Assembly: GCA_021325035.1 (NCBI GenBank)
Contig: JAJPHW010000198.1
Span: 1 to 47,098 of the forward strand
Reading direction: 5' to 3'
Length of the DNA stretch: 47,098 nucleotides
DNA from: Terriglobia bacterium
GTDB lineage: Bacteria > Acidobacteriota > Terriglobia > Terriglobales > Acidobacteriaceae
The translations under genes were made by a program, and so were the position numbers. Within the stretch, counting starts at the first letter, position 1. Each line of letters starts with the position of its first letter. The notes below the pieces were generated by a model. It did not search any database, had not been told where the DNA came from, and saw nothing but the letters and a program-made list of their open reading frames with translations. Of this stretch, positions 1-47,098 are shown piece after piece.

Positions 1-195
1 AATGCCGCTGACAGTTTGCAGGGTCAACTCACGCGCGCGTTCGGGGTAAATGAGGCCATCGAAGCCGTCAGGGATGCCGATGACCTTCCAGTTGTATTTG
101 AGAATCGCAGATTTGACTGCCGCGCGGATGACGGCGTTAAGTCCGGGAGCGTCTCCGCCCCCGGTACTGATGCCTATGCAGCGGATGGATGGCAT
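1..195 (-). CDS. pfkA: 6-phosphofructokinase, N-terminal 65 residues (cut by window edge)
   Basis: This is the 5' end of a phosphofructokinase gene running off the left edge. The enzyme phosphorylates fructose 6-phosphate in glycolysis. The start is the ATG at 193-195 and the frame is open to base 1. Residues 11-24 read [14 protein letters not shown], the phosphate-donor loop of the PFK family. The triple glycine and PGLNAVIR resemble the PPi-dependent or mixed group more than the short ATP-PFK form GGDAPGMNA, so the phosphoryl donor is not settled. The gene lies 16 bases downstream of the Ig-like lipoprotein gene on the same strand and shows no clear Shine-Dalgarno sequence. The family is clear even though only a fifth of the protein is visible. 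Confidence 0.86.
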
Positions 196-211
196 GCGGT
201 AAAGGTGATGA

Positions 212-847
212 CTACGGATTTACAGTCAGGATAGCCCCGTTGCTAATAACATTATCTTCTGTTGCCGTAATGGTCGTTTGCTGAGACTGAGTGAGACCCG
301 ACGCAGGCGTGAACAGGCCTCCGCTAGTCGCAATTGTTCCTGCACTTGAATTCGATGATGCCCAAACTGCAGAATTGGTGACGTCCTGAGTACCACCGCC
401 AGTTAGTGTAGCAGTAGCAGTGTACTGCTGTATTTGACCTGATGTAATGCTTTGGCTAGAGGGGCTGACCTGAATAGATACGATGCCAGTCAATTGAACT
501 GTCACTGTGGTCGTGCCGCTGACCGTTCCGGACGAGCCTGTAATGGTTGCGCTCGAATTGGAAACCCCGGTCACAAGTCCTGCGCTACTGATCGAAGCTA
601 CTGTTGAATCAGAGCTGCTCCAAAACACGCCCGAACTCAGATTCTTGGTACTGCCGTCGTTGTACGTGCCGGTTGCACTCATCTGCAACGTCCCGCCAAC
701 GTTAATAGTTGGTGTCTGTGGACCAATAGTGACTGTTGTCAATACCGGATTCTGAAAAAAGCCCGTGCAACTGGTAGCCGAGGCGAGAGAAAGGATCGTA
801 ACAAGCGACGCCAAGACCCGAAACTTCTTCTGTTTGCCAATAAACAT
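212..847 (-). CDS. Exported Ig-like (BIG2-type) repeat lipoprotein
   Basis: The 211-residue protein starts with a lysine-rich N-terminus, a hydrophobic stretch and a lipobox-like ATSC at about residues 25-28, so it is probably a lipoprotein. The rest consists of two bacterial Ig-like repeats rich in Ser, Thr and Gly, with typical phrases such as [16 protein letters not shown] and [12 protein letters not shown]. Such domains are usually cell-surface adhesion or spacer modules, and no catalytic motif is visible. The ATG at 847 is preferred over the upstream ATG at 916 because the signal peptide follows it directly. A GAGG lies upstream. pfkA follows on the same strand after 16 bases. The ligand is unknown. 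Confidence 0.75.
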
Positions 848-906
848 GATCGAAAGGCCTCTGAGAGGATGTGCTTGACAACGCAAGCCCTTAGCGGCGC
901 ACCTAA

Positions 907-915
907 ATTGTAGCA
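907..915 (-). promoter_or_regulatory. Candidate extended -10 promoter of the Ig-like lipoprotein gene
   Basis: On the minus strand this reads TGCTACAAT, an extended -10 element (TG-N-TACAAT). Transcription would start near 900, leaving a leader of about 50 bases before the ATG at 847. No good -35 is seen, as is common for extended -10 promoters. The rest of 848-1097 holds only leader sequence and a small hairpin (CGCCC/GGGCG, 1058-1073) ahead of the next plus-strand gene. Confidence 0.4.
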
Positions 916-1097
916 TTCAGCGACTGATGCGCCTGAAACTAAGGAACGTAGCTTCCCCCAAGACTTGCAGCAAGAGTGTTAAAAAAACACGGCCTTCTCA
1001 TTCTAAAAATCAATAACTTCCTGCTTATCAACAGCCATCCTAGGACTACACTGTCCGCGCCCTTTTGAGGGCGAATTCAGTAGAACGGAGAATTTGC

Positions 1098-1592
1098 ATG
1101 TTGAAGAAAGTACTTCCCATTTTCACCATCTTGCTGGTAGCCGCTTGTTTCCTAAGCTATAAACTTGGATCTGCACCAACGGCTTTTGCAAAAGGCAACG
1201 GATCACCTCAACAGGTTTCCGATCCTGCGCCTCCACCCCTGCCGGCCCCGCCCGCTGAATGGGTTGTTCACGCTGTAGCTAATCCCGGCAGCATCGCCGT
1301 AGCGACAAGACCGGCTGGAGGCGCCGGAGTCCAGCACGTTGTGGACTGCGTGTCAGCTACAGTTTATGCAACCTCAGGAGTCGGCGACGAGGTAGCGCTC
1401 CAATTGCTGGACGGGAGTGGTGCCCAGCTGATGCTATGGACTCTCACAGCAGCGTCGTCTAGCAATGGGCCGTCTCAGGTAAGCATTTGTGGCTTGAACG
1501 TAGTCGGCGTCGCCAACGAAACAATGACCCTGGAATTCCTAACCAACGTAGGATTCCAAGCAGTCAACTTGATTGGTCACGACGCAACTTAA
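1098..1592 (+). CDS. Small exported protein of unknown function
   Basis: I do not recognise this 164-residue protein. It has a signal sequence (MLKKVLPIFTILLVAACFLS, a possible cleavage after TAFA), then a proline-rich linker with PPPLPAPP at about residues 43-50, then a beta-rich region with two cysteines (in DCVSATV and SICGLN) that could form a disulfide. The ATG at 1098 is chosen over one at 1065 because ACGGAG lies 8 bases upstream and the signal peptide begins there. A strong hairpin terminator follows directly, so it looks monocistronic. It is probably periplasmic or surface-exposed. Confidence 0.7.
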   Translation: MLKKVLPIFTILLVAACFLSYKLGSAPTAFAKGNGSPQQVSDPAPPPLPAPPAEWVVHAVANPGSIAVATRPAGGAGVQHVVDCVSATVYATSGVGDEVALQLLDGSGAQLMLWTLTAASSSNGPSQVSICGLNVVGVANETMTLEFLTNVGFQAVNLIGHDAT

Positions 1593-1599
1593 ACCTTAC

Positions 1600-1640
1600 G
1601 TGCCCCGTTCAACCGGGCGGGGCACTTTCTGCTGCTTTTC
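1600..1640 (+). terminator. Rho-independent terminator
   Basis: A perfect 8-base-pair stem GTGCCCCG (1600-1607) / CGGGGCAC (1618-1625) is followed by a T-rich run (TTTCTGCTGCTTTTC). It sits 8 bases after the stop of the small exported protein and separates it from moaA. Confidence 0.75.
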
Positions 1641-1677
1641 TAAGCCCTTCCGTGCGATAGTGAATCCAACTATTTAG

Positions 1678-2667
1678 ATGCCGCTTACCGACAAATTCGG
1701 CCGTCCGATCACCGACCTGCGGCTCTCCATCACTGACCGCTGCAATTACAAGTGCGTCTATTGCCGGACAGGGAATGAAGGCGCTTTGTATGGCGACCTA
1801 CCTTTTGAAGACTATCTAAGAATGGCGCGAGTGCTAGTCGGACTGGGCATCCAGAAGGTCCGGCTTACCGGTGGCGAGCCGCTATTGCGCAAGGGTGTCG
1901 TCGAATTCGTACAGGAACTCGAAAAATTGAACCCTCAAAACAGCGACCCGCTCGACCTCGCTCTTACCACCAACGGCCATCTTCTTGCCGACCTCGCCCA
2001 GCCGTTAAAAGACGCCGGGCTCAATCGCGTCACCGTCAGCATGGACGCCGTTGATCCCGATCGCTTTGCCCGGATTACGCGCGTGCCCGGCGGGTATGAG
2101 CATATGCTGGCGGGCATTCGCGCCGCGCGCCGCGCCGGGCTGTGGCCATTGAAAGTTAACTGCGTGCTGATGCGCGGCTTCAACGAGGACCAGATCATTC
2201 CCTTTGGGATGTTTGCGCGCGAAGAAGGCGTGATCGTGCGCTTTATAGAATTCATGCCCCTCGAAGAAGACCGCACCTGGTCGCCCACGACTGTGGTTAC
2301 GCTCGACGAAATTCTTGCCCGCATGAGCGAATATCGCCCGCTAGTTGAAATCCCTCATGCGCGTTCGGAGACGGCGCGCCGCTATCGATTTGACGACGGC
2401 ATTGGCGAAATTGGAATTATCGCGCCCGTGTCGCATCCCTTTTGTGGGCATTGCAGCCGCATCCGCATTACTTCCGACGGCAAAATTCGCACATGCTTAT
2501 TTTCCGTTTGGGACCACGATCTCTATGGCCAGATGCAACGGGGCGCGAGTGATGAAGAATTAGCCGAATTTATCCGCGGCGTGGTGATGAAAAAAGAAGC
2601 GCGCCATCACATCGGCGAACCTGACTTCGTGCCAGCATCGAGGACGATGGTGCATATCGGGGGGTAA
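1678..2667 (+). CDS. moaA: GTP 3',8-cyclase MoaA (molybdenum cofactor biosynthesis)
   Basis: This radical-SAM enzyme turns GTP into 3',8-cyclo-7,8-dihydro-GTP, the first step of molybdopterin synthesis. The N-terminal cluster motif CNYKCVYC gives Cys22, Cys26 and Cys29, which bind the SAM-cleaving 4Fe-4S cluster. TGGEPLL at 64-70 is the SAM-binding GGE motif. The second, substrate-binding cluster is formed by Cys256, Cys259 (CGHC) and Cys273. The protein ends in Gly-Gly, the conserved functional tail of MoaA. Its length of 329 residues is normal. No other moa genes are adjacent. The gene converges with vapC, with one base between the two stop codons. Confidence 0.97.
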   Translation: MPLTDKFGRPITDLRLSITDRCNYKCVYCRTGNEGALYGDLPFEDYLRMARVLVGLGIQKVRLTGGEPLLRKGVVEFVQELEKLNPQNSDPLDLALTTNGHLLADLAQPLKDAGLNRVTVSMDAVDPDRFARITRVPGGYEHMLAGIRAARRAGLWPLKVNCVLMRGFNEDQIIPFGMFAREEGVIVRFIEFMPLEEDRTWSPTTVVTLDEILARMSEYRPLVEIPHARSETARRYRFDDGIGEIGIIAPVSHPFCGHCSRIRITSDGKIRTCLFSVWDHDLYGQMQRGASDEELAEFIRGVVMKKEARHHIGEPDFVPASRTMVHIGG

Positions 2668-2668
2668 T

Positions 2669-3091
2669 TTACTCCAACAAATCTACGCCGGCCTTTTTGC
2701 AAGCACAAATAAGAGCGGCGTCTAAAGTGGCAAGCGGCAGAGCACTGTCAAGCGCAATGGCGAGATAGGCCGCGTCATAGGCGGTCAGGTCAAGTTCTCG
2801 CGCAAGAGAATGAATTCGCGTAAAGACCGCATCCGCGCTGGAAGAAACCAGCGTGACAGGCAATGCAGTTAAGTCATCGAGAAAACTTTGGATCAGCGCT
2901 TTGGTGATGCGCTTTCGCTTCTCGCCAACCAGCAGAGCGTTCAAGATTTAATGCGGCCAAAATGAAGTAGCAACAGCGGTATCGCCACGCAATAGTCGTT
3001 CGATCACTCTTTCAGCCACCAAGTTTGACTCGGCTTCGTCAGGAAAGCACCACGCCAACGCAACCGAGGCATCGAGAACGAATTGGCTCAC
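2669..3091 (-). pseudogene. vapC: VapC-type PIN toxin interrupted by a stop codon at the conserved Glu
   Basis: Read from the GTG at 3091, the frame encodes a complete PIN-domain ribonuclease of about 140 residues, apart from one internal TAA at 2948-2950 (codon 48). The first catalytic Asp is in VLDASVALAW (residue 7). The sequence SFWPH-stop-ILNALLVGE stands where PIN toxins have WPxEVANALL, so the stop replaces the second conserved acidic residue. A single G-to-T change of GAA would explain it. Downstream, the Asp residues in LTAYDAAYL and LATLDAAL are kept in frame. GTGA couples its start to the vapB stop. A TTG at 2944 could restart a 91-residue fragment, but this would lack two catalytic acids. 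A sequencing error is also possible. Confidence 0.8.
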
Positions 3092-3339
3092 CGCCGCCCT
3101 TCGTTGATCAAGTCTTTGATCTTGAGTCCTCGCAGGGAAAATTTGTGGCGTTTGCCGAAACTGGCTAGACGCTCGGCGGCTTCAGTCAGCGAAGCTCCTT
3201 CGGTGGACATGCGTTCTTTCAGCAATTCTCCGAGCAGGCGCGAGACGCTAGTGTCGCGGCGTGCGGCTTCGATGCGCGCCCAGCGGGCGACGTCTTCTTC
3301 GAGGGTGACGGTGACGTTTCGGAGGCGACTAGTTGACAC
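3088..3339 (-). CDS. vapB: VapB-type ribbon-helix-helix antitoxin
   Basis: This 83-residue protein begins with a ribbon-helix-helix DNA-binding domain (LRNVTVTLEEDVARWARIEA, then RRDTSVSRLLGELL at about residues 27-40). Its charged C-terminal tail is the part that normally wraps the toxin. In intact pairs it neutralises the PIN ribonuclease and represses its own promoter. The start is the GTG at 3339, and its stop overlaps the vapC start (GTGA). A perfect inverted repeat overlaps the start codon and may be its operator. uvrB lies 47 bases upstream on the same strand, so read-through expression is possible. The antitoxin looks intact although the toxin is broken. Confidence 0.82.
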   Translation of the reverse strand: MSTSRLRNVTVTLEEDVARWARIEAARRDTSVSRLLGELLKERMSTEGASLTEAAERLASFGKRHKFSLRGLKIKDLINEGRR

Positions 3340-3350
3340 TAAAATAGTGT
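3336..3350. promoter_or_regulatory. Perfect inverted repeat at the vapB start, candidate antitoxin operator
   Basis: ACACTA-AAA-TAGTGT is a perfect palindrome with 6-base arms around a 3-base centre. It overlaps the GTG start of vapB. Ribbon-helix-helix antitoxins bind short palindromes at their own promoters, so autoregulation is a reasonable inference. There is no T-run, so it is not a terminator for uvrB. Confidence 0.5.
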
Positions 3351-3386
3351 AACACGAACTTCGTGTATCTTCAATGCTCTCCGGTT

Positions 3387-5378
3387 CTACACGAACAAGA
3401 ATTCCTTCGTCCTTAATTCCTTAATCGTGTCGCGCAGCTTAGCGGCCTTCTCAAACTCAAAACGCTTGGCGGATTCGCGCATGTCGCTTTCCAGTTTGCC
3501 GATGTAGGTATTCAATTCTTCCTGCGACTTGAACTCGGGGATACCCTCCGATTCACTTACCGTTAGATCGGCATAATCGGCGGCAACGATGCCCGCCAGC
3601 GTCATATCGAGTGGCCGGATGATGGACTCCGGAGTGATGCCATTGGCTTGGTTGTAGGCTTCCTGAATGGCGCGGCGCCGGTCGGTTTCGTTGAGGGCTT
3701 TGATCATCGAGTCGGTTCGGCGGTCGGCATAAAGAATCGCGCGGCCATTTAAATTGCGGGCACAGCGGCCAATGGTTTGAATCAGCGATCCGGCTGAGCG
3801 GAGAAAACCTTCTTTGTCGGCATCCAGAATCGCAACCAGCGAAACTTCTGGCAGGTCGAGTCCTTCGCGCAAGAGATTGATGCCAATCAATACATCGAAT
3901 TCGCCTTTGCGCAGGTCGCGAAGAATCTTCACCCGCTCGAGCGTTTCAATTTCGGAGTGCATGTAGCGGCACTTCACGCCTACCTCGCTGTAATACTCGG
4001 AAAGATCTTCAGCCATGCGCTTGGTAAGCGTCGTGACCAACACGCGTTCACCGCGCGCGACGCGATCGCGAATCTCGTGCAACAGGTCGTCTATCTGGCC
4101 CTTGACTGGACGGACTTCGACTGGAGGATCGACCAATCCTGTCGGGCGAATGATTTGCTCGATGACCACTCCGGCCGATTTTGTGAGCTCATACGGGCCC
4201 GGCGTGGCTGAGACATAAATCATTTGGCCCATGCGGTGCTCGAATTCTTCGAAGGTCAGCGGACGATTGTCCAGCGCCGAAGGCATGCGGAATCCGTATT
4301 CGACGAGGGTTTCTTTCCGCGAGCGGTCGCCGTGATACATACCGTGAAGTTGCGGAACGGTCTGGTGCGACTCGTCAATGAACATCAGATAATCGCGCGG
4401 GAAATAATCAAGCAGCGTTGGCGGCGGCTCACCGGGCAGGCGTCCGGTAAAGTGGCGCGAGTAGTTCTCGATGCCGTGGCAGTAGCCGACGGATTTAATC
4501 ATCTCCAGGTCATACATAGTGCGCTGGTGTATGCGCTGTGCTTCGACAAGACGGCCCTGCTTTTCGAGTTCCACTTCCCACCACGCAAGTTCGGCTTTGA
4601 TGGATTGAACCGCAGTCGAGCGAGTTTCCTCCGACATGACGTAGTGCGTCTTAGGATAAATCGGCAGCCGTGCATATTTCTGCTTCACGGTGCCAAAGAG
4701 CGGATCAATCTGGGCCAGTGAATCGACCTCATCGCCGAACAGTTCAACACGATATGCCATGTCGTCGTAAGTGGGAAAAACTTCGATTACATCGCCGCGT
4801 ACTCGAAACGTTCCCCGGCGAAAATCGCCATCGGTTCGCTCGTAAAGAATATCCACGAGCTTCCGGGTGATGTCTTCGCGCTTGATCTTCTGGCCTTTTT
4901 CGAGAAACAACATCATCCCGTAATAAGCTTCAGGCGACCCAAGGCCGTAGATGGCGCTGACGGAAGCAACGATCAGCGCGTCACGGCGTTCGAACAAAGA
5001 TCGCGTGGCGGAAAGGCGCAGTTTATCGAGTTCGTCGTTGATGGTGCTTTCTTTTTCGATATACAGGTCGGCAGCGGGAACATAGGCCTCGGGCTGGTAG
5101 TAGTCGTAATAGGAAACGAAGTATTCGACCGCGTTGTGGGGGAAAAAATTCTTGAACTCGTGGTAAAGCTGAGCGGCAAGTGTTTTGTTGTGGGCCATGA
5201 CGATCGAAGGGCGGTTTAGCTGCTCAATCACCTTGGCCATGGTGTAGGTCTTGCCGGAGCCGGTAACTCCGAGCAGTACCTGGTGCTGTTCCCGGTCGGC
5301 GAGTCCTCGCACGAGAGATTCGATGGCCTGGCGCTGATCGCCTTGCGGCTTGTAAGGGCTAACTAGTTTGAAATCCAT
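3387..5378 (-). CDS. uvrB: Excinuclease ABC subunit B (UvrB)
   Basis: UvrB is the damage-verifying helicase-like subunit of nucleotide excision repair. It receives DNA from UvrA and recruits UvrC. The 663 residues match the usual length of about 670. The Walker A motif GVTGSGKT is at 37-44. The beta-hairpin region ([16 protein letters not shown]) that clamps damaged DNA follows, then the helicase motifs including IDESHQ and the QTIGRCARN motif VI. The C-terminal UVR domain ([17 protein letters not shown]) binds UvrC. The ATG at 5378 ([15 protein letters not shown]) fits the family, and the upstream in-frame extension has no homology-like character. A TATAAT element lies just upstream. No obvious LexA box was seen. 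Confidence 0.97.
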
Positions 5379-5399
5379 GGGAGAAGTTGCTTCATATTG

Positions 5400-5405
5400 A
5401 TTATA
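5400..5405 (-). promoter_or_regulatory. Candidate -10 element of uvrB
   Basis: The minus strand reads a perfect TATAAT here, placing a transcription start near 5393 and a leader of about 15 bases before the uvrB ATG. No convincing -35 hexamer was found at 16-18 bases. The rest of 5379-5487 is the shared divergent promoter region with the glycosyltransferase gene. Confidence 0.4.
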
Positions 5406-5487
5406 GTGAGGGCGGTTTGGATGCGTCTGTCTTAAGAGAACCTTCGCGTGAATTTCGGGCGCGCGAGTTTCGCTGTATGCTTTCCCC

Positions 5488-6288
5488 GTGCAACTCTCGG
5501 TGGTCTTAATCACCCAAAACGAAGAGGCGAACCTGCCGCATACGCTCGAAAGCGTCATGCCATTAGTCCGCGATGGGCAAGGCGAAATTATCGTCGTGGA
5601 TTCAGGCTCGATAGATCGGACGCTTGAGATTGCCAAGTCTTATGGTGCAAAAATATTTGTCGAGAAATGGAAGGGCTTTGCCGGACAGAAGAATTCCGCA
5701 ATGGAAAAGGCGTCTGGAGATTGGATTTTGCAGTTGGATGCAGATGAGGCGTTGGAACCGGAATTAGCTCGAGAGATTGAACAAGCCGTCGCGCAAAGTA
5801 CCAGTCTTGTCGGTTATTTCATCCCCCGCAAAAATTTCTTTCTTGGCCATTGGATCAAACATGGCGGATTTTATCCAGATCCAAAGTTACGTTTAATTCG
5901 CCGAGGCGCTGGCAGGTTTGAAGAATATGGGGCACATCCGACGATCAGGGTTAGCGGTTCCACGGCACAGTTGAACCATGCGATGTTGCATTACGCTTAT
6001 CCCACGCTGCGCGGCTACATTGATCACATGAACAGTTATTCGTCGCAGGGAGCAGAATTTGCCGTCGCCCAGGGCCGCCGTGGATTCAGTTTTACGGACA
6101 TCACGATTCGCCCGTTGCTGACTTTTGTTTACAACTACTTCATTCGGTTGGGCTTTCTTGACGGTCGCGAAGGGTTGTTACTGCATCTCTATCATTCGGT
6201 TTATGTTTCCTGGAAGTATGCCAAGATTTGGGAACTGAGCCGAAAACCAGATAAGTCTGAACTCTACTCCCGGCGCGATATGCCGTAA
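5488..6288 (+). CDS. Family 2 glycosyltransferase (WaaE/KdtX-like)
   Basis: The 266-residue protein has the GT-A fold start [13 protein letters not shown], the acidic [10 protein letters not shown] segment that contacts the nucleotide, and the metal-binding LDADEAL with Asp84 and Asp86. The short C-terminal part with hydrophobic patches ([14 protein letters not shown]) resembles membrane-associated lipooligosaccharide glucosyltransferases of the WaaE/KdtX group, so a role in envelope glycan assembly is likely. Donor and acceptor are not readable. The start is the GTG at 5488, where the fold begins. No Shine-Dalgarno is seen, and a TATGCT at 5476-5481 would place the transcript start almost on the GTG, so it may be leaderless. 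Confidence 0.88.
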
Positions 6289-6316
6289 AATGGAGTGTTT
6301 GGTCGAGGGAGCCATG

Positions 6317-8107
6317 ATGCCGAAAGATAAGACGCCGCAAGTCGCAGAAAGCCCGATTGCCGATGTGTTTGAAGGGCGTCATCCGTCCGACGCGGAGAAA
6401 CAATGGGCTGAGAAGACTCTGGCGCCAACGCTTGAGAAAGCTCCCGAGAAACCAATTGGCGCAGCCACTGGCGTAAATCTCGACGAGCACGGCCACGCTA
6501 AATTTACGACTATCTCGGGTGTGCCGATTCGCCGGCTCTATACGCAGGCCGATCTTCCAGAAGATTGGAGTGCAGAAAAATATCTTGGCTTCCCCGGACA
6601 AGCCCCTTATACACGTGGCATTCATGCCAGTGGGTATCGCGGCAAGCTTTTTACGATGAGGCAGTTTTCGGGCTTCGCATCGCCTGAAGAGACCAATCAA
6701 CGTTACAAATATTTGCTTCAAAGCGGTGGCAGCGGATTATCGGTCGCGTTCGATCTGCCGACTTTAATGGGGTATGACTCCGATCACGCGGCGAGCGAAG
6801 GTGAAGTCGGCAAATGCGGCGTGGCCATTGATTCACTCGAAGACATGGAGATTCTTTTCGACGGCATTGATCTCGAAAAAACGACTGTCTCGATGACCAT
6901 CAATTCGCCCGCGTCGGTTTTGTGGGCGATGTATTTAGTCGTGGCTGAAAAACAAGGCGCGGATTGGAAGAAAATTTCGGGCACGCTGCAAAACGATATT
7001 CTCAAGGAATATATCGCGCAGAAGGAATATATTTATCCCCCAGCGCCGTCTATGCGACTGGTCATAGACACGTTTGAATTTGGTTCCAAGTTCACACCGA
7101 AGTTCAATACGATTTCCATCAGCGGATATCACATCCGCGAGGCTGGTTCGACGGCCTTGCAGGAGCTGGCATTCACGCTTTATGACGGCGTCGAATACGT
7201 GGAATGGGCGCTGCGCCGCGGCTTGGAAGTGGACGAATTCGGTCCGCGGCTAAGCTTTTTCTTCAATGCTCACAATGATTTCTTTGAAGAAATCGCGAAA
7301 TATCGGGCCGCTCGGAAGATTTGGTATCAGGTCATGAAAAATCGGTTTGGCGCGAAGAACCAGCGCACATGGCTCATGCGCTTCCATACTCAAACTGCGG
7401 GCGTTTCACTGCCGGCGCAGCAACCGATGAACAATATTGCCCGCGTGGCTTTGCAAGCTCTGGCCGCGGTCCTGGGCGGAACACAGTCGTTGCATACGGA
7501 TTCCTATGACGAAGCTCTCGCGCTGCCAACCGAAGAAGCGGCACGTATCGCATTGCGCACTCAGCAGATCATTGCTTATGAATCAGGAGTAACGCAGACG
7601 ATCGATCCGCTCGGCGGTTCGTATTTCCTAGAAAATCTGACCCTGCAAATGGAACAAGGCGGGTTCGATTACTTCAATAAACTCGATGCCATGGGTGGCA
7701 TGGTGAAGGCGATTGAGCGCGGATATCCGCAGAAAGAGATTGCGGAAGCCTCGTATCAGTATCAACGAGCTGCCGAAGCAAAAGAAAAAATCACGGTTGG
7801 TGTGAACGAATTTGTCATCGAAGAAGAATCCCCGCATATTCTCTATATTGACGAGACCGTCGCCAAGCAGCAAACCGCTAAGTTAAAAGCATTGCGCGGA
7901 CGGAGATCAAATGAAGAGGTCGCGCGCCGTCTCAATGCTTTAAAAAAGGCGGCCGCACAAGAACCAAAAGCAGAAGCAAATGGCATTTCCCCTGCCAACA
8001 CGATGCCCTACATTATTGACGCAGTGCGGGCTTACGCAACCGTAGGAGAAATCTGCGAAGCATTGCGCGAGGTGTACGGAACATACACGGAAGTCAGCAT
8101 CACCTAG
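6317..8107 (+). CDS. icmA: Acyl-CoA mutase large subunit, isobutyryl-CoA mutase type
   Basis: This is the catalytic TIM-barrel subunit of a split adenosylcobalamin acyl-CoA mutase, about 596 residues without a B12 domain. Automated annotation would call it methylmalonyl-CoA mutase, but the specificity residues differ. MCM has Tyr89 and Arg207, which hold the carboxylate. Here RQFSGF puts Phe117 and EYIAQKEY puts Gln235 at those places, with the same spacing of 118 residues. Phe/Gln is the isobutyryl-CoA mutase pair, so interconversion of isobutyryl-CoA and n-butyryl-CoA is the better guess. The ATG at 6317 follows AGGGAG by 5 bases; an ATG at 6290 is also in frame. The small subunit is two genes downstream. 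No MeaB-type chaperone gene is visible. Confidence 0.85.
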
Positions 8108-8200
8108 GGACTTTCTCTTTCCACTCCCACCCGCGCACAACAACACATGCGCTTCGTTTTTTATTCGCCTTGCTATAAATCCTGTGATAAAACAATTTTC

Positions 8201-8800
8201 ATGCGCAAGGCCATCCAACATCTGAAAAAAAACGATCCAGTGCTGGCTGCGATTATTGAACGAGTAGGGCCCTACAAAATCAACTACGGAGTGCCGGGAT
8301 TTGAGCATTTGGCGGAGTCAATTGTGTATCAGCAGCTTAACGGGAAAGCAGCCGCGACAATCTTTGCCAGATTGGAAGCATTAGCTGGAGAGCCGGTTAC
8401 ACCCAAAGGCATTCTGGGTATAACGGAAGCGCAAATGCGGACTGCCGGACTTTCGAAACAGAAGTTGAGCTATATAAGGGATTTAGCGGAGAAAACTCAC
8501 GATGGCACTGTGCGATTTGAGAGCCTGCCTCATATGAGCGATGACGAAGTGATTGAGCATTTGACGCAAATCAAAGGCATCGGCACATGGACAGCTCATA
8601 TGTTCCTAATGTTTGCGCTACGTCGGCCTAACATTCTGCCGACTGGGGATTACGGCGTGCAAATGGCCATTAAGAAGGCCTATAAGAAGCGCAAATTGCC
8701 CAAACCTGCACAAATGATGAAACTGGCAAAATGCTGGGAGCCCTACCGCAGTGTGGCGTGCTGGTATCTATGGCGGAGCCTGGATATCAAGACTCTCTAA
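8201..8800 (+). CDS. DNA-3-methyladenine glycosylase II (AlkA-like, HhH-GPD)
   Basis: The 200-residue protein belongs to the helix-hairpin-helix GPD base-excision glycosylases, which remove alkylated bases such as 3-methyladenine. The hairpin is IKGIGTWTAHMF at about 124-135, and the catalytic Asp is Asp150 in PTGDYG, matching the Asp that follows the hairpin in AlkA. It lacks the N-terminal AlkA domain and the C-terminal iron-sulfur cluster of EndoIII. The ATG at 8201 is chosen because the preceding in-frame 18 codons look unlike coding sequence. Oddly, it separates the two mutase subunit genes, to which it has no obvious functional link. Confidence 0.88.
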   Translation: MRKAIQHLKKNDPVLAAIIERVGPYKINYGVPGFEHLAESIVYQQLNGKAAATIFARLEALAGEPVTPKGILGITEAQMRTAGLSKQKLSYIRDLAEKTHDGTVRFESLPHMSDDEVIEHLTQIKGIGTWTAHMFLMFALRRPNILPTGDYGVQMAIKKAYKKRKLPKPAQMMKLAKCWEPYRSVACWYLWRSLDIKTL

Positions 8801-8846
8801 GCTTGATACAAGCTGGATTCTGCTCATTGTGGTTAAATAAATAAGC

Positions 8847-9263
8847 ATGGCAGATTCAAAGATTCGCGTGCTGGTCGCCAAACCCGGCTTGGACGGTCAT
8901 GATCGCGGTGCAAAAGTCATTGCACGAGCGCTGCGAGACGCCGGCATGGAGGTCATTTATACCGGTCTGCGACAAACGCCCGAAATGATTGTCAGCGCAT
9001 CGCTACAGGAAGATGTACACGTGATCGGGCTTTCCATTCTTTCTGGAGCGCACAACGCTATCGTTCCGCGCGTAATGGATCTGCTCAGACAAAACAAGAT
9101 GGAAGACGTCATCGTCGTCGTTGGCGGCATCATTCCCGATCAAGACATTGCAGCCCTGAAGCAAATGGGAGTAGCAGCCATTTTTCAGCCTGGAACTGCA
9201 ATGGACGACATCGTGAAGTTCATCCGAGCAAATGTAAAACCTCGCGGTGTTCCAGCCGTTTAA
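8847..9263 (+). CDS. icmB: Acyl-CoA mutase small subunit, B12-binding (IcmB-like)
   Basis: A stand-alone cobalamin-binding domain of 138 residues, close to the size of Streptomyces IcmB. DGHDRG at 16-21 is the DxHxxG motif, and His18 is the residue that displaces the dimethylbenzimidazole ligand of B12. LSILSGAHN and [11 protein letters not shown] are the other conserved loops that enclose the nucleotide tail. It should pair with the large subunit at 6317-8107 to form the holo-mutase. Stand-alone B12 subunits also occur in some archaeal and bacterial MCMs, so substrate assignment rests on the large subunit. Confidence 0.92.
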
Positions 9264-9292
9264 CGCAAGAATTAACCTGCAGCCCTTCACTC

Positions 9293-10021
9293 ATGTCTAG
9301 CGTGAATCTTTCTTCGACAAAGCGGCAATTGGAAAGTGCGGTTGGTCCTTCTCCATGGTACTGGGCAACATTTCCATCGTTCACTTCCTCATCAGGTCAA
9401 CGATTTAAATGGGCGCATCACGGTGAGCAAGGATCTGTCGCGTATGTAATTTCACTGCACTTGCAGCAGGAGCCTGAGAAACAGAGGCTTGCATTAAATA
9501 CCTATTGCCGGCCATTCCTAACAGGAGAAACGAAACTCGGAATTTGGTGCCCGGAAGGGCGAAATATACGGCTCGCGTGTTTTGATCCTGAGCGGCTTAA
9601 GGCATTCGATCTCGCGGAGATTGCCGGATGGTTCAAGCAATCCTCCGACAGGATTTACGCAGCGACTGCCCCGGTTGCAGACATGGAAGTTCCGCTCAAT
9701 CTAGGCGCAGGGACGCACAAAATTGACGTGCCGGAGTCATTGCGATCGGTGGATGAGTTGCTGGTTCCGACAAGTTATCCCGCGAAGAGTCCCGATGACC
9801 CGGCTTTCGCCATTTACGTTTTCTATCTGCGTGCAGGACTTGTGGATGTGCTTCCGCAGCGCTGGTTTACAGCCAGCCAATATCAAGTTGGCAAGCAATG
9901 GATTACCCGAGTCGCTCGCGATGCAGAAACGCAGCGACTGATTGGCGAATGTTTCGGCGCTGGAATCTTTCAATTGGAGGAAGATGGGTGCCGACTGGAA
10001 AAATGGCTCGAGAGGAAGTAG
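9293..10021 (+). CDS. Unrecognised protein within the acyl-CoA cluster
   Basis: I do not recognise this 242-residue protein. It has no signal peptide, no membrane segment and no nucleotide-binding or metal motif I can name. It is rich in aromatic residues (PSPWYWATFPSF near residue 20) and looks like a soluble mixed alpha/beta protein. It starts 29 bases after the B12 subunit and overlaps the start of the downstream crotonase gene, so it is probably cotranscribed. That makes a role linked to acyl-CoA metabolism possible but unproven. Normal codon use and tight packing support a real gene. Confidence 0.65.
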   Translation: MSSVNLSSTKRQLESAVGPSPWYWATFPSFTSSSGQRFKWAHHGEQGSVAYVISLHLQQEPEKQRLALNTYCRPFLTGETKLGIWCPEGRNIRLACFDPERLKAFDLAEIAGWFKQSSDRIYAATAPVADMEVPLNLGAGTHKIDVPESLRSVDELLVPTSYPAKSPDDPAFAIYVFYLRAGLVDVLPQRWFTASQYQVGKQWITRVARDAETQRLIGECFGAGIFQLEEDGCRLEKWLERK

Positions 10022-10631
10022 GCTGCCTACTAATTTCCAGATCGAGACGCGGGATCATGTCCACATTCTGCATATAACTTCCAGTGATGGAACCAACCGT
10101 CTCACGCAAGCTTTCATTCTCTCCCTGCATGGTGCTCTCAGCAACCTAAGGCAAACTCAAAAACCGATCATCGTTACTGGAAACGAAAACTATTTTTCCG
10201 TCGGGGCTGACCTCCAAGAGATTGCGGCTCTTACCGCTCCCGCCGCCTATGAATTTTCGAAAATCGGACAAAGACTGATGACCGCGATCTCGCAATTCCC
10301 TGCCCCGGTTTATGCTGCGATTTCTGGATTCTGCATGGGAGGAGGGCTGGATCTGGCGCTCGCATGTCATCGGCGCATTGCTTTCCCCAACGCTATATTT
10401 GGTCACCGAGGAGCGGCCCTTGGATTAATGACGGGCTGGGGTGGTACGCAACGGCTTCCACGCTTGATTGGCAAAGCGCTAGCTTTGCAGGCATTTTCAG
10501 CGGCAGAAAAAATCGACGCCATGGAAGCATCACGAATCGGACTCATTGATGGCGTGGCCCATGACCCGGTTTCGGAGGCCATTTTTAGGATCCAAAATAC
10601 CAGTTTGCGCCCCTCGCCTCTGCTGTTATAG
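9984..10631 (+). CDS. Enoyl-CoA hydratase/isomerase-family protein lacking both canonical Glu residues
   Basis: A crotonase-fold protein of about 215 residues. The first oxyanion-hole segment is SVGADLQEI, and the second is GFCMGGGLDLALAC. In classical hydratases two glutamates activate water. Here the first position is Asp123 (GGGLDLAL instead of GGGCELAM) and the second is Gly143 (FGHRG instead of FGQPE). Normal hydration is therefore unlikely, and an isomerase, dehalogenase, hydrolase or regulatory role is open. The C-terminus is about 40 residues shorter than usual. The start is uncertain: the ATG at 9984 has GGAGG 3 bases upstream and overlaps the previous gene by 38 bases; an ATG at 9942 and a CTG at 10023 are alternatives. 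Confidence 0.75.
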   Translation: MGADWKNGSRGSRLPTNFQIETRDHVHILHITSSDGTNRLTQAFILSLHGALSNLRQTQKPIIVTGNENYFSVGADLQEIAALTAPAAYEFSKIGQRLMTAISQFPAPVYAAISGFCMGGGLDLALACHRRIAFPNAIFGHRGAALGLMTGWGGTQRLPRLIGKALALQAFSAAEKIDAMEASRIGLIDGVAHDPVSEAIFRIQNTSLRPSPLLL

Positions 10632-10661
10632 GGTAAAAGTTTCGTATTTCTTCTTTCTTCT

Positions 10662-12362
10662 ATGGCTGAACGCAAGGAACCCACTCCCCCATCTGTCTCG
10701 CCACAGCTGGAAACGCGCGTGGACCCAACGTCTGCACGCTTCGAAGCTAACATGCGGTTTCTTGCGGACATGGTCTCGCAAGTACGCAATGAAGAAGAAA
10801 AGATCCGTGAGGGCGGCGGGAGTAAAGCCATCGAAAGCCAGCACGGCAAAGGCCGTTTGACCGCACGAGAGCGCATCGCAAGACTTGTGGATCAAGGCTC
10901 ATTTTTTGAGCTGGGAAGCTTTGCAGCTTACGGCATGTATGAAGAATGGGGCGGGGCACCGTCGGCTGGGGTGATCACGGGTCTGGCCCGCATTCATACA
11001 AGAATGGTCATGATCATCGCGAACGACGCCACCGTGAAAGCCGGCGCGTTCTTCCCGATGACATCAAAAAAGGTGATCCGGGCGCAGAACATTGCCATTG
11101 AGAATCGGGTTCCAACGATTTATCTGGTGGACTCCGCAGGCGTGTTTTTGCCACTGCAAGAAGACGTATTCCCCGACACTGATGATTTTGGCCGGGTGTT
11201 TCGCAACAACGCTGTCATGTCAGCCAAAGGTATTCCGCAGATTGCCGCCATTATGGGCATGTGCGTGGCTGGCGGCGGATATTTGCCGGTGATGTGCGAT
11301 CACGTCTTAATGACGGATGGCAGCGGGTTATTTCTTGCGGGCCCGGCGTTAGTACAAGCCGCGATTGGCCAGAAAGTTTCTGCTGAGGAGCTGGGGGGTG
11401 CAGCCATGCACTCGGCAATCAGTGGAACCCTCGATTTCCGCGAACCCAACGACGAAGCCTGCATTGAGCGCATTCGAGCCATCGTCGAAAAATGGGGATA
11501 TCGCCGGCAATCGCCCTGGGACCGACGCAAACCCGAGGCTCCCGCATTTGCTGCGGAAGAAATTTATGGGGTATATGACTCGTCGCCGGCGCGGCCCTAC
11601 GACATGAAAGAAGTTATCGCGCGAATCGTGGACGGTAGCCGCTTCGATGAATACAAGCCCGATTATGGCAAAACTTTAATTTGCGGATATGCCCGCATTG
11701 GCGGATTTGCTGTTGGCATTGTTGCCAATCAAAAGCTGCACGCCCAGGCAACCGACCACGAAGGCAAGAAGCGCGTTGAATTCGGTGGGGTCATCTATAC
11801 GGAGTCAGCAGAGAAAGCTGCGCGTTTCATCATGGACTGCAATCAAACTTTGGTCCCACTGGTCTTTTTTCATGATGTAAATGGGTTTATGGTCGGGCGC
11901 GACGCCGAGTGGAGCGGCATCATCAAGGCAGGCGCGAAGATGGTGAATGCAGTGTCGAATTCCGTCGTGCCAAAGATTACCGTTATCGTCGGGGGATCGT
12001 TTGGCGCAGGGCACTATGCCATGTGTGGCAAGGCTTACGATCCGCGGTTCGTGTTTGCCTGGGCGACAGCTCGATACGCCGTCATGAGTGGGGATTCAGC
12101 CGCAAGTACGCTGGTTGAAATCAAGATTCGCCAACTGGAGCGCGGCGGCAAGAAATTGAGTGAAGACGAGCGAAAAGAGCTCTTTGCGTCGGTTAAGAAG
12201 ACGTACGACGAGCAGACCGACCCTCGCTATGGCGCAGCCCGGCTGTGGATTGACAAGATCATTGATCCGGTTGAGACGCGGGATGCCATCACGAATGCAC
12301 TTGAAGCCGCATCGCTGAATCCTGACGTACCGGAGTTCAAAGTGGGAGTGCTGCAAACATGA
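10662..12362 (+). CDS. liuB: Acyl-CoA carboxylase beta subunit (methylcrotonyl-CoA carboxylase type)
   Basis: The 566-residue carboxyltransferase moves CO2 from biotin onto an acyl-CoA. It has the two crotonase-like halves, with the acyl-CoA site near CVAGGGYLPVMCDHV and the biotin-side motif FGAGHYAMCGKAYDPRF. FHDVNGFMVG and the MCG segment resemble methylcrotonyl-CoA carboxylase more than propionyl-CoA carboxylase, where DxPGFLPG is usual. Together with the HMG-CoA lyase and LiuC-type hydratase that follow, this points to leucine catabolism: 3-methylcrotonyl-CoA to 3-methylglutaconyl-CoA. The biotin carboxylase/biotin carrier subunit is not in the window. Its TGA overlaps the ATG of the next gene (ATGA), so the two are translationally coupled. 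Confidence 0.87.
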   Translation: MAERKEPTPPSVSPQLETRVDPTSARFEANMRFLADMVSQVRNEEEKIREGGGSKAIESQHGKGRLTARERIARLVDQGSFFELGSFAAYGMYEEWGGAPSAGVITGLARIHTRMVMIIANDATVKAGAFFPMTSKKVIRAQNIAIENRVPTIYLVDSAGVFLPLQEDVFPDTDDFGRVFRNNAVMSAKGIPQIAAIMGMCVAGGGYLPVMCDHVLMTDGSGLFLAGPALVQAAIGQKVSAEELGGAAMHSAISGTLDFREPNDEACIERIRAIVEKWGYRRQSPWDRRKPEAPAFAAEEIYGVYDSSPARPYDMKEVIARIVDGSRFDEYKPDYGKTLICGYARIGGFAVGIVANQKLHAQATDHEGKKRVEFGGVIYTESAEKAARFIMDCNQTLVPLVFFHDVNGFMVGRDAEWSGIIKAGAKMVNAVSNSVVPKITVIVGGSFGAGHYAMCGKAYDPRFVFAWATARYAVMSGDSAASTLVEIKIRQLERGGKKLSEDERKELFASVKKTYDEQTDPRYGAARLWIDKIIDPVETRDAITNALEAASLNPDVPEFKVGVLQT

Positions 12363-13243
12363 GCGCTTCGAAACAGGTCAAATTAATCGAATGTCCGCGG
12401 GATGCCTGGCAGGGGTTGCAAGGACAGATCCCCACACATATAAAGCTTGAATACCTCCGCAGTCTGATCAATGCCGGGTTTAAGCATATTGATGCGGTTT
12501 CGTTTGTATCACCGAAAGCCGTTCCTCAGATGGCAGATTCTGAAGATGTCTTGAAGGAACTGGATCCACCCGACGATGTTGAGATCATTGGCATCGTAGT
12601 CAACGAAAAGGGCGCTCAACGGGCTGTGGAAACACAAGCGGTCAGGACGCTGGGCTTCCCTTACTCGGTTTCACCAACTTTTTTGCAAAATAATCAGCGC
12701 CAGAGCTTGGAAGATGCGATTGAAGAATTGGAAAAAATACGCGCTATCGCCGAAAATTCCAGTTTGGATACGGTGGTTTATGTCTCCATGGCTTTCGGCA
12801 ACCCTTACGGAGACCAATGGAATATCGGAGAAGTCGTGGACGCCATTGACTTGCTTGAATCCATGGGTGTGCGAACGGTTTCGCTGGCTGATACGGTAGG
12901 CATGGCTGGCCCCAAGCAGATTCACGAATTAGTCTCGGCTGTGATTTCGAAATATGACTATCTTGAAATTGGCGTTCATCTCCATAGCCGCCCAGATCAG
13001 GCAACCGAAAAAATTCTGGCGGCCTTTGACGCTGGATGCCGGCGATTTGACTCTGCTCTCGGCGGACTGGGCGGCTGCCCGTTCGCGCAGGACGCATTGA
13101 TCGGCAATATTGCTACCGAGAAAGTAATCGAGGCACTGACTGCACGCGGCGTAGAGTTGCCCCCGTTGAAATCTCTTGCGACGTTGCTGCGCGCGTCGGA
13201 AGGAATTGGAGCGCAGTACACAACATCTCAGGCAGTGAGTTGA
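12359..13243 (+). CDS. liuE: Hydroxymethylglutaryl-CoA lyase (divergent family member)
   Basis: The enzyme splits HMG-CoA into acetyl-CoA and acetoacetate, the last step of leucine breakdown. The 294-residue DRE-TIM barrel keeps the catalytic Arg14-Asp15 (as PRDAWQG rather than the usual PRDGLQ), the metal ligands His207 and His209 (VHLHSRP rather than HCHDT), and the lid cysteine Cys240 in GLGGCPFA. The distance of 31 residues from the second His to Cys equals that in the human enzyme (His235 to Cys266). SFVSPKAVPQMAD is also conserved. The ECPRDAxQG form is what I recall from Bacteroidetes enzymes. Start and upstream stop overlap as ATGA. Confidence 0.88.
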   Translation: MSASKQVKLIECPRDAWQGLQGQIPTHIKLEYLRSLINAGFKHIDAVSFVSPKAVPQMADSEDVLKELDPPDDVEIIGIVVNEKGAQRAVETQAVRTLGFPYSVSPTFLQNNQRQSLEDAIEELEKIRAIAENSSLDTVVYVSMAFGNPYGDQWNIGEVVDAIDLLESMGVRTVSLADTVGMAGPKQIHELVSAVISKYDYLEIGVHLHSRPDQATEKILAAFDAGCRRFDSALGGLGGCPFAQDALIGNIATEKVIEALTARGVELPPLKSLATLLRASEGIGAQYTTSQAVS

Positions 13244-13250
13244 ATCGCGA

Positions 13251-14033
13251 ATGAACTATACCACCATCGAATTTAAACGGCAGGATGGCATAGCAACCAT
13301 AACGCTGAATCGTCCTGACAAGCGCAACGCCATCAGCTTCCAGTTGGTGGATGAGCTAATGCACGCGCTGGATGAGGCGGAAAAGTCCGGCGCACAGATA
13401 CTGATTCTTACCGGGGCAGGCAAGGCGTTCTGCGCAGGGATGGATATCGATGAACTGAAATCGCTGGTTGGGAAAACTCACGAGCAGAACGTGAAAGATT
13501 CGGCCCGCATGGCGGAGATGTTTCGCTTTCTTTATGAATATCCGCTGCCGACCATTGCAGCTGTCAATGGCGCAGCCGTTGCTGGAGGAACGGGACTAGC
13601 AACGATGTGTGACTTCACATTGGCCGTTCCTGATGCGAAATTCGGCTATACGGAAGTACGAATTGGTTTTGTTCCCGCGATTGTTTCATCCATCTTGGTA
13701 TGGCAGGTCGGACATAAGATCGCCCGCGATCTTCTGCTCACCGGACGCCTTTTTGATGCCGCGGAGGCGCACCTCTATGGATTAGTCAACGAAATTGTGG
13801 AGCCCGAGCGTCTCATGACGCGCACACACGAACTGGCCCAACAAATTCTCGCCAATAGCCCGTCATCGGTCCGCGCGACCAAACGCCTCATCAACAGCTT
13901 CATCGCAAAGCAGCTCGATCAGCAGATTGCTGAGGCCATTGAAGACAATGCGCGTATTCGCACCACAGCGGACTTCCGCGAAGGCGTGGCTTCATTTTTG
14001 GAAAAACGTAAACCAGTTTGGAGCGGAAAGTGA
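13251..14033 (+). CDS. liuC: Methylglutaconyl-CoA hydratase, LiuC-type crotonase
   Basis: The 260-residue enoyl-CoA hydratase has its first oxyanion loop in CAGMDIDEL and second in VAGGTGLATMCD. The first canonical catalytic Glu is Gly115, while the second is kept as Glu135 in YTEVRIGFVPA. This one-glutamate pattern with EVRxGxxPA is what bacterial LiuC methylglutaconyl-CoA hydratases show, and the gene sits beside the carboxylase and lyase of the same pathway. Its product, HMG-CoA, is the substrate of the preceding gene product. The gene follows the lyase by 7 bases and overlaps the thioesterase by 4 (GTGA). LiuC is the best call; a generic short-chain hydratase cannot be excluded. Confidence 0.85.
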   Translation: MNYTTIEFKRQDGIATITLNRPDKRNAISFQLVDELMHALDEAEKSGAQILILTGAGKAFCAGMDIDELKSLVGKTHEQNVKDSARMAEMFRFLYEYPLPTIAAVNGAAVAGGTGLATMCDFTLAVPDAKFGYTEVRIGFVPAIVSSILVWQVGHKIARDLLLTGRLFDAAEAHLYGLVNEIVEPERLMTRTHELAQQILANSPSSVRATKRLINSFIAKQLDQQIAEAIEDNARIRTTADFREGVASFLEKRKPVWSGK

Positions 14034-14452
14034 GCGAAACCCTCGTTTGCGAAACACGAGTGCGCGTTCGCTATGCGGAAACTGACCGCATGGGGGTTGT
14101 TTATCACTCTAATTACCTGGTTTGGTTTGAAGTTGGACGCGTGGAGTGGCTGCGCCAGATGGGCTTTTCCTATCGTGAAATGGAAGAGCAGGAAGACTTG
14201 GCCATAGCTGTTGTTGACGTTCATTGCCGCTATAAAGCCCCCGCCCGATACGATGAAGAATTAATCGTGCGAACGTCCATAAAGAACGTTCGGGAATGCA
14301 TGATTCACTTCTTATATGAAGTTGTCCGTGTGAATGACAACATGCTGTTGGCGGAAGGCGATACTACGCATCTTGTGGTCGGGCGGGATATGAAAGTCAA
14401 AGCCATTCCTGATAAATATATGTCCGTTTTCCGTAAAGCGTTAGGCCGTTAG
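14030..14452 (+). CDS. Acyl-CoA thioesterase, 4HBT/YbgC type
   Basis: A hot-dog-fold thioesterase of about 140 residues. RVRYAETDRMGVVYHSNYLVWFE holds the YbgC/4-hydroxybenzoyl-CoA signature, with the catalytic Asp in ETDRMG and the helix-start His in YHSNY. It hydrolyses short or branched acyl-CoAs and may release CoA when the cluster overloads. The GTG at 14030 is preferred: GGAG lies 6 bases upstream and the start overlaps the hydratase stop as GTGA. The TTG at 14018 is less likely. It ends one base before the convergent stop of the HD gene. Confidence 0.88.
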   Translation: MSETLVCETRVRVRYAETDRMGVVYHSNYLVWFEVGRVEWLRQMGFSYREMEEQEDLAIAVVDVHCRYKAPARYDEELIVRTSIKNVRECMIHFLYEVVRVNDNMLLAEGDTTHLVVGRDMKVKAIPDKYMSVFRKALGR

Positions 14453-14453
14453 G

Positions 14454-15047
14454 CTAGGCTTGCGCGCTGATATCGGCGTGCGGGCCACCTTCAAGCCCCA
14501 ACTCCTTGGCAATTCCCTTCAAAGCCTCGATGCAGAATTCGATGTGTTCGTTCAAATCAACTCCCAAGCTGGCTGCTCCGTTCACAATATCATCGCGGTT
14601 TACTTTTCGAGCGAAGGCTTTGTCTTTCATCCTTTTTCTTACCGATTTCGCATCCACTTCGACGAGTGACTTATTTGGCTTAATTAGTGCCACAGCGGTG
14701 ATGAATCCCGCTAATTCATCGCAGGCGAACAACGCTTTCTCCATCGAAGTATCGCGAGTGACGCCAGTGTATTCGGCGTGGGACATGATCGCTCTTCGGA
14801 TTTCTTCTGGATATCCGCGTTCCTTTAAAATTTCGTTGCCCTTATAGGGATGATCTTCAAGGCTCGGATAGCGGTCGTAATCGAAGTCATGCAACAGTCC
14901 CACCACACCCCACAGTTCTTGATCACTGGAAAATTTCCGGGCGTATGCCCGCATACAGGCTTCAACCGCGAGCGCATGTTTGCGCAAACTTTCGGATTGA
15001 GTGAACTCAGTTAGTAAACACCACGCATTTTCGCGTTCTATTCTCAT
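14454..15047 (-). CDS. HD-domain protein, probable metal-dependent phosphohydrolase
   Basis: The 197-residue protein has the HD signature: His at EFTQSESLRKHALAVE, LLHDFDYDRYP near residue 52 with the His-Asp pair, HPYKG, and a later His in MSHAEYTG. This matches small hydrolases acting on nucleotides or phosphorylated metabolites. The DFDYDRYP and SLEDHP phrases are typical of a widespread but uncharacterised bacterial subgroup. The substrate is unknown. It converges with the thioesterase, with one base between the stop codons, and no terminator is visible between them. Confidence 0.82.
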   Translation of the reverse strand: MRIERENAWCLLTEFTQSESLRKHALAVEACMRAYARKFSSDQELWGVVGLLHDFDYDRYPSLEDHPYKGNEILKERGYPEEIRRAIMSHAEYTGVTRDTSMEKALFACDELAGFITAVALIKPNKSLVEVDAKSVRKRMKDKAFARKVNRDDIVNGAASLGVDLNEHIEFCIEALKGIAKELGLEGGPHADISAQA

Positions 15048-15125
15048 AACTCACGGATTTCCTTGCAATTCGCATGATTCAATCCGTTTCTTCCTGTAGA
15101 ACCAGTAATTCACTCAAGATTTTAC

Positions 15126-15146
15126 TTGACATCCACAGGGTGGATG
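15126..15146 (+). promoter_or_regulatory. TTGACA box with adjacent palindrome, candidate autoregulatory operator
   Basis: A perfect -35 hexamer TTGACA (15126-15131) is followed by the inverted repeat CATCCAC-AGG-GTGGATG (15130-15146, 7-base arms), which would lie between -35 and -10. The -10 (TCAGAT at 15149) is weak. It lies 74 bases before the XRE gene, so binding by that regulator or another repressor is plausible. The rest of the 172-base gap shows nothing else. Confidence 0.45.
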
Positions 15147-15219
15147 AATCAGATTACGCAACAGACGGAATCGGTTTCAAGATTCCGGGAGTAGCCTCGC
15201 TCTGGCACTCCCACACTCG

Positions 15220-15759
15220 ATGGCCACAACTCTTGCCCCGGTCGATTCACGGGAAGTAGTCCGTTGCGACCACTGTCTGCTTGTTCAATTTCGTACAACC
15301 AATGACCTTTGCCGGCGGTGCCATGCTTCTTTGGATGAAGAAGAACCGGAACCCGTCGCAGTTTTACCGATGCCGGCCATTCTTCCGCCACCCGGACATG
15401 GCCGCGGACATCTGAATCTCGCGTCTTCGATTCGCTCTTTGCGTTTGCGCAGCGGTTTGAGCCAACGGCAACTCGCGACACGCATGTCCGTGCCGCGGAC
15501 CTACGTTTCGAAGATCGAAAATGAAAAGGCAACTCCTACGTTGTCGTCTCTGGAAAGATTGGCGCGAGCTTTAGAAGTAACCGTGCCCGATCTTTTGAGC
15601 GGAGGCGAACGTAACCGTCAGGAGGAAATCCGCGAACTCACGCAAGACCCATTTATCGCGGAGATGATGCCATTCATGTCGAAGCTCAACGGAATGCAGC
15701 TCTCCAGTGTGCTGGCGCAGGTGCGTGATTTGACGCTTCGCCCACGCCGCAGCGCATAA
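15220..15759 (+). CDS. XRE-family regulator with N-terminal zinc ribbon
   Basis: The 179-residue protein joins two DNA- or protein-binding parts. Residues 16-34 hold CDHC and CRRC (Cys16, 19, 31, 34), a zinc ribbon. A proline-rich linker follows, then a Cro/C1 helix-turn-helix at about 65-127, whose recognition part reads SVPRTYVSKIENEKATP. The C-terminal 50 residues are helical and may dimerise. It is probably a transcription regulator, and an inverted repeat in its own promoter is a candidate target. The neighbouring ABC importer is transcribed towards it and ends at its terminator, so regulatory linkage is only a guess. Confidence 0.83.
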   Translation: MATTLAPVDSREVVRCDHCLLVQFRTTNDLCRRCHASLDEEEPEPVAVLPMPAILPPPGHGRGHLNLASSIRSLRLRSGLSQRQLATRMSVPRTYVSKIENEKATPTLSSLERLARALEVTVPDLLSGGERNRQEEIRELTQDPFIAEMMPFMSKLNGMQLSSVLAQVRDLTLRPRRSA

Positions 15760-15790
15760 ATTTTATCCGGGCCATCACAGCCAACTGCAA

Positions 15791-15818
15791 GCCGGAACCG
15801 AAAGGTTCCGGCTTTTTT
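15791..15818 (+). terminator. Strong Rho-independent terminator of the XRE gene
   Basis: The stem GCCGGAACC (15791-15799) and GGTTCCGGC (15804-15812) is perfect over 9 base pairs, with a GAAA tetraloop and six T residues. The T-run overlaps the stop codon of the convergent permease gene. Confidence 0.93.
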
Positions 15819-17571
15819 ATGTTTCCAGCCGAAAGCGCGTTTCCGCCAGCCGGTACAAACGCCGCCATACAAGGCGGTTCGTGGTCACCACCATGGCCGC
15901 CATCACCATTGTCGAAGCCAGCAAGAGAGTAAAATCGCCGCTGTCGCTGGCCCGGCTGATGGTCGCGCCCAATCCGGCTGTGAAATAGGTTTGTCCTTTG
16001 AAGTGAAAATATTCCGCCACAATGCTGGCGTTCCACGCACCGCCAGAAGCTGTAACCAGGCCCGTGACAAGATAGGGAAAAATTCCCGGCAAAATCAGTT
16101 TGCGCCAGCGCTGCCATCCGGTGATGCGGCAAATGGAACATGCTTCTTTCAGATCGGTCGGAATGGCCATTGCACCGGCTATAACGTTGAAGAGGATGTA
16201 CCACTGGGTTCCCAGCAGAAGCAGCACAATGGAACCAATGCCTAGCCCTCCACCCAATCGAATCAAAACTAATAGCACCACGGGAAACAACGCAGTGGCA
16301 GGCACTGAAGCGGCTATCTGCGCCAGGGGCTGCGCTATGCGGGCCAATCGCGGGCTAAAGCCGATCATCACGCCGACTGGAATCGTCCATAACGCACCCA
16401 GCAACAGGGCAATATTTACCCGGAGGAAAGTCGCTCCCAACCCAAGCGCTAGTTCGCCAGCTTCGGCATGTGTTGTGCCGGCAAGCATCGCGATCACGCG
16501 TGCGACCGCATAGCTTATAAATGCAATCGCCGCGATGCCGGCAATGCGGGCAATCCACATATTGCGGGGAGACTTCACGCTTTCTGATTTCGTCGCGTTG
16601 TGCTTGCGCGCGAAATACGCCATCAACGACTCTCGCAACGGAAATAATGCTTTTTTCTTAAGCTGGGCAAGACTGCGGGAGTGCTGCATTAAATCCAGCA
16701 CCCAGGAATGCGGTGCATCACTACTTTCGACCTGCTCAACTTTAAATTTTTCAGCCCAGGCAATCACCGGCCGCCAGATAAATTGATCGAGCAGCACGAT
16801 GACAGCGATCATCGTGGCCACGCCCCAGAGAATTGAACGAGTATCGCCTTCGCTCGCGGCGGTTTGTAGATAAGATCCCAATCCTGGAAGCCGGAAATCC
16901 CGGGAGCCCAGCACGAACATCTCGCAGGCCATCAAGAAGAACCAACCGCCCGCCACGGACATCATGGAGTTCCATACCAAGCCAATCGCGGCGTAGGGTA
17001 ACTCCACTTCGACAAATCTCTGCCACCAACTAAAGCCGTAAATGCGAGCTGCTTCTCGCATGTCACGCGGAATGCTCTTCAAAGAAGAATAAAAGCTGAA
17101 CGCCATATTCCAGACCTGACCCGTGAAAATCAGCAGGATCGCGCCTAATTCCACACCTAATTGCCGGCTGGGAAAGAGCGCCACCATCGCCAGCATGACG
17201 CCAGGCAGAAAGCTCAACACAGGGATGGACTGTAAAACATCCAGTAGCGGAATCATAAAGCGTTCTGCTTTTGCGTTGTACGCGGCTATATACCCGTAGG
17301 CCAAGGTAAAAAGAAGGCTCAAAACATAAGCGATCGTAATTCGCAGCAACGAAAGGCATGCGTAAGCCGGCAGAGCCCATGCGCTTCGTGAGATTTCAAC
17401 CTGTGGTGTAAATGGCCCCAACCAGGTTCGAGCCACCATGATGAGGCCATAGAACAAAGCGATGGCCGCGCCAAACATCAGGAGATCAGGAAGTCGTGCG
17501 GGTTCCAACCGCGGAAGCAACGACCACAAGCGATATGGAGTCAGTGATGCCGTTCCATGAGGTTTCTTCAT
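15817..17571 (-). CDS. ABC importer permease, two fused transmembrane units (nitrate/sulfonate type)
   Basis: The 584-residue inner-membrane protein contains two binding-protein-dependent permease units in one chain. Each carries an EAA loop that docks on the ATPase: EAARIYGFSWWQRF with the ELP tail in the first half, and EACSICRITGWQRW with ILPGIFPYLVTG in the second. Similar units in SsuC, TauC and NrtB are separate subunits that dimerise, so fusion makes a fixed asymmetric pair. The start overlaps the ATPase stop by 4 bases. No periplasmic binding protein gene lies in the window. The substrate is unknown; nitrate, sulfonate, taurine or bicarbonate are typical of the family. Confidence 0.9.
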   Translation of the reverse strand: MKKPHGTASLTPYRLWSLLPRLEPARLPDLLMFGAAIALFYGLIMVARTWLGPFTPQVEISRSAWALPAYACLSLLRITIAYVLSLLFTLAYGYIAAYNAKAERFMIPLLDVLQSIPVLSFLPGVMLAMVALFPSRQLGVELGAILLIFTGQVWNMAFSFYSSLKSIPRDMREAARIYGFSWWQRFVEVELPYAAIGLVWNSMMSVAGGWFFLMACEMFVLGSRDFRLPGLGSYLQTAASEGDTRSILWGVATMIAVIVLLDQFIWRPVIAWAEKFKVEQVESSDAPHSWVLDLMQHSRSLAQLKKKALFPLRESLMAYFARKHNATKSESVKSPRNMWIARIAGIAAIAFISYAVARVIAMLAGTTHAEAGELALGLGATFLRVNIALLLGALWTIPVGVMIGFSPRLARIAQPLAQIAASVPATALFPVVLLVLIRLGGGLGIGSIVLLLLGTQWYILFNVIAGAMAIPTDLKEACSICRITGWQRWRKLILPGIFPYLVTGLVTASGGAWNASIVAEYFHFKGQTYFTAGLGATISRASDSGDFTLLLASTMVMAAMVVTTNRLVWRRLYRLAETRFRLET

Positions 17572-18902
17572 GGCTTCGTCGCAGGGTGAATTTCCACCAA
17601 TGGTTCGCTCAATACCAGCCGTGCGTTTTGCGGGTCATGATCGAAAATCTCGGCATAGCGGCCCCAATTCATCGCGGTTTCAAATTGGCGCTCCACTTCA
17701 TCCGAGCTGAAATGCTCGTCGAGGATGTCATGGAAAAATTCATCGGAAATCGAGTGATCGGCTTTGGCTTTGAGTACGCTTTCGATGCATTGCAGAATTG
17801 CCACATGTTTGAGCGCAGCCTCACGGAATAACATCTTGCGCGCCTGAATATCCGCTTCCGCAAAAGCGATTCCCTCCAGAGTAATCTGCACGTCACCTTC
17901 GGTCAAGGTTGCAAAGCCAAGAATCGTGGCCGACTCGATAATCGGCAAAAGATCATCCACGTCCATAGCCAGCTTTTCCGCTAAGCGGTAGAGATCATCG
18001 TGGCCGCCGCCATCGTTGAGGATCTCAAGCAGGCCACTGATGCCTGCCGTGCGAGCATGAGGCAGCATTTGATATTTCTGTCTGGGCGGTTTGGTGGAGG
18101 CAGGACGAACCTGGCCCGGAACATTCGCCGGCTCCGCATCAGGCTGGGTCATGATTTTGTAGATGTAATCAACAAATTCCACGAATTTGCCCGACTTGCG
18201 GTCACGGGGATGGGCCAGGCCAATCTCAAAATCAGAACGGATGCGCCCAGGATTTTTTCCCAGCACGATTACGCGGTCGGCAAGTAGAACAGCTTCTTCG
18301 ATATTGTGCGTGACCACAAAAATTGCACTGGTTGGCATTTTTTTGCTAAGCCACAACTCGAGTAATTCTCGACGGAGTGTTTCAGCCGTTAAAACATCGA
18401 GCGCAGAAAAAGGCTCGTCCATAAATAAGACTTCCGGTTCTACAACCAAAGCGCGGGCAAAACCTACCCGTTGCTTCATACCTCCAGAAAGCTCTTTGGG
18501 ATAGGCGGTTTCAAAACCGTCCAGACCGACTGTATCGAGAGTCTTCAACGCGCGCTTTCTGCGTTCGATGGGGGCAACTCCGCGAGCTTCGAGCGGGGCT
18601 TCAACGTTTTGAAGAACGTTTAACCAAGGGAACAAGGCAAAGCTCTGGAAAACAATAGCGACATTCGGTGGTTCATTCCCTACCGGTTTGCCATGCCATA
18701 GAACCTCCCCTGATGAGGGAGTCGAGAGACCCGTCAACATTCGCAAAAACGTGGATTTCCCCGAGCCGGAAGGTCCCAGAAGGCAAATGATTTTTCCAGC
18801 CGACACATCTAGATCGGTGGGAGCGATGACCTCAATGCGGTTACCGTCAGGCTGGGTATAGAACTTTTCGACGGCGCGAGCTTGGATGATGGCGTCTGAC
18901 AA
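17568..18902 (-). CDS. ABC importer ATPase with C-terminal AAA-associated domain
   Basis: The first 250 residues are a nitrate/sulfonate-type ABC ATPase: Walker A GPSGSGKS at 43-50, Q-loop VFQSFALFPW, signature LSGGMKQR, Walker B VLFMDEP, and a switch His in VTHNIEEA. After a linker, about residues 290-430 form an extra helical domain (LPHARTAGISGLLEIL to FETAMNWGRYAEIF) known as a C-terminal AAA-associated domain in this ATPase group, probably a sensor or regulatory part. The start appears to be the TTG at 18902, with GGTGA a few bases upstream. It forms an operon with the double permease (ATGA overlap). Confidence 0.9.
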   Translation of the reverse strand: MSDAIIQARAVEKFYTQPDGNRIEVIAPTDLDVSAGKIICLLGPSGSGKSTFLRMLTGLSTPSSGEVLWHGKPVGNEPPNVAIVFQSFALFPWLNVLQNVEAPLEARGVAPIERRKRALKTLDTVGLDGFETAYPKELSGGMKQRVGFARALVVEPEVLFMDEPFSALDVLTAETLRRELLELWLSKKMPTSAIFVVTHNIEEAVLLADRVIVLGKNPGRIRSDFEIGLAHPRDRKSGKFVEFVDYIYKIMTQPDAEPANVPGQVRPASTKPPRQKYQMLPHARTAGISGLLEILNDGGGHDDLYRLAEKLAMDVDDLLPIIESATILGFATLTEGDVQITLEGIAFAEADIQARKMLFREAALKHVAILQCIESVLKAKADHSISDEFFHDILDEHFSSDEVERQFETAMNWGRYAEIFDHDPQNARLVLSEPLVEIHPATKP

Positions 18903-18987
18903 TGAATTTCACCCGGTTCAAGGTATATACACGATCTTAGCGGTTGACGGGAACCCGCTTTGTTGCAGGAATGTTAAAACAGAATTT

Positions 18988-20517
18988 TCAGGCAGCAAAC
19001 TGCTCGTCGCCTGAAACTTCGATCGGTTGTGGCAGCCTGTCTGTAATTTCGGCGAGGCTGGCCAAACGATTCGCTAATGCCGCAGTCATTGCATCAGGCT
19101 GCAAGCGCCAGCGGTAGTTCCCTTCCGGCATGCTCGGAATGTTTAAACGCGCCTCGCTACCCAGGCCCAACACATCCTGCATTGGAATGACGCACAAGTC
19201 TGCCACTGAACCCTGCGCCGCACGAATAAGTGACCAATTTACGCCATCGTCGCTGCGTCCCACGAGTGACTCCACTGCCTTGCGTTCCGGCTCGCCAAGG
19301 GTTTGCCACCAACCCAGAACAGTATCGTTGTCATGCGTGCCAGTGTAGATCACGCGATCGGTTGTCAAGCGATGGGGCAAATACACATGGGCACCGACAT
19401 CGCCAAATCCAAATTGCAAAACCGCCATCCCTGGAACATGCAATCTGTCACGCAACGCGACGACATCGGGAGTAATCACGCCCAAATCTTCTGCGAAAAA
19501 TGGCAAAGTTCCAAGAGATTCGCGCAGAGCACGAAACAAATCGTCCGAGGGGCCATCAACCCAACGGCCATTGATGGCGGTCGGTTCCTGTGCAGGAATC
19601 TCCCAGAACTGGGCAAAACCGCGAAAATGATCGAGACGAATGTAATCGCATGTTTTTATGGCCCAACGCAAGCGCTGGATCCACCATTCATAGCCTTTTG
19701 TCTTCATCATGTCCCAGTTGTAGAGCGGATTGCCCCAGCGCTGTCCCGTCGCGCTGAACGCGTCCGGAGGGACTCCAGAAACCACCTCTGGCGTCAGGTC
19801 ATCCTTAAGGCGATATAAATCTGTGTGCGACCAAACATCGGCACTGTCATAATCTAGAAAAATGGCAATATCGCCGACAACGCGAATAGATCTTTGCGCA
19901 CAGGCTCGCCGTAGGGCCTGCCATTGTTCCCAGAAAAAGAACTGGATGACTTGCCCGATGGCGATTTCATCACGGAGCTCCATGCGTGCTCTTTGTAAGG
20001 CATCAGGATCGCGCCGCGCCAACTCTTGCGGCCAACGGTTCCACGGCTGTTTTTCATAGCGGCCACGCAAGGCATCGTAGAGCGCAAAGTCTTCCAGCCA
20101 CCAGGCATTCTCCCGGCAAAATTGGTCGTATCTCGCGCGCGGCCAATCCGAAGCTTTTTGCAAAAACTGACTCGCTGCTTCGCACAGGATCAGCAGCTTC
20201 TTCGATAAAACATTGTCGTAATGCACAATGCCGACGGTATCAGTCAACCCATCTAGGCTCCCGGGCTCTAACCACCCCCGCTCTGCCAAACGTTCCAGAC
20301 TGATTAAAATTGGATTGCCCGCGAACGCTGAGGTTGATGAATATGGAGAGTTGCCGTGCGCCGGTGGCCCGAGTGGTAATACCTGCCACAACCCCTGTTT
20401 GGAAGACGCGAGAAAATCAACAAATTGATAGGCAGCTGGGCCAAAATCGCCAATGCCGCCGCGCGACGGCAGAGAAGTTGGGTGAAGCAGTATTCCAGTG
20501 GCGCGCGGAAATGACAT
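18988..20517 (-). CDS. malQ: 4-alpha-glucanotransferase (amylomaltase)
   Basis: MalQ transfers alpha-1,4-glucan segments between maltodextrins in glycogen and maltose metabolism in the cytoplasm. The 509-residue protein starts with RATGILLHPTSLPSRGGIGD, the GH77 signature, followed by GLWQVLPLGPP and NSPYSSTSAFAGNP. The nucleophile region CDYIRLDHFRGF carries the conserved Asp, FFAEDLG holds the acid/base Glu, and YTGTHDNDT holds the third acidic residue. All family motifs are intact and the length is normal. It lies between the ABC operon and the PpiD-like gene on the same strand, with a 43-base gap to the latter. Confidence 0.97.
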   Translation of the reverse strand: MSFPRATGILLHPTSLPSRGGIGDFGPAAYQFVDFLASSKQGLWQVLPLGPPAHGNSPYSSTSAFAGNPILISLERLAERGWLEPGSLDGLTDTVGIVHYDNVLSKKLLILCEAASQFLQKASDWPRARYDQFCRENAWWLEDFALYDALRGRYEKQPWNRWPQELARRDPDALQRARMELRDEIAIGQVIQFFFWEQWQALRRACAQRSIRVVGDIAIFLDYDSADVWSHTDLYRLKDDLTPEVVSGVPPDAFSATGQRWGNPLYNWDMMKTKGYEWWIQRLRWAIKTCDYIRLDHFRGFAQFWEIPAQEPTAINGRWVDGPSDDLFRALRESLGTLPFFAEDLGVITPDVVALRDRLHVPGMAVLQFGFGDVGAHVYLPHRLTTDRVIYTGTHDNDTVLGWWQTLGEPERKAVESLVGRSDDGVNWSLIRAAQGSVADLCVIPMQDVLGLGSEARLNIPSMPEGNYRWRLQPDAMTAALANRLASLAEITDRLPQPIEVSGDEQFAA

Positions 20518-20560
20518 CGGCCTTATTTAGCGTACGTGAGCTACAGCGCGGGCCGCGGCG

Positions 20561-22549
20561 TTACTCGCCCTGCTCTCCACCCTGCGCGCGGGTCAATCGC
20601 TTCATTTCATCCTGGTTAATTTTGATCTTGCCGGACTTCTCCATTTGGTCATGGAGATTCATCACGAACATTCCAAATATTTCAGATTGCTTGTTTTGCA
20701 TGAGCGAATCGCGGATCTGGTCCTTCTTCTGAGCATAGTCGGCGTCGGTCGGTTCTTGCCGTTCGAGCAAGGACAAGACAACGCCATTACTCGCATTGTC
20801 AATCGGGCCGCTAATGTCGCCAGGCTTCATTGTAAAAGCGACGGACGCCCCGCCCGACATTCCACCAATGTCGGGAACCTGGCCATCCGGCGCGACAAAA
20901 TCACTAGTTTTCATGGTCGCGCCTAATTCTTTGGCAGCTTTTTTCAAATCGTGCTCGGCTTTGGCACGATCTGAAAGTTCCTGCGTCCTTTGCGTAAGCA
21001 AAGTCTGCGCTTGCTGGGTCTTGAATTCATCTTCCAGTTTGCTCTTAACATCTTCGAAACTCGGCGTAGCGGGAGGCCTGATTTCCAGCACATGAAATAT
21101 CGCAACCCCTTGCGTTACCGAAGCTTCGTCGGCAGGCGATTTATCGGCCGCGCTGAAAATTGCATCCATGAGTTGCTGCGAAAGGCCGACACCCGGAAGA
21201 GCATCGGTTCGGCCGACGAAATCCGTAGTCACGACCTGCATTCCTCGAGCGGCAGCAGCCTTCTCTAAGCCTTCGTTGCGAGCTTGCGCCAGTAAGGCAT
21301 CAGCCTGCGAAGACACTGCCTGCGCCACTTTTTGTTGCTTCAAGGTTGGTTCAATCTGGGCGCGGACCTCACTCAGCGTCTTCAAATGCGCATCCTGTTT
21401 GTCGTCCACACGAATGATGTGAAACCCGTAAGTGCTCTGCACCAGATCGCTGGTGCCGCCTTTGGGAAGTGCAAACGCCGCTTTCTCAAACTCGGGCACG
21501 GTCCGGCCACGGCCAATCCAACCGATGGAACCGCCATTTTTTGCACTGGCAGTGTCTTCGGAGTACTGGGCAGCTAACTTCGCGAAATCGCCGCCAGCCT
21601 GCACTTGCTTTAAAACGTCTTCGGCCTTTTTTCGCGCGGTTTCCACTCCGCTCGCGTCAATTTTTCCGCTGGCATCAGGCAGTGGCGTTTTGATCAAAAT
21701 ATGACGCACATTTACCTGATCGCTGGTACGGTATTCGTCCCGATGTTGGTCGTAGTAAGTTTGCAAATCTGCCGTCGAAACCTGCACCTGATCGGCAACT
21801 TTGGAGTTTTCAAGTACGACGTATTCGATCTTGCGTTTTTCTGGAATCGAATTTTTATAGTTCGCCTGATTGCGGTCGTAGAATGCTTTCAATTCCACGT
21901 CAGTAGGATGAATGCCCTTCTCGATTTGATCTTTGCTGAGAACGGCGTAATCAAATTTAACTTTTACGTTACGCTTTTCAAATTCCTGCCGCACGTCTGC
22001 ATCGGTAACCGTCGCGCTCCCCCCGATCAAATTGCGCAACTTATCGAAAAGAATCTGATCTTTCACACCATCTTCAAACAGAGGAACAGTGAAATCGTGT
22101 TGTTGCAGAATGGACTCATACTCATTCTGACCGACAAAATTTCCGTTTGGAAAAAACACGCTGGCATAGCGGCCATGCTGCAATTCATCGCGGACTTCAT
22201 CGTCAGTGGCGCGAAACCCCAAATGTTGGGCTTCCTTGACAATCAATTTCTGCTGAATCAAAGTCTCAGCTGCACGCTGGGCAAAGTAGGGCAGCAACGC
22301 TTCCATCTGGGCGCCGCCTTGCGGAAATTGCTGTTGCAGCATCCCCTTGGCCTCGCGCTGTACCTCGACTACAGTGACGGGATCTCCCATCACAGTTGCG
22401 ACTACACCGGCACCGGGCGTGCCAAGGCCCAGGCTCGATCCAAGACCGCCCGGAATGAGCGTAATCACCATGGCAGCGCAGATAACAAGCAACATTCCGC
22501 CAAGAATGATTTTCTTGAGCGGGCCCGGAGTTTGCAGAAATCGAATCAT
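20561..22549 (-). CDS. ppiD: PpiD/SurA-like peptidyl-prolyl isomerase chaperone, membrane-anchored
   Basis: The 662-residue protein has one N-terminal membrane helix (about 14-34) and a periplasmic body, the PpiD layout. A SurA-N-like region follows (AQRAAETLIQQKLIVKEAQ). The parvulin PPIase domain at about 270-375 shows VRHILIK, GGSIGWIGRG and FHIIRVDD. A second, degenerate parvulin-like segment and coiled helices lie C-terminal. It probably helps secreted proteins fold as they leave the Sec channel, which suits a genome segment with many exported proteins. The start is the ATG at 22549. A TATAAT -10 element lies about 60 bases upstream. Confidence 0.9.
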   Translation of the reverse strand: MIRFLQTPGPLKKIILGGMLLVICAAMVITLIPGGLGSSLGLGTPGAGVVATVMGDPVTVVEVQREAKGMLQQQFPQGGAQMEALLPYFAQRAAETLIQQKLIVKEAQHLGFRATDDEVRDELQHGRYASVFFPNGNFVGQNEYESILQQHDFTVPLFEDGVKDQILFDKLRNLIGGSATVTDADVRQEFEKRNVKVKFDYAVLSKDQIEKGIHPTDVELKAFYDRNQANYKNSIPEKRKIEYVVLENSKVADQVQVSTADLQTYYDQHRDEYRTSDQVNVRHILIKTPLPDASGKIDASGVETARKKAEDVLKQVQAGGDFAKLAAQYSEDTASAKNGGSIGWIGRGRTVPEFEKAAFALPKGGTSDLVQSTYGFHIIRVDDKQDAHLKTLSEVRAQIEPTLKQQKVAQAVSSQADALLAQARNEGLEKAAAARGMQVVTTDFVGRTDALPGVGLSQQLMDAIFSAADKSPADEASVTQGVAIFHVLEIRPPATPSFEDVKSKLEDEFKTQQAQTLLTQRTQELSDRAKAEHDLKKAAKELGATMKTSDFVAPDGQVPDIGGMSGGASVAFTMKPGDISGPIDNASNGVVLSLLERQEPTDADYAQKKDQIRDSLMQNKQSEIFGMFVMNLHDQMEKSGKIKINQDEMKRLTRAQGGEQGE

Positions 22550-22604
22550 GTTCTTATAGTCGCTTTCCTAAATGTATTGTCTGGAGTGCGAAGCGGAAAA
22601 TCTT

Positions 22605-22610
22605 ATTATA
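22605..22610 (-). promoter_or_regulatory. Candidate -10 element of the PpiD-like gene
   Basis: The minus strand reads TATAAT within GGTTTATAATAAG. Transcription would begin near 22598, giving a leader of about 50 bases. The -35 region is poor, so this is a weak call. Confidence 0.35.
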
Positions 22611-22694
22611 AACCAACTAATAACCTAACTTTGGAGAGGTTTGGCGGCTTTTTGATCGGTCACGCCTTTTCCACGGAATTATTAAAAAATGCTC

Positions 22695-22712
22695 TATTGA
22701 AACGTATCAATA
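22695..22712. promoter_or_regulatory. LacI-family-like operator upstream of the GH2 gene
   Basis: TATTGAAACGTATCAATA is an 18-base near-palindrome with 8 of 9 base pairs matched and a central CG, the form of LacI-family operators. It overlaps TTGAAA (22697-22702), which could be the -35 of a promoter with a weak -10 (TATCTA, 22720-22725). It lies 60 bases before the GH2 start. No LacI-type regulator gene is in the window. Confidence 0.42.
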
Positions 22713-22771
22713 AACGTGTTATCTACTCAGTCGGGGCTTTCACTTTCGATCCTTCATGAGTGACACCCTGC

Positions 22772-25498
22772 ATGTCCAACAATCCATTGTCGAAGGGACC
22801 TCGCGTGAGACTTCCCAACCCGGTTTGCCAGGTTTTGTCGGTTTTCTACTTGCTGTTACCACTTTTTAACCTCGCAGCCGTTGCCCAAAGCAACACAACG
22901 GCCACCAACAGCGTCCTCTCTCTACGCGACGGTTGGCAATTGCAATCTTCCGGAAAAGTTGACGAAGCGGGCGCGACTATCTCCACTCCCAAATTCATTC
23001 CCAAAAACTGGAGGGTGGTTTCCGTACCTACGACGGTCGTCGCGGCGCTGGTTAAAGACAAGGTCTATCCCAATCCTGACTTTGGAATGAATTTGCGATC
23101 TTTCCCCGGGATGAACTATCCCATCGGGGCAAACTTCTCCAACCAGCCGATGGCACAGGACAGCCCCTTCATTATTCCCTGGTGGTATCGCAAGAGCTTC
23201 GAAATTCCAGCCACGGACAAGGGTAAGACGCTTTGGCTGCGATTCAATGGCATCAACTATCGAGCCAATATCTGGCTCAATGGCAAACAGATCGCAAATT
23301 CGAATGATGTCGCTGGAGCGTGGCGGACTTACGAGTTCAACATCACCGGCGCAGCCCTAATCGGAAAGACCAATGTGCTGGCCGTAGAAGTTTTTTCACC
23401 AACAGAGAATGACCTTGCTATCACGTTTGTGGATTGGAACCCCGCGCCTCCGGACAAGAACATGGGCTTGTGGCGTAGCGTAGAAATCGCGGCAAGCGGG
23501 CCGGTGGGATTGCGTTATCCCACAGTCGTATCCAAGGTTGATTCACCGGAGAACGATAAAGCTCACCTGACGGTAACGTCATTATTGAAGAACGCGACTG
23601 ATCAGCCAATAAAGGGCGCACTAACCGGCAAAATAGAGAACATCGAGTTCTCGCAGAACGTCGAACTCGAAGCCAACGAATCGAAAGACATCACATTCAC
23701 GCCAGAGCAATTTCCACAGTTGAATCTCGACCATCCAAAGCTGTGGTGGCCGGCACAGATGGGCAAGCCCGATCTACACAATTTGCATTTGCAATTCATC
23801 ACTGGCGGTAAGGTCTCTGATTCGTCAGATACGCAATTCGGTATTCGCCAGATAACGTCGGAACTCAATGCCAACAATGGCCGTGTCTTTTCAGTGAATG
23901 GAAAGAAGATTCTCATTCGCGGCGGCGGCTGGTCGCCCGACATGTTGCTGCGAGAAAATTCGCAGCGTCTCGAAGACCAGTTCCGTTACGTACAGGACAT
24001 GGGCTTGAATACGATACGACTCGAAGGCAAGCTCGAAACGCCCGAGTTCTTTGACCTTGCCGATCGCAAAGGCGTTCTTGTGATGGCTGGCTGGTGCTGC
24101 TGCGACCATTGGGAGCATTGGCCGAATTGGAAGCCGCAGGACTTCAAAATCGCCGAACAATCCCTACGCGATCAGATCTATCGTTTGCGTTCGCATCCGA
24201 GTCTCGTGATGTGGCTCAATGGCAGCGATAATCCGCCCCCGCCTGATGTCGAGCAAATGTATCTGAAAGTTGAAAGCGACTTGCTCTGGCCGAACCCGAT
24301 TGTTTCATCGGCGACTGCTAAAACAACCACGATCACCGGCGTTAGCGGTGTAAAAATGTCCGGCCCATATGAATACGTCGCGCCAAGCTATTGGCAGGAA
24401 GATTCGCTCAACACCAGGTCGTCACATAAGGACTGCAATCAGGGTGGCTGCGGCGGAGCACATGGCTTCAACTCTGAAACCAGCCCCGGTCCAGCCGTTC
24501 CGCCGATTGAAAGCATTCGCGCCATGGTCGGCAAAGATCACATGTGGCCGATCGACGACGTATGGAACTACCACGCGGGTGGCGGCGTCTTCAAAGACCT
24601 CCATGTCTTCACCAATGCGATTGATGCCCGCTACGGGGTGGCCAGTAACGTAGATGACTACGCGCTCAAATCTCAGGCCATAGGCTATGAGGGCATTCGC
24701 GCCATGTTCGAGGCCTACAGCCGCAATAAATACGCATCCACCGGCATCATCCAATGGATGCTGAATAACGCCTGGCCTTCCATGATCTGGCACTTGTACG
24801 ACTACTATCTCCGTCCCGGGGGGACTTATTTCGGTGCGAAGACAGCGATGGAGCCGCTGCATCCTATCTATGGATACGACGATCACTGGATTTATGTCGT
24901 CAGCAGTCAATACACAGACGCCAAGGGACTCAAATTAACTACGCGCGTGCTGAATCTCGATATGACTGAGAAGTTCTACCACGAAGGTACGCTCGATGCA
25001 CTGGCTGACAGCACACAGAAAATTGTGGCGATTCCGGATATCCAAGGTCTGAGCTCGACTTACTTCTTAGACCTGCGCCTGCGGGATGCAAGCGGCAAAG
25101 TCGTGGGATCGAACTTCTACTGGCTGTCCACTAAGCCGGAAACTATTGATTGGGCGAACTCCAATTGGTACACCACGCCGACGGCTTCCTACGCCGATTT
25201 CACTGCGCTCTCCCAACTGCCCAAAATAAAACTAAAAGTCAGCGATCGCACCGAGCATAAAAACCAAGACGCGGTGACCCATGTGACCATCGAGAACCCT
25301 AGCAAGAGCCTCGCATTCTTTGTGCGGCTCAAGGTTGTCAAGGGCAAAAGCGGAGAGGAAATTCTCCCAGTGATCTGGCAGGACAACTACATTTCCCTGC
25401 TCCCCGGCGAGAAGCGCGAAATCACTGCAACATATCGCGCATCGCAGCTGGGCGCTGCAAAGCCGGCCATCGAAGTCAGCGGCTGGAACGTGGAATAA
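22772..25498 (+). CDS. Exported GH2 enzyme, exo-beta-D-glucosaminidase (CsxA)-like
   Basis: This secreted glycoside hydrolase of about 908 residues has a signal peptide (LLLPLFNLAAVAQ near residues 28-40). A sugar-binding jelly-roll follows (IWLNGKQIA), then an Ig-like domain and the TIM barrel with LNTIRLEGKLETPEF. PDKNMGLWR, WLNGSD and FNSET match the exo-beta-D-glucosaminidase CsxA group, in which the Asp of NGSD (Asp486) is the acid/base and the Glu of SET (Glu569) is the nucleophile. The normal GH2 Asn-Glu pair is replaced by Ser-Asp as in that group. Chitosan oligosaccharides are therefore the likely substrate. The ATG at 22772 is preferred to the GTG at 22760. A cysteine-containing insert precedes the nucleophile. 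Confidence 0.86.
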   Translation: MSNNPLSKGPRVRLPNPVCQVLSVFYLLLPLFNLAAVAQSNTTATNSVLSLRDGWQLQSSGKVDEAGATISTPKFIPKNWRVVSVPTTVVAALVKDKVYPNPDFGMNLRSFPGMNYPIGANFSNQPMAQDSPFIIPWWYRKSFEIPATDKGKTLWLRFNGINYRANIWLNGKQIANSNDVAGAWRTYEFNITGAALIGKTNVLAVEVFSPTENDLAITFVDWNPAPPDKNMGLWRSVEIAASGPVGLRYPTVVSKVDSPENDKAHLTVTSLLKNATDQPIKGALTGKIENIEFSQNVELEANESKDITFTPEQFPQLNLDHPKLWWPAQMGKPDLHNLHLQFITGGKVSDSSDTQFGIRQITSELNANNGRVFSVNGKKILIRGGGWSPDMLLRENSQRLEDQFRYVQDMGLNTIRLEGKLETPEFFDLADRKGVLVMAGWCCCDHWEHWPNWKPQDFKIAEQSLRDQIYRLRSHPSLVMWLNGSDNPPPPDVEQMYLKVESDLLWPNPIVSSATAKTTTITGVSGVKMSGPYEYVAPSYWQEDSLNTRSSHKDCNQGGCGGAHGFNSETSPGPAVPPIESIRAMVGKDHMWPIDDVWNYHAGGGVFKDLHVFTNAIDARYGVASNVDDYALKSQAIGYEGIRAMFEAYSRNKYASTGIIQWMLNNAWPSMIWHLYDYYLRPGGTYFGAKTAMEPLHPIYGYDDHWIYVVSSQYTDAKGLKLTTRVLNLDMTEKFYHEGTLDALADSTQKIVAIPDIQGLSSTYFLDLRLRDASGKVVGSNFYWLSTKPETIDWANSNWYTTPTASYADFTALSQLPKIKLKVSDRTEHKNQDAVTHVTIENPSKSLAFFVRLKVVKGKSGEEILPVIWQDNYISLLPGEKREITATYRASQLGAAKPAIEVSGWNVE

Positions 25499-25509
25499 AA
25501 GAATTGCGG

Positions 25510-25881
25510 CTAGACGTGCTCCGATACAGACAGCATATTGCCGTCGGGGTCTTTAAACCATGCAACTTTGTCTCCCCCAGGGGCGATCCAGATGCCAAGT
25601 TCATCCTGTTGGAAAAAGCCGAAGCGCTCGAAATGAACCCCTTTCTTGCTCATGTCCGCAACTACATTTTCGATTCTGGAAACCTGCCAGCCCAAGATTG
25701 TGAACGGCGCGGGTTTGAAATCAGCTTTGGCGATACGCACCATAATTCCATTGGCATCCAGCACCAGCGCGAAGCCGTCGTCTTTGATGAAGCGCAGCCC
25801 TAGCACTCCTTCATAGAACGCTCGCGCCTTCGCAGGATCTTTGGTGGGAACAAACGCGATGACTTTGTTTGCGGCAAGCAT
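25510..25881 (-). CDS. VOC-family (glyoxalase/bleomycin-resistance fold) protein
   Basis: The 123-residue protein shows the vicinal-oxygen-chelate fold: VIAFVPTKDPAKARAFYEGVLGL at the start and WFKDPDGNMLSVSE at the end. The usual metal-binding His at the beginning is replaced (VIAFV), while the C-terminal Glu of the SVSE end is kept. It could therefore bind a metal poorly or not at all. Function and substrate are unknown. It follows the APC permease by 11 bases on the same strand and is likely cotranscribed. It converges with the GH2 gene. Confidence 0.85.
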   Translation of the reverse strand: MLAANKVIAFVPTKDPAKARAFYEGVLGLRFIKDDGFALVLDANGIMVRIAKADFKPAPFTILGWQVSRIENVVADMSKKGVHFERFGFFQQDELGIWIAPGGDKVAWFKDPDGNMLSVSEHV

Positions 25882-25892
25882 GGAATCTTTCT

Positions 25893-27236
25893 CTACTCAT
25901 CCGCCGGCAATTCGAAATCAATCAGGTTGCCCCGGAAGCCTTTAGTTTTCCACGCGCCGACGGCGATACCAACAGCCATCCAAATGACTCCAGCGATTTT
26001 GGCCGGGCGGCTGAGATTGAGCCACAAAAGCAAACAGATAAAAAATCCGAGGACGGGTGGAATGAGATTGGTCAGTTTCTTTTCATCGCTCCGGATGTAA
26101 TAACGCACGAAGGCTGCTGCGTTCACTCCCATGAACGCAATGAGAGCGCCGAAGTTGAGCATCTCCGCCCCCAACCCGTAGCTAATAACGAATGCACCAA
26201 TGAGCGCAATCAGTCCTACAAAAATTACGTTGTTTCTTGGCACATGCCGTTTGGGGTCTACAGCACCGAAAAAAGATTTTGGCAGCGCGCTGCTCCTTCC
26301 CATGCCATAAAGCAGACGCGCGGCGCCAAGCTGAGCACCCATACCAGAACCAAAATTAGCTACTAACAACGTAAATCCTACGATGGCAAAAAGCGGCCGC
26401 CACGCACGCGCGGCGACATGAACGAATGCCGTGTCAATATCCGGAAACGGCTGAGAAGCGGGCCAGATCAATTGCGCAGCATACACCTGAATAGCCGATA
26501 AAATTCCAATGACAACGCAAGTGAAAACCGTGGCGAGCAGAATATTGCGGCGTGGATTCTCGGCCTCTTCTGAGAGCGTCGAGATGCCATCAAACCCGAT
26601 GTAAGTCAGTACAGCAATCGATGTTCCGCCAAGTACGGCACGCGTATTCCACATGGAGGGATCGTAGAAAGGACGCGTGAAGAACGCAGCATCGCCGTGT
26701 GGATGGCCAAAGATATAACGTGCAGCTGCGACAAAGAAGATGGCAATGACCACGCCCATGCCCATCGCTAGGCCTGTATTCACCCGAGCAGAAGTCTTGA
26801 CACCCTGGATATTCAATCCCGTAAAGACCGCAGCAAAAAAGATAGCCCAGACCCAGTACGCCACACCCGGGGCAAAAACATGCGCTTGCTGGCTGCACCA
26901 AATAATGCAGATGATGGGATTGAGCATATAGTCCATCACCATAGACCAACCTGTGACGTAGCCGAGTGCGGGGTTAATCTCCTGCCCAACATAAGTAAAA
27001 GCCGAACCGGCACTGGGATAGGCACGCGCCATGCGGCCATAGCTGATTGCCGTAAATAGCATGGCGACCATGGCAATGAGAATGGTGGTGACAACATGGC
27101 CGCGTCCACGGTCGCTGAGCACGCCAAACACAGACATAGGCGCGACCGGTTGTATGACAATGATGCCGTAAAGAATGAGATCCCAAAGAGTCAGGGAGCG
27201 GCGAAGGCGGGGTGCAGAGGCGTTCGTGGTTTCCAT
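25893..27236 (-). CDS. APC-superfamily amino acid/polyamine permease
   Basis: The 447-residue inner-membrane protein has about 12 hydrophobic helices and the APC layout: LWDLILYGIIVIQPVAP in helix 1, ISYGRMARAYPSAGSAFTYV after helix 2, and FDGISTLSEEAENPRR after helix 6, the most conserved APC loop. It resembles the putrescine/amino-acid importers of the PuuP group. The substrate is not readable. The start is the ATG at 27236. It is followed closely by the VOC gene. Confidence 0.9.
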   Translation of the reverse strand: METTNASAPRLRRSLTLWDLILYGIIVIQPVAPMSVFGVLSDRGRGHVVTTILIAMVAMLFTAISYGRMARAYPSAGSAFTYVGQEINPALGYVTGWSMVMDYMLNPIICIIWCSQQAHVFAPGVAYWVWAIFFAAVFTGLNIQGVKTSARVNTGLAMGMGVVIAIFFVAAARYIFGHPHGDAAFFTRPFYDPSMWNTRAVLGGTSIAVLTYIGFDGISTLSEEAENPRRNILLATVFTCVVIGILSAIQVYAAQLIWPASQPFPDIDTAFVHVAARAWRPLFAIVGFTLLVANFGSGMGAQLGAARLLYGMGRSSALPKSFFGAVDPKRHVPRNNVIFVGLIALIGAFVISYGLGAEMLNFGALIAFMGVNAAAFVRYYIRSDEKKLTNLIPPVLGFFICLLLWLNLSRPAKIAGVIWMAVGIAVGAWKTKGFRGNLIDFELPADE

Positions 27237-27332
27237 CCGCGTGTTATTGGATTACGGATGACTATAAAGTGTCAAGATTAAAACGATTTAGTGAGTGACA
27301 ATTTTGCGTGGTGAGAACATCGGTTCCCGCGG

Positions 27333-28280
27333 CTATTGGTTGTAAAACTTGCCCCCGAGAGCCTGATCACAGCCGCCACCGCGAGTGTTTTCCCATTCCA
27401 TTTGAATGAGCCAGTTGTAGGTACCGAAGGTTTCGTTGTAGACGCCGTGTCCAGCAAGACTCTTGTACGGACCAAATTTCCAGGCGCACTTATCGCCCAC
27501 TTCGTTTCCCTGCGCGTCGTATCAAGCGTTCAGGTCAGGATCGATGACGGTTTCGACAGCCTCGTGCGACATGATGGATACCATGCCATCAGCCCCGCTG
27601 TCACCGTTCGGGCTTTGGCTCTGCGCTTCGCAAGCCGATGGACAACGATCAGGATTGCCGACAAAAGCATATTTGATGTCCGTCCCCTCGAGGTTCACGT
27701 GATTGTGCCAACCGCAATATCGAGTGCAGAAACCTGAAGTCTCGGCTACATCCGACGAAGTCAATACGAAGTAGATGGCATTGCCGTCTTTGGGCAATCC
27801 GCTACTGATGGCATGCAAAACAACGACCTGCACATCGGCGTCGGTAAGCTGTTTTCCGCGGCTATAGCTATTGGTCACCGAGGCCAATTCATCAAGATTG
27901 CCGCTCGCGTTACCAGTTGCATCTCCGTATGTAGTTGTAATTTTGAAGTAGGAGGAACCTCCCATGCCGTGAGTTGGCCCAAATAATGTGTGTATCAGGT
28001 TGACGGTGTCTTCATGATCCGAAGTCTTGGGCCCGTTCGTCCAATTGCCATACCAGATGAAATAGGCGTGCACCGGGCTGCCATGCATGACCGGGCCGCC
28101 ATGGTAAAGGATGCCGTTGCCAGTTTTGACGATATCGGGCGCAAATTCAGCGTGGTCCATGGGAACGGAAACAGCCCAGCCCTTACCGGTTGGCACGAGG
28201 TGCGTAGCGGTGCGAGTGGTCTGTGCGAATGACGCCGCAACGCCTGTAAACACTGCGAGGACAAGAATAAGCTGACGCAT
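27333..28280 (-). pseudogene. EXORDIUM/PHI-1 (phosphate-induced protein 1) family protein, interrupted by TGA
   Basis: The protein is exported (MRQLILVLAVFTGVAASFAQ; GGAG precedes the ATG at 28280). It belongs to the PHI-1/EXORDIUM family, best known from plant cell walls: YHGGPVM, YFIWYGNW, YFVLTSSDV, GFCTRYCGWHNH, FVGNPDRCPSAC and GADGMVSIMSHE all fit. After 252 codons a TGA (27522-27524) interrupts it. The same frame then continues for 62 codons, YDAQGNEVGDKCAWKFG and onward, to a TAG at 27333-27335. Homologues read WYD here, so Trp TGG became TGA by one change. The tail still looks family-like, so the change is recent or a sequencing error. Function is unknown. Confidence 0.8.
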
Positions 28281-28505
28281 TAATTCTCCGTTTGGTGGCA
28301 AGTCATGGACTGATGGAGTTATACGTGGACGACGGAGGGCGGACAAATTACCCCCGAGGAGCAGGATGGTTACTCTAAGTCTTCATATGAGCTGAAAACA
28401 AAGTAGTTAGGAAGCGAGATTTCGAAATTGGGACATAAGGAAACACAGAGCGTCACGCCGGAACTAATATTTGCGGGGGCGGAGGCGTTTACGTCACGCA
28501 CGTTT

Positions 28506-31500
28506 TTATTTCTGATAGTCAAAAGCGAATCCCGGCGCTTCATGACCAGACATATAACGTGTGTTGTATTCGAGTAAATAATCGAGATGTGATGCATCGA
28601 GTGGGAACATTTGCTGCGGAGGATAGTTCTTCATGGCGGCATAGGGCAGAGGCGTCACGCGATCAAAGTCGAAGGCATAGAAATCCATATCTTTTTCGTA
28701 GCCTTCAGCGGCGAAGAAATAGTCGCGTGTCCAGCCGGAGGGCACGGGGGGTAGATTCGAAGGATCAAAATCGAGTTTGATTTCGTCTCCCGAACCGAAG
28801 ACGGCGAGGCGGTCGTCGAGATTGGTTAGCAATGGGAGCACGTCGCCGTAGCGCGTGTAATTTCCGGCCGGGCGGGAGTACGGGCCTGTAGCGCTGGCTT
28901 GCTCATAGATATACGCGACATTCCCCGGAGGTTGGTTTTCGATTTTCCGGGGGAAGCCATGGAAGTCGAGATCGGCACGGGCGAGCGGAACGTCGGTCAC
29001 CTGTGCTGGCTGCTCTTGTTTTGTCCTACTTATCAGGATGCTGTCCCAATAAATTTGAAGATTTGTCGTGATTCGAAGATGCCGCGCGCCCATGGGCAGC
29101 TTACCAGAAAGATCGGCGGTCATCGTGCGCGGACCACCGGCGGGAAAGCCGAGGTCATCAATAAGGCGAACCCACTTACCCTCTGCATTTAGCGCCTCGA
29201 CGTATGGCGCGATCGGCTCGAGCCCAGCCTGACTGGCAGCGTACATGCTAGTCGCGGTGAAATATTCGATTTCGCCGTGCATGAGCAACCAGAGCGGCCC
29301 CCCGTCATAATCTTTGCCTAGATCAAGTTCGAGCGAATGCGGTTCTGTGAAGCCGGAGAACTGCAAGACTTTAAAATCACCGATGAAATTGTGCGCCAAG
29401 AGATTGGGAAGAACGTCGTGGCCGTGATCGTCCACCGCTGCAACGGGTGGGTGTGCGTCCCGGCTGAAGATAACTTTGAACGGCGGATAGGGCGGATTGG
29501 AAGCGAAGTACTCGTTGGGATAAACATTTAGCGCAGCAGGGTGATCAACCGCCAATAGGCGTACGCGATCGAGATAAACCGCTTCCTCGAGCGGCTCCAT
29601 GAAACGGAAGCTCAGTTTGCCGTCTTTGGGCTGGAGCGAACGATCGAGTTTCACGTATTCGACTGGACGCGCAATATTTCGCTCGTCAGGCGCAACCCAA
29701 TGGCCGATTGCTCCTGCACCGAGCATGTCGGCGACGAGTGTATAAGCTTTTCCGTCCCAGGCGAAAAGCGTAGGACAAGAACTACCTCGCCGGTCAATCT
29801 CGGTGATGGATTCCGTTTGATCAGCGGCAATTTCGACTTCATCCTGCAAAACACCTGTTGGCCATAGCATGCGGACAACATCGGCTTGTTTTTCCTGGCC
29901 TAGACCGATAACGATATCAGTGGAGTTCTGGCCAAGATAACCATTCGATCCGTAGATTTCATATTTCTGGCGATTGCCGCCGGAAAAGACTTCGACTTTT
30001 GTCCCGATGGCACTTTTGTTGTCGTTAAGCCCTTTCAGCGACAAACGCAGCCAGTGATTTTTGTTGGCACCGACATTCTTTAGCAACACTGCTGGCCCAT
30101 GATTTTGCGTGATGAGAAGATCTGTCGTGCCATCCCCGTCGAAGTCAGCCGTGGCAATCGAGCGCGGGTCTTTGAGGATGATTTTGTCGAGACCAACGTC
30201 GGCTGTAACGTCTTTCCATCCGTCGGGACCGAGATTCCGGAAGAGACGGACTTCACCTTTGCCATCTTTGGTTTCACCAACGGCGGCGAGATCAACCCAG
30301 CCATCGTTGTCGTAGTCGAGAGCGGCGAGGCCGAAGGCGCGAACCCAACTGGTCGCGGGGAATGTCACGTTCTCTAGGTCTTTTCCTTGCTTATTGCGAA
30401 GCACACTCAGGGCCGGCACGCCGACTTCCCCGTTGACGTGTGTGAAAGCCAAATCTATCCATCCATCATGGTTAAAGTCCAGTGCTGTCACTCCAACTGT
30501 TGGGTACATCGCACCAGCTTTAAATTCCACCGGGATGAATTTTCCTTCGCGCGGATTCCCCATAACAGTGTAGGTTAGCTGGAAACCAGTCTGCACGAGA
30601 TCTACAGCGCGGTCGTTGTTGAAGTCGGTCGCGATTGCCGATATGTTCGGACCTACATCGAGTCCCACCACATCGCTTACATCGGTGAATGTTCCGTTGC
30701 CGTTGTTTCTCCACATCTTTCCCATGGCAGGAACGCCATGCGCGGGATGCGATTTATCTCGTTGTGTCCATGGATCAAATGCAGAGTCGTTCAGATATTG
30801 AGATACGAGCAGATCCAGATCGCCGTCGTGATCGTAATCCACAAAAGTCACGCCCAAATTGAATACAGGGCCACTCACAACAAATGTGATTCCGGCAGAG
30901 CCTGTGACATCTTTTAACATTCCGTTCTTCTCGTTATGTAGAAGCATAATGCGGTCGCTCAAACCGATTACCAGATCTGTCGCGCCGTCATTGTCGTAAT
31001 CTCCAGCAGTGCAAGCAATGGCGTGAAGCGAAGGATCGAGTCCGGCTTTTTTCGTTACATCTTCAAACTTCCCATTGCCTAGATTGTGATATAGCGCCAT
31101 GCCGCCCTGCGGGCCGTTATCAGCGAGAAAAATGTCCGGCTTGCCATCGCCGTCATAGTCGAAGACGCAAGCACCGGGCCCGAGAGATCCCGCCAGATCG
31201 TTAGCTTTGTTTGAAGACTTAAAACCAAGTCCAGCCTCAGCGGTGACATCGACAAATCGCACGGGAATTTGTGGCGGAACTTTTTGCGGCGCAGCAGCAG
31301 ATTGTTCAGCAAGTGAATATTTGCCCTGCTCTCCGTAGGCGAGGCTAATGGGCGTGCCCAGTTTTTTCTGCGTAAAGTATTGGAAACGCTCTAAACCTTC
31401 TTTAGCTTTGGCTTGATCTCCGGATTGTTGATAAGCCCGCGCCAATCCAAATTGCGAAGAAGCATGATATGGATTCAATTTGAGCGCGTGATTATAAGAA

Positions 31501-31991
31501 TCAATGGCCTGAGGAAATTGCTTGAGCTGAGCATACACAGAACCGAGGAAATACCAGACGTCAGGATCGGCGGAATCAATTTCGATGACGTGAAGGAATG
31601 CATCTACTGCACGATCTGGCGAATTGCTGTTTTTGTAGAGTAGTCCGAGATTGTACCAAGCGTAGGGGTCTTTCGGATTTTCTTTTGCGGTAGTTTCAAG
31701 GATCTGCTGTGCGGGATCCAGCTCGCCGATGTTGAGTAGAGCAATACCTTGATTGAGCTTCGCGATTTGAAGATTGGGATCGAGTTTTGAGGCCTGCTCA
31801 AAGAGATGCAGGCCTTTTTCAAATGCCTGCTGATTCATGTATCCCGCGCCAAGGTTATTGAGACGAGCAGCTTCAGTGGGATTCGTTTGGGCGGCCGCAC
31901 ACAAACTGATCGAGAAAACAGCAATCCAGATCCGGACGGCAGTATGGAGATTCACAAGAGGATTTAAACACAGACCGTGAATATCAAGCAT
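28506..31991 (-). CDS. Exported TPR + seven FG-GAP repeats + ASPIC/UnbV protein with a C-terminal unassigned module
   Basis: The 1161-residue secreted protein has four parts. A signal peptide (IWIAVFSISLCAAAQ) leads into about five TPRs at 40-215. Next come seven FG-GAP/VCBS repeats with calcium-loop motifs (FDYDGDGKPD, GDYDNDGATD, VDYDHDGDLD, TDFNNDRAVD, LDFNHDGWID, LDYDNDGWVD, ADFDGDGTTD), enough for a seven-bladed propeller. An ASPIC/UnbV domain follows (KSAIGTKVEVFSG). About 400 further residues, from SCPTLFAWDGKAYTLVADML, form a beta-rich module I cannot name, though I recall similar tails in other TPR/propeller proteins. The gene starts 39 bases after the related propeller gene and probably belongs to the same operon. 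The start codon lacks a clear ribosome site. Confidence 0.85.
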   Translation of the reverse strand: MLDIHGLCLNPLVNLHTAVRIWIAVFSISLCAAAQTNPTEAARLNNLGAGYMNQQAFEKGLHLFEQASKLDPNLQIAKLNQGIALLNIGELDPAQQILETTAKENPKDPYAWYNLGLLYKNSNSPDRAVDAFLHVIEIDSADPDVWYFLGSVYAQLKQFPQAIDSYNHALKLNPYHASSQFGLARAYQQSGDQAKAKEGLERFQYFTQKKLGTPISLAYGEQGKYSLAEQSAAAPQKVPPQIPVRFVDVTAEAGLGFKSSNKANDLAGSLGPGACVFDYDGDGKPDIFLADNGPQGGMALYHNLGNGKFEDVTKKAGLDPSLHAIACTAGDYDNDGATDLVIGLSDRIMLLHNEKNGMLKDVTGSAGITFVVSGPVFNLGVTFVDYDHDGDLDLLVSQYLNDSAFDPWTQRDKSHPAHGVPAMGKMWRNNGNGTFTDVSDVVGLDVGPNISAIATDFNNDRAVDLVQTGFQLTYTVMGNPREGKFIPVEFKAGAMYPTVGVTALDFNHDGWIDLAFTHVNGEVGVPALSVLRNKQGKDLENVTFPATSWVRAFGLAALDYDNDGWVDLAAVGETKDGKGEVRLFRNLGPDGWKDVTADVGLDKIILKDPRSIATADFDGDGTTDLLITQNHGPAVLLKNVGANKNHWLRLSLKGLNDNKSAIGTKVEVFSGGNRQKYEIYGSNGYLGQNSTDIVIGLGQEKQADVVRMLWPTGVLQDEVEIAADQTESITEIDRRGSSCPTLFAWDGKAYTLVADMLGAGAIGHWVAPDERNIARPVEYVKLDRSLQPKDGKLSFRFMEPLEEAVYLDRVRLLAVDHPAALNVYPNEYFASNPPYPPFKVIFSRDAHPPVAAVDDHGHDVLPNLLAHNFIGDFKVLQFSGFTEPHSLELDLGKDYDGGPLWLLMHGEIEYFTATSMYAASQAGLEPIAPYVEALNAEGKWVRLIDDLGFPAGGPRTMTADLSGKLPMGARHLRITTNLQIYWDSILISRTKQEQPAQVTDVPLARADLDFHGFPRKIENQPPGNVAYIYEQASATGPYSRPAGNYTRYGDVLPLLTNLDDRLAVFGSGDEIKLDFDPSNLPPVPSGWTRDYFFAAEGYEKDMDFYAFDFDRVTPLPYAAMKNYPPQQMFPLDASHLDYLLEYNTRYMSGHEAPGFAFDYQK

Positions 31992-32030
31992 GGGGCTGCA
32001 ATCGAATTTGACTATTGAGAAAATTCCGCA

Positions 32031-33698
32031 TCATTGCCAGGTTTTGCTGTATGTGCGCGCCGCAATTACACCTTTACCCTCCTGCACCGTTATGGTCTGT
32101 CCGGCATTGATATTGGAAAGCTTATCCACTTGTCCGCTAGGCCATTTGATCTCGATAGAATCGGCTTTAACTGAGCTTCCCATGCCGAAGGTCAATGTTA
32201 GCTCGCTTTGCGAAAGATAACTCGATCCGCTGTGGACGCTCTTGTTCTGATCGTCTTTTCCGGAAACCACGCGAACATTGGCTCCGATACCATCGCGATT
32301 AGATTTTGTCCCGACAAGCTTGACACGAAGGCTGCGATTTGTCCCATTCTGGCTATGATATAGATAGGCGCGGCCAGCGTTGGTGGTAAGTAGCACATCG
32401 AGAAATCCATCGTCGTCTATGTCGGCGTATGCCGCGCCGCGAGCTACTTTTGGGCTGGCAAAGTCCGTGCCGACAGATTGCGTAACTTCTTGAAACTTGC
32501 CCGAACCAAGGTTGCGGAAAAGATGCGGCGGCTCGGCGTAGTGCACTCGTTTCTGAACGCGTTCAATCGCATCTTCAATATGGCCGTCGGCGACGAAGAT
32601 ATCCTGCCAGCCGTCGTTATCGTAATCAAAGAAAAAACAGCCAAAGCCTAGAGTAACCAATGTCGCGCGGCCGACTTCGGATGCGGGGGCGTAGTCCACA
32701 AAGAGGCCGTTGCCTTCATTGTGATAGAGCGAAAGCATCTGGTTGGCAAAATTCGTAATGATGAGACTGGGTTTGCCTGAGCGGTCGTAGTCAGCGGCAT
32801 CCACACCCATGCCGGCACGAGCGACGCCGTCTTCACTGAATGCAATTCCCGCGGACACGCCCTTCTCCACGAATGTTCCATCATGCTGGTTTATATATAG
32901 CTTGTTGGGCTGAGTATCGTTGGCGAGAAGAATGTCAGGCCAACCGTCACCATCAAGATCGAAGACTACTACGCCCAGACTCTTCGATGTCGGATCATAG
33001 AATTTCGCTTTTTGCGTGGCGTCTTCAAACTTACCGTTGCCGAGGTTGTGCCAAAGGCGGGCCGAGCTGCCTTTGTAGGATTCAGGTGTGCAATAAGACT
33101 TGTGCGCGCCGTCAATGGTGCAGTAAAGATCGCCTTTCTCGGACCAATCCACGTAATTGGCGACTACGAGGTCAAGTTTGCCATCGCGATCGTAATCCAC
33201 CCAGGCGGCGCTGGTGGAGAAGCCAAGCGTGCCTTCGAGCCCAGCAGACTTGGTTACATCAGTAAATGTCCCGTTTCCATTGTTATGAAAAAGACGGCTC
33301 TGGCCGAGCGCGCTGATAAAAATGTCATCGAAACCGTCGTTGTCGTAGTCGCCTATTGTGGCACCCATACCGTACATGGAAACACCCAACCCAGCTTTGC
33401 GGGTTACATCGGTAAATGTGCCGTCGTGATTGTTGTGGTACAGCTTTGGCGTAGTAGCTGCGCCGGCATGACCGGGCCAGTTCTCACCGTTAATGAGAAG
33501 GATGTCAGGCCAGCCGTCGTTATCGTAATCAATAAAAGCGCACCCCGGCCCCATGGTTTCGGGGAGATATTTCTTGCCGAAAGCTCCGTTGTTATGAATG
33601 AAGTGGATTCCAGCCTGGGCGGTGATGTCGCGGAATTGAATTTGTTGGGCGGCAACATATAGAGAACTCAATGTGAAAATCAACAAGAATGTGCGCAT
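32031..33698 (-). CDS. Exported seven-repeat FG-GAP propeller with ASPIC/UnbV domain (CRTAC1-like)
   Basis: The 555-residue protein has a signal peptide (MRTFLLIFTLSSLYVAAQ) and seven FG-GAP repeats: FIDYDNDGWPD, IGDYDNDGFDD, WVDYDRDGKLD, VFDLDGDGWPD, AADYDRSGKPS, FFDYDNDGWQD and YADIDDDGFLD. Six keep the calcium-loop acids; the fifth has degenerated. The C-terminal ASPIC/UnbV domain (DGIGANVRVVSG, SSYLSQSELTLTFG) gives the same plan as human CRTAC1, whose biochemical role is poorly known. It probably works outside the cytoplasmic membrane as a binding or scaffold protein. Its ATG overlaps the stop of the cytochrome gene by one base (TAATG), so synthesis of the two is coupled. Confidence 0.88.
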   Translation of the reverse strand: MRTFLLIFTLSSLYVAAQQIQFRDITAQAGIHFIHNNGAFGKKYLPETMGPGCAFIDYDNDGWPDILLINGENWPGHAGAATTPKLYHNNHDGTFTDVTRKAGLGVSMYGMGATIGDYDNDGFDDIFISALGQSRLFHNNGNGTFTDVTKSAGLEGTLGFSTSAAWVDYDRDGKLDLVVANYVDWSEKGDLYCTIDGAHKSYCTPESYKGSSARLWHNLGNGKFEDATQKAKFYDPTSKSLGVVVFDLDGDGWPDILLANDTQPNKLYINQHDGTFVEKGVSAGIAFSEDGVARAGMGVDAADYDRSGKPSLIITNFANQMLSLYHNEGNGLFVDYAPASEVGRATLVTLGFGCFFFDYDNDGWQDIFVADGHIEDAIERVQKRVHYAEPPHLFRNLGSGKFQEVTQSVGTDFASPKVARGAAYADIDDDGFLDVLLTTNAGRAYLYHSQNGTNRSLRVKLVGTKSNRDGIGANVRVVSGKDDQNKSVHSGSSYLSQSELTLTFGMGSSVKADSIEIKWPSGQVDKLSNINAGQTITVQEGKGVIAARTYSKTWQ

Positions 33699-36589
33699 TA
33701 ATGAGCGGCTCCGATGTGAGCTGTGATTTCTGCCGGGTTATGCTCGACTGGACGACCGGCAGCTGACGTCCCCAGGCGGGCAGTGTTTACTCGAGTTTGT
33801 CCGGTCAAAGGAACGGAAACATGTTCGTGAATCGCTTGCCGTTCGTTGTTGTCTTCAGGATGCAATTGACGATATGGTCCTGTGATAGCCTGCGCTGATT
33901 CATCTGCCTTGAAACGTAAATAGCGCTCTTCATGCTCACTGGCCATTTTGTTATTGCCTAATCCGCGATAGCAGAGCATCAGGTTGTAGTGGGCTTGCAA
34001 GTCTTCAGGATCAACTTCCAAAACTTTATCCAACGCAGCCACCGCTTCTGCATATTTGCGCTGTAAAAACAATATGCGCCCAAGATCGTTCAACGCGACA
34101 CGATCTCGCGGGTATTGTGTCAAAACCTGGCGCAAATGATTAGCTGCGCCGTCGTAATCGCCATCACTGCGCAGGACGCGCGCGTAGAAGTAGTGAGCAC
34201 GGGCGAGATTAGGATTGATTGCAAGCGCTTTTTCGAGCATCGTCCGGGCGTGCGGCATATCGCCTTCCTGCACCGCACAACGACCAATGTTGACCCATCC
34301 GTCGGGATTGCTGGGATCGATTTCCGTAATCTTTGCAAACGCTGCGGCGGCGCCTTTCAGATCTCCCTGAAGAAACAATCCGATGCCATAATCATTCCAG
34401 CGCTGCCAATCGTTTTTTTGCAGCGTTAGTTCCGGTTTTGGCAGCGGAGCATTGCGCGGCGCGACATTCAACGACACTTCGTTTTCTGCAACTGCGACGA
34501 TCGGCACATCGGGAATTGCTTCTTTTTTAGCCGAGACACCCGCGAGCGGCGCCGTAAAAGTAAAATTGCGATCGTCAAAATTCGGTGTGGCGGCCGAATC
34601 CGATCCTTGAGGAGACCCTGCAAATGCAAATTGCGTATTCCACCACGCGAATTTGCGATAGCAAAGGCGAGCGTGGAGAGTAATTTTATTGCCCACATTC
34701 TCCGGAATGTGCAGACGATAGTGGACTGTATCGGCGGCCCCGGGCGGAATTAAACGTACATAGACAACCGCTCGCGTGGACCAGGCATTGCGTTTGTTGA
34801 TGGGATTTCCATGAGCGTCAACCTGCAACGACCGATAGAAGTGAGCGCCTTTTTCGACTGGGCCCTTGCCATCATCTTCGACCTTACCGCTCCAAAAAAT
34901 TGTCTGATTTTTGTCGTCGGTAGCTTTGAGTTCAAGCCAGGTGTCGTATGCATCCACAGTTCCGCCGGGGAAAAAATGGCCAACAGTTTTTGTGCGGACG
35001 ACCACTTCCACGCGAACCGTATCGCCGCGGCGTACCGTCGCATTCGCTCGATTTAAAGGTGCAGTGACTGGCATAGTTTCAGTTTCTGTTGCCGGAGTAA
35101 TCTTGGTCTCGGCCTCTTCCCCTACGGCAAATGTGGTTGACAGATCCGCCTGGCTTGCCGTGCCTGATTTAACTTCGGCAGATTCCGGGGTGAGCGCAAA
35201 AATATCTACGCTCAACTTCTTGTCCTTCAGAAAATCTTCTGTGAGCTTAAGCTGCTGTTCATCTTCGTTCGCAATAGGAACAGCGGTGTTCGCACCCGGG
35301 AAACGGTGCGAATGAACAAACCCACCAATATTACCGGCATCTCCGGAGTGCGTAAGCGGCATATGGCAATCGGCACACTGTGAAGGCTTCGCCGGATAAT
35401 AAAACGACCGTGCTCCCTGACCCGATACACCACTCGCCTGCCAGTTGTCGTATTCGTTGAATCCACGGAACCAGCGATAGTGGTTCACTGGAACATCGAG
35501 ATGCACTTTGTGACAGCTCGAACAAAACTCGGCAGTTTGATCACGCATAAACGGCTTGAGAAAAACCCGGCGATGCGGTTCCGGATTCAACTTCACCAAG
35601 AAATCATGCAACGTACGCACGACAGGATTCTTACTCGCAGCCAACTCATGCAGCTTGGGATACTCCAGATAAAAATCTGCCTGGCCCATCGTGCTTTTAA
35701 CGCTGGAAATCGAATGGCACATCATGCAGCCAAGTCCCGCTTGCGCGGCGGGCGTGTGGACAATTTGTTTTATGGGAGTATCCATCTTGCCACTGTAGAG
35801 TAGAGCCGGGTCATGGCATCCTGCGCACCATTTGGAGGGCTTGGTGCCGATGGTGTCCTGCATGTATTCAATGCTCTTGCGATACCACTGATTATTGAAG
35901 GATGAAAAGTGGTGCATTGAACTAAACCATTGCTGGTAGATATCCTGATGGCATCGCTGGCAGGAGTCCGACTCCATGAAATATTCACTGGGGATTTTTT
36001 GTCCGCCAAGCACCTGCGCCGAACTGGGAAAGAAAGCTCCGTTCGATCCGTCACCCTCATCTGCCATCTCAGCAGGAGGCATTTTAGGATTCTCGATGCG
36101 CGAATGGTTCTGCCAGCGCGATTGACGGAGATAGTGTGCGCCGAAACCCAGGGCAGTCAGCACCAACAGGGCAACTCCGGCTCTCGCCAGCGATGCCGCG
36201 ACCGGATGAGATTCCCTTCTTCCGAGCCATTCCGAAAACAAAATTCCTGCGCCCGCTAGCGAAATCAGAATGTGCGCATAAAGCCATTTCCATTCAGCGC
36301 GTGGCGTACCAATTTTAACGAGAAGAATGCCAACAATTGCACCGCTGAGAAGAAGCAGCCATCCAGCCCGCCCCAACGGAGTGGCATCACGAAATATGCG
36401 GAAAAGATAGATTGCCAAAAGCAACGCGACAATGGCGCCTGCTAAAGCGTGAAGAAGAACCACGCCCGCATAAAGAACATTCGCCTGCGGAAACGTGTAG
36501 AGATATGCAGCCGACACCACGAGAAATATAAAGAGGGCTGGAATGAGGCGAGGATATGTACGAACGGCGGTTGTTCTCTGATTCAACAT
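33698..36589 (-). CDS. Membrane-anchored pentahaem cytochrome c with C-terminal TPRs
   Basis: The 963-residue protein starts with five hydrophobic helices (about 13-33, 41-64, 76-92, 103-121, 135-150), which would put the rest in the periplasm. Five haem c sites follow: CQRCH (210-214), CAGCH (255-259), CMMCH (288-292), CSSCH (356-360) and CADCH (405-409). A beta-rich stretch (about 520-670, including VEVVVRTKTVGHFFPGG) leads to about four or five TPRs at 720-900. This resembles cytochrome c-554-like multihaem proteins but with membrane and TPR parts added. It is the first gene of the three-gene unit with the two propellers. Donor, acceptor and substrate are unknown. Confidence 0.87.
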   Translation of the reverse strand: MLNQRTTAVRTYPRLIPALFIFLVVSAAYLYTFPQANVLYAGVVLLHALAGAIVALLLAIYLFRIFRDATPLGRAGWLLLLSGAIVGILLVKIGTPRAEWKWLYAHILISLAGAGILFSEWLGRRESHPVAASLARAGVALLVLTALGFGAHYLRQSRWQNHSRIENPKMPPAEMADEGDGSNGAFFPSSAQVLGGQKIPSEYFMESDSCQRCHQDIYQQWFSSMHHFSSFNNQWYRKSIEYMQDTIGTKPSKWCAGCHDPALLYSGKMDTPIKQIVHTPAAQAGLGCMMCHSISSVKSTMGQADFYLEYPKLHELAASKNPVVRTLHDFLVKLNPEPHRRVFLKPFMRDQTAEFCSSCHKVHLDVPVNHYRWFRGFNEYDNWQASGVSGQGARSFYYPAKPSQCADCHMPLTHSGDAGNIGGFVHSHRFPGANTAVPIANEDEQQLKLTEDFLKDKKLSVDIFALTPESAEVKSGTASQADLSTTFAVGEEAETKITPATETETMPVTAPLNRANATVRRGDTVRVEVVVRTKTVGHFFPGGTVDAYDTWLELKATDDKNQTIFWSGKVEDDGKGPVEKGAHFYRSLQVDAHGNPINKRNAWSTRAVVYVRLIPPGAADTVHYRLHIPENVGNKITLHARLCYRKFAWWNTQFAFAGSPQGSDSAATPNFDDRNFTFTAPLAGVSAKKEAIPDVPIVAVAENEVSLNVAPRNAPLPKPELTLQKNDWQRWNDYGIGLFLQGDLKGAAAAFAKITEIDPSNPDGWVNIGRCAVQEGDMPHARTMLEKALAINPNLARAHYFYARVLRSDGDYDGAANHLRQVLTQYPRDRVALNDLGRILFLQRKYAEAVAALDKVLEVDPEDLQAHYNLMLCYRGLGNNKMASEHEERYLRFKADESAQAITGPYRQLHPEDNNERQAIHEHVSVPLTGQTRVNTARLGTSAAGRPVEHNPAEITAHIGAAH

Positions 36590-36659
36590 TGAAAGGCGCT
36601 TCGACTTAGGCTATTTGGTATCGAATTTAGAGGCAACAGTATAAAAGTATTAGACGCTG

Positions 36660-38078
36660 TCAGGCCGATTCAGAAGGAACCCGCCAACCGCCAGTCTCAC
36701 GTTCTAGCAATTCTGCCACCGACAGGACGATTTCCTCCTGCCACGGAAGCCCGACAACCTGCACACCAATTGGCAATCCTTCTTTTGAATTGCCAGTGGG
36801 AACTACCACTGAAGGCATGCCAAGCAAATTAAACCATTCGCAATAGCTCCAGGCATCGAGGTATTTGACCGTCTTACCTTCGACTTCCCATTCGCGTTCC
36901 CAATGTTTGAACGCTGGAACTGACGCGACGGGACAAACGATAATGGGATACTCCCGCATTTGCCGGAAAACTTCCATACGGACAACATCGCGCTGCGTCC
37001 AGGCATGGAGTAACGAATCCCCGGTATGGGGTGGCTCGGCCGCAACCCAATCGCAAAATTGGCGCAAGATTGGGCTAAGGTCCAATTCACGCCCCTTGAG
37101 CATGGGCGCAAGCAACATGCCCCCTGCAATGCCAAAGAATTGCCACCAAACCTTACGGGCGCGCTCCAAGCCTTCTGGACGAAACTGTTCGACACGAAAT
37201 CCCGCTCGGCTCAATCCATTGGCGGCCGTTTTAACAGCTTCATGTGTCTCTTTTGTGACTGGTGTACGCCCATCATCTTCGAAATACCCTATTCGAATTT
37301 TGTCTAGCTCACCAGGTTTTGGCCATCGCACAGGTATAGGAGCAGCAGAAGGATCCCCGTCATCAGCCCCTTGCATTACTTCAAACAGCAATTTCAAATC
37401 TGCGACGGTCCGCGCCATGGGACCGACTACGCCGAGCAAAGCGAACGGCCCAACGGACTGAGGAAAATGTCCAGTGGCCGGAATGCGCCCCGGAGTCGGT
37501 TTCAATCCACAAATTCCACAAAAATGTGCAGGGATACGAATAGATCCGCCGCCGTCGCTGCCGACTCCTCCGGCAGAAAGACCCGCCGCAATCGCTGCGG
37601 CTTCGCCGCCGCTTGAACCACCAGCTGTATGCACGAGACTCCAGGGATTATTCGTGCGCCCATGAAGAAGATTGTCCGTTTCCCACGCCATCAGGAGTTC
37701 AGGCGTATTCGTAACGCCAAGAATGACTGCACCAGCGTCTCGCAAACGCTGAACTAACGGTGCATCTTTTTCTCCAATCGTTCCTTGCCTGAGTTTTGTT
37801 CCAACTTCGAACGGCATTCCTGCAACTTCGATTGAGCTTTTGATACTGATAGGCACTCCATGCAATGGACCTGCAACTCGATCCGACTCCAGCTGTCCTT
37901 CCGCAAAAAGCGCTTGCCGCCGTGCGCCTTCGGCACCCACTTTTATGAATGCATTCAACTTCGGATTGAGTCGTTCAATGTCCTCTAAGTGAACCTCGAC
38001 GAGTTCGGTGCAAGAGATTTCACGATGCCGCGTCTTTTCGGCCATGGCTGTAGCAGATAGATAATTGAGTTTGGTCAT
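36660..38078 (-). CDS. Amidase-signature hydrolase
   Basis: The 472-residue enzyme has the Ser-cisSer-Lys triad of the amidase signature family. Lys80 lies in GVPISIKSS, Ser155 in AGGSSGGEAA and Ser179 in GSDGGGSIRIPA. The spacings (75 and 24 residues) equal those in fatty acid amide hydrolase (Lys142, Ser217, Ser241). FCGICGLKPTPGRIP follows, as in the eukaryote-like branch. GSDGGGS replaces the more common GSDTGGS. It hydrolyses a carboxamide that cannot be named from sequence. No gatB or gatC neighbour is present, so a tRNA amidotransferase role is unlikely. No signal peptide; cytoplasmic. Confidence 0.92.
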   Translation of the reverse strand: MTKLNYLSATAMAEKTRHREISCTELVEVHLEDIERLNPKLNAFIKVGAEGARRQALFAEGQLESDRVAGPLHGVPISIKSSIEVAGMPFEVGTKLRQGTIGEKDAPLVQRLRDAGAVILGVTNTPELLMAWETDNLLHGRTNNPWSLVHTAGGSSGGEAAAIAAGLSAGGVGSDGGGSIRIPAHFCGICGLKPTPGRIPATGHFPQSVGPFALLGVVGPMARTVADLKLLFEVMQGADDGDPSAAPIPVRWPKPGELDKIRIGYFEDDGRTPVTKETHEAVKTAANGLSRAGFRVEQFRPEGLERARKVWWQFFGIAGGMLLAPMLKGRELDLSPILRQFCDWVAAEPPHTGDSLLHAWTQRDVVRMEVFRQMREYPIIVCPVASVPAFKHWEREWEVEGKTVKYLDAWSYCEWFNLLGMPSVVVPTGNSKEGLPIGVQVVGLPWQEEIVLSVAELLERETGGWRVPSESA

Positions 38079-38166
38079 GAAATATCAGCAGGAAAACGGA
38101 GTCTAGCACGGACGGTCAAATTTCACTCTAAGTTGCTCTAGAATGTTCACTGCTGGGAGGAAAAAT

Positions 38167-38538
38167 ATGAAACATGCTCCGCGATTTTTAAATATCGTGA
38201 ATGATGCCAAAAAGCGCGTAAAAGAAACAACCATTGACGCCATCAAACAACGGCTCGACAACAAGGATAAATTCATTTTGGTGGACGTGCGCGAGGAAAG
38301 CGAATTTGCGAAAGACCATCTCCCCACAGCAATCCATTTGGGCAAAGGCATCATCGAGCGAGACATTGAAGATCGTGTGCCCGACTTAAATGCGCCGCTC
38401 GTTCTATATTGCGGGGGCGGCTTTCGCTCGGCTCTGGCTGCGGATAATCTGCAGAAAATGGGTTACACCAATGTGCTCTCGATGGACGGCGGCATTCGCG
38501 AGTGGCGGGAGAAAAATTTTCCCCTGGTGAAAGACTAG
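38167..38538 (+). CDS. Single-domain rhodanese (sulfurtransferase)
   Basis: The 123-residue protein is one rhodanese domain. VDVREESEFAKDHLPTAIHLGKG holds the CH2-A region, and YCGGGFRSALAA gives the active-site Cys82 with a six-residue loop ending in Arg, as in sulfur- rather than arsenate-handling forms. MDGGIREWRE closes the domain. The ATG at 38167 follows GGGAGG by 6 bases, which decides it over the ATG at 38143. It handles persulfide sulfur in the cytoplasm; the partner is unknown. It is divergent from the amidase gene. Confidence 0.92.
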   Translation: MKHAPRFLNIVNDAKKRVKETTIDAIKQRLDNKDKFILVDVREESEFAKDHLPTAIHLGKGIIERDIEDRVPDLNAPLVLYCGGGFRSALAADNLQKMGYTNVLSMDGGIREWREKNFPLVKD

Positions 38539-38640
38539 GTAAACATTTGAAGTACCTTCGTAACTTGCCGTAACCGCTGCCAGCACAGAACATGGTAGTG
38601 CAACACGGGACAGATTTTCAGCGGGTGAGAACGCGATCGA

Positions 38641-39207
38641 ATGCCAACTTCAGGAAATAACTCTCAGGGCGCAGCAACGGCGGTAGCGTCAAACCGCTCC
38701 GTGGAATACGTGCTGGAACAAGCCACAACACCTGATAAGTTCTGCGTGGCTTTAGCCAAACTTTTCGCTGTCCGCCCCAAAGAAGTTGCCATGTTGCGGT
38801 TGGATCGCTCACTCCTTAATTTTCTTTACCCTGCCGAGCTAAAAATAGCCGGCGCGATTCCCGTTTCTAGTTCGACCGCGATTGCGGCTCACACAGCAAC
38901 TACCAAGAAATTTGAGATATTTAACAATTTCACAAAAGTGAATCACGCTCGCATTTTTGAAAGCGTAAAAATGGGTGAATCGGAAGAAAAAGAAATCGTC
39001 GAAGAAACGGCTTCAGGTATTCAGAAATTGATGTCCGCGCCCATCCTGAATCCGCAAGGTAGAGTACTCGGAGTTATACAAATTTGCCGCAAAGGGTTCA
39101 GCATCACTTCGGCCGGCCCGGATTTTACGGATAGCGATTTGAAGCAATTGAAGTTGGCCAGTGAAATTGCCGCCAAACGAGACTTTATGTCTACCGCAAA
39201 AGGTTAG
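38641..39207 (+). CDS. GAF-domain protein
   Basis: The 188-residue soluble protein is mostly a single GAF-like fold: PDKFCVALAKLFAVRPKEVAML early, LMSAPILNPQGRVLGVIQICRKG in the second half, and DSDLKQLKLASEIAA in the final helix. GAF domains bind small ligands such as cyclic nucleotides or haem. No output domain is attached, so it would have to act through a partner. There is an N-terminal extension of about 25 residues without structure. It converges with the pseudouridine synthase gene, with 8 bases between them. Confidence 0.75.
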   Translation: MPTSGNNSQGAATAVASNRSVEYVLEQATTPDKFCVALAKLFAVRPKEVAMLRLDRSLLNFLYPAELKIAGAIPVSSSTAIAAHTATTKKFEIFNNFTKVNHARIFESVKMGESEEKEIVEETASGIQKLMSAPILNPQGRVLGVIQICRKGFSITSAGPDFTDSDLKQLKLASEIAAKRDFMSTAKG

Positions 39208-39215
39208 CCTTTTCC

Positions 39216-39965
39216 TTACGGTTTCTCGTTCGATTGAATCTCCCGATCAATTGACTTCTTCTCTTTCAGGGTCAAAGCACGGAACTTTCCCTTCGCAAGC
39301 TCGCCTAACGGCAGCGAGCCGATCGCGACCCGTACTAAACGCAACACGGAAACATCGAGCTCCTCTAATAAACGCCGGATGTGCCGGTTTCTGCCCTCAT
39401 CTAACACGACTTCAATCCAACTGTTGCTCTTCCCGCTACGCAGTAGCCTCGACTTTTTTACTTTCAAGATTTCGCTGCCACATAGCTTGCCCTCCATCAT
39501 CGAATTCAACAAACCGGTGGAAGCTACGGTATCTACTTGTACGTGGTAAGTTTTTTCGAGATGCGTTCCCGGTGAAGTAATCCGATCCGCCCAAGCGGAA
39601 TCATTGGTCAGTAACAGCAAACCTTCGCTGGCCTTGTCTAACCGCCCAACTGGGGCAACCCATGGCAAGTCTTTGGGTAATAAGTTGTAAACAATCTCCC
39701 GATTCTTCTCATCCGACGCTGTGGTTACAATGCCGCGTGGTTTGTTCAACATGAAATAGACCTTCTCAGCCCCGAAAATTCTCCTATCCCGCACCTCAAT
39801 TCGATCTTTCAGGAGGCTGGTTGGAGTCTCGGGGTTCAGGCATATTTTCCCGTTTAAACGAACTTGCGCATCCTGGATAAGCTCCGCCGCTTGCGAACGT
39901 GAACAATACCCCAACTTGGAAAGTGCGCGCGCCAATCCGACACGCTGAGCCGTCTTTTTCACCAA
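39216..39965 (-). CDS. rluB: 23S rRNA pseudouridine synthase, RluB/RsuA family
   Basis: The 249-residue enzyme isomerises uridine in rRNA. An S4 RNA-binding domain comes first (GLARALSKLGYCSRSQAAELI, VRLNGK). The catalytic domain has LNKPRGIVTT, and GRLDKASEGLLLLTND with the catalytic Asp110. The C-terminal EGRNRHIRRLLEELDVSVLRLVRVAIG is the RsuA/RluB/RluE signature. RluB (U2605 of 23S rRNA) is the likeliest of the group given the S4 domain, but RsuA or RluF specificity cannot be ruled out. Confidence 0.9.
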   Translation of the reverse strand: MVKKTAQRVGLARALSKLGYCSRSQAAELIQDAQVRLNGKICLNPETPTSLLKDRIEVRDRRIFGAEKVYFMLNKPRGIVTTASDEKNREIVYNLLPKDLPWVAPVGRLDKASEGLLLLTNDSAWADRITSPGTHLEKTYHVQVDTVASTGLLNSMMEGKLCGSEILKVKKSRLLRSGKSNSWIEVVLDEGRNRHIRRLLEELDVSVLRLVRVAIGSLPLGELAKGKFRALTLKEKKSIDREIQSNEKP

Positions 39966-40032
39966 CTCATGCTAAACGATGTTGCCTTTCGTGGATTCAC
40001 TACCTGCCAGGCAACTTTCGCTGCAAAGCCTC

Positions 40033-40060
40033 TTGACGGCGGCGCAGAATGTGTTAATCT
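40033..40060 (+). promoter_or_regulatory. Candidate sigma-70-type promoter of the first PilZ gene
   Basis: TTGACG (40033-40038) and TAATCT (40055-40060) are spaced by 16 bases. The start of transcription would be near 40067, only about five bases before the ATG at 40072. No Shine-Dalgarno is present, so the mRNA may be leaderless. Confidence 0.45.
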
Positions 40061-40071
40061 CCCTATCCCTG

Positions 40072-40401
40072 ATGGAAATCAACACCGAGCGACGTTCAAC
40101 GCAGCGCATCGCGGTTCGTATTCCAGTAGCGATTCATTCGCAGGATGGATCTCTGCAAACAAGCGGTCATACGCGAGATTTGAACGCAGGCGGAATATTC
40201 CTTTACACGCAAAGTAAAATCACTGCCGGCAGCAATCTTGAGATGGTCTTAATTCTGCCGCCCGAACTCACGCAGGGGGATAAGCGTTGGGTTTGCTGCC
40301 AGGCCTCGGTGGTCCGGGTGGAGACCAGTCAGAATGAAGGTAATTTCGGCGTAGCCGCACAAATCACTGGCATGCAGTTATTACCCGAAATCACCGGCTG
40401 A
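40072..40401 (+). CDS. PilZ-domain protein (c-di-GMP receptor candidate)
   Basis: The 109-residue protein is a single PilZ domain. RxxxR is RSTQR (Arg8, Arg12), and the second motif is DLNAGG (36-41), where Asn stands in place of the usual Ser of DxSxxG. Binding of cyclic di-GMP is therefore likely but may be weakened. PilZ proteins of this size act as adaptors in motility or surface-polysaccharide control. The ATG at 40072 starts the domain; an upstream in-frame ATG at 39979 would add a segment overlapping the promoter. Confidence 0.82.
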   Translation: MEINTERRSTQRIAVRIPVAIHSQDGSLQTSGHTRDLNAGGIFLYTQSKITAGSNLEMVLILPPELTQGDKRWVCCQASVVRVETSQNEGNFGVAAQITGMQLLPEITG

Positions 40402-40534
40402 AGCTGCGTCTTATGGATTGCAGTTGTGCAAATCCCTGAAGCCAAACCCCCTCCCGACACCCAATGCTGATATTTTTTGAATAATTTAAAAATTCCTTTG
40501 GACATGCAGCACAATTAGTGCAATAATTCGGCCC

Positions 40535-40562
40535 TTGAATTGCTGTGGGTGAAAAGTATTAA
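40535..40562 (+). promoter_or_regulatory. Candidate promoter of the 114-residue protein gene
   Basis: TTGAAT (40535-40540) and TATTAA (40557-40562) are separated by 16 bases, giving a transcript start near 40569 and a short leader holding AGGG (40574-40577). The remainder of 40402-40534 is AT-rich and shows no other clear element. Confidence 0.38.
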
Positions 40563-40587
40563 CCTCAGAGTTTAGGGTGATTTGGAT

Positions 40588-40932
40588 ATGTGGATGGAAA
40601 AGCTATCGGACGGGGTGCTTCGGGTGCTCACACCCCTGGGTCCGCGTTATCTCAAGCCTTCTTTTTTTCAACGACTTTACTTGCTCTGGATATTCCGAAA
40701 CTTCCAGACCCTTCCCGTGAAAGTTCTCAGTCCGCTTCAACTTCAGTTTATGGACGCAATCTGCCGGCACGGCTTCGCGCAGAGTGGCATTAGTGGATTT
40801 GACGATTTCCCGATCTTGGGCACTCTGGAGCAACGTCCATCTGCGGAACCTGAGAGTAACCAGCCACAACGACGTCCCAATGCCTCGGTGACCGAGGCGG
40901 TTTCGCCGTACGCAGCAAATCACCGTTCCTGA
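40588..40932 (+). CDS. Small protein of unknown function
   Basis: I do not recognise this 114-residue protein. The first 70 residues (LSDGVLRVLTPLGPRYL, SFFQRLYLLWIFRNFQTLP, LQLQFMDAIC) are basic and aromatic and look folded. The remaining part is polar and probably disordered. There is no signal peptide; the hydrophobic stretch LYLLWIFRNF is short and amphipathic and might touch the membrane. The ATG at 40588 follows AGGGTGA by about 8 bases. A candidate promoter precedes it. It converges with the small exported protein gene, 3 bases apart. Confidence 0.6.
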   Translation: MWMEKLSDGVLRVLTPLGPRYLKPSFFQRLYLLWIFRNFQTLPVKVLSPLQLQFMDAICRHGFAQSGISGFDDFPILGTLEQRPSAEPESNQPQRRPNASVTEAVSPYAANHRS

Positions 40933-40935
40933 TTG

Positions 40936-41397
40936 CTAATATTGCGGCCGGGCATCCGATCCATTCGACGGCTGCGTACTTGACGGTTCTCGTTGCTGCA
41001 TTTCTTCACACGGATTATTACGGCCATTCATCATGCGTCCACCGTGCCGCCGCTCAAAACACGACTTGTAGGCTTCTGCTTGTTGTTCCGTAACCAAGCT
41101 GCGAACTTGCCCTAAGGATTGCTCCCGCAGTTGATGAATCTGCTCACGCTTTTGTTCCTGACTCAAAGACGTATCCGCACATACTGACATCACTTGGGAG
41201 TGGAGGTTGCGCTCAATTTCCCGGCCTTGCTGGGCCACGGAGGGCGAGATTCCCGCTTGCTGCCAGCACCCCCCGCCTCGGCCATTACGCTTCGTAGGTG
41301 CGGAACCGCCAGGCGGTGCGCTCGATGGGCTCTGCGCTAGTAATGAACCAGCAGCAAACGCGAATATCATGATTGGAAGTAGCTTCATTTTTGGCAT
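40936..41397 (-). CDS. Small exported helical protein (Spy/CpxP-like in character)
   Basis: The 153-residue protein has a signal peptide (LLPIMIFAFAAGSLLAQ) followed by a flexible Gly/Pro/Asn-rich stretch. A helical core follows (SLSQEQKREQIHQLREQSL, SLVTEQQAEAY) whose rhythm recalls LTxxQ proteins of the Spy/CpxP periplasmic-chaperone type; this is resemblance only. Four cysteines (CWQQ, VCAD, SCFE, PCEE) could make two disulfides, unusual for Spy. AGGGAG lies 7 bases before the ATG at 41397, which supports this start. Periplasmic; function unknown. Confidence 0.65.
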   Translation of the reverse strand: MPKMKLLPIMIFAFAAGSLLAQSPSSAPPGGSAPTKRNGRGGGCWQQAGISPSVAQQGREIERNLHSQVMSVCADTSLSQEQKREQIHQLREQSLGQVRSLVTEQQAEAYKSCFERRHGGRMMNGRNNPCEEMQQREPSSTQPSNGSDARPQY

Positions 41398-41604
41398 AGG
41401 AAATCTCCCTCTTTACCAAACACAGCATCTCAGCAAAAGTCGTGAATGGGCAAGTCCGAAAAGGTGCATCATTGGGAGTAATCGAATTTCCTGATTACCC
41501 TCGCCGAACTTGCTGACATCCGTTACTGCAAGTTAAACTATTTATGGGTTTTCCACCGGAAGTCCTTGAAGCCGTTTCATCCAGGAAATCTCTTCCGTTC
41601 TGTA

Positions 41605-41676
<72 letters not shown>

Positions 41677-41680
<4 letters not shown>

Positions 41681-41699
41681 TCTAGTTGATGGTAGTTTT
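41677..41699 (+). terminator. Terminator hairpin sharing the tRNA ACCA end
   Basis: ACCATC (41677-41682) pairs with GATGGT (41688-41693) around a TAGTT loop, followed by AGTTTT. The left arm begins with the discriminator and CCA of tRNA-Lys, so the tRNA 3' end and the terminator overlap. Confidence 0.6.
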
Positions 41700-41778
41700 A
41701 TCCTCCACTGCGTAAATCCCTTTCTGCAACCATCGATCCAACGCGAACATCGTCTAGCACTCTTTTCACTGATTTTTA

Positions 41779-41791
41779 CCCATAAAATGGG
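41779..41791. promoter_or_regulatory. Perfect inverted repeat over a -10-like box before the second PilZ gene
   Basis: CCCAT-AAA-ATGGG is a perfect palindrome with 5-base arms. It contains TAAAAT (41783-41788), a fair -10 element, and lies 17 bases before the PilZ start. A repressor site is possible. No good -35 is visible. Confidence 0.3.
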
Positions 41792-41808
41792 CTGGTAGAG
41801 GCTATGAC

Positions 41809-42159
41809 ATGGGCAATCCTCCCGGCGACGAACGCCGCAAATATTCTCGCGCGAAACTCCGCGTTCCTGTGGAGTTTCGGACAGCTGAAGCGAAGGTGTC
41901 TTCGCGGGCAGAAACCACCGATTTAAGCCTTGGGGGGTTTTATCTGGAAACCATGTTTACCATGCCGGTGGGCACAGAGCTTGAAGTGACTCTACACTTG
42001 GAAAACCCGGTTTTAGCGGTTGCGACGGTCGCTACCTGTGATCCGTCATTTGGCAATGGGGTCCACTTCACCAAGATACTGCCCGAAGACGAAGAATCTC
42101 TGAAAAGCTATTTGGAGAAACAAGAGAAAGCCGCAGAATCAGGGAATGCGGGCAGTTAA
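41809..42159 (+). CDS. PilZ-domain protein with canonical c-di-GMP motifs
   Basis: The 116-residue protein is one PilZ domain with both cyclic-di-GMP motifs complete: RxxxR as RKYSR (Arg10, Arg14) and DxSxxG as DLSLGG (38-43). It should bind the messenger and act on an unknown partner. The C-terminal lysine/glutamate-rich tail is probably a helix. This second PilZ lies 1.7 kb from the first, with a tRNA between; the two share only the domain. It converges with the Ig-like gene, 8 bases apart. Confidence 0.87.
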   Translation: MGNPPGDERRKYSRAKLRVPVEFRTAEAKVSSRAETTDLSLGGFYLETMFTMPVGTELEVTLHLENPVLAVATVATCDPSFGNGVHFTKILPEDEESLKSYLEKQEKAAESGNAGS

Positions 42160-42167
42160 AAGAACTC

Positions 42168-43163
42168 TTAGCTGGTGGCAGCGGTAACGATTAGAGTAAG
42201 GCTGATCTGATGAACGGATGTATTCCCACCGTTTGTTCCTGCCGTGCCTGTCGCATTCACGGTAAAGGTCTGCGTCCCAATCGGTGTAGTCGAACCGGAT
42301 GTCGAACTGCTGCTGCCGCCGCAGCTTGAAAACGAAAGTATGATTGTCGCGGCCAATAACCCCAGTAAAGGGATGCGTGCCCAGTTTTGACTCCGCAACG
42401 ATGCGATTCTCTTTCGCCTACCGTTTCCTAAGAATACAAACGCGCCAAACAGACCACCCAAAGACGTAAGCAATGCATTCTGATTTTCTGATTTTGGGTT
42501 CGCCGGCGTGCGCAACGCTGAAGAATTGCCCGTGGTTGTGACCGTAACTGAAGTAATCAAATCCGATTCCGTACCGTTTGGCGTCAACGAAGACGGATTA
42601 AAGGCGCAGCCAGTACCAAGCGGCAATCCTGAGCAGGTAAATGTAATGGTCCCGTTGTAGCCGTTCGTGGGCGTAATCGTCAGCGAATAAGTGGTAGAAC
42701 TTCCCACTTCAACGCTCTGAGTCAACACAGATGCAGTTAGCGTGTAGTCAGATGCCGGAGCGGGTACGATGACCTCACTCAAGGCGCTTGAGGTCACTGC
42801 CGAATAGTTGTTATCTCCGCTATACCTCGCCGTGATGCTGTGCGTGGCCACGGACAAATTTGAACTCGTGAACACGGCAGCGCCAGTCGCATTGAGCGTT
42901 ACAGGAAAATAAAGCGCGGTCCCAGAGTCGAGAAAAGTCACCGTTCCCTTGGGAATAGCAGCTCCGGAGCCCCCGCTTACCGTCGCGGTAAAAGACACCG
43001 CCTGCCCGTTGATTCCTGGATTGACCGATGACGTTAACGTAATCGTTGGCGTCGTCTGGGCAAAGCTTGCGGTCGCAAGGCAAACCAGCAAAATGAAGAA
43101 CACCAAGTACAGGATTTTCGTTCTTTCCTGATGCTTGCCTGCCCGCTGGGTTCCCTTACGCAT
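42168..43163 (-). CDS. Exported Ig-like repeat protein with internal hydrophobic hairpin
   Basis: The 331-residue protein has a signal peptide (ILYLVFFILLVCLATASFA), then a BIG3-type Ig-like repeat (PTITLTSSVNPGINGQAVSF onward) and a second Ig-like repeat. Two hydrophobic segments (LLTSLGGLFGAFVFLG and LLGLLAATIILSFSSCGG) separated by a basic loop come next, then a final beta segment that looks like the last strands of an Ig repeat. This pattern is, to my recollection, common in Acidobacteria. It is probably a membrane-held surface protein. Its start overlaps the ABC-F stop by 8 bases, suggesting cotranscription despite no functional link. Confidence 0.75.
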   Translation of the reverse strand: MRKGTQRAGKHQERTKILYLVFFILLVCLATASFAQTTPTITLTSSVNPGINGQAVSFTATVSGGSGAAIPKGTVTFLDSGTALYFPVTLNATGAAVFTSSNLSVATHSITARYSGDNNYSAVTSSALSEVIVPAPASDYTLTASVLTQSVEVGSSTTYSLTITPTNGYNGTITFTCSGLPLGTGCAFNPSSLTPNGTESDLITSVTVTTTGNSSALRTPANPKSENQNALLTSLGGLFGAFVFLGNGRRKRIASLRSQNWARIPLLGLLAATIILSFSSCGGSSSSTSGSTTPIGTQTFTVNATGTAGTNGGNTSVHQISLTLIVTAATS

Positions 43164-44784
43164 GAACAGTTTGATATTCCTCGTATGCGCCCTTGAAATC
43201 TGTTATCGAATGATCGCTCTCAAAATGCCAGATGCGCGTCGCCACTTCATCAATTAAATCATGATCGTGCGTAACCAGCAGCACCGTGCCTGGATATTTC
43301 TGTAAGGCGATATTCAATGCATTGATGGATTCCAGGTCGAGGTGATTGGTTGGCTCGTCCAGCACCAGCACGTTCGGCTTCTGCAACATCAGTTTGCAGA
43401 ACAGAAGGCGGGCCGCCTCGCCACCAGACAGCACGTCAGTTGACTTAGTGGCTTCATCTCGCTGGAAGAGCATCATGCCGAGCAATCCGCGAATTTCTTC
43501 GTTGGAGGCTGACGGATCCCACTGATGCAGCCACTCTAGGACCGTCGTTCCTTTGTCAATAAGCGCCCGCATGTCCTGCGGGAAGTAGCCGATCAGCGCT
43601 TCATGTCCCCAAACCACTTTGCCGCCGTCAATGAATTTGCCGTCATAGCCGGAAGTCACGCGTAGCTCCGATTCCGGCGTGGTCGGCGAATTCGCCAGCA
43701 ATGCATTGACCAGTGTCGTTTTACCGGCGCCGTTCCGGCCCATCAAAGCGATCTTTTCGCCGCGGCTGATGCTGGCGGTAAATCCACGAACGACTTTCTT
43801 GTCGTCGTAAGCTTTCTCGATTTTTTCCAGTTCGAGAATGTGCTTACCGGAAGGCCGCTTCATGTCGAACTTAATAAACGGGCGTTGAATATTGGAGCGC
43901 GCGAGTTCGGTCACCTGCAAACGCTCGACTTCTTTGCGCCGGGATTGCACCTGGCTCGATCGCGTACCAGCTGCGAACCGAGCGATAAATTCATTCAACT
44001 GTGAAATTTTCTTCTCGCGCTGGACGTTTTGTGATTCGATTTGCGACCGTACCTGCGTCTTCGCCACGACCATGTCGTCATACGAGCCCGTGTAAGTAAT
44101 GATCGTCTCGTAGTCAATGTCCGCAATGTGCGTGCAAACGCTGTTTAGGAAATGGCGGTCGTGCGAAATGACAACAAGCACGCCGTCATACTGGTTCATG
44201 AAATCCTGAAGCCAGTGAATCGAATCCAAGTCGAGGTGGTTCGTAGGTTCATCGAGCAGCAAAGCTTGTGGATGTCCAAACAACGCCTGTGCCAACAGCA
44301 CGCGCACTTTCTGTCCGCCTTGCAGCTCACCCATCTTGCGCAGATGGAGCTCATCAGGAATATCGAGGCCTTGCAGCAAAATGGCTGCGTCAGTCTCGGC
44401 GGTATAGCCGTCTTCCTCGCCGACAATGCCCTCGAGCTCGCCAAGCTTCATCCCGTCTTCGTCGGTCATTTCGGGCTTTTCGTAGATGGCATCGCGTTCC
44501 TGCATCGCCGCCCAGAGGCGCTTGTTGCCCATAATGACCGTGTCAATCACTTTGAAGGCGTCAAAGGCGAACTGATCCTGGCTCAACACGCTCAACTTGC
44601 GCGGACGGACGACCGCCCCTTTTTGCGGTTCCAATTCCCCGCTCAACAACTTCATGAACGTGGATTTCCCCGCGCCGTTTGGCCCAGTGAGGCCATAACG
44701 GCGGCCCGGCGTGAACGCCGTGGACACTTCTTCAAACAGAACTTTTGCGCCGTAGCGCATAGAAACATTGCTGACTGAAAGCAT
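43156..44784 (-). CDS. ybiT: ABC-F protein, YbiT type
   Basis: The 542-residue soluble protein has two ABC ATPase domains and no membrane part, the ABC-F plan of ribosome-binding translation factors. Walker A motifs are GPNGAGKS (34-41) and GRNGAGKT in the second half; signatures are LQGGQKVR and LSGGEAAR; LLLDEPTNHLDL and VLDEPTNHLDLESINALN are the Walker B motifs. QDQFAFDAFKVIDTVIMGNKRLW and FIARFAAG match the E. coli YbiT paralogue, and the length is close to its 530 residues. A role at the ribosome is expected; resistance is not indicated. Confidence 0.92.
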   Translation of the reverse strand: MLSVSNVSMRYGAKVLFEEVSTAFTPGRRYGLTGPNGAGKSTFMKLLSGELEPQKGAVVRPRKLSVLSQDQFAFDAFKVIDTVIMGNKRLWAAMQERDAIYEKPEMTDEDGMKLGELEGIVGEEDGYTAETDAAILLQGLDIPDELHLRKMGELQGGQKVRVLLAQALFGHPQALLLDEPTNHLDLDSIHWLQDFMNQYDGVLVVISHDRHFLNSVCTHIADIDYETIITYTGSYDDMVVAKTQVRSQIESQNVQREKKISQLNEFIARFAAGTRSSQVQSRRKEVERLQVTELARSNIQRPFIKFDMKRPSGKHILELEKIEKAYDDKKVVRGFTASISRGEKIALMGRNGAGKTTLVNALLANSPTTPESELRVTSGYDGKFIDGGKVVWGHEALIGYFPQDMRALIDKGTTVLEWLHQWDPSASNEEIRGLLGMMLFQRDEATKSTDVLSGGEAARLLFCKLMLQKPNVLVLDEPTNHLDLESINALNIALQKYPGTVLLVTHDHDLIDEVATRIWHFESDHSITDFKGAYEEYQTVHA

Positions 44785-44915
44785 GATTTACGTATGAAAC
44801 TGCGAGGAAATTCCGCTAAAAACGGTGCGCAGCCAGAGTATTTAGGATAACATGCCGCGCAGGAAATTCATTTGGCGCGGACGCCCCTCACCGCGAACGA
44901 AAGGCCTGCTATGTC

Positions 44916-46718
44916 CTACCCCTGCTTGGCTTCTAACTCCGCCCATCGGCTGTACAAAGCGTCCAAATCCTCTTGCGCTTTCTCTAGCTCAGCATGAGCG
45001 CTCACCAGCCGCGAAGCATCGCTCGCAATCGCTGGATCCTCTAACGCAGCACGCTTTTCATCGCGCAACGCTTCGGCCTGCGCGATACGTTCTTCAATGC
45101 TCGAATACTCCCGGGCCTCAAGATAAGAAAGCTTCTTTTTCCCGCCGGATAACGCCGTGTTTCTCGAAGAATCTGCCGTGCGCCTGTCATCTTTCACGGG
45201 CCTCTTCTGTTCCGCCTGCCATTCTTCCCATTGCGAATAATCCGCGAAGGCCTCGGCTGATCCTTGCCCATCCAATCCGAGCACAATCGTCGAAACCCGA
45301 TCCAGCAAATAGCGGTCGTGGGTAACGAGCACCAGCGCCCCGCGATACTCCAGCAGGCTTTCTTCAAGAATTTCCAGCGTTGGAATATCGAGATCGTTAG
45401 TCGGCTCATCCAGCAAGAGAAGATCGGCAGGTTGCAGCATGAGTTGCGCAATCAGCACGCGCGCCCGCTCTCCGCCAGAAAGCTTGCTCACAGGCTGATT
45501 CAGTTGCTCTCCAGTGAAAAGAAATCGGTCGGCCCAGGAAGCAACATGAACCACGCGATCTTGGTAAATGACCGAATCGCTGTCCGGCGCGAGCGCCCTC
45601 CTCAATGTCAGCTCACCATCAAGCTGGCGATTCTGGTCAAAATACACAATGCGCAAGTTTGGCGCAGTTTGAATTTTTCCGGTGTCGGGTGAATATTCCC
45701 CGCGCAGCAGGCGAAGCAATGTCGTCTTGCCACTGCCGTTCGGCCCAACCAGTCCCACCCTCATGCCTGCGGTAATCACAAAGTTTAAGTCTGAAAATAA
45801 CTTACGCCCGCCAATTTCATAACTGACGTTTTCCAGTTCGACCAGGCGTTTCGTCTTTCGATCCGTCGCCGAGAAATCGATTTTCGCGCTCGCCGTTCGG
45901 CTTCGACGATTGAGGTCAGCCAACTCCCCAATCAATTCGTTGGCGTTATCAATTCGCGCTTTGGCTTTCGTGGTGCGGGCTTTGGGCCCTCGCCTAAGCC
46001 ACTCAATTTCAGTGCGGACGCGATTTTCGAGCGCATCCTGATGCTTCGCCTGCGCTGCCAGATATTCTTCTTTTCTGATCAGGAATTGGCTGTAGTTGCC
46101 CTTCACCCTCAAAATCCCGTCCGGATAAGCCTTATTCAATTCGGCGACTTCCGTCGTTACATTCTCGAGAAAATAGCGGTCATGGCTCACCACCACGCAT
46201 GCGAACTTCGCGTCGCGTAGAACTTCTTCCAGCCATTCAATGCCGGCAAGGTCTAAATGATTCGTGGGTTCGTCCAAGAGCAGGACATCAGGCGCTTGCA
46301 CCAACGCTTCCACCAAGGCCAACCGCTTTCGCCAGCCTCCCGAAAGGGCCGCGGCTTCGACATCTAGATCTTCGAAACCCGCGCGCCCCAAAGTTTCAGC
46401 GGACAGCGTTCCGCGTTCGGATTCAGAAAGATTCGAACGATTCAATGCGGCATCAATCACCGACCGTACTGTCACGCCAGTGGCGAACTGAGACTCCTGC
46501 AAAACATAAAGCAGGCGCGCTCGTTTGCGGATGGCCACTTCCCCGCTGTCGGCGTCTATTCGTCCAGCCAAAATTTGCAGAAGCGTGGATTTTCCAGCCC
46601 CGTTCGGCCCGATAAGGCCTATGCGGTCACCTTCGGAGACGGTGAATGAAATTTCCTGAAATAAAGGAAAAGCCCCAAAGGCTTTGGTGAGGCCTTGTGC
46701 ATTCAGAATGGGAGGCAA
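44916..46718 (-). CDS. uup: ABC-F protein, Uup type
   Basis: The second ABC-F ATPase, 600 residues, keeps both ATPase halves: Walker A GPNGAGKS and GPNGSGKT, signatures LSGGWRKR and LSGGERAR, Walker B VLLLDEPTNHLDL and LLLLDEPTNDLDI. LRRGPKARTTKAKARID and the C-terminal coiled-coil (SYLEAREYSSIEERIAQAE) are the Uup hallmarks; the coiled coil binds DNA in E. coli Uup. Likely roles are in ribosome function and limiting transposon excision, by analogy. The start is uncertain: the TTG at 46718 has AAGGAG about 12 bases upstream. atpC lies 71 bases upstream on the same strand. Confidence 0.92.
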   Translation of the reverse strand: MPPILNAQGLTKAFGAFPLFQEISFTVSEGDRIGLIGPNGAGKSTLLQILAGRIDADSGEVAIRKRARLLYVLQESQFATGVTVRSVIDAALNRSNLSESERGTLSAETLGRAGFEDLDVEAAALSGGWRKRLALVEALVQAPDVLLLDEPTNHLDLAGIEWLEEVLRDAKFACVVVSHDRYFLENVTTEVAELNKAYPDGILRVKGNYSQFLIRKEEYLAAQAKHQDALENRVRTEIEWLRRGPKARTTKAKARIDNANELIGELADLNRRSRTASAKIDFSATDRKTKRLVELENVSYEIGGRKLFSDLNFVITAGMRVGLVGPNGSGKTTLLRLLRGEYSPDTGKIQTAPNLRIVYFDQNRQLDGELTLRRALAPDSDSVIYQDRVVHVASWADRFLFTGEQLNQPVSKLSGGERARVLIAQLMLQPADLLLLDEPTNDLDIPTLEILEESLLEYRGALVLVTHDRYLLDRVSTIVLGLDGQGSAEAFADYSQWEEWQAEQKRPVKDDRRTADSSRNTALSGGKKKLSYLEAREYSSIEERIAQAEALRDEKRAALEDPAIASDASRLVSAHAELEKAQEDLDALYSRWAELEAKQG

Positions 46719-46789
46719 CGGCTGGTAATGCTCCTTCAGAGGTATTCGTAGGAAGTTCTACTCCAAGAATAGCAGGAGCAAACGAAGGA

Positions 46790-47098
46790 CTATTTTCCCT
46801 GTGCAACTTCGATGCGCGTTTCTGCGCGTTTAAGGGCATTCTCGGCGCGGGTCGCATCCACTTCGGTGTTGCTGCCAGCCAGACGTTGTTCGGCGCGCTT
46901 TTTTGCTTCCCGCGCGCGGGAGACATCAATTTCTGAAGCTTTTTCTGCCGTCTCCGCAAGGACGGTCACCTTGTCGGGCAGAACTTCGGCAAATCCCCAT
47001 GCAACCGCCAACCGCTGCGTATCGCTGCCGCGGCGGTAGCTGATCTCCCCAACTGCCAACTCCGTGATGAGCGGCGCGTGACCCGGCAGAACACCGAG
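46790..47098 (-). CDS. atpC: ATP synthase epsilon subunit, C-terminal part (cut by window edge)
   Basis: This is the last 102 residues of the F1 epsilon subunit, which links the central stalk to the c-ring and inhibits ATP hydrolysis. The frame is open to the edge and begins LGVLPGHAPLITEL, the conserved beta-sandwich segment. VAWGFAEVLPDKVTVLAETAE and the C-terminal two-helix region (SRAREAKKRAEQRLAG) follow. The first 25 or so residues and the expected atpD lie outside. It is followed by uup on the same strand. Confidence 0.93.
   Translation of the reverse strand, partial: LGVLPGHAPLITELAVGEISYRRGSDTQRLAVAWGFAEVLPDKVTVLAETAEKASEIDVSRAREAKKRAEQRLAGSNTEVDATRAENALKRAETRIEVAQGK

Follow-up and report, generated by a model that had tools for sequence, protein, structure and literature searches.

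A membrane-anchored pentahaem c-type cytochrome gene (CYT) and an adjacent gene for an FG-GAP/ASPIC propeller protein of the CRTAC1 family (PROP1) form a real unit, in which a second, larger propeller gene (PROP2) is optional. We propose, with about even confidence, that the unit is an electron-transfer complex of the b/c type, linked to quinone, in which a CRTAC1 propeller serves as a dedicated subunit. The window, by which is meant the whole stretch of 47,098 nucleotides analysed, makes up contig 67 of a draft genome of 3.86 Mb.

Gene organization

The three genes lie on the minus strand in the order CYT, PROP1, PROP2, and the tight packing given in the first-pass annotation is correct in all its coordinates. 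CYT (33698..36589) and PROP1 (32031..33698) have a single base, position 33698, in common, and 39 bases separate PROP1 from PROP2 (28506..31991); the products are 963, 555 and 1161 aa long, respectively. The five helices, five CxxCH motifs and tetratricopeptide repeats (TPRs) attributed earlier to CYT are agreed upon by the motif count, the structural model and Pfam. Its TPR region is C-terminal (residues about 725–898; 33896..34417), and is preceded by a conserved beta region with the motif GHFFPGGT (residues 510–660; 34610..35062), for which no Pfam match was reported.

Linkage and distribution

A scan of a genome collection gave 544 loci, of which the best 80, all Acidobacteriota by title and 58–75% identical in the best segment, are referred to here as the named loci. 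In 75 of the 77 named loci (best 80 of 544) with room, defined as at least 600 bases beyond CYT, CYT is directly followed by a PROP1-type gene; a same-strand PROP1-type frame had to start within 1.2 kb. The two exceptions are L107, where the frame is on the opposite strand, and L135, at the end of a short contig, where the only propeller gene is upstream of CYT. A second set of 60 loci, six of which coincide with named loci, was drawn from single-protein and profile searches. Here CYT has a propeller gene on its own strand no more than 1.5 kb away at all 25 orthologue-like loci that have room both upstream and downstream (30/33 if room is ignored) and at 17 of 24 remote loci with room (17/27 ignoring room); at the other seven remote loci with room there is no same-strand propeller gene within that distance. 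Removal of the six shared loci leaves 19/19 orthologue-like and 17/24 remote loci with a propeller beside CYT. Sixteen genomes of the second set carry from one to 17 ASPIC genes apiece, which puts the estimated chance of adjacency at the order of 1%. The conserved co-occurrence expected of the three genes thus holds, far above chance, for CYT with a propeller gene, but does not extend to PROP2 as an obligate third gene.

At some remote loci the propeller gene precedes CYT and at others it follows, which argues against plain inheritance of gene order. In 39 of 68 CYT–PROP1 junctions a start codon is available that would produce an overlap of one or four bases, and 18 of the 68 have no start near the CYT stop; the overlaps suggest that the two genes may be translationally coupled.

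PROP2 follows downstream within 4 kb in 36 of the 56 close relatives with room (named loci, best 80 of 544). Among 40 PROP2 genes sampled, 22 stand alone, seven are accompanied by a same-strand CRTAC1 gene only, six by CYT and five by CRTAC1 plus a gene for an NqrB/RnfD-like (UnbU-type) membrane protein, the limits being 1.5 kb on the same strand for CRTAC1, 3 kb for UnbU and 2.5 kb for CYT. In five of the six CYT-linked cases, a CRTAC1 gene lies on the same strand at most 1.5 kb from PROP2. The obligate trio implied by the first reading is therefore ruled out. C-terminal regions of the PROP2 type were found in 41 of 119 genomes.

A single-protein search with the non-TPR part of CYT gave matches, some of them weak, in 40 of 61 genomes at E 0.001, its own included. 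The CYT profile matched 82 of 247 genomes across the Acidobacteriota at E 1e-20; 28 among the matches listed are near full length, one of these in two pieces, and the others are partial or remote, some weak ones possibly resting on the TPR part. In a plasmid collection, CYT found matches in Granulicella (30%), Nitratiruptor (two records) and Aeromonas (both 22%). The homologue in Granulicella tundricola is 30% identical over 77% of CYT, the match starting past the membrane domain; a one-haem cytochrome c gene comes next, and three CRTAC1 genes and a TonB receptor gene are nearby. The one-haem neighbour fits a periplasmic acceptor.

The membrane domain of CYT

In the model of CYT, the N-terminal domain (residues 11–159; 36113..36559) consists of five long helices, at residues 11–32, 38–68, 71–93, 97–123 and 130–159. 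For alignment, 137 sequences were taken in (>60 bits, at least three CxxCH motifs, >600 residues), of which 131 are distinct over the haem and beta regions. The histidines H47 and H106 (codons at about 36449–36451 and 36272–36274, minus strand) are both present in all 117 distinct homologues that possess the five-helix part, comprising 102 orthologues, 12 middle and three remote members. There is a gap at H106 in 14 of the 131 distinct sequences: 11 are without the five-helix part, and the other three (L068, L117 and L190) come from truncated or broken frames. A single hydrophobic segment replaces the five helices in nine remote and two middle homologues. In the count over the 27 remote homologues, the five-helix part is missing from 11, and a contig end truncates a twelfth.

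Across 22 diverse rows, with identity down to 13%, no columns but those of H47, G51 and H106 are invariant. In known families, haem b in membranes is usually held by a paired-histidine site with a glycine nearby, and CYT has the conserved paired histidines in helices that a haem domain of the b561 or DUF4405 type requires. The membrane domain of the window CYT has no Pfam match to cytochrome b561, DUF4405 or another haem b family, and its profile found no convincing relative among solved structures (best E 0.046). Of the remote members, L075 matches DUF4405 (29.8 against a cut-off of 26.7), and L074 has a cytochrome b561 match (Ni_hydr_CYTB) at E 0.007, below the cut-off. To judge from the positive residues, the N-terminus would be inside, and H47 and H106 would then lie in the periplasm-facing parts of helices 2 and 4. 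The pair suggests a putative haem b site at the periplasmic side of the membrane.

The haem region of CYT

The c-type haem region (residues 202–440; 35270..35986) matches PF13435 (Cytochrome_C554) at E 1.3e-8, with 29.2 and 36.1 bits against a gathering cut-off of 20.8. CYT is the sole match to this family in its own genome, in which there are three matches to cytochrome c assembly proteins. The CxxCH motifs, exactly five, are at residues 210, 255, 288, 356 and 405. Five motifs are also the rule in the family (34 of the 36 members counted, the window CYT included), the exceptions, L058 and L068, being broken or cut frames. The first motif reads CQRCH and the last CxxCHMP; C210, C213 and H214 are kept in all 109 orthologue rows that have residues at these positions, a number that includes some duplicate rows.

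Five further histidines (226, 227, 339, 363 and 428) are invariant in 70 aligned orthologues, namely the window protein and 69 from the named loci (best 80 of 544). These would suffice to give each c haem two histidines, the arrangement seen in proteins that only carry electrons. H226, H339 and H428 are also kept in the middle and remote members, H363 in 10 of 15 middle and none of 12 remote homologues, and H227 in three of 15 and one of 12. The losses of H363 and H227 in distant members indicate that two histidines per haem are not needed everywhere, and some family members may have an open haem. Because of the five CxxCH motifs, the five further invariant histidines and the two in the membrane, the electron transfer that the first-pass annotation had proposed for the products of all three genes is supported for CYT.

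By sequence, the nearest solved relative of the haem region is a chain of cytochrome c552, 5ze8 (E 3.7e-5 over about 96 residues). The model of CYT is poor in this region, with ten-residue means of 31 to 84, mostly below 70, and haem ligand geometry taken from it was dropped for this reason. Fold searches with the model were filled by TPR matches, so that nothing was learned from them about the haem part.

Cytochrome c554, the nitrite reductase NrfA and HAO belong to one wider superfamily, and the hallmark of NrfA is an active-site haem bound at CxxCK. CYT resembles these proteins in its PF13435 match and in its last motif, and it could be an enzyme of this type, converting a small nitrogen, sulphur or oxygen compound at one haem, with the propeller in a structural role. 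The family match and the relationship to 5ze8 are in keeping with such a role; the loss of H363, and mostly of H227, in remote homologues could free a haem site, and 17 of the 80 named loci (best 80 of 544), as well as the window, have a rhodanese-domain gene close to CYT. Elsewhere, CRTAC1 genes are flanked by genes for haem proteins like those of hydrazine synthase (HZS), as described in PMC12758564. The orthologues, however, have five further histidines for five haems. All five motifs in CYT are CxxCH, with none of the CxxCK type; in contrast to the c554, NrfA and HAO proteins, CYT also has membrane, beta and TPR parts fused to it. No gene for nitrogen or sulphur respiration was recognised among the recurring neighbours, some of which were run against Pfam. 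We consider a catalytic CYT unlikely on this evidence.

The propeller proteins

The presence of an ASPIC/UnbV domain in both propeller proteins, and of TPRs in PROP2, was correctly noted from the start and is borne out by Pfam matches. UnbV_ASPIC scores 68.4 bits in PROP1 (32088–32291) and 54 bits in PROP2 (29814–30011), against a cut-off of 23.4, and FG-GAP_3 is over its cut-off in both. In PROP2, the TPRs (about 31365–31880) precede the propeller (about 30054–31271). Both proteins are predicted to be exported, to judge by eye from their hydrophobic N-termini. Seven DxDxDG-type motifs were counted in each with a loose pattern, so that exactly seven FG-GAP repeats is right for the window proteins but not for the families as a whole: by the same loose pattern, 57 of 68 PROP1-type homologues have seven motifs and 11 have six, and among 34 PROP2-type homologues there are 23 with seven, eight with eight and three with six.

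The predicted fold is that of CRTAC1. A profile of 15 PROP1-type proteins matches murine CRTAC1 (9etn) at E 3.7e-38, and the model of PROP2 superposes on the same structure with a Z score of 36.1 and an rmsd of 2.9 over 450 residues; CRTAC1 is the top match in the PROP2 fold search, followed by integrins, other propellers and TPR proteins. Like the murine protein, PROP1 and PROP2 have an FG-GAP propeller and then an ASPIC domain; unlike it, they are bacterial and linked to a cytochrome gene, and PROP2 has in addition the TPRs and a C-terminal region (residues 735–1161, about 426 residues; 28509..29789) without a Pfam match at E 10. This region is retained in the PROP2-type proteins of the UnbU-linked loci L219 (31% identity) and L220 (28%).

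No cofactor site was found in either propeller. Tat signals were considered as a sign of a cofactor and rejected: a loose pattern picked up an RRx-like motif near the start of 14 of 78 non-redundant PROP1-type frames, in some cases clearly by chance, and the window PROP1 is without one.

Gene neighbourhood

The neighbouring genes bear on the possibility that the unit oxidises sugars or polysaccharide fragments, with the propeller binding or converting the sugar and CYT accepting the electrons. In Granulicella tundricola, neighbours of the CYT homologue are annotated as a sugar-binding domain protein, GH88, a sugar porter and a TonB receptor. The family of the GH2-type gene of the window is present in 16, and a family judged by eye to be sugar-porter-like in 14, of the 80 named loci (best 80 of 544). 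A propeller lectin and aldos-2-ulose dehydratase are among the structural matches, tied with many unrelated propellers. Such recurring neighbours come mainly, however, from close relatives that share gene order, aldos-2-ulose dehydratase is absent from the results of the sequence profile search, and Pfam showed no flavin or PQQ dehydrogenase among the genes submitted to it. A sugar-oxidising role is in our judgement quite improbable.

Regulatory genes also recur near CYT: a histidine kinase family in 20/80 and a LuxR-type family in 18/80 of the named loci (best 80 of 544), and a Crp/Fnr-type family, two members of which were checked, in 4/41 loci. CYT might sense the state of the quinone pool as part of a redox sensor or assembly platform, its TPR domain and the propellers recruiting envelope proteins. 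We give this little credence: most loci are without regulators, none was seen beside the unit in the window, and six is a large number of candidate haems for a sensor. Linkage of CYT and propeller as inherited gene order without function is already disfavoured and very improbable, since, although the named loci (best 80 of 544) are close relatives with 58–75% identity in the best segment, adjacency persists at 17 of 24 remote loci with the propeller on either side, and the overlaps suggest coupled translation.

FNR boxes were set aside, as the sole perfect site (3877–3890) is far from the unit and the 29 sites with up to two mismatches compare with 25.75 expected. Between 27300 and 38700, a promoter scan gave no site against 8.9 expected, and 14 terminators were found against 13.9 expected.

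Other redox partners of CRTAC1 propellers

Twenty other CRTAC1 genes were sampled. Those at L219 and L220 adjoin a gene for an NqrB/RnfD-like membrane protein, with a PROP2-type gene close by, and those at L215 and L221 are flanked by genes for HZS-alpha-domain and MauG-type proteins; the CxxCH counts in these flanking proteins are four, two, two and one. PF03116 is over its cut-off in six of the seven UnbU-type proteins tested; that of L220 has no Pfam match and was recognised by its similarity to that of L219. At the remaining 16 of the 20 genes there is no redox neighbour of these kinds, so the propeller alone is no redox marker, and a constant association of CRTAC1 genes with redox genes is ruled out (4/20). 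The sample includes L232, where the profile search did not recover the gene, and L218, where a three-CxxCH frame two genes away was left out of the count.

The mixed neighbourhoods point to a general module that has been recruited repeatedly, and not exclusively, to redox systems. CRTAC1/ASPIC propellers could, more tentatively, be interchangeable docking subunits on varied electron carriers, forming a new class of envelope redox complex. The carriers would be, again tentatively, the b/c pentahaem cytochrome, the NqrB/RnfD-like protein and the hydrazine-synthase-like haem proteins. Such interchangeability, if true, would provide a testable role for bacterial UnbV/CRTAC1 proteins.

Proposed mechanism

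The proposed quinone-linked complex builds on the computed domains, invariant residues, gene linkage and alternative redox pairings. CYT would reside in the inner membrane and hold one haem b between H47 of helix 2 and H106 of helix 4. Near the periplasmic face, this haem could exchange electrons with the quinone pool, and the five periplasmic c-type haems would conduct them onward. The TPR domain of CYT may act as a docking arm that holds PROP1, and PROP2 where present. PROP1 would be the dedicated partner, docking on CYT and presenting it to a terminal donor or acceptor, and PROP2 an optional larger partner that has TPRs of its own and one more domain. Electrons would more likely flow from quinol through CYT toward an acceptor in the periplasm or outer envelope, such as a small cytochrome c.

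Comparison with known systems

The quinol dehydrogenases NapC, NrfH and CymA are multihaem cytochromes anchored in the membrane by one helix. CYT is likewise a membrane-anchored multihaem cytochrome and a proposed quinol oxidiser, but it has five helices with paired histidines, and its match to Cytochrom_NNT (13.8 bits, E 0.049) is below the cut-off of 24.1. In porin–cytochrome (Mtr-type) conduits, an outer-membrane porin and a decahaem cytochrome are encoded together; no such genes were found among the window genes run against Pfam, and an outer-membrane barrel family (PF25183) is near CYT in 3/41 loci.

In UnbU/UnbV cassettes, whose names we take to come from enediyne clusters, propeller genes also pair with that of a membrane protein, there of the NqrB/RnfD family, whereas the membrane partner in the window is the pentahaem cytochrome. 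PF03116 is present in other genomes and has no match at E 0.001 in that of CYT. In hydrazine-synthase-like clusters, according to PMC12758564, the CRTAC1 gene is flanked by haem-protein genes, as at L215 and L221. CYT differs from the hydrazine-synthase-like proteins in having a membrane domain and TPRs and no match to HZS_alpha, MauG or YNCE; HZS_alpha was also absent from the neighbours run against Pfam.

Relation to published work

No description of the CYT–PROP1–PROP2 unit came up in searches of the open-licence PMC literature, and a literature search for pentahaem cytochrome c552 returned nothing. PMC3174227 and PMC8407742 refer in general terms to acidobacterial ASPIC/UnbV paralogues and to multihaem cytochromes bound to the membrane, and the acidobacterial cytochrome passages of PMC3669403 and PMC11636273 have no bearing on the unit. 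The component families are known; the gene combination, the invariant pair of membrane histidines and the exchange of redox partners appear to be new. The Granulicella tundricola homologue is annotated simply as 'tetratricopeptide repeat protein', which conceals its haems in public records.

Acidobacteriota are a common soil phylum whose respiration is poorly known. If the proposal is true, the unit is an extra route, by membrane haem b and multihaem c, into or out of the quinone pool, and the widespread CRTAC1/UnbV proteins gain a testable partner. The host of the CYT described here is a soil bacterium. On the same strand, 70 bases upstream of CYT, lies an amidase gene (36660..38078), the family of which is present at 31 of the 80 named loci (best 80 of 544).

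Propeller genes with other redox partners

Gene sets consisting of a PROP2-type gene (TPR/FG-GAP/ASPIC propeller protein), a CRTAC1-family propeller gene and a gene for an NqrB/RnfD-like membrane protein are present in seven acidobacterial loci (L219, L220, L241, L245, L246, L250 and L252), with one-base overlaps between genes in some of them. In these sets, the propeller system found in the unit of the membrane pentahaem cytochrome, CYT, appears to take a second redox form. In two further loci (L215, 2683-8196; L221, 4142-9388), a CRTAC1 gene lies between a gene for an HZS_alpha-domain protein and one for a propeller/MauG/cytochrome c protein, an arrangement that resembles the hydrazine-synthase-like clusters described in PMC12758564.

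The C-terminal region of PROP2 (28509-29789, minus strand; about 430 residues) matches no Pfam model, and its conservation persists down to 28% identity. It is a candidate new domain family.

Other genes in the window and in related loci

In Granulicella tundricola, the haems of a multihaem CYT homologue on plasmid NC_015057.1 (7809-10151) are overlooked in the annotation, which names only a tetratricopeptide repeat protein.

Elsewhere in the window's own genome (contig 137, L208, 2734-6393), a sensor kinase and a regulator of LuxR type, as judged by eye, precede a CRTAC1 gene that begins with a twin-arginine-like start. Amongst the 80 named CYT loci (the best 80 of 544), the kinase family is found in 20 and the regulator family in 18; the family of the window's rhodanese-domain gene (38143-38538) recurs in 17. 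Immediately downstream of PROP2 is a Phi_1 (phosphate-induced protein 1) family gene (27522-28346), a family present in only one of these 80 loci and described mainly from plants. An outer-membrane barrel family, assigned to PF25183 with CarboxypepD_reg by a check of one member, is encoded near CYT in three of 41 loci (L038, at 1002-4418, L040 and L046).

Closely grouped methylmalonyl-CoA mutase, B12-binding, carboxyl transferase, HMGL-like and enoyl-CoA hydratase genes (6290-14033 in the window) probably constitute an acyl-CoA degradation cluster.
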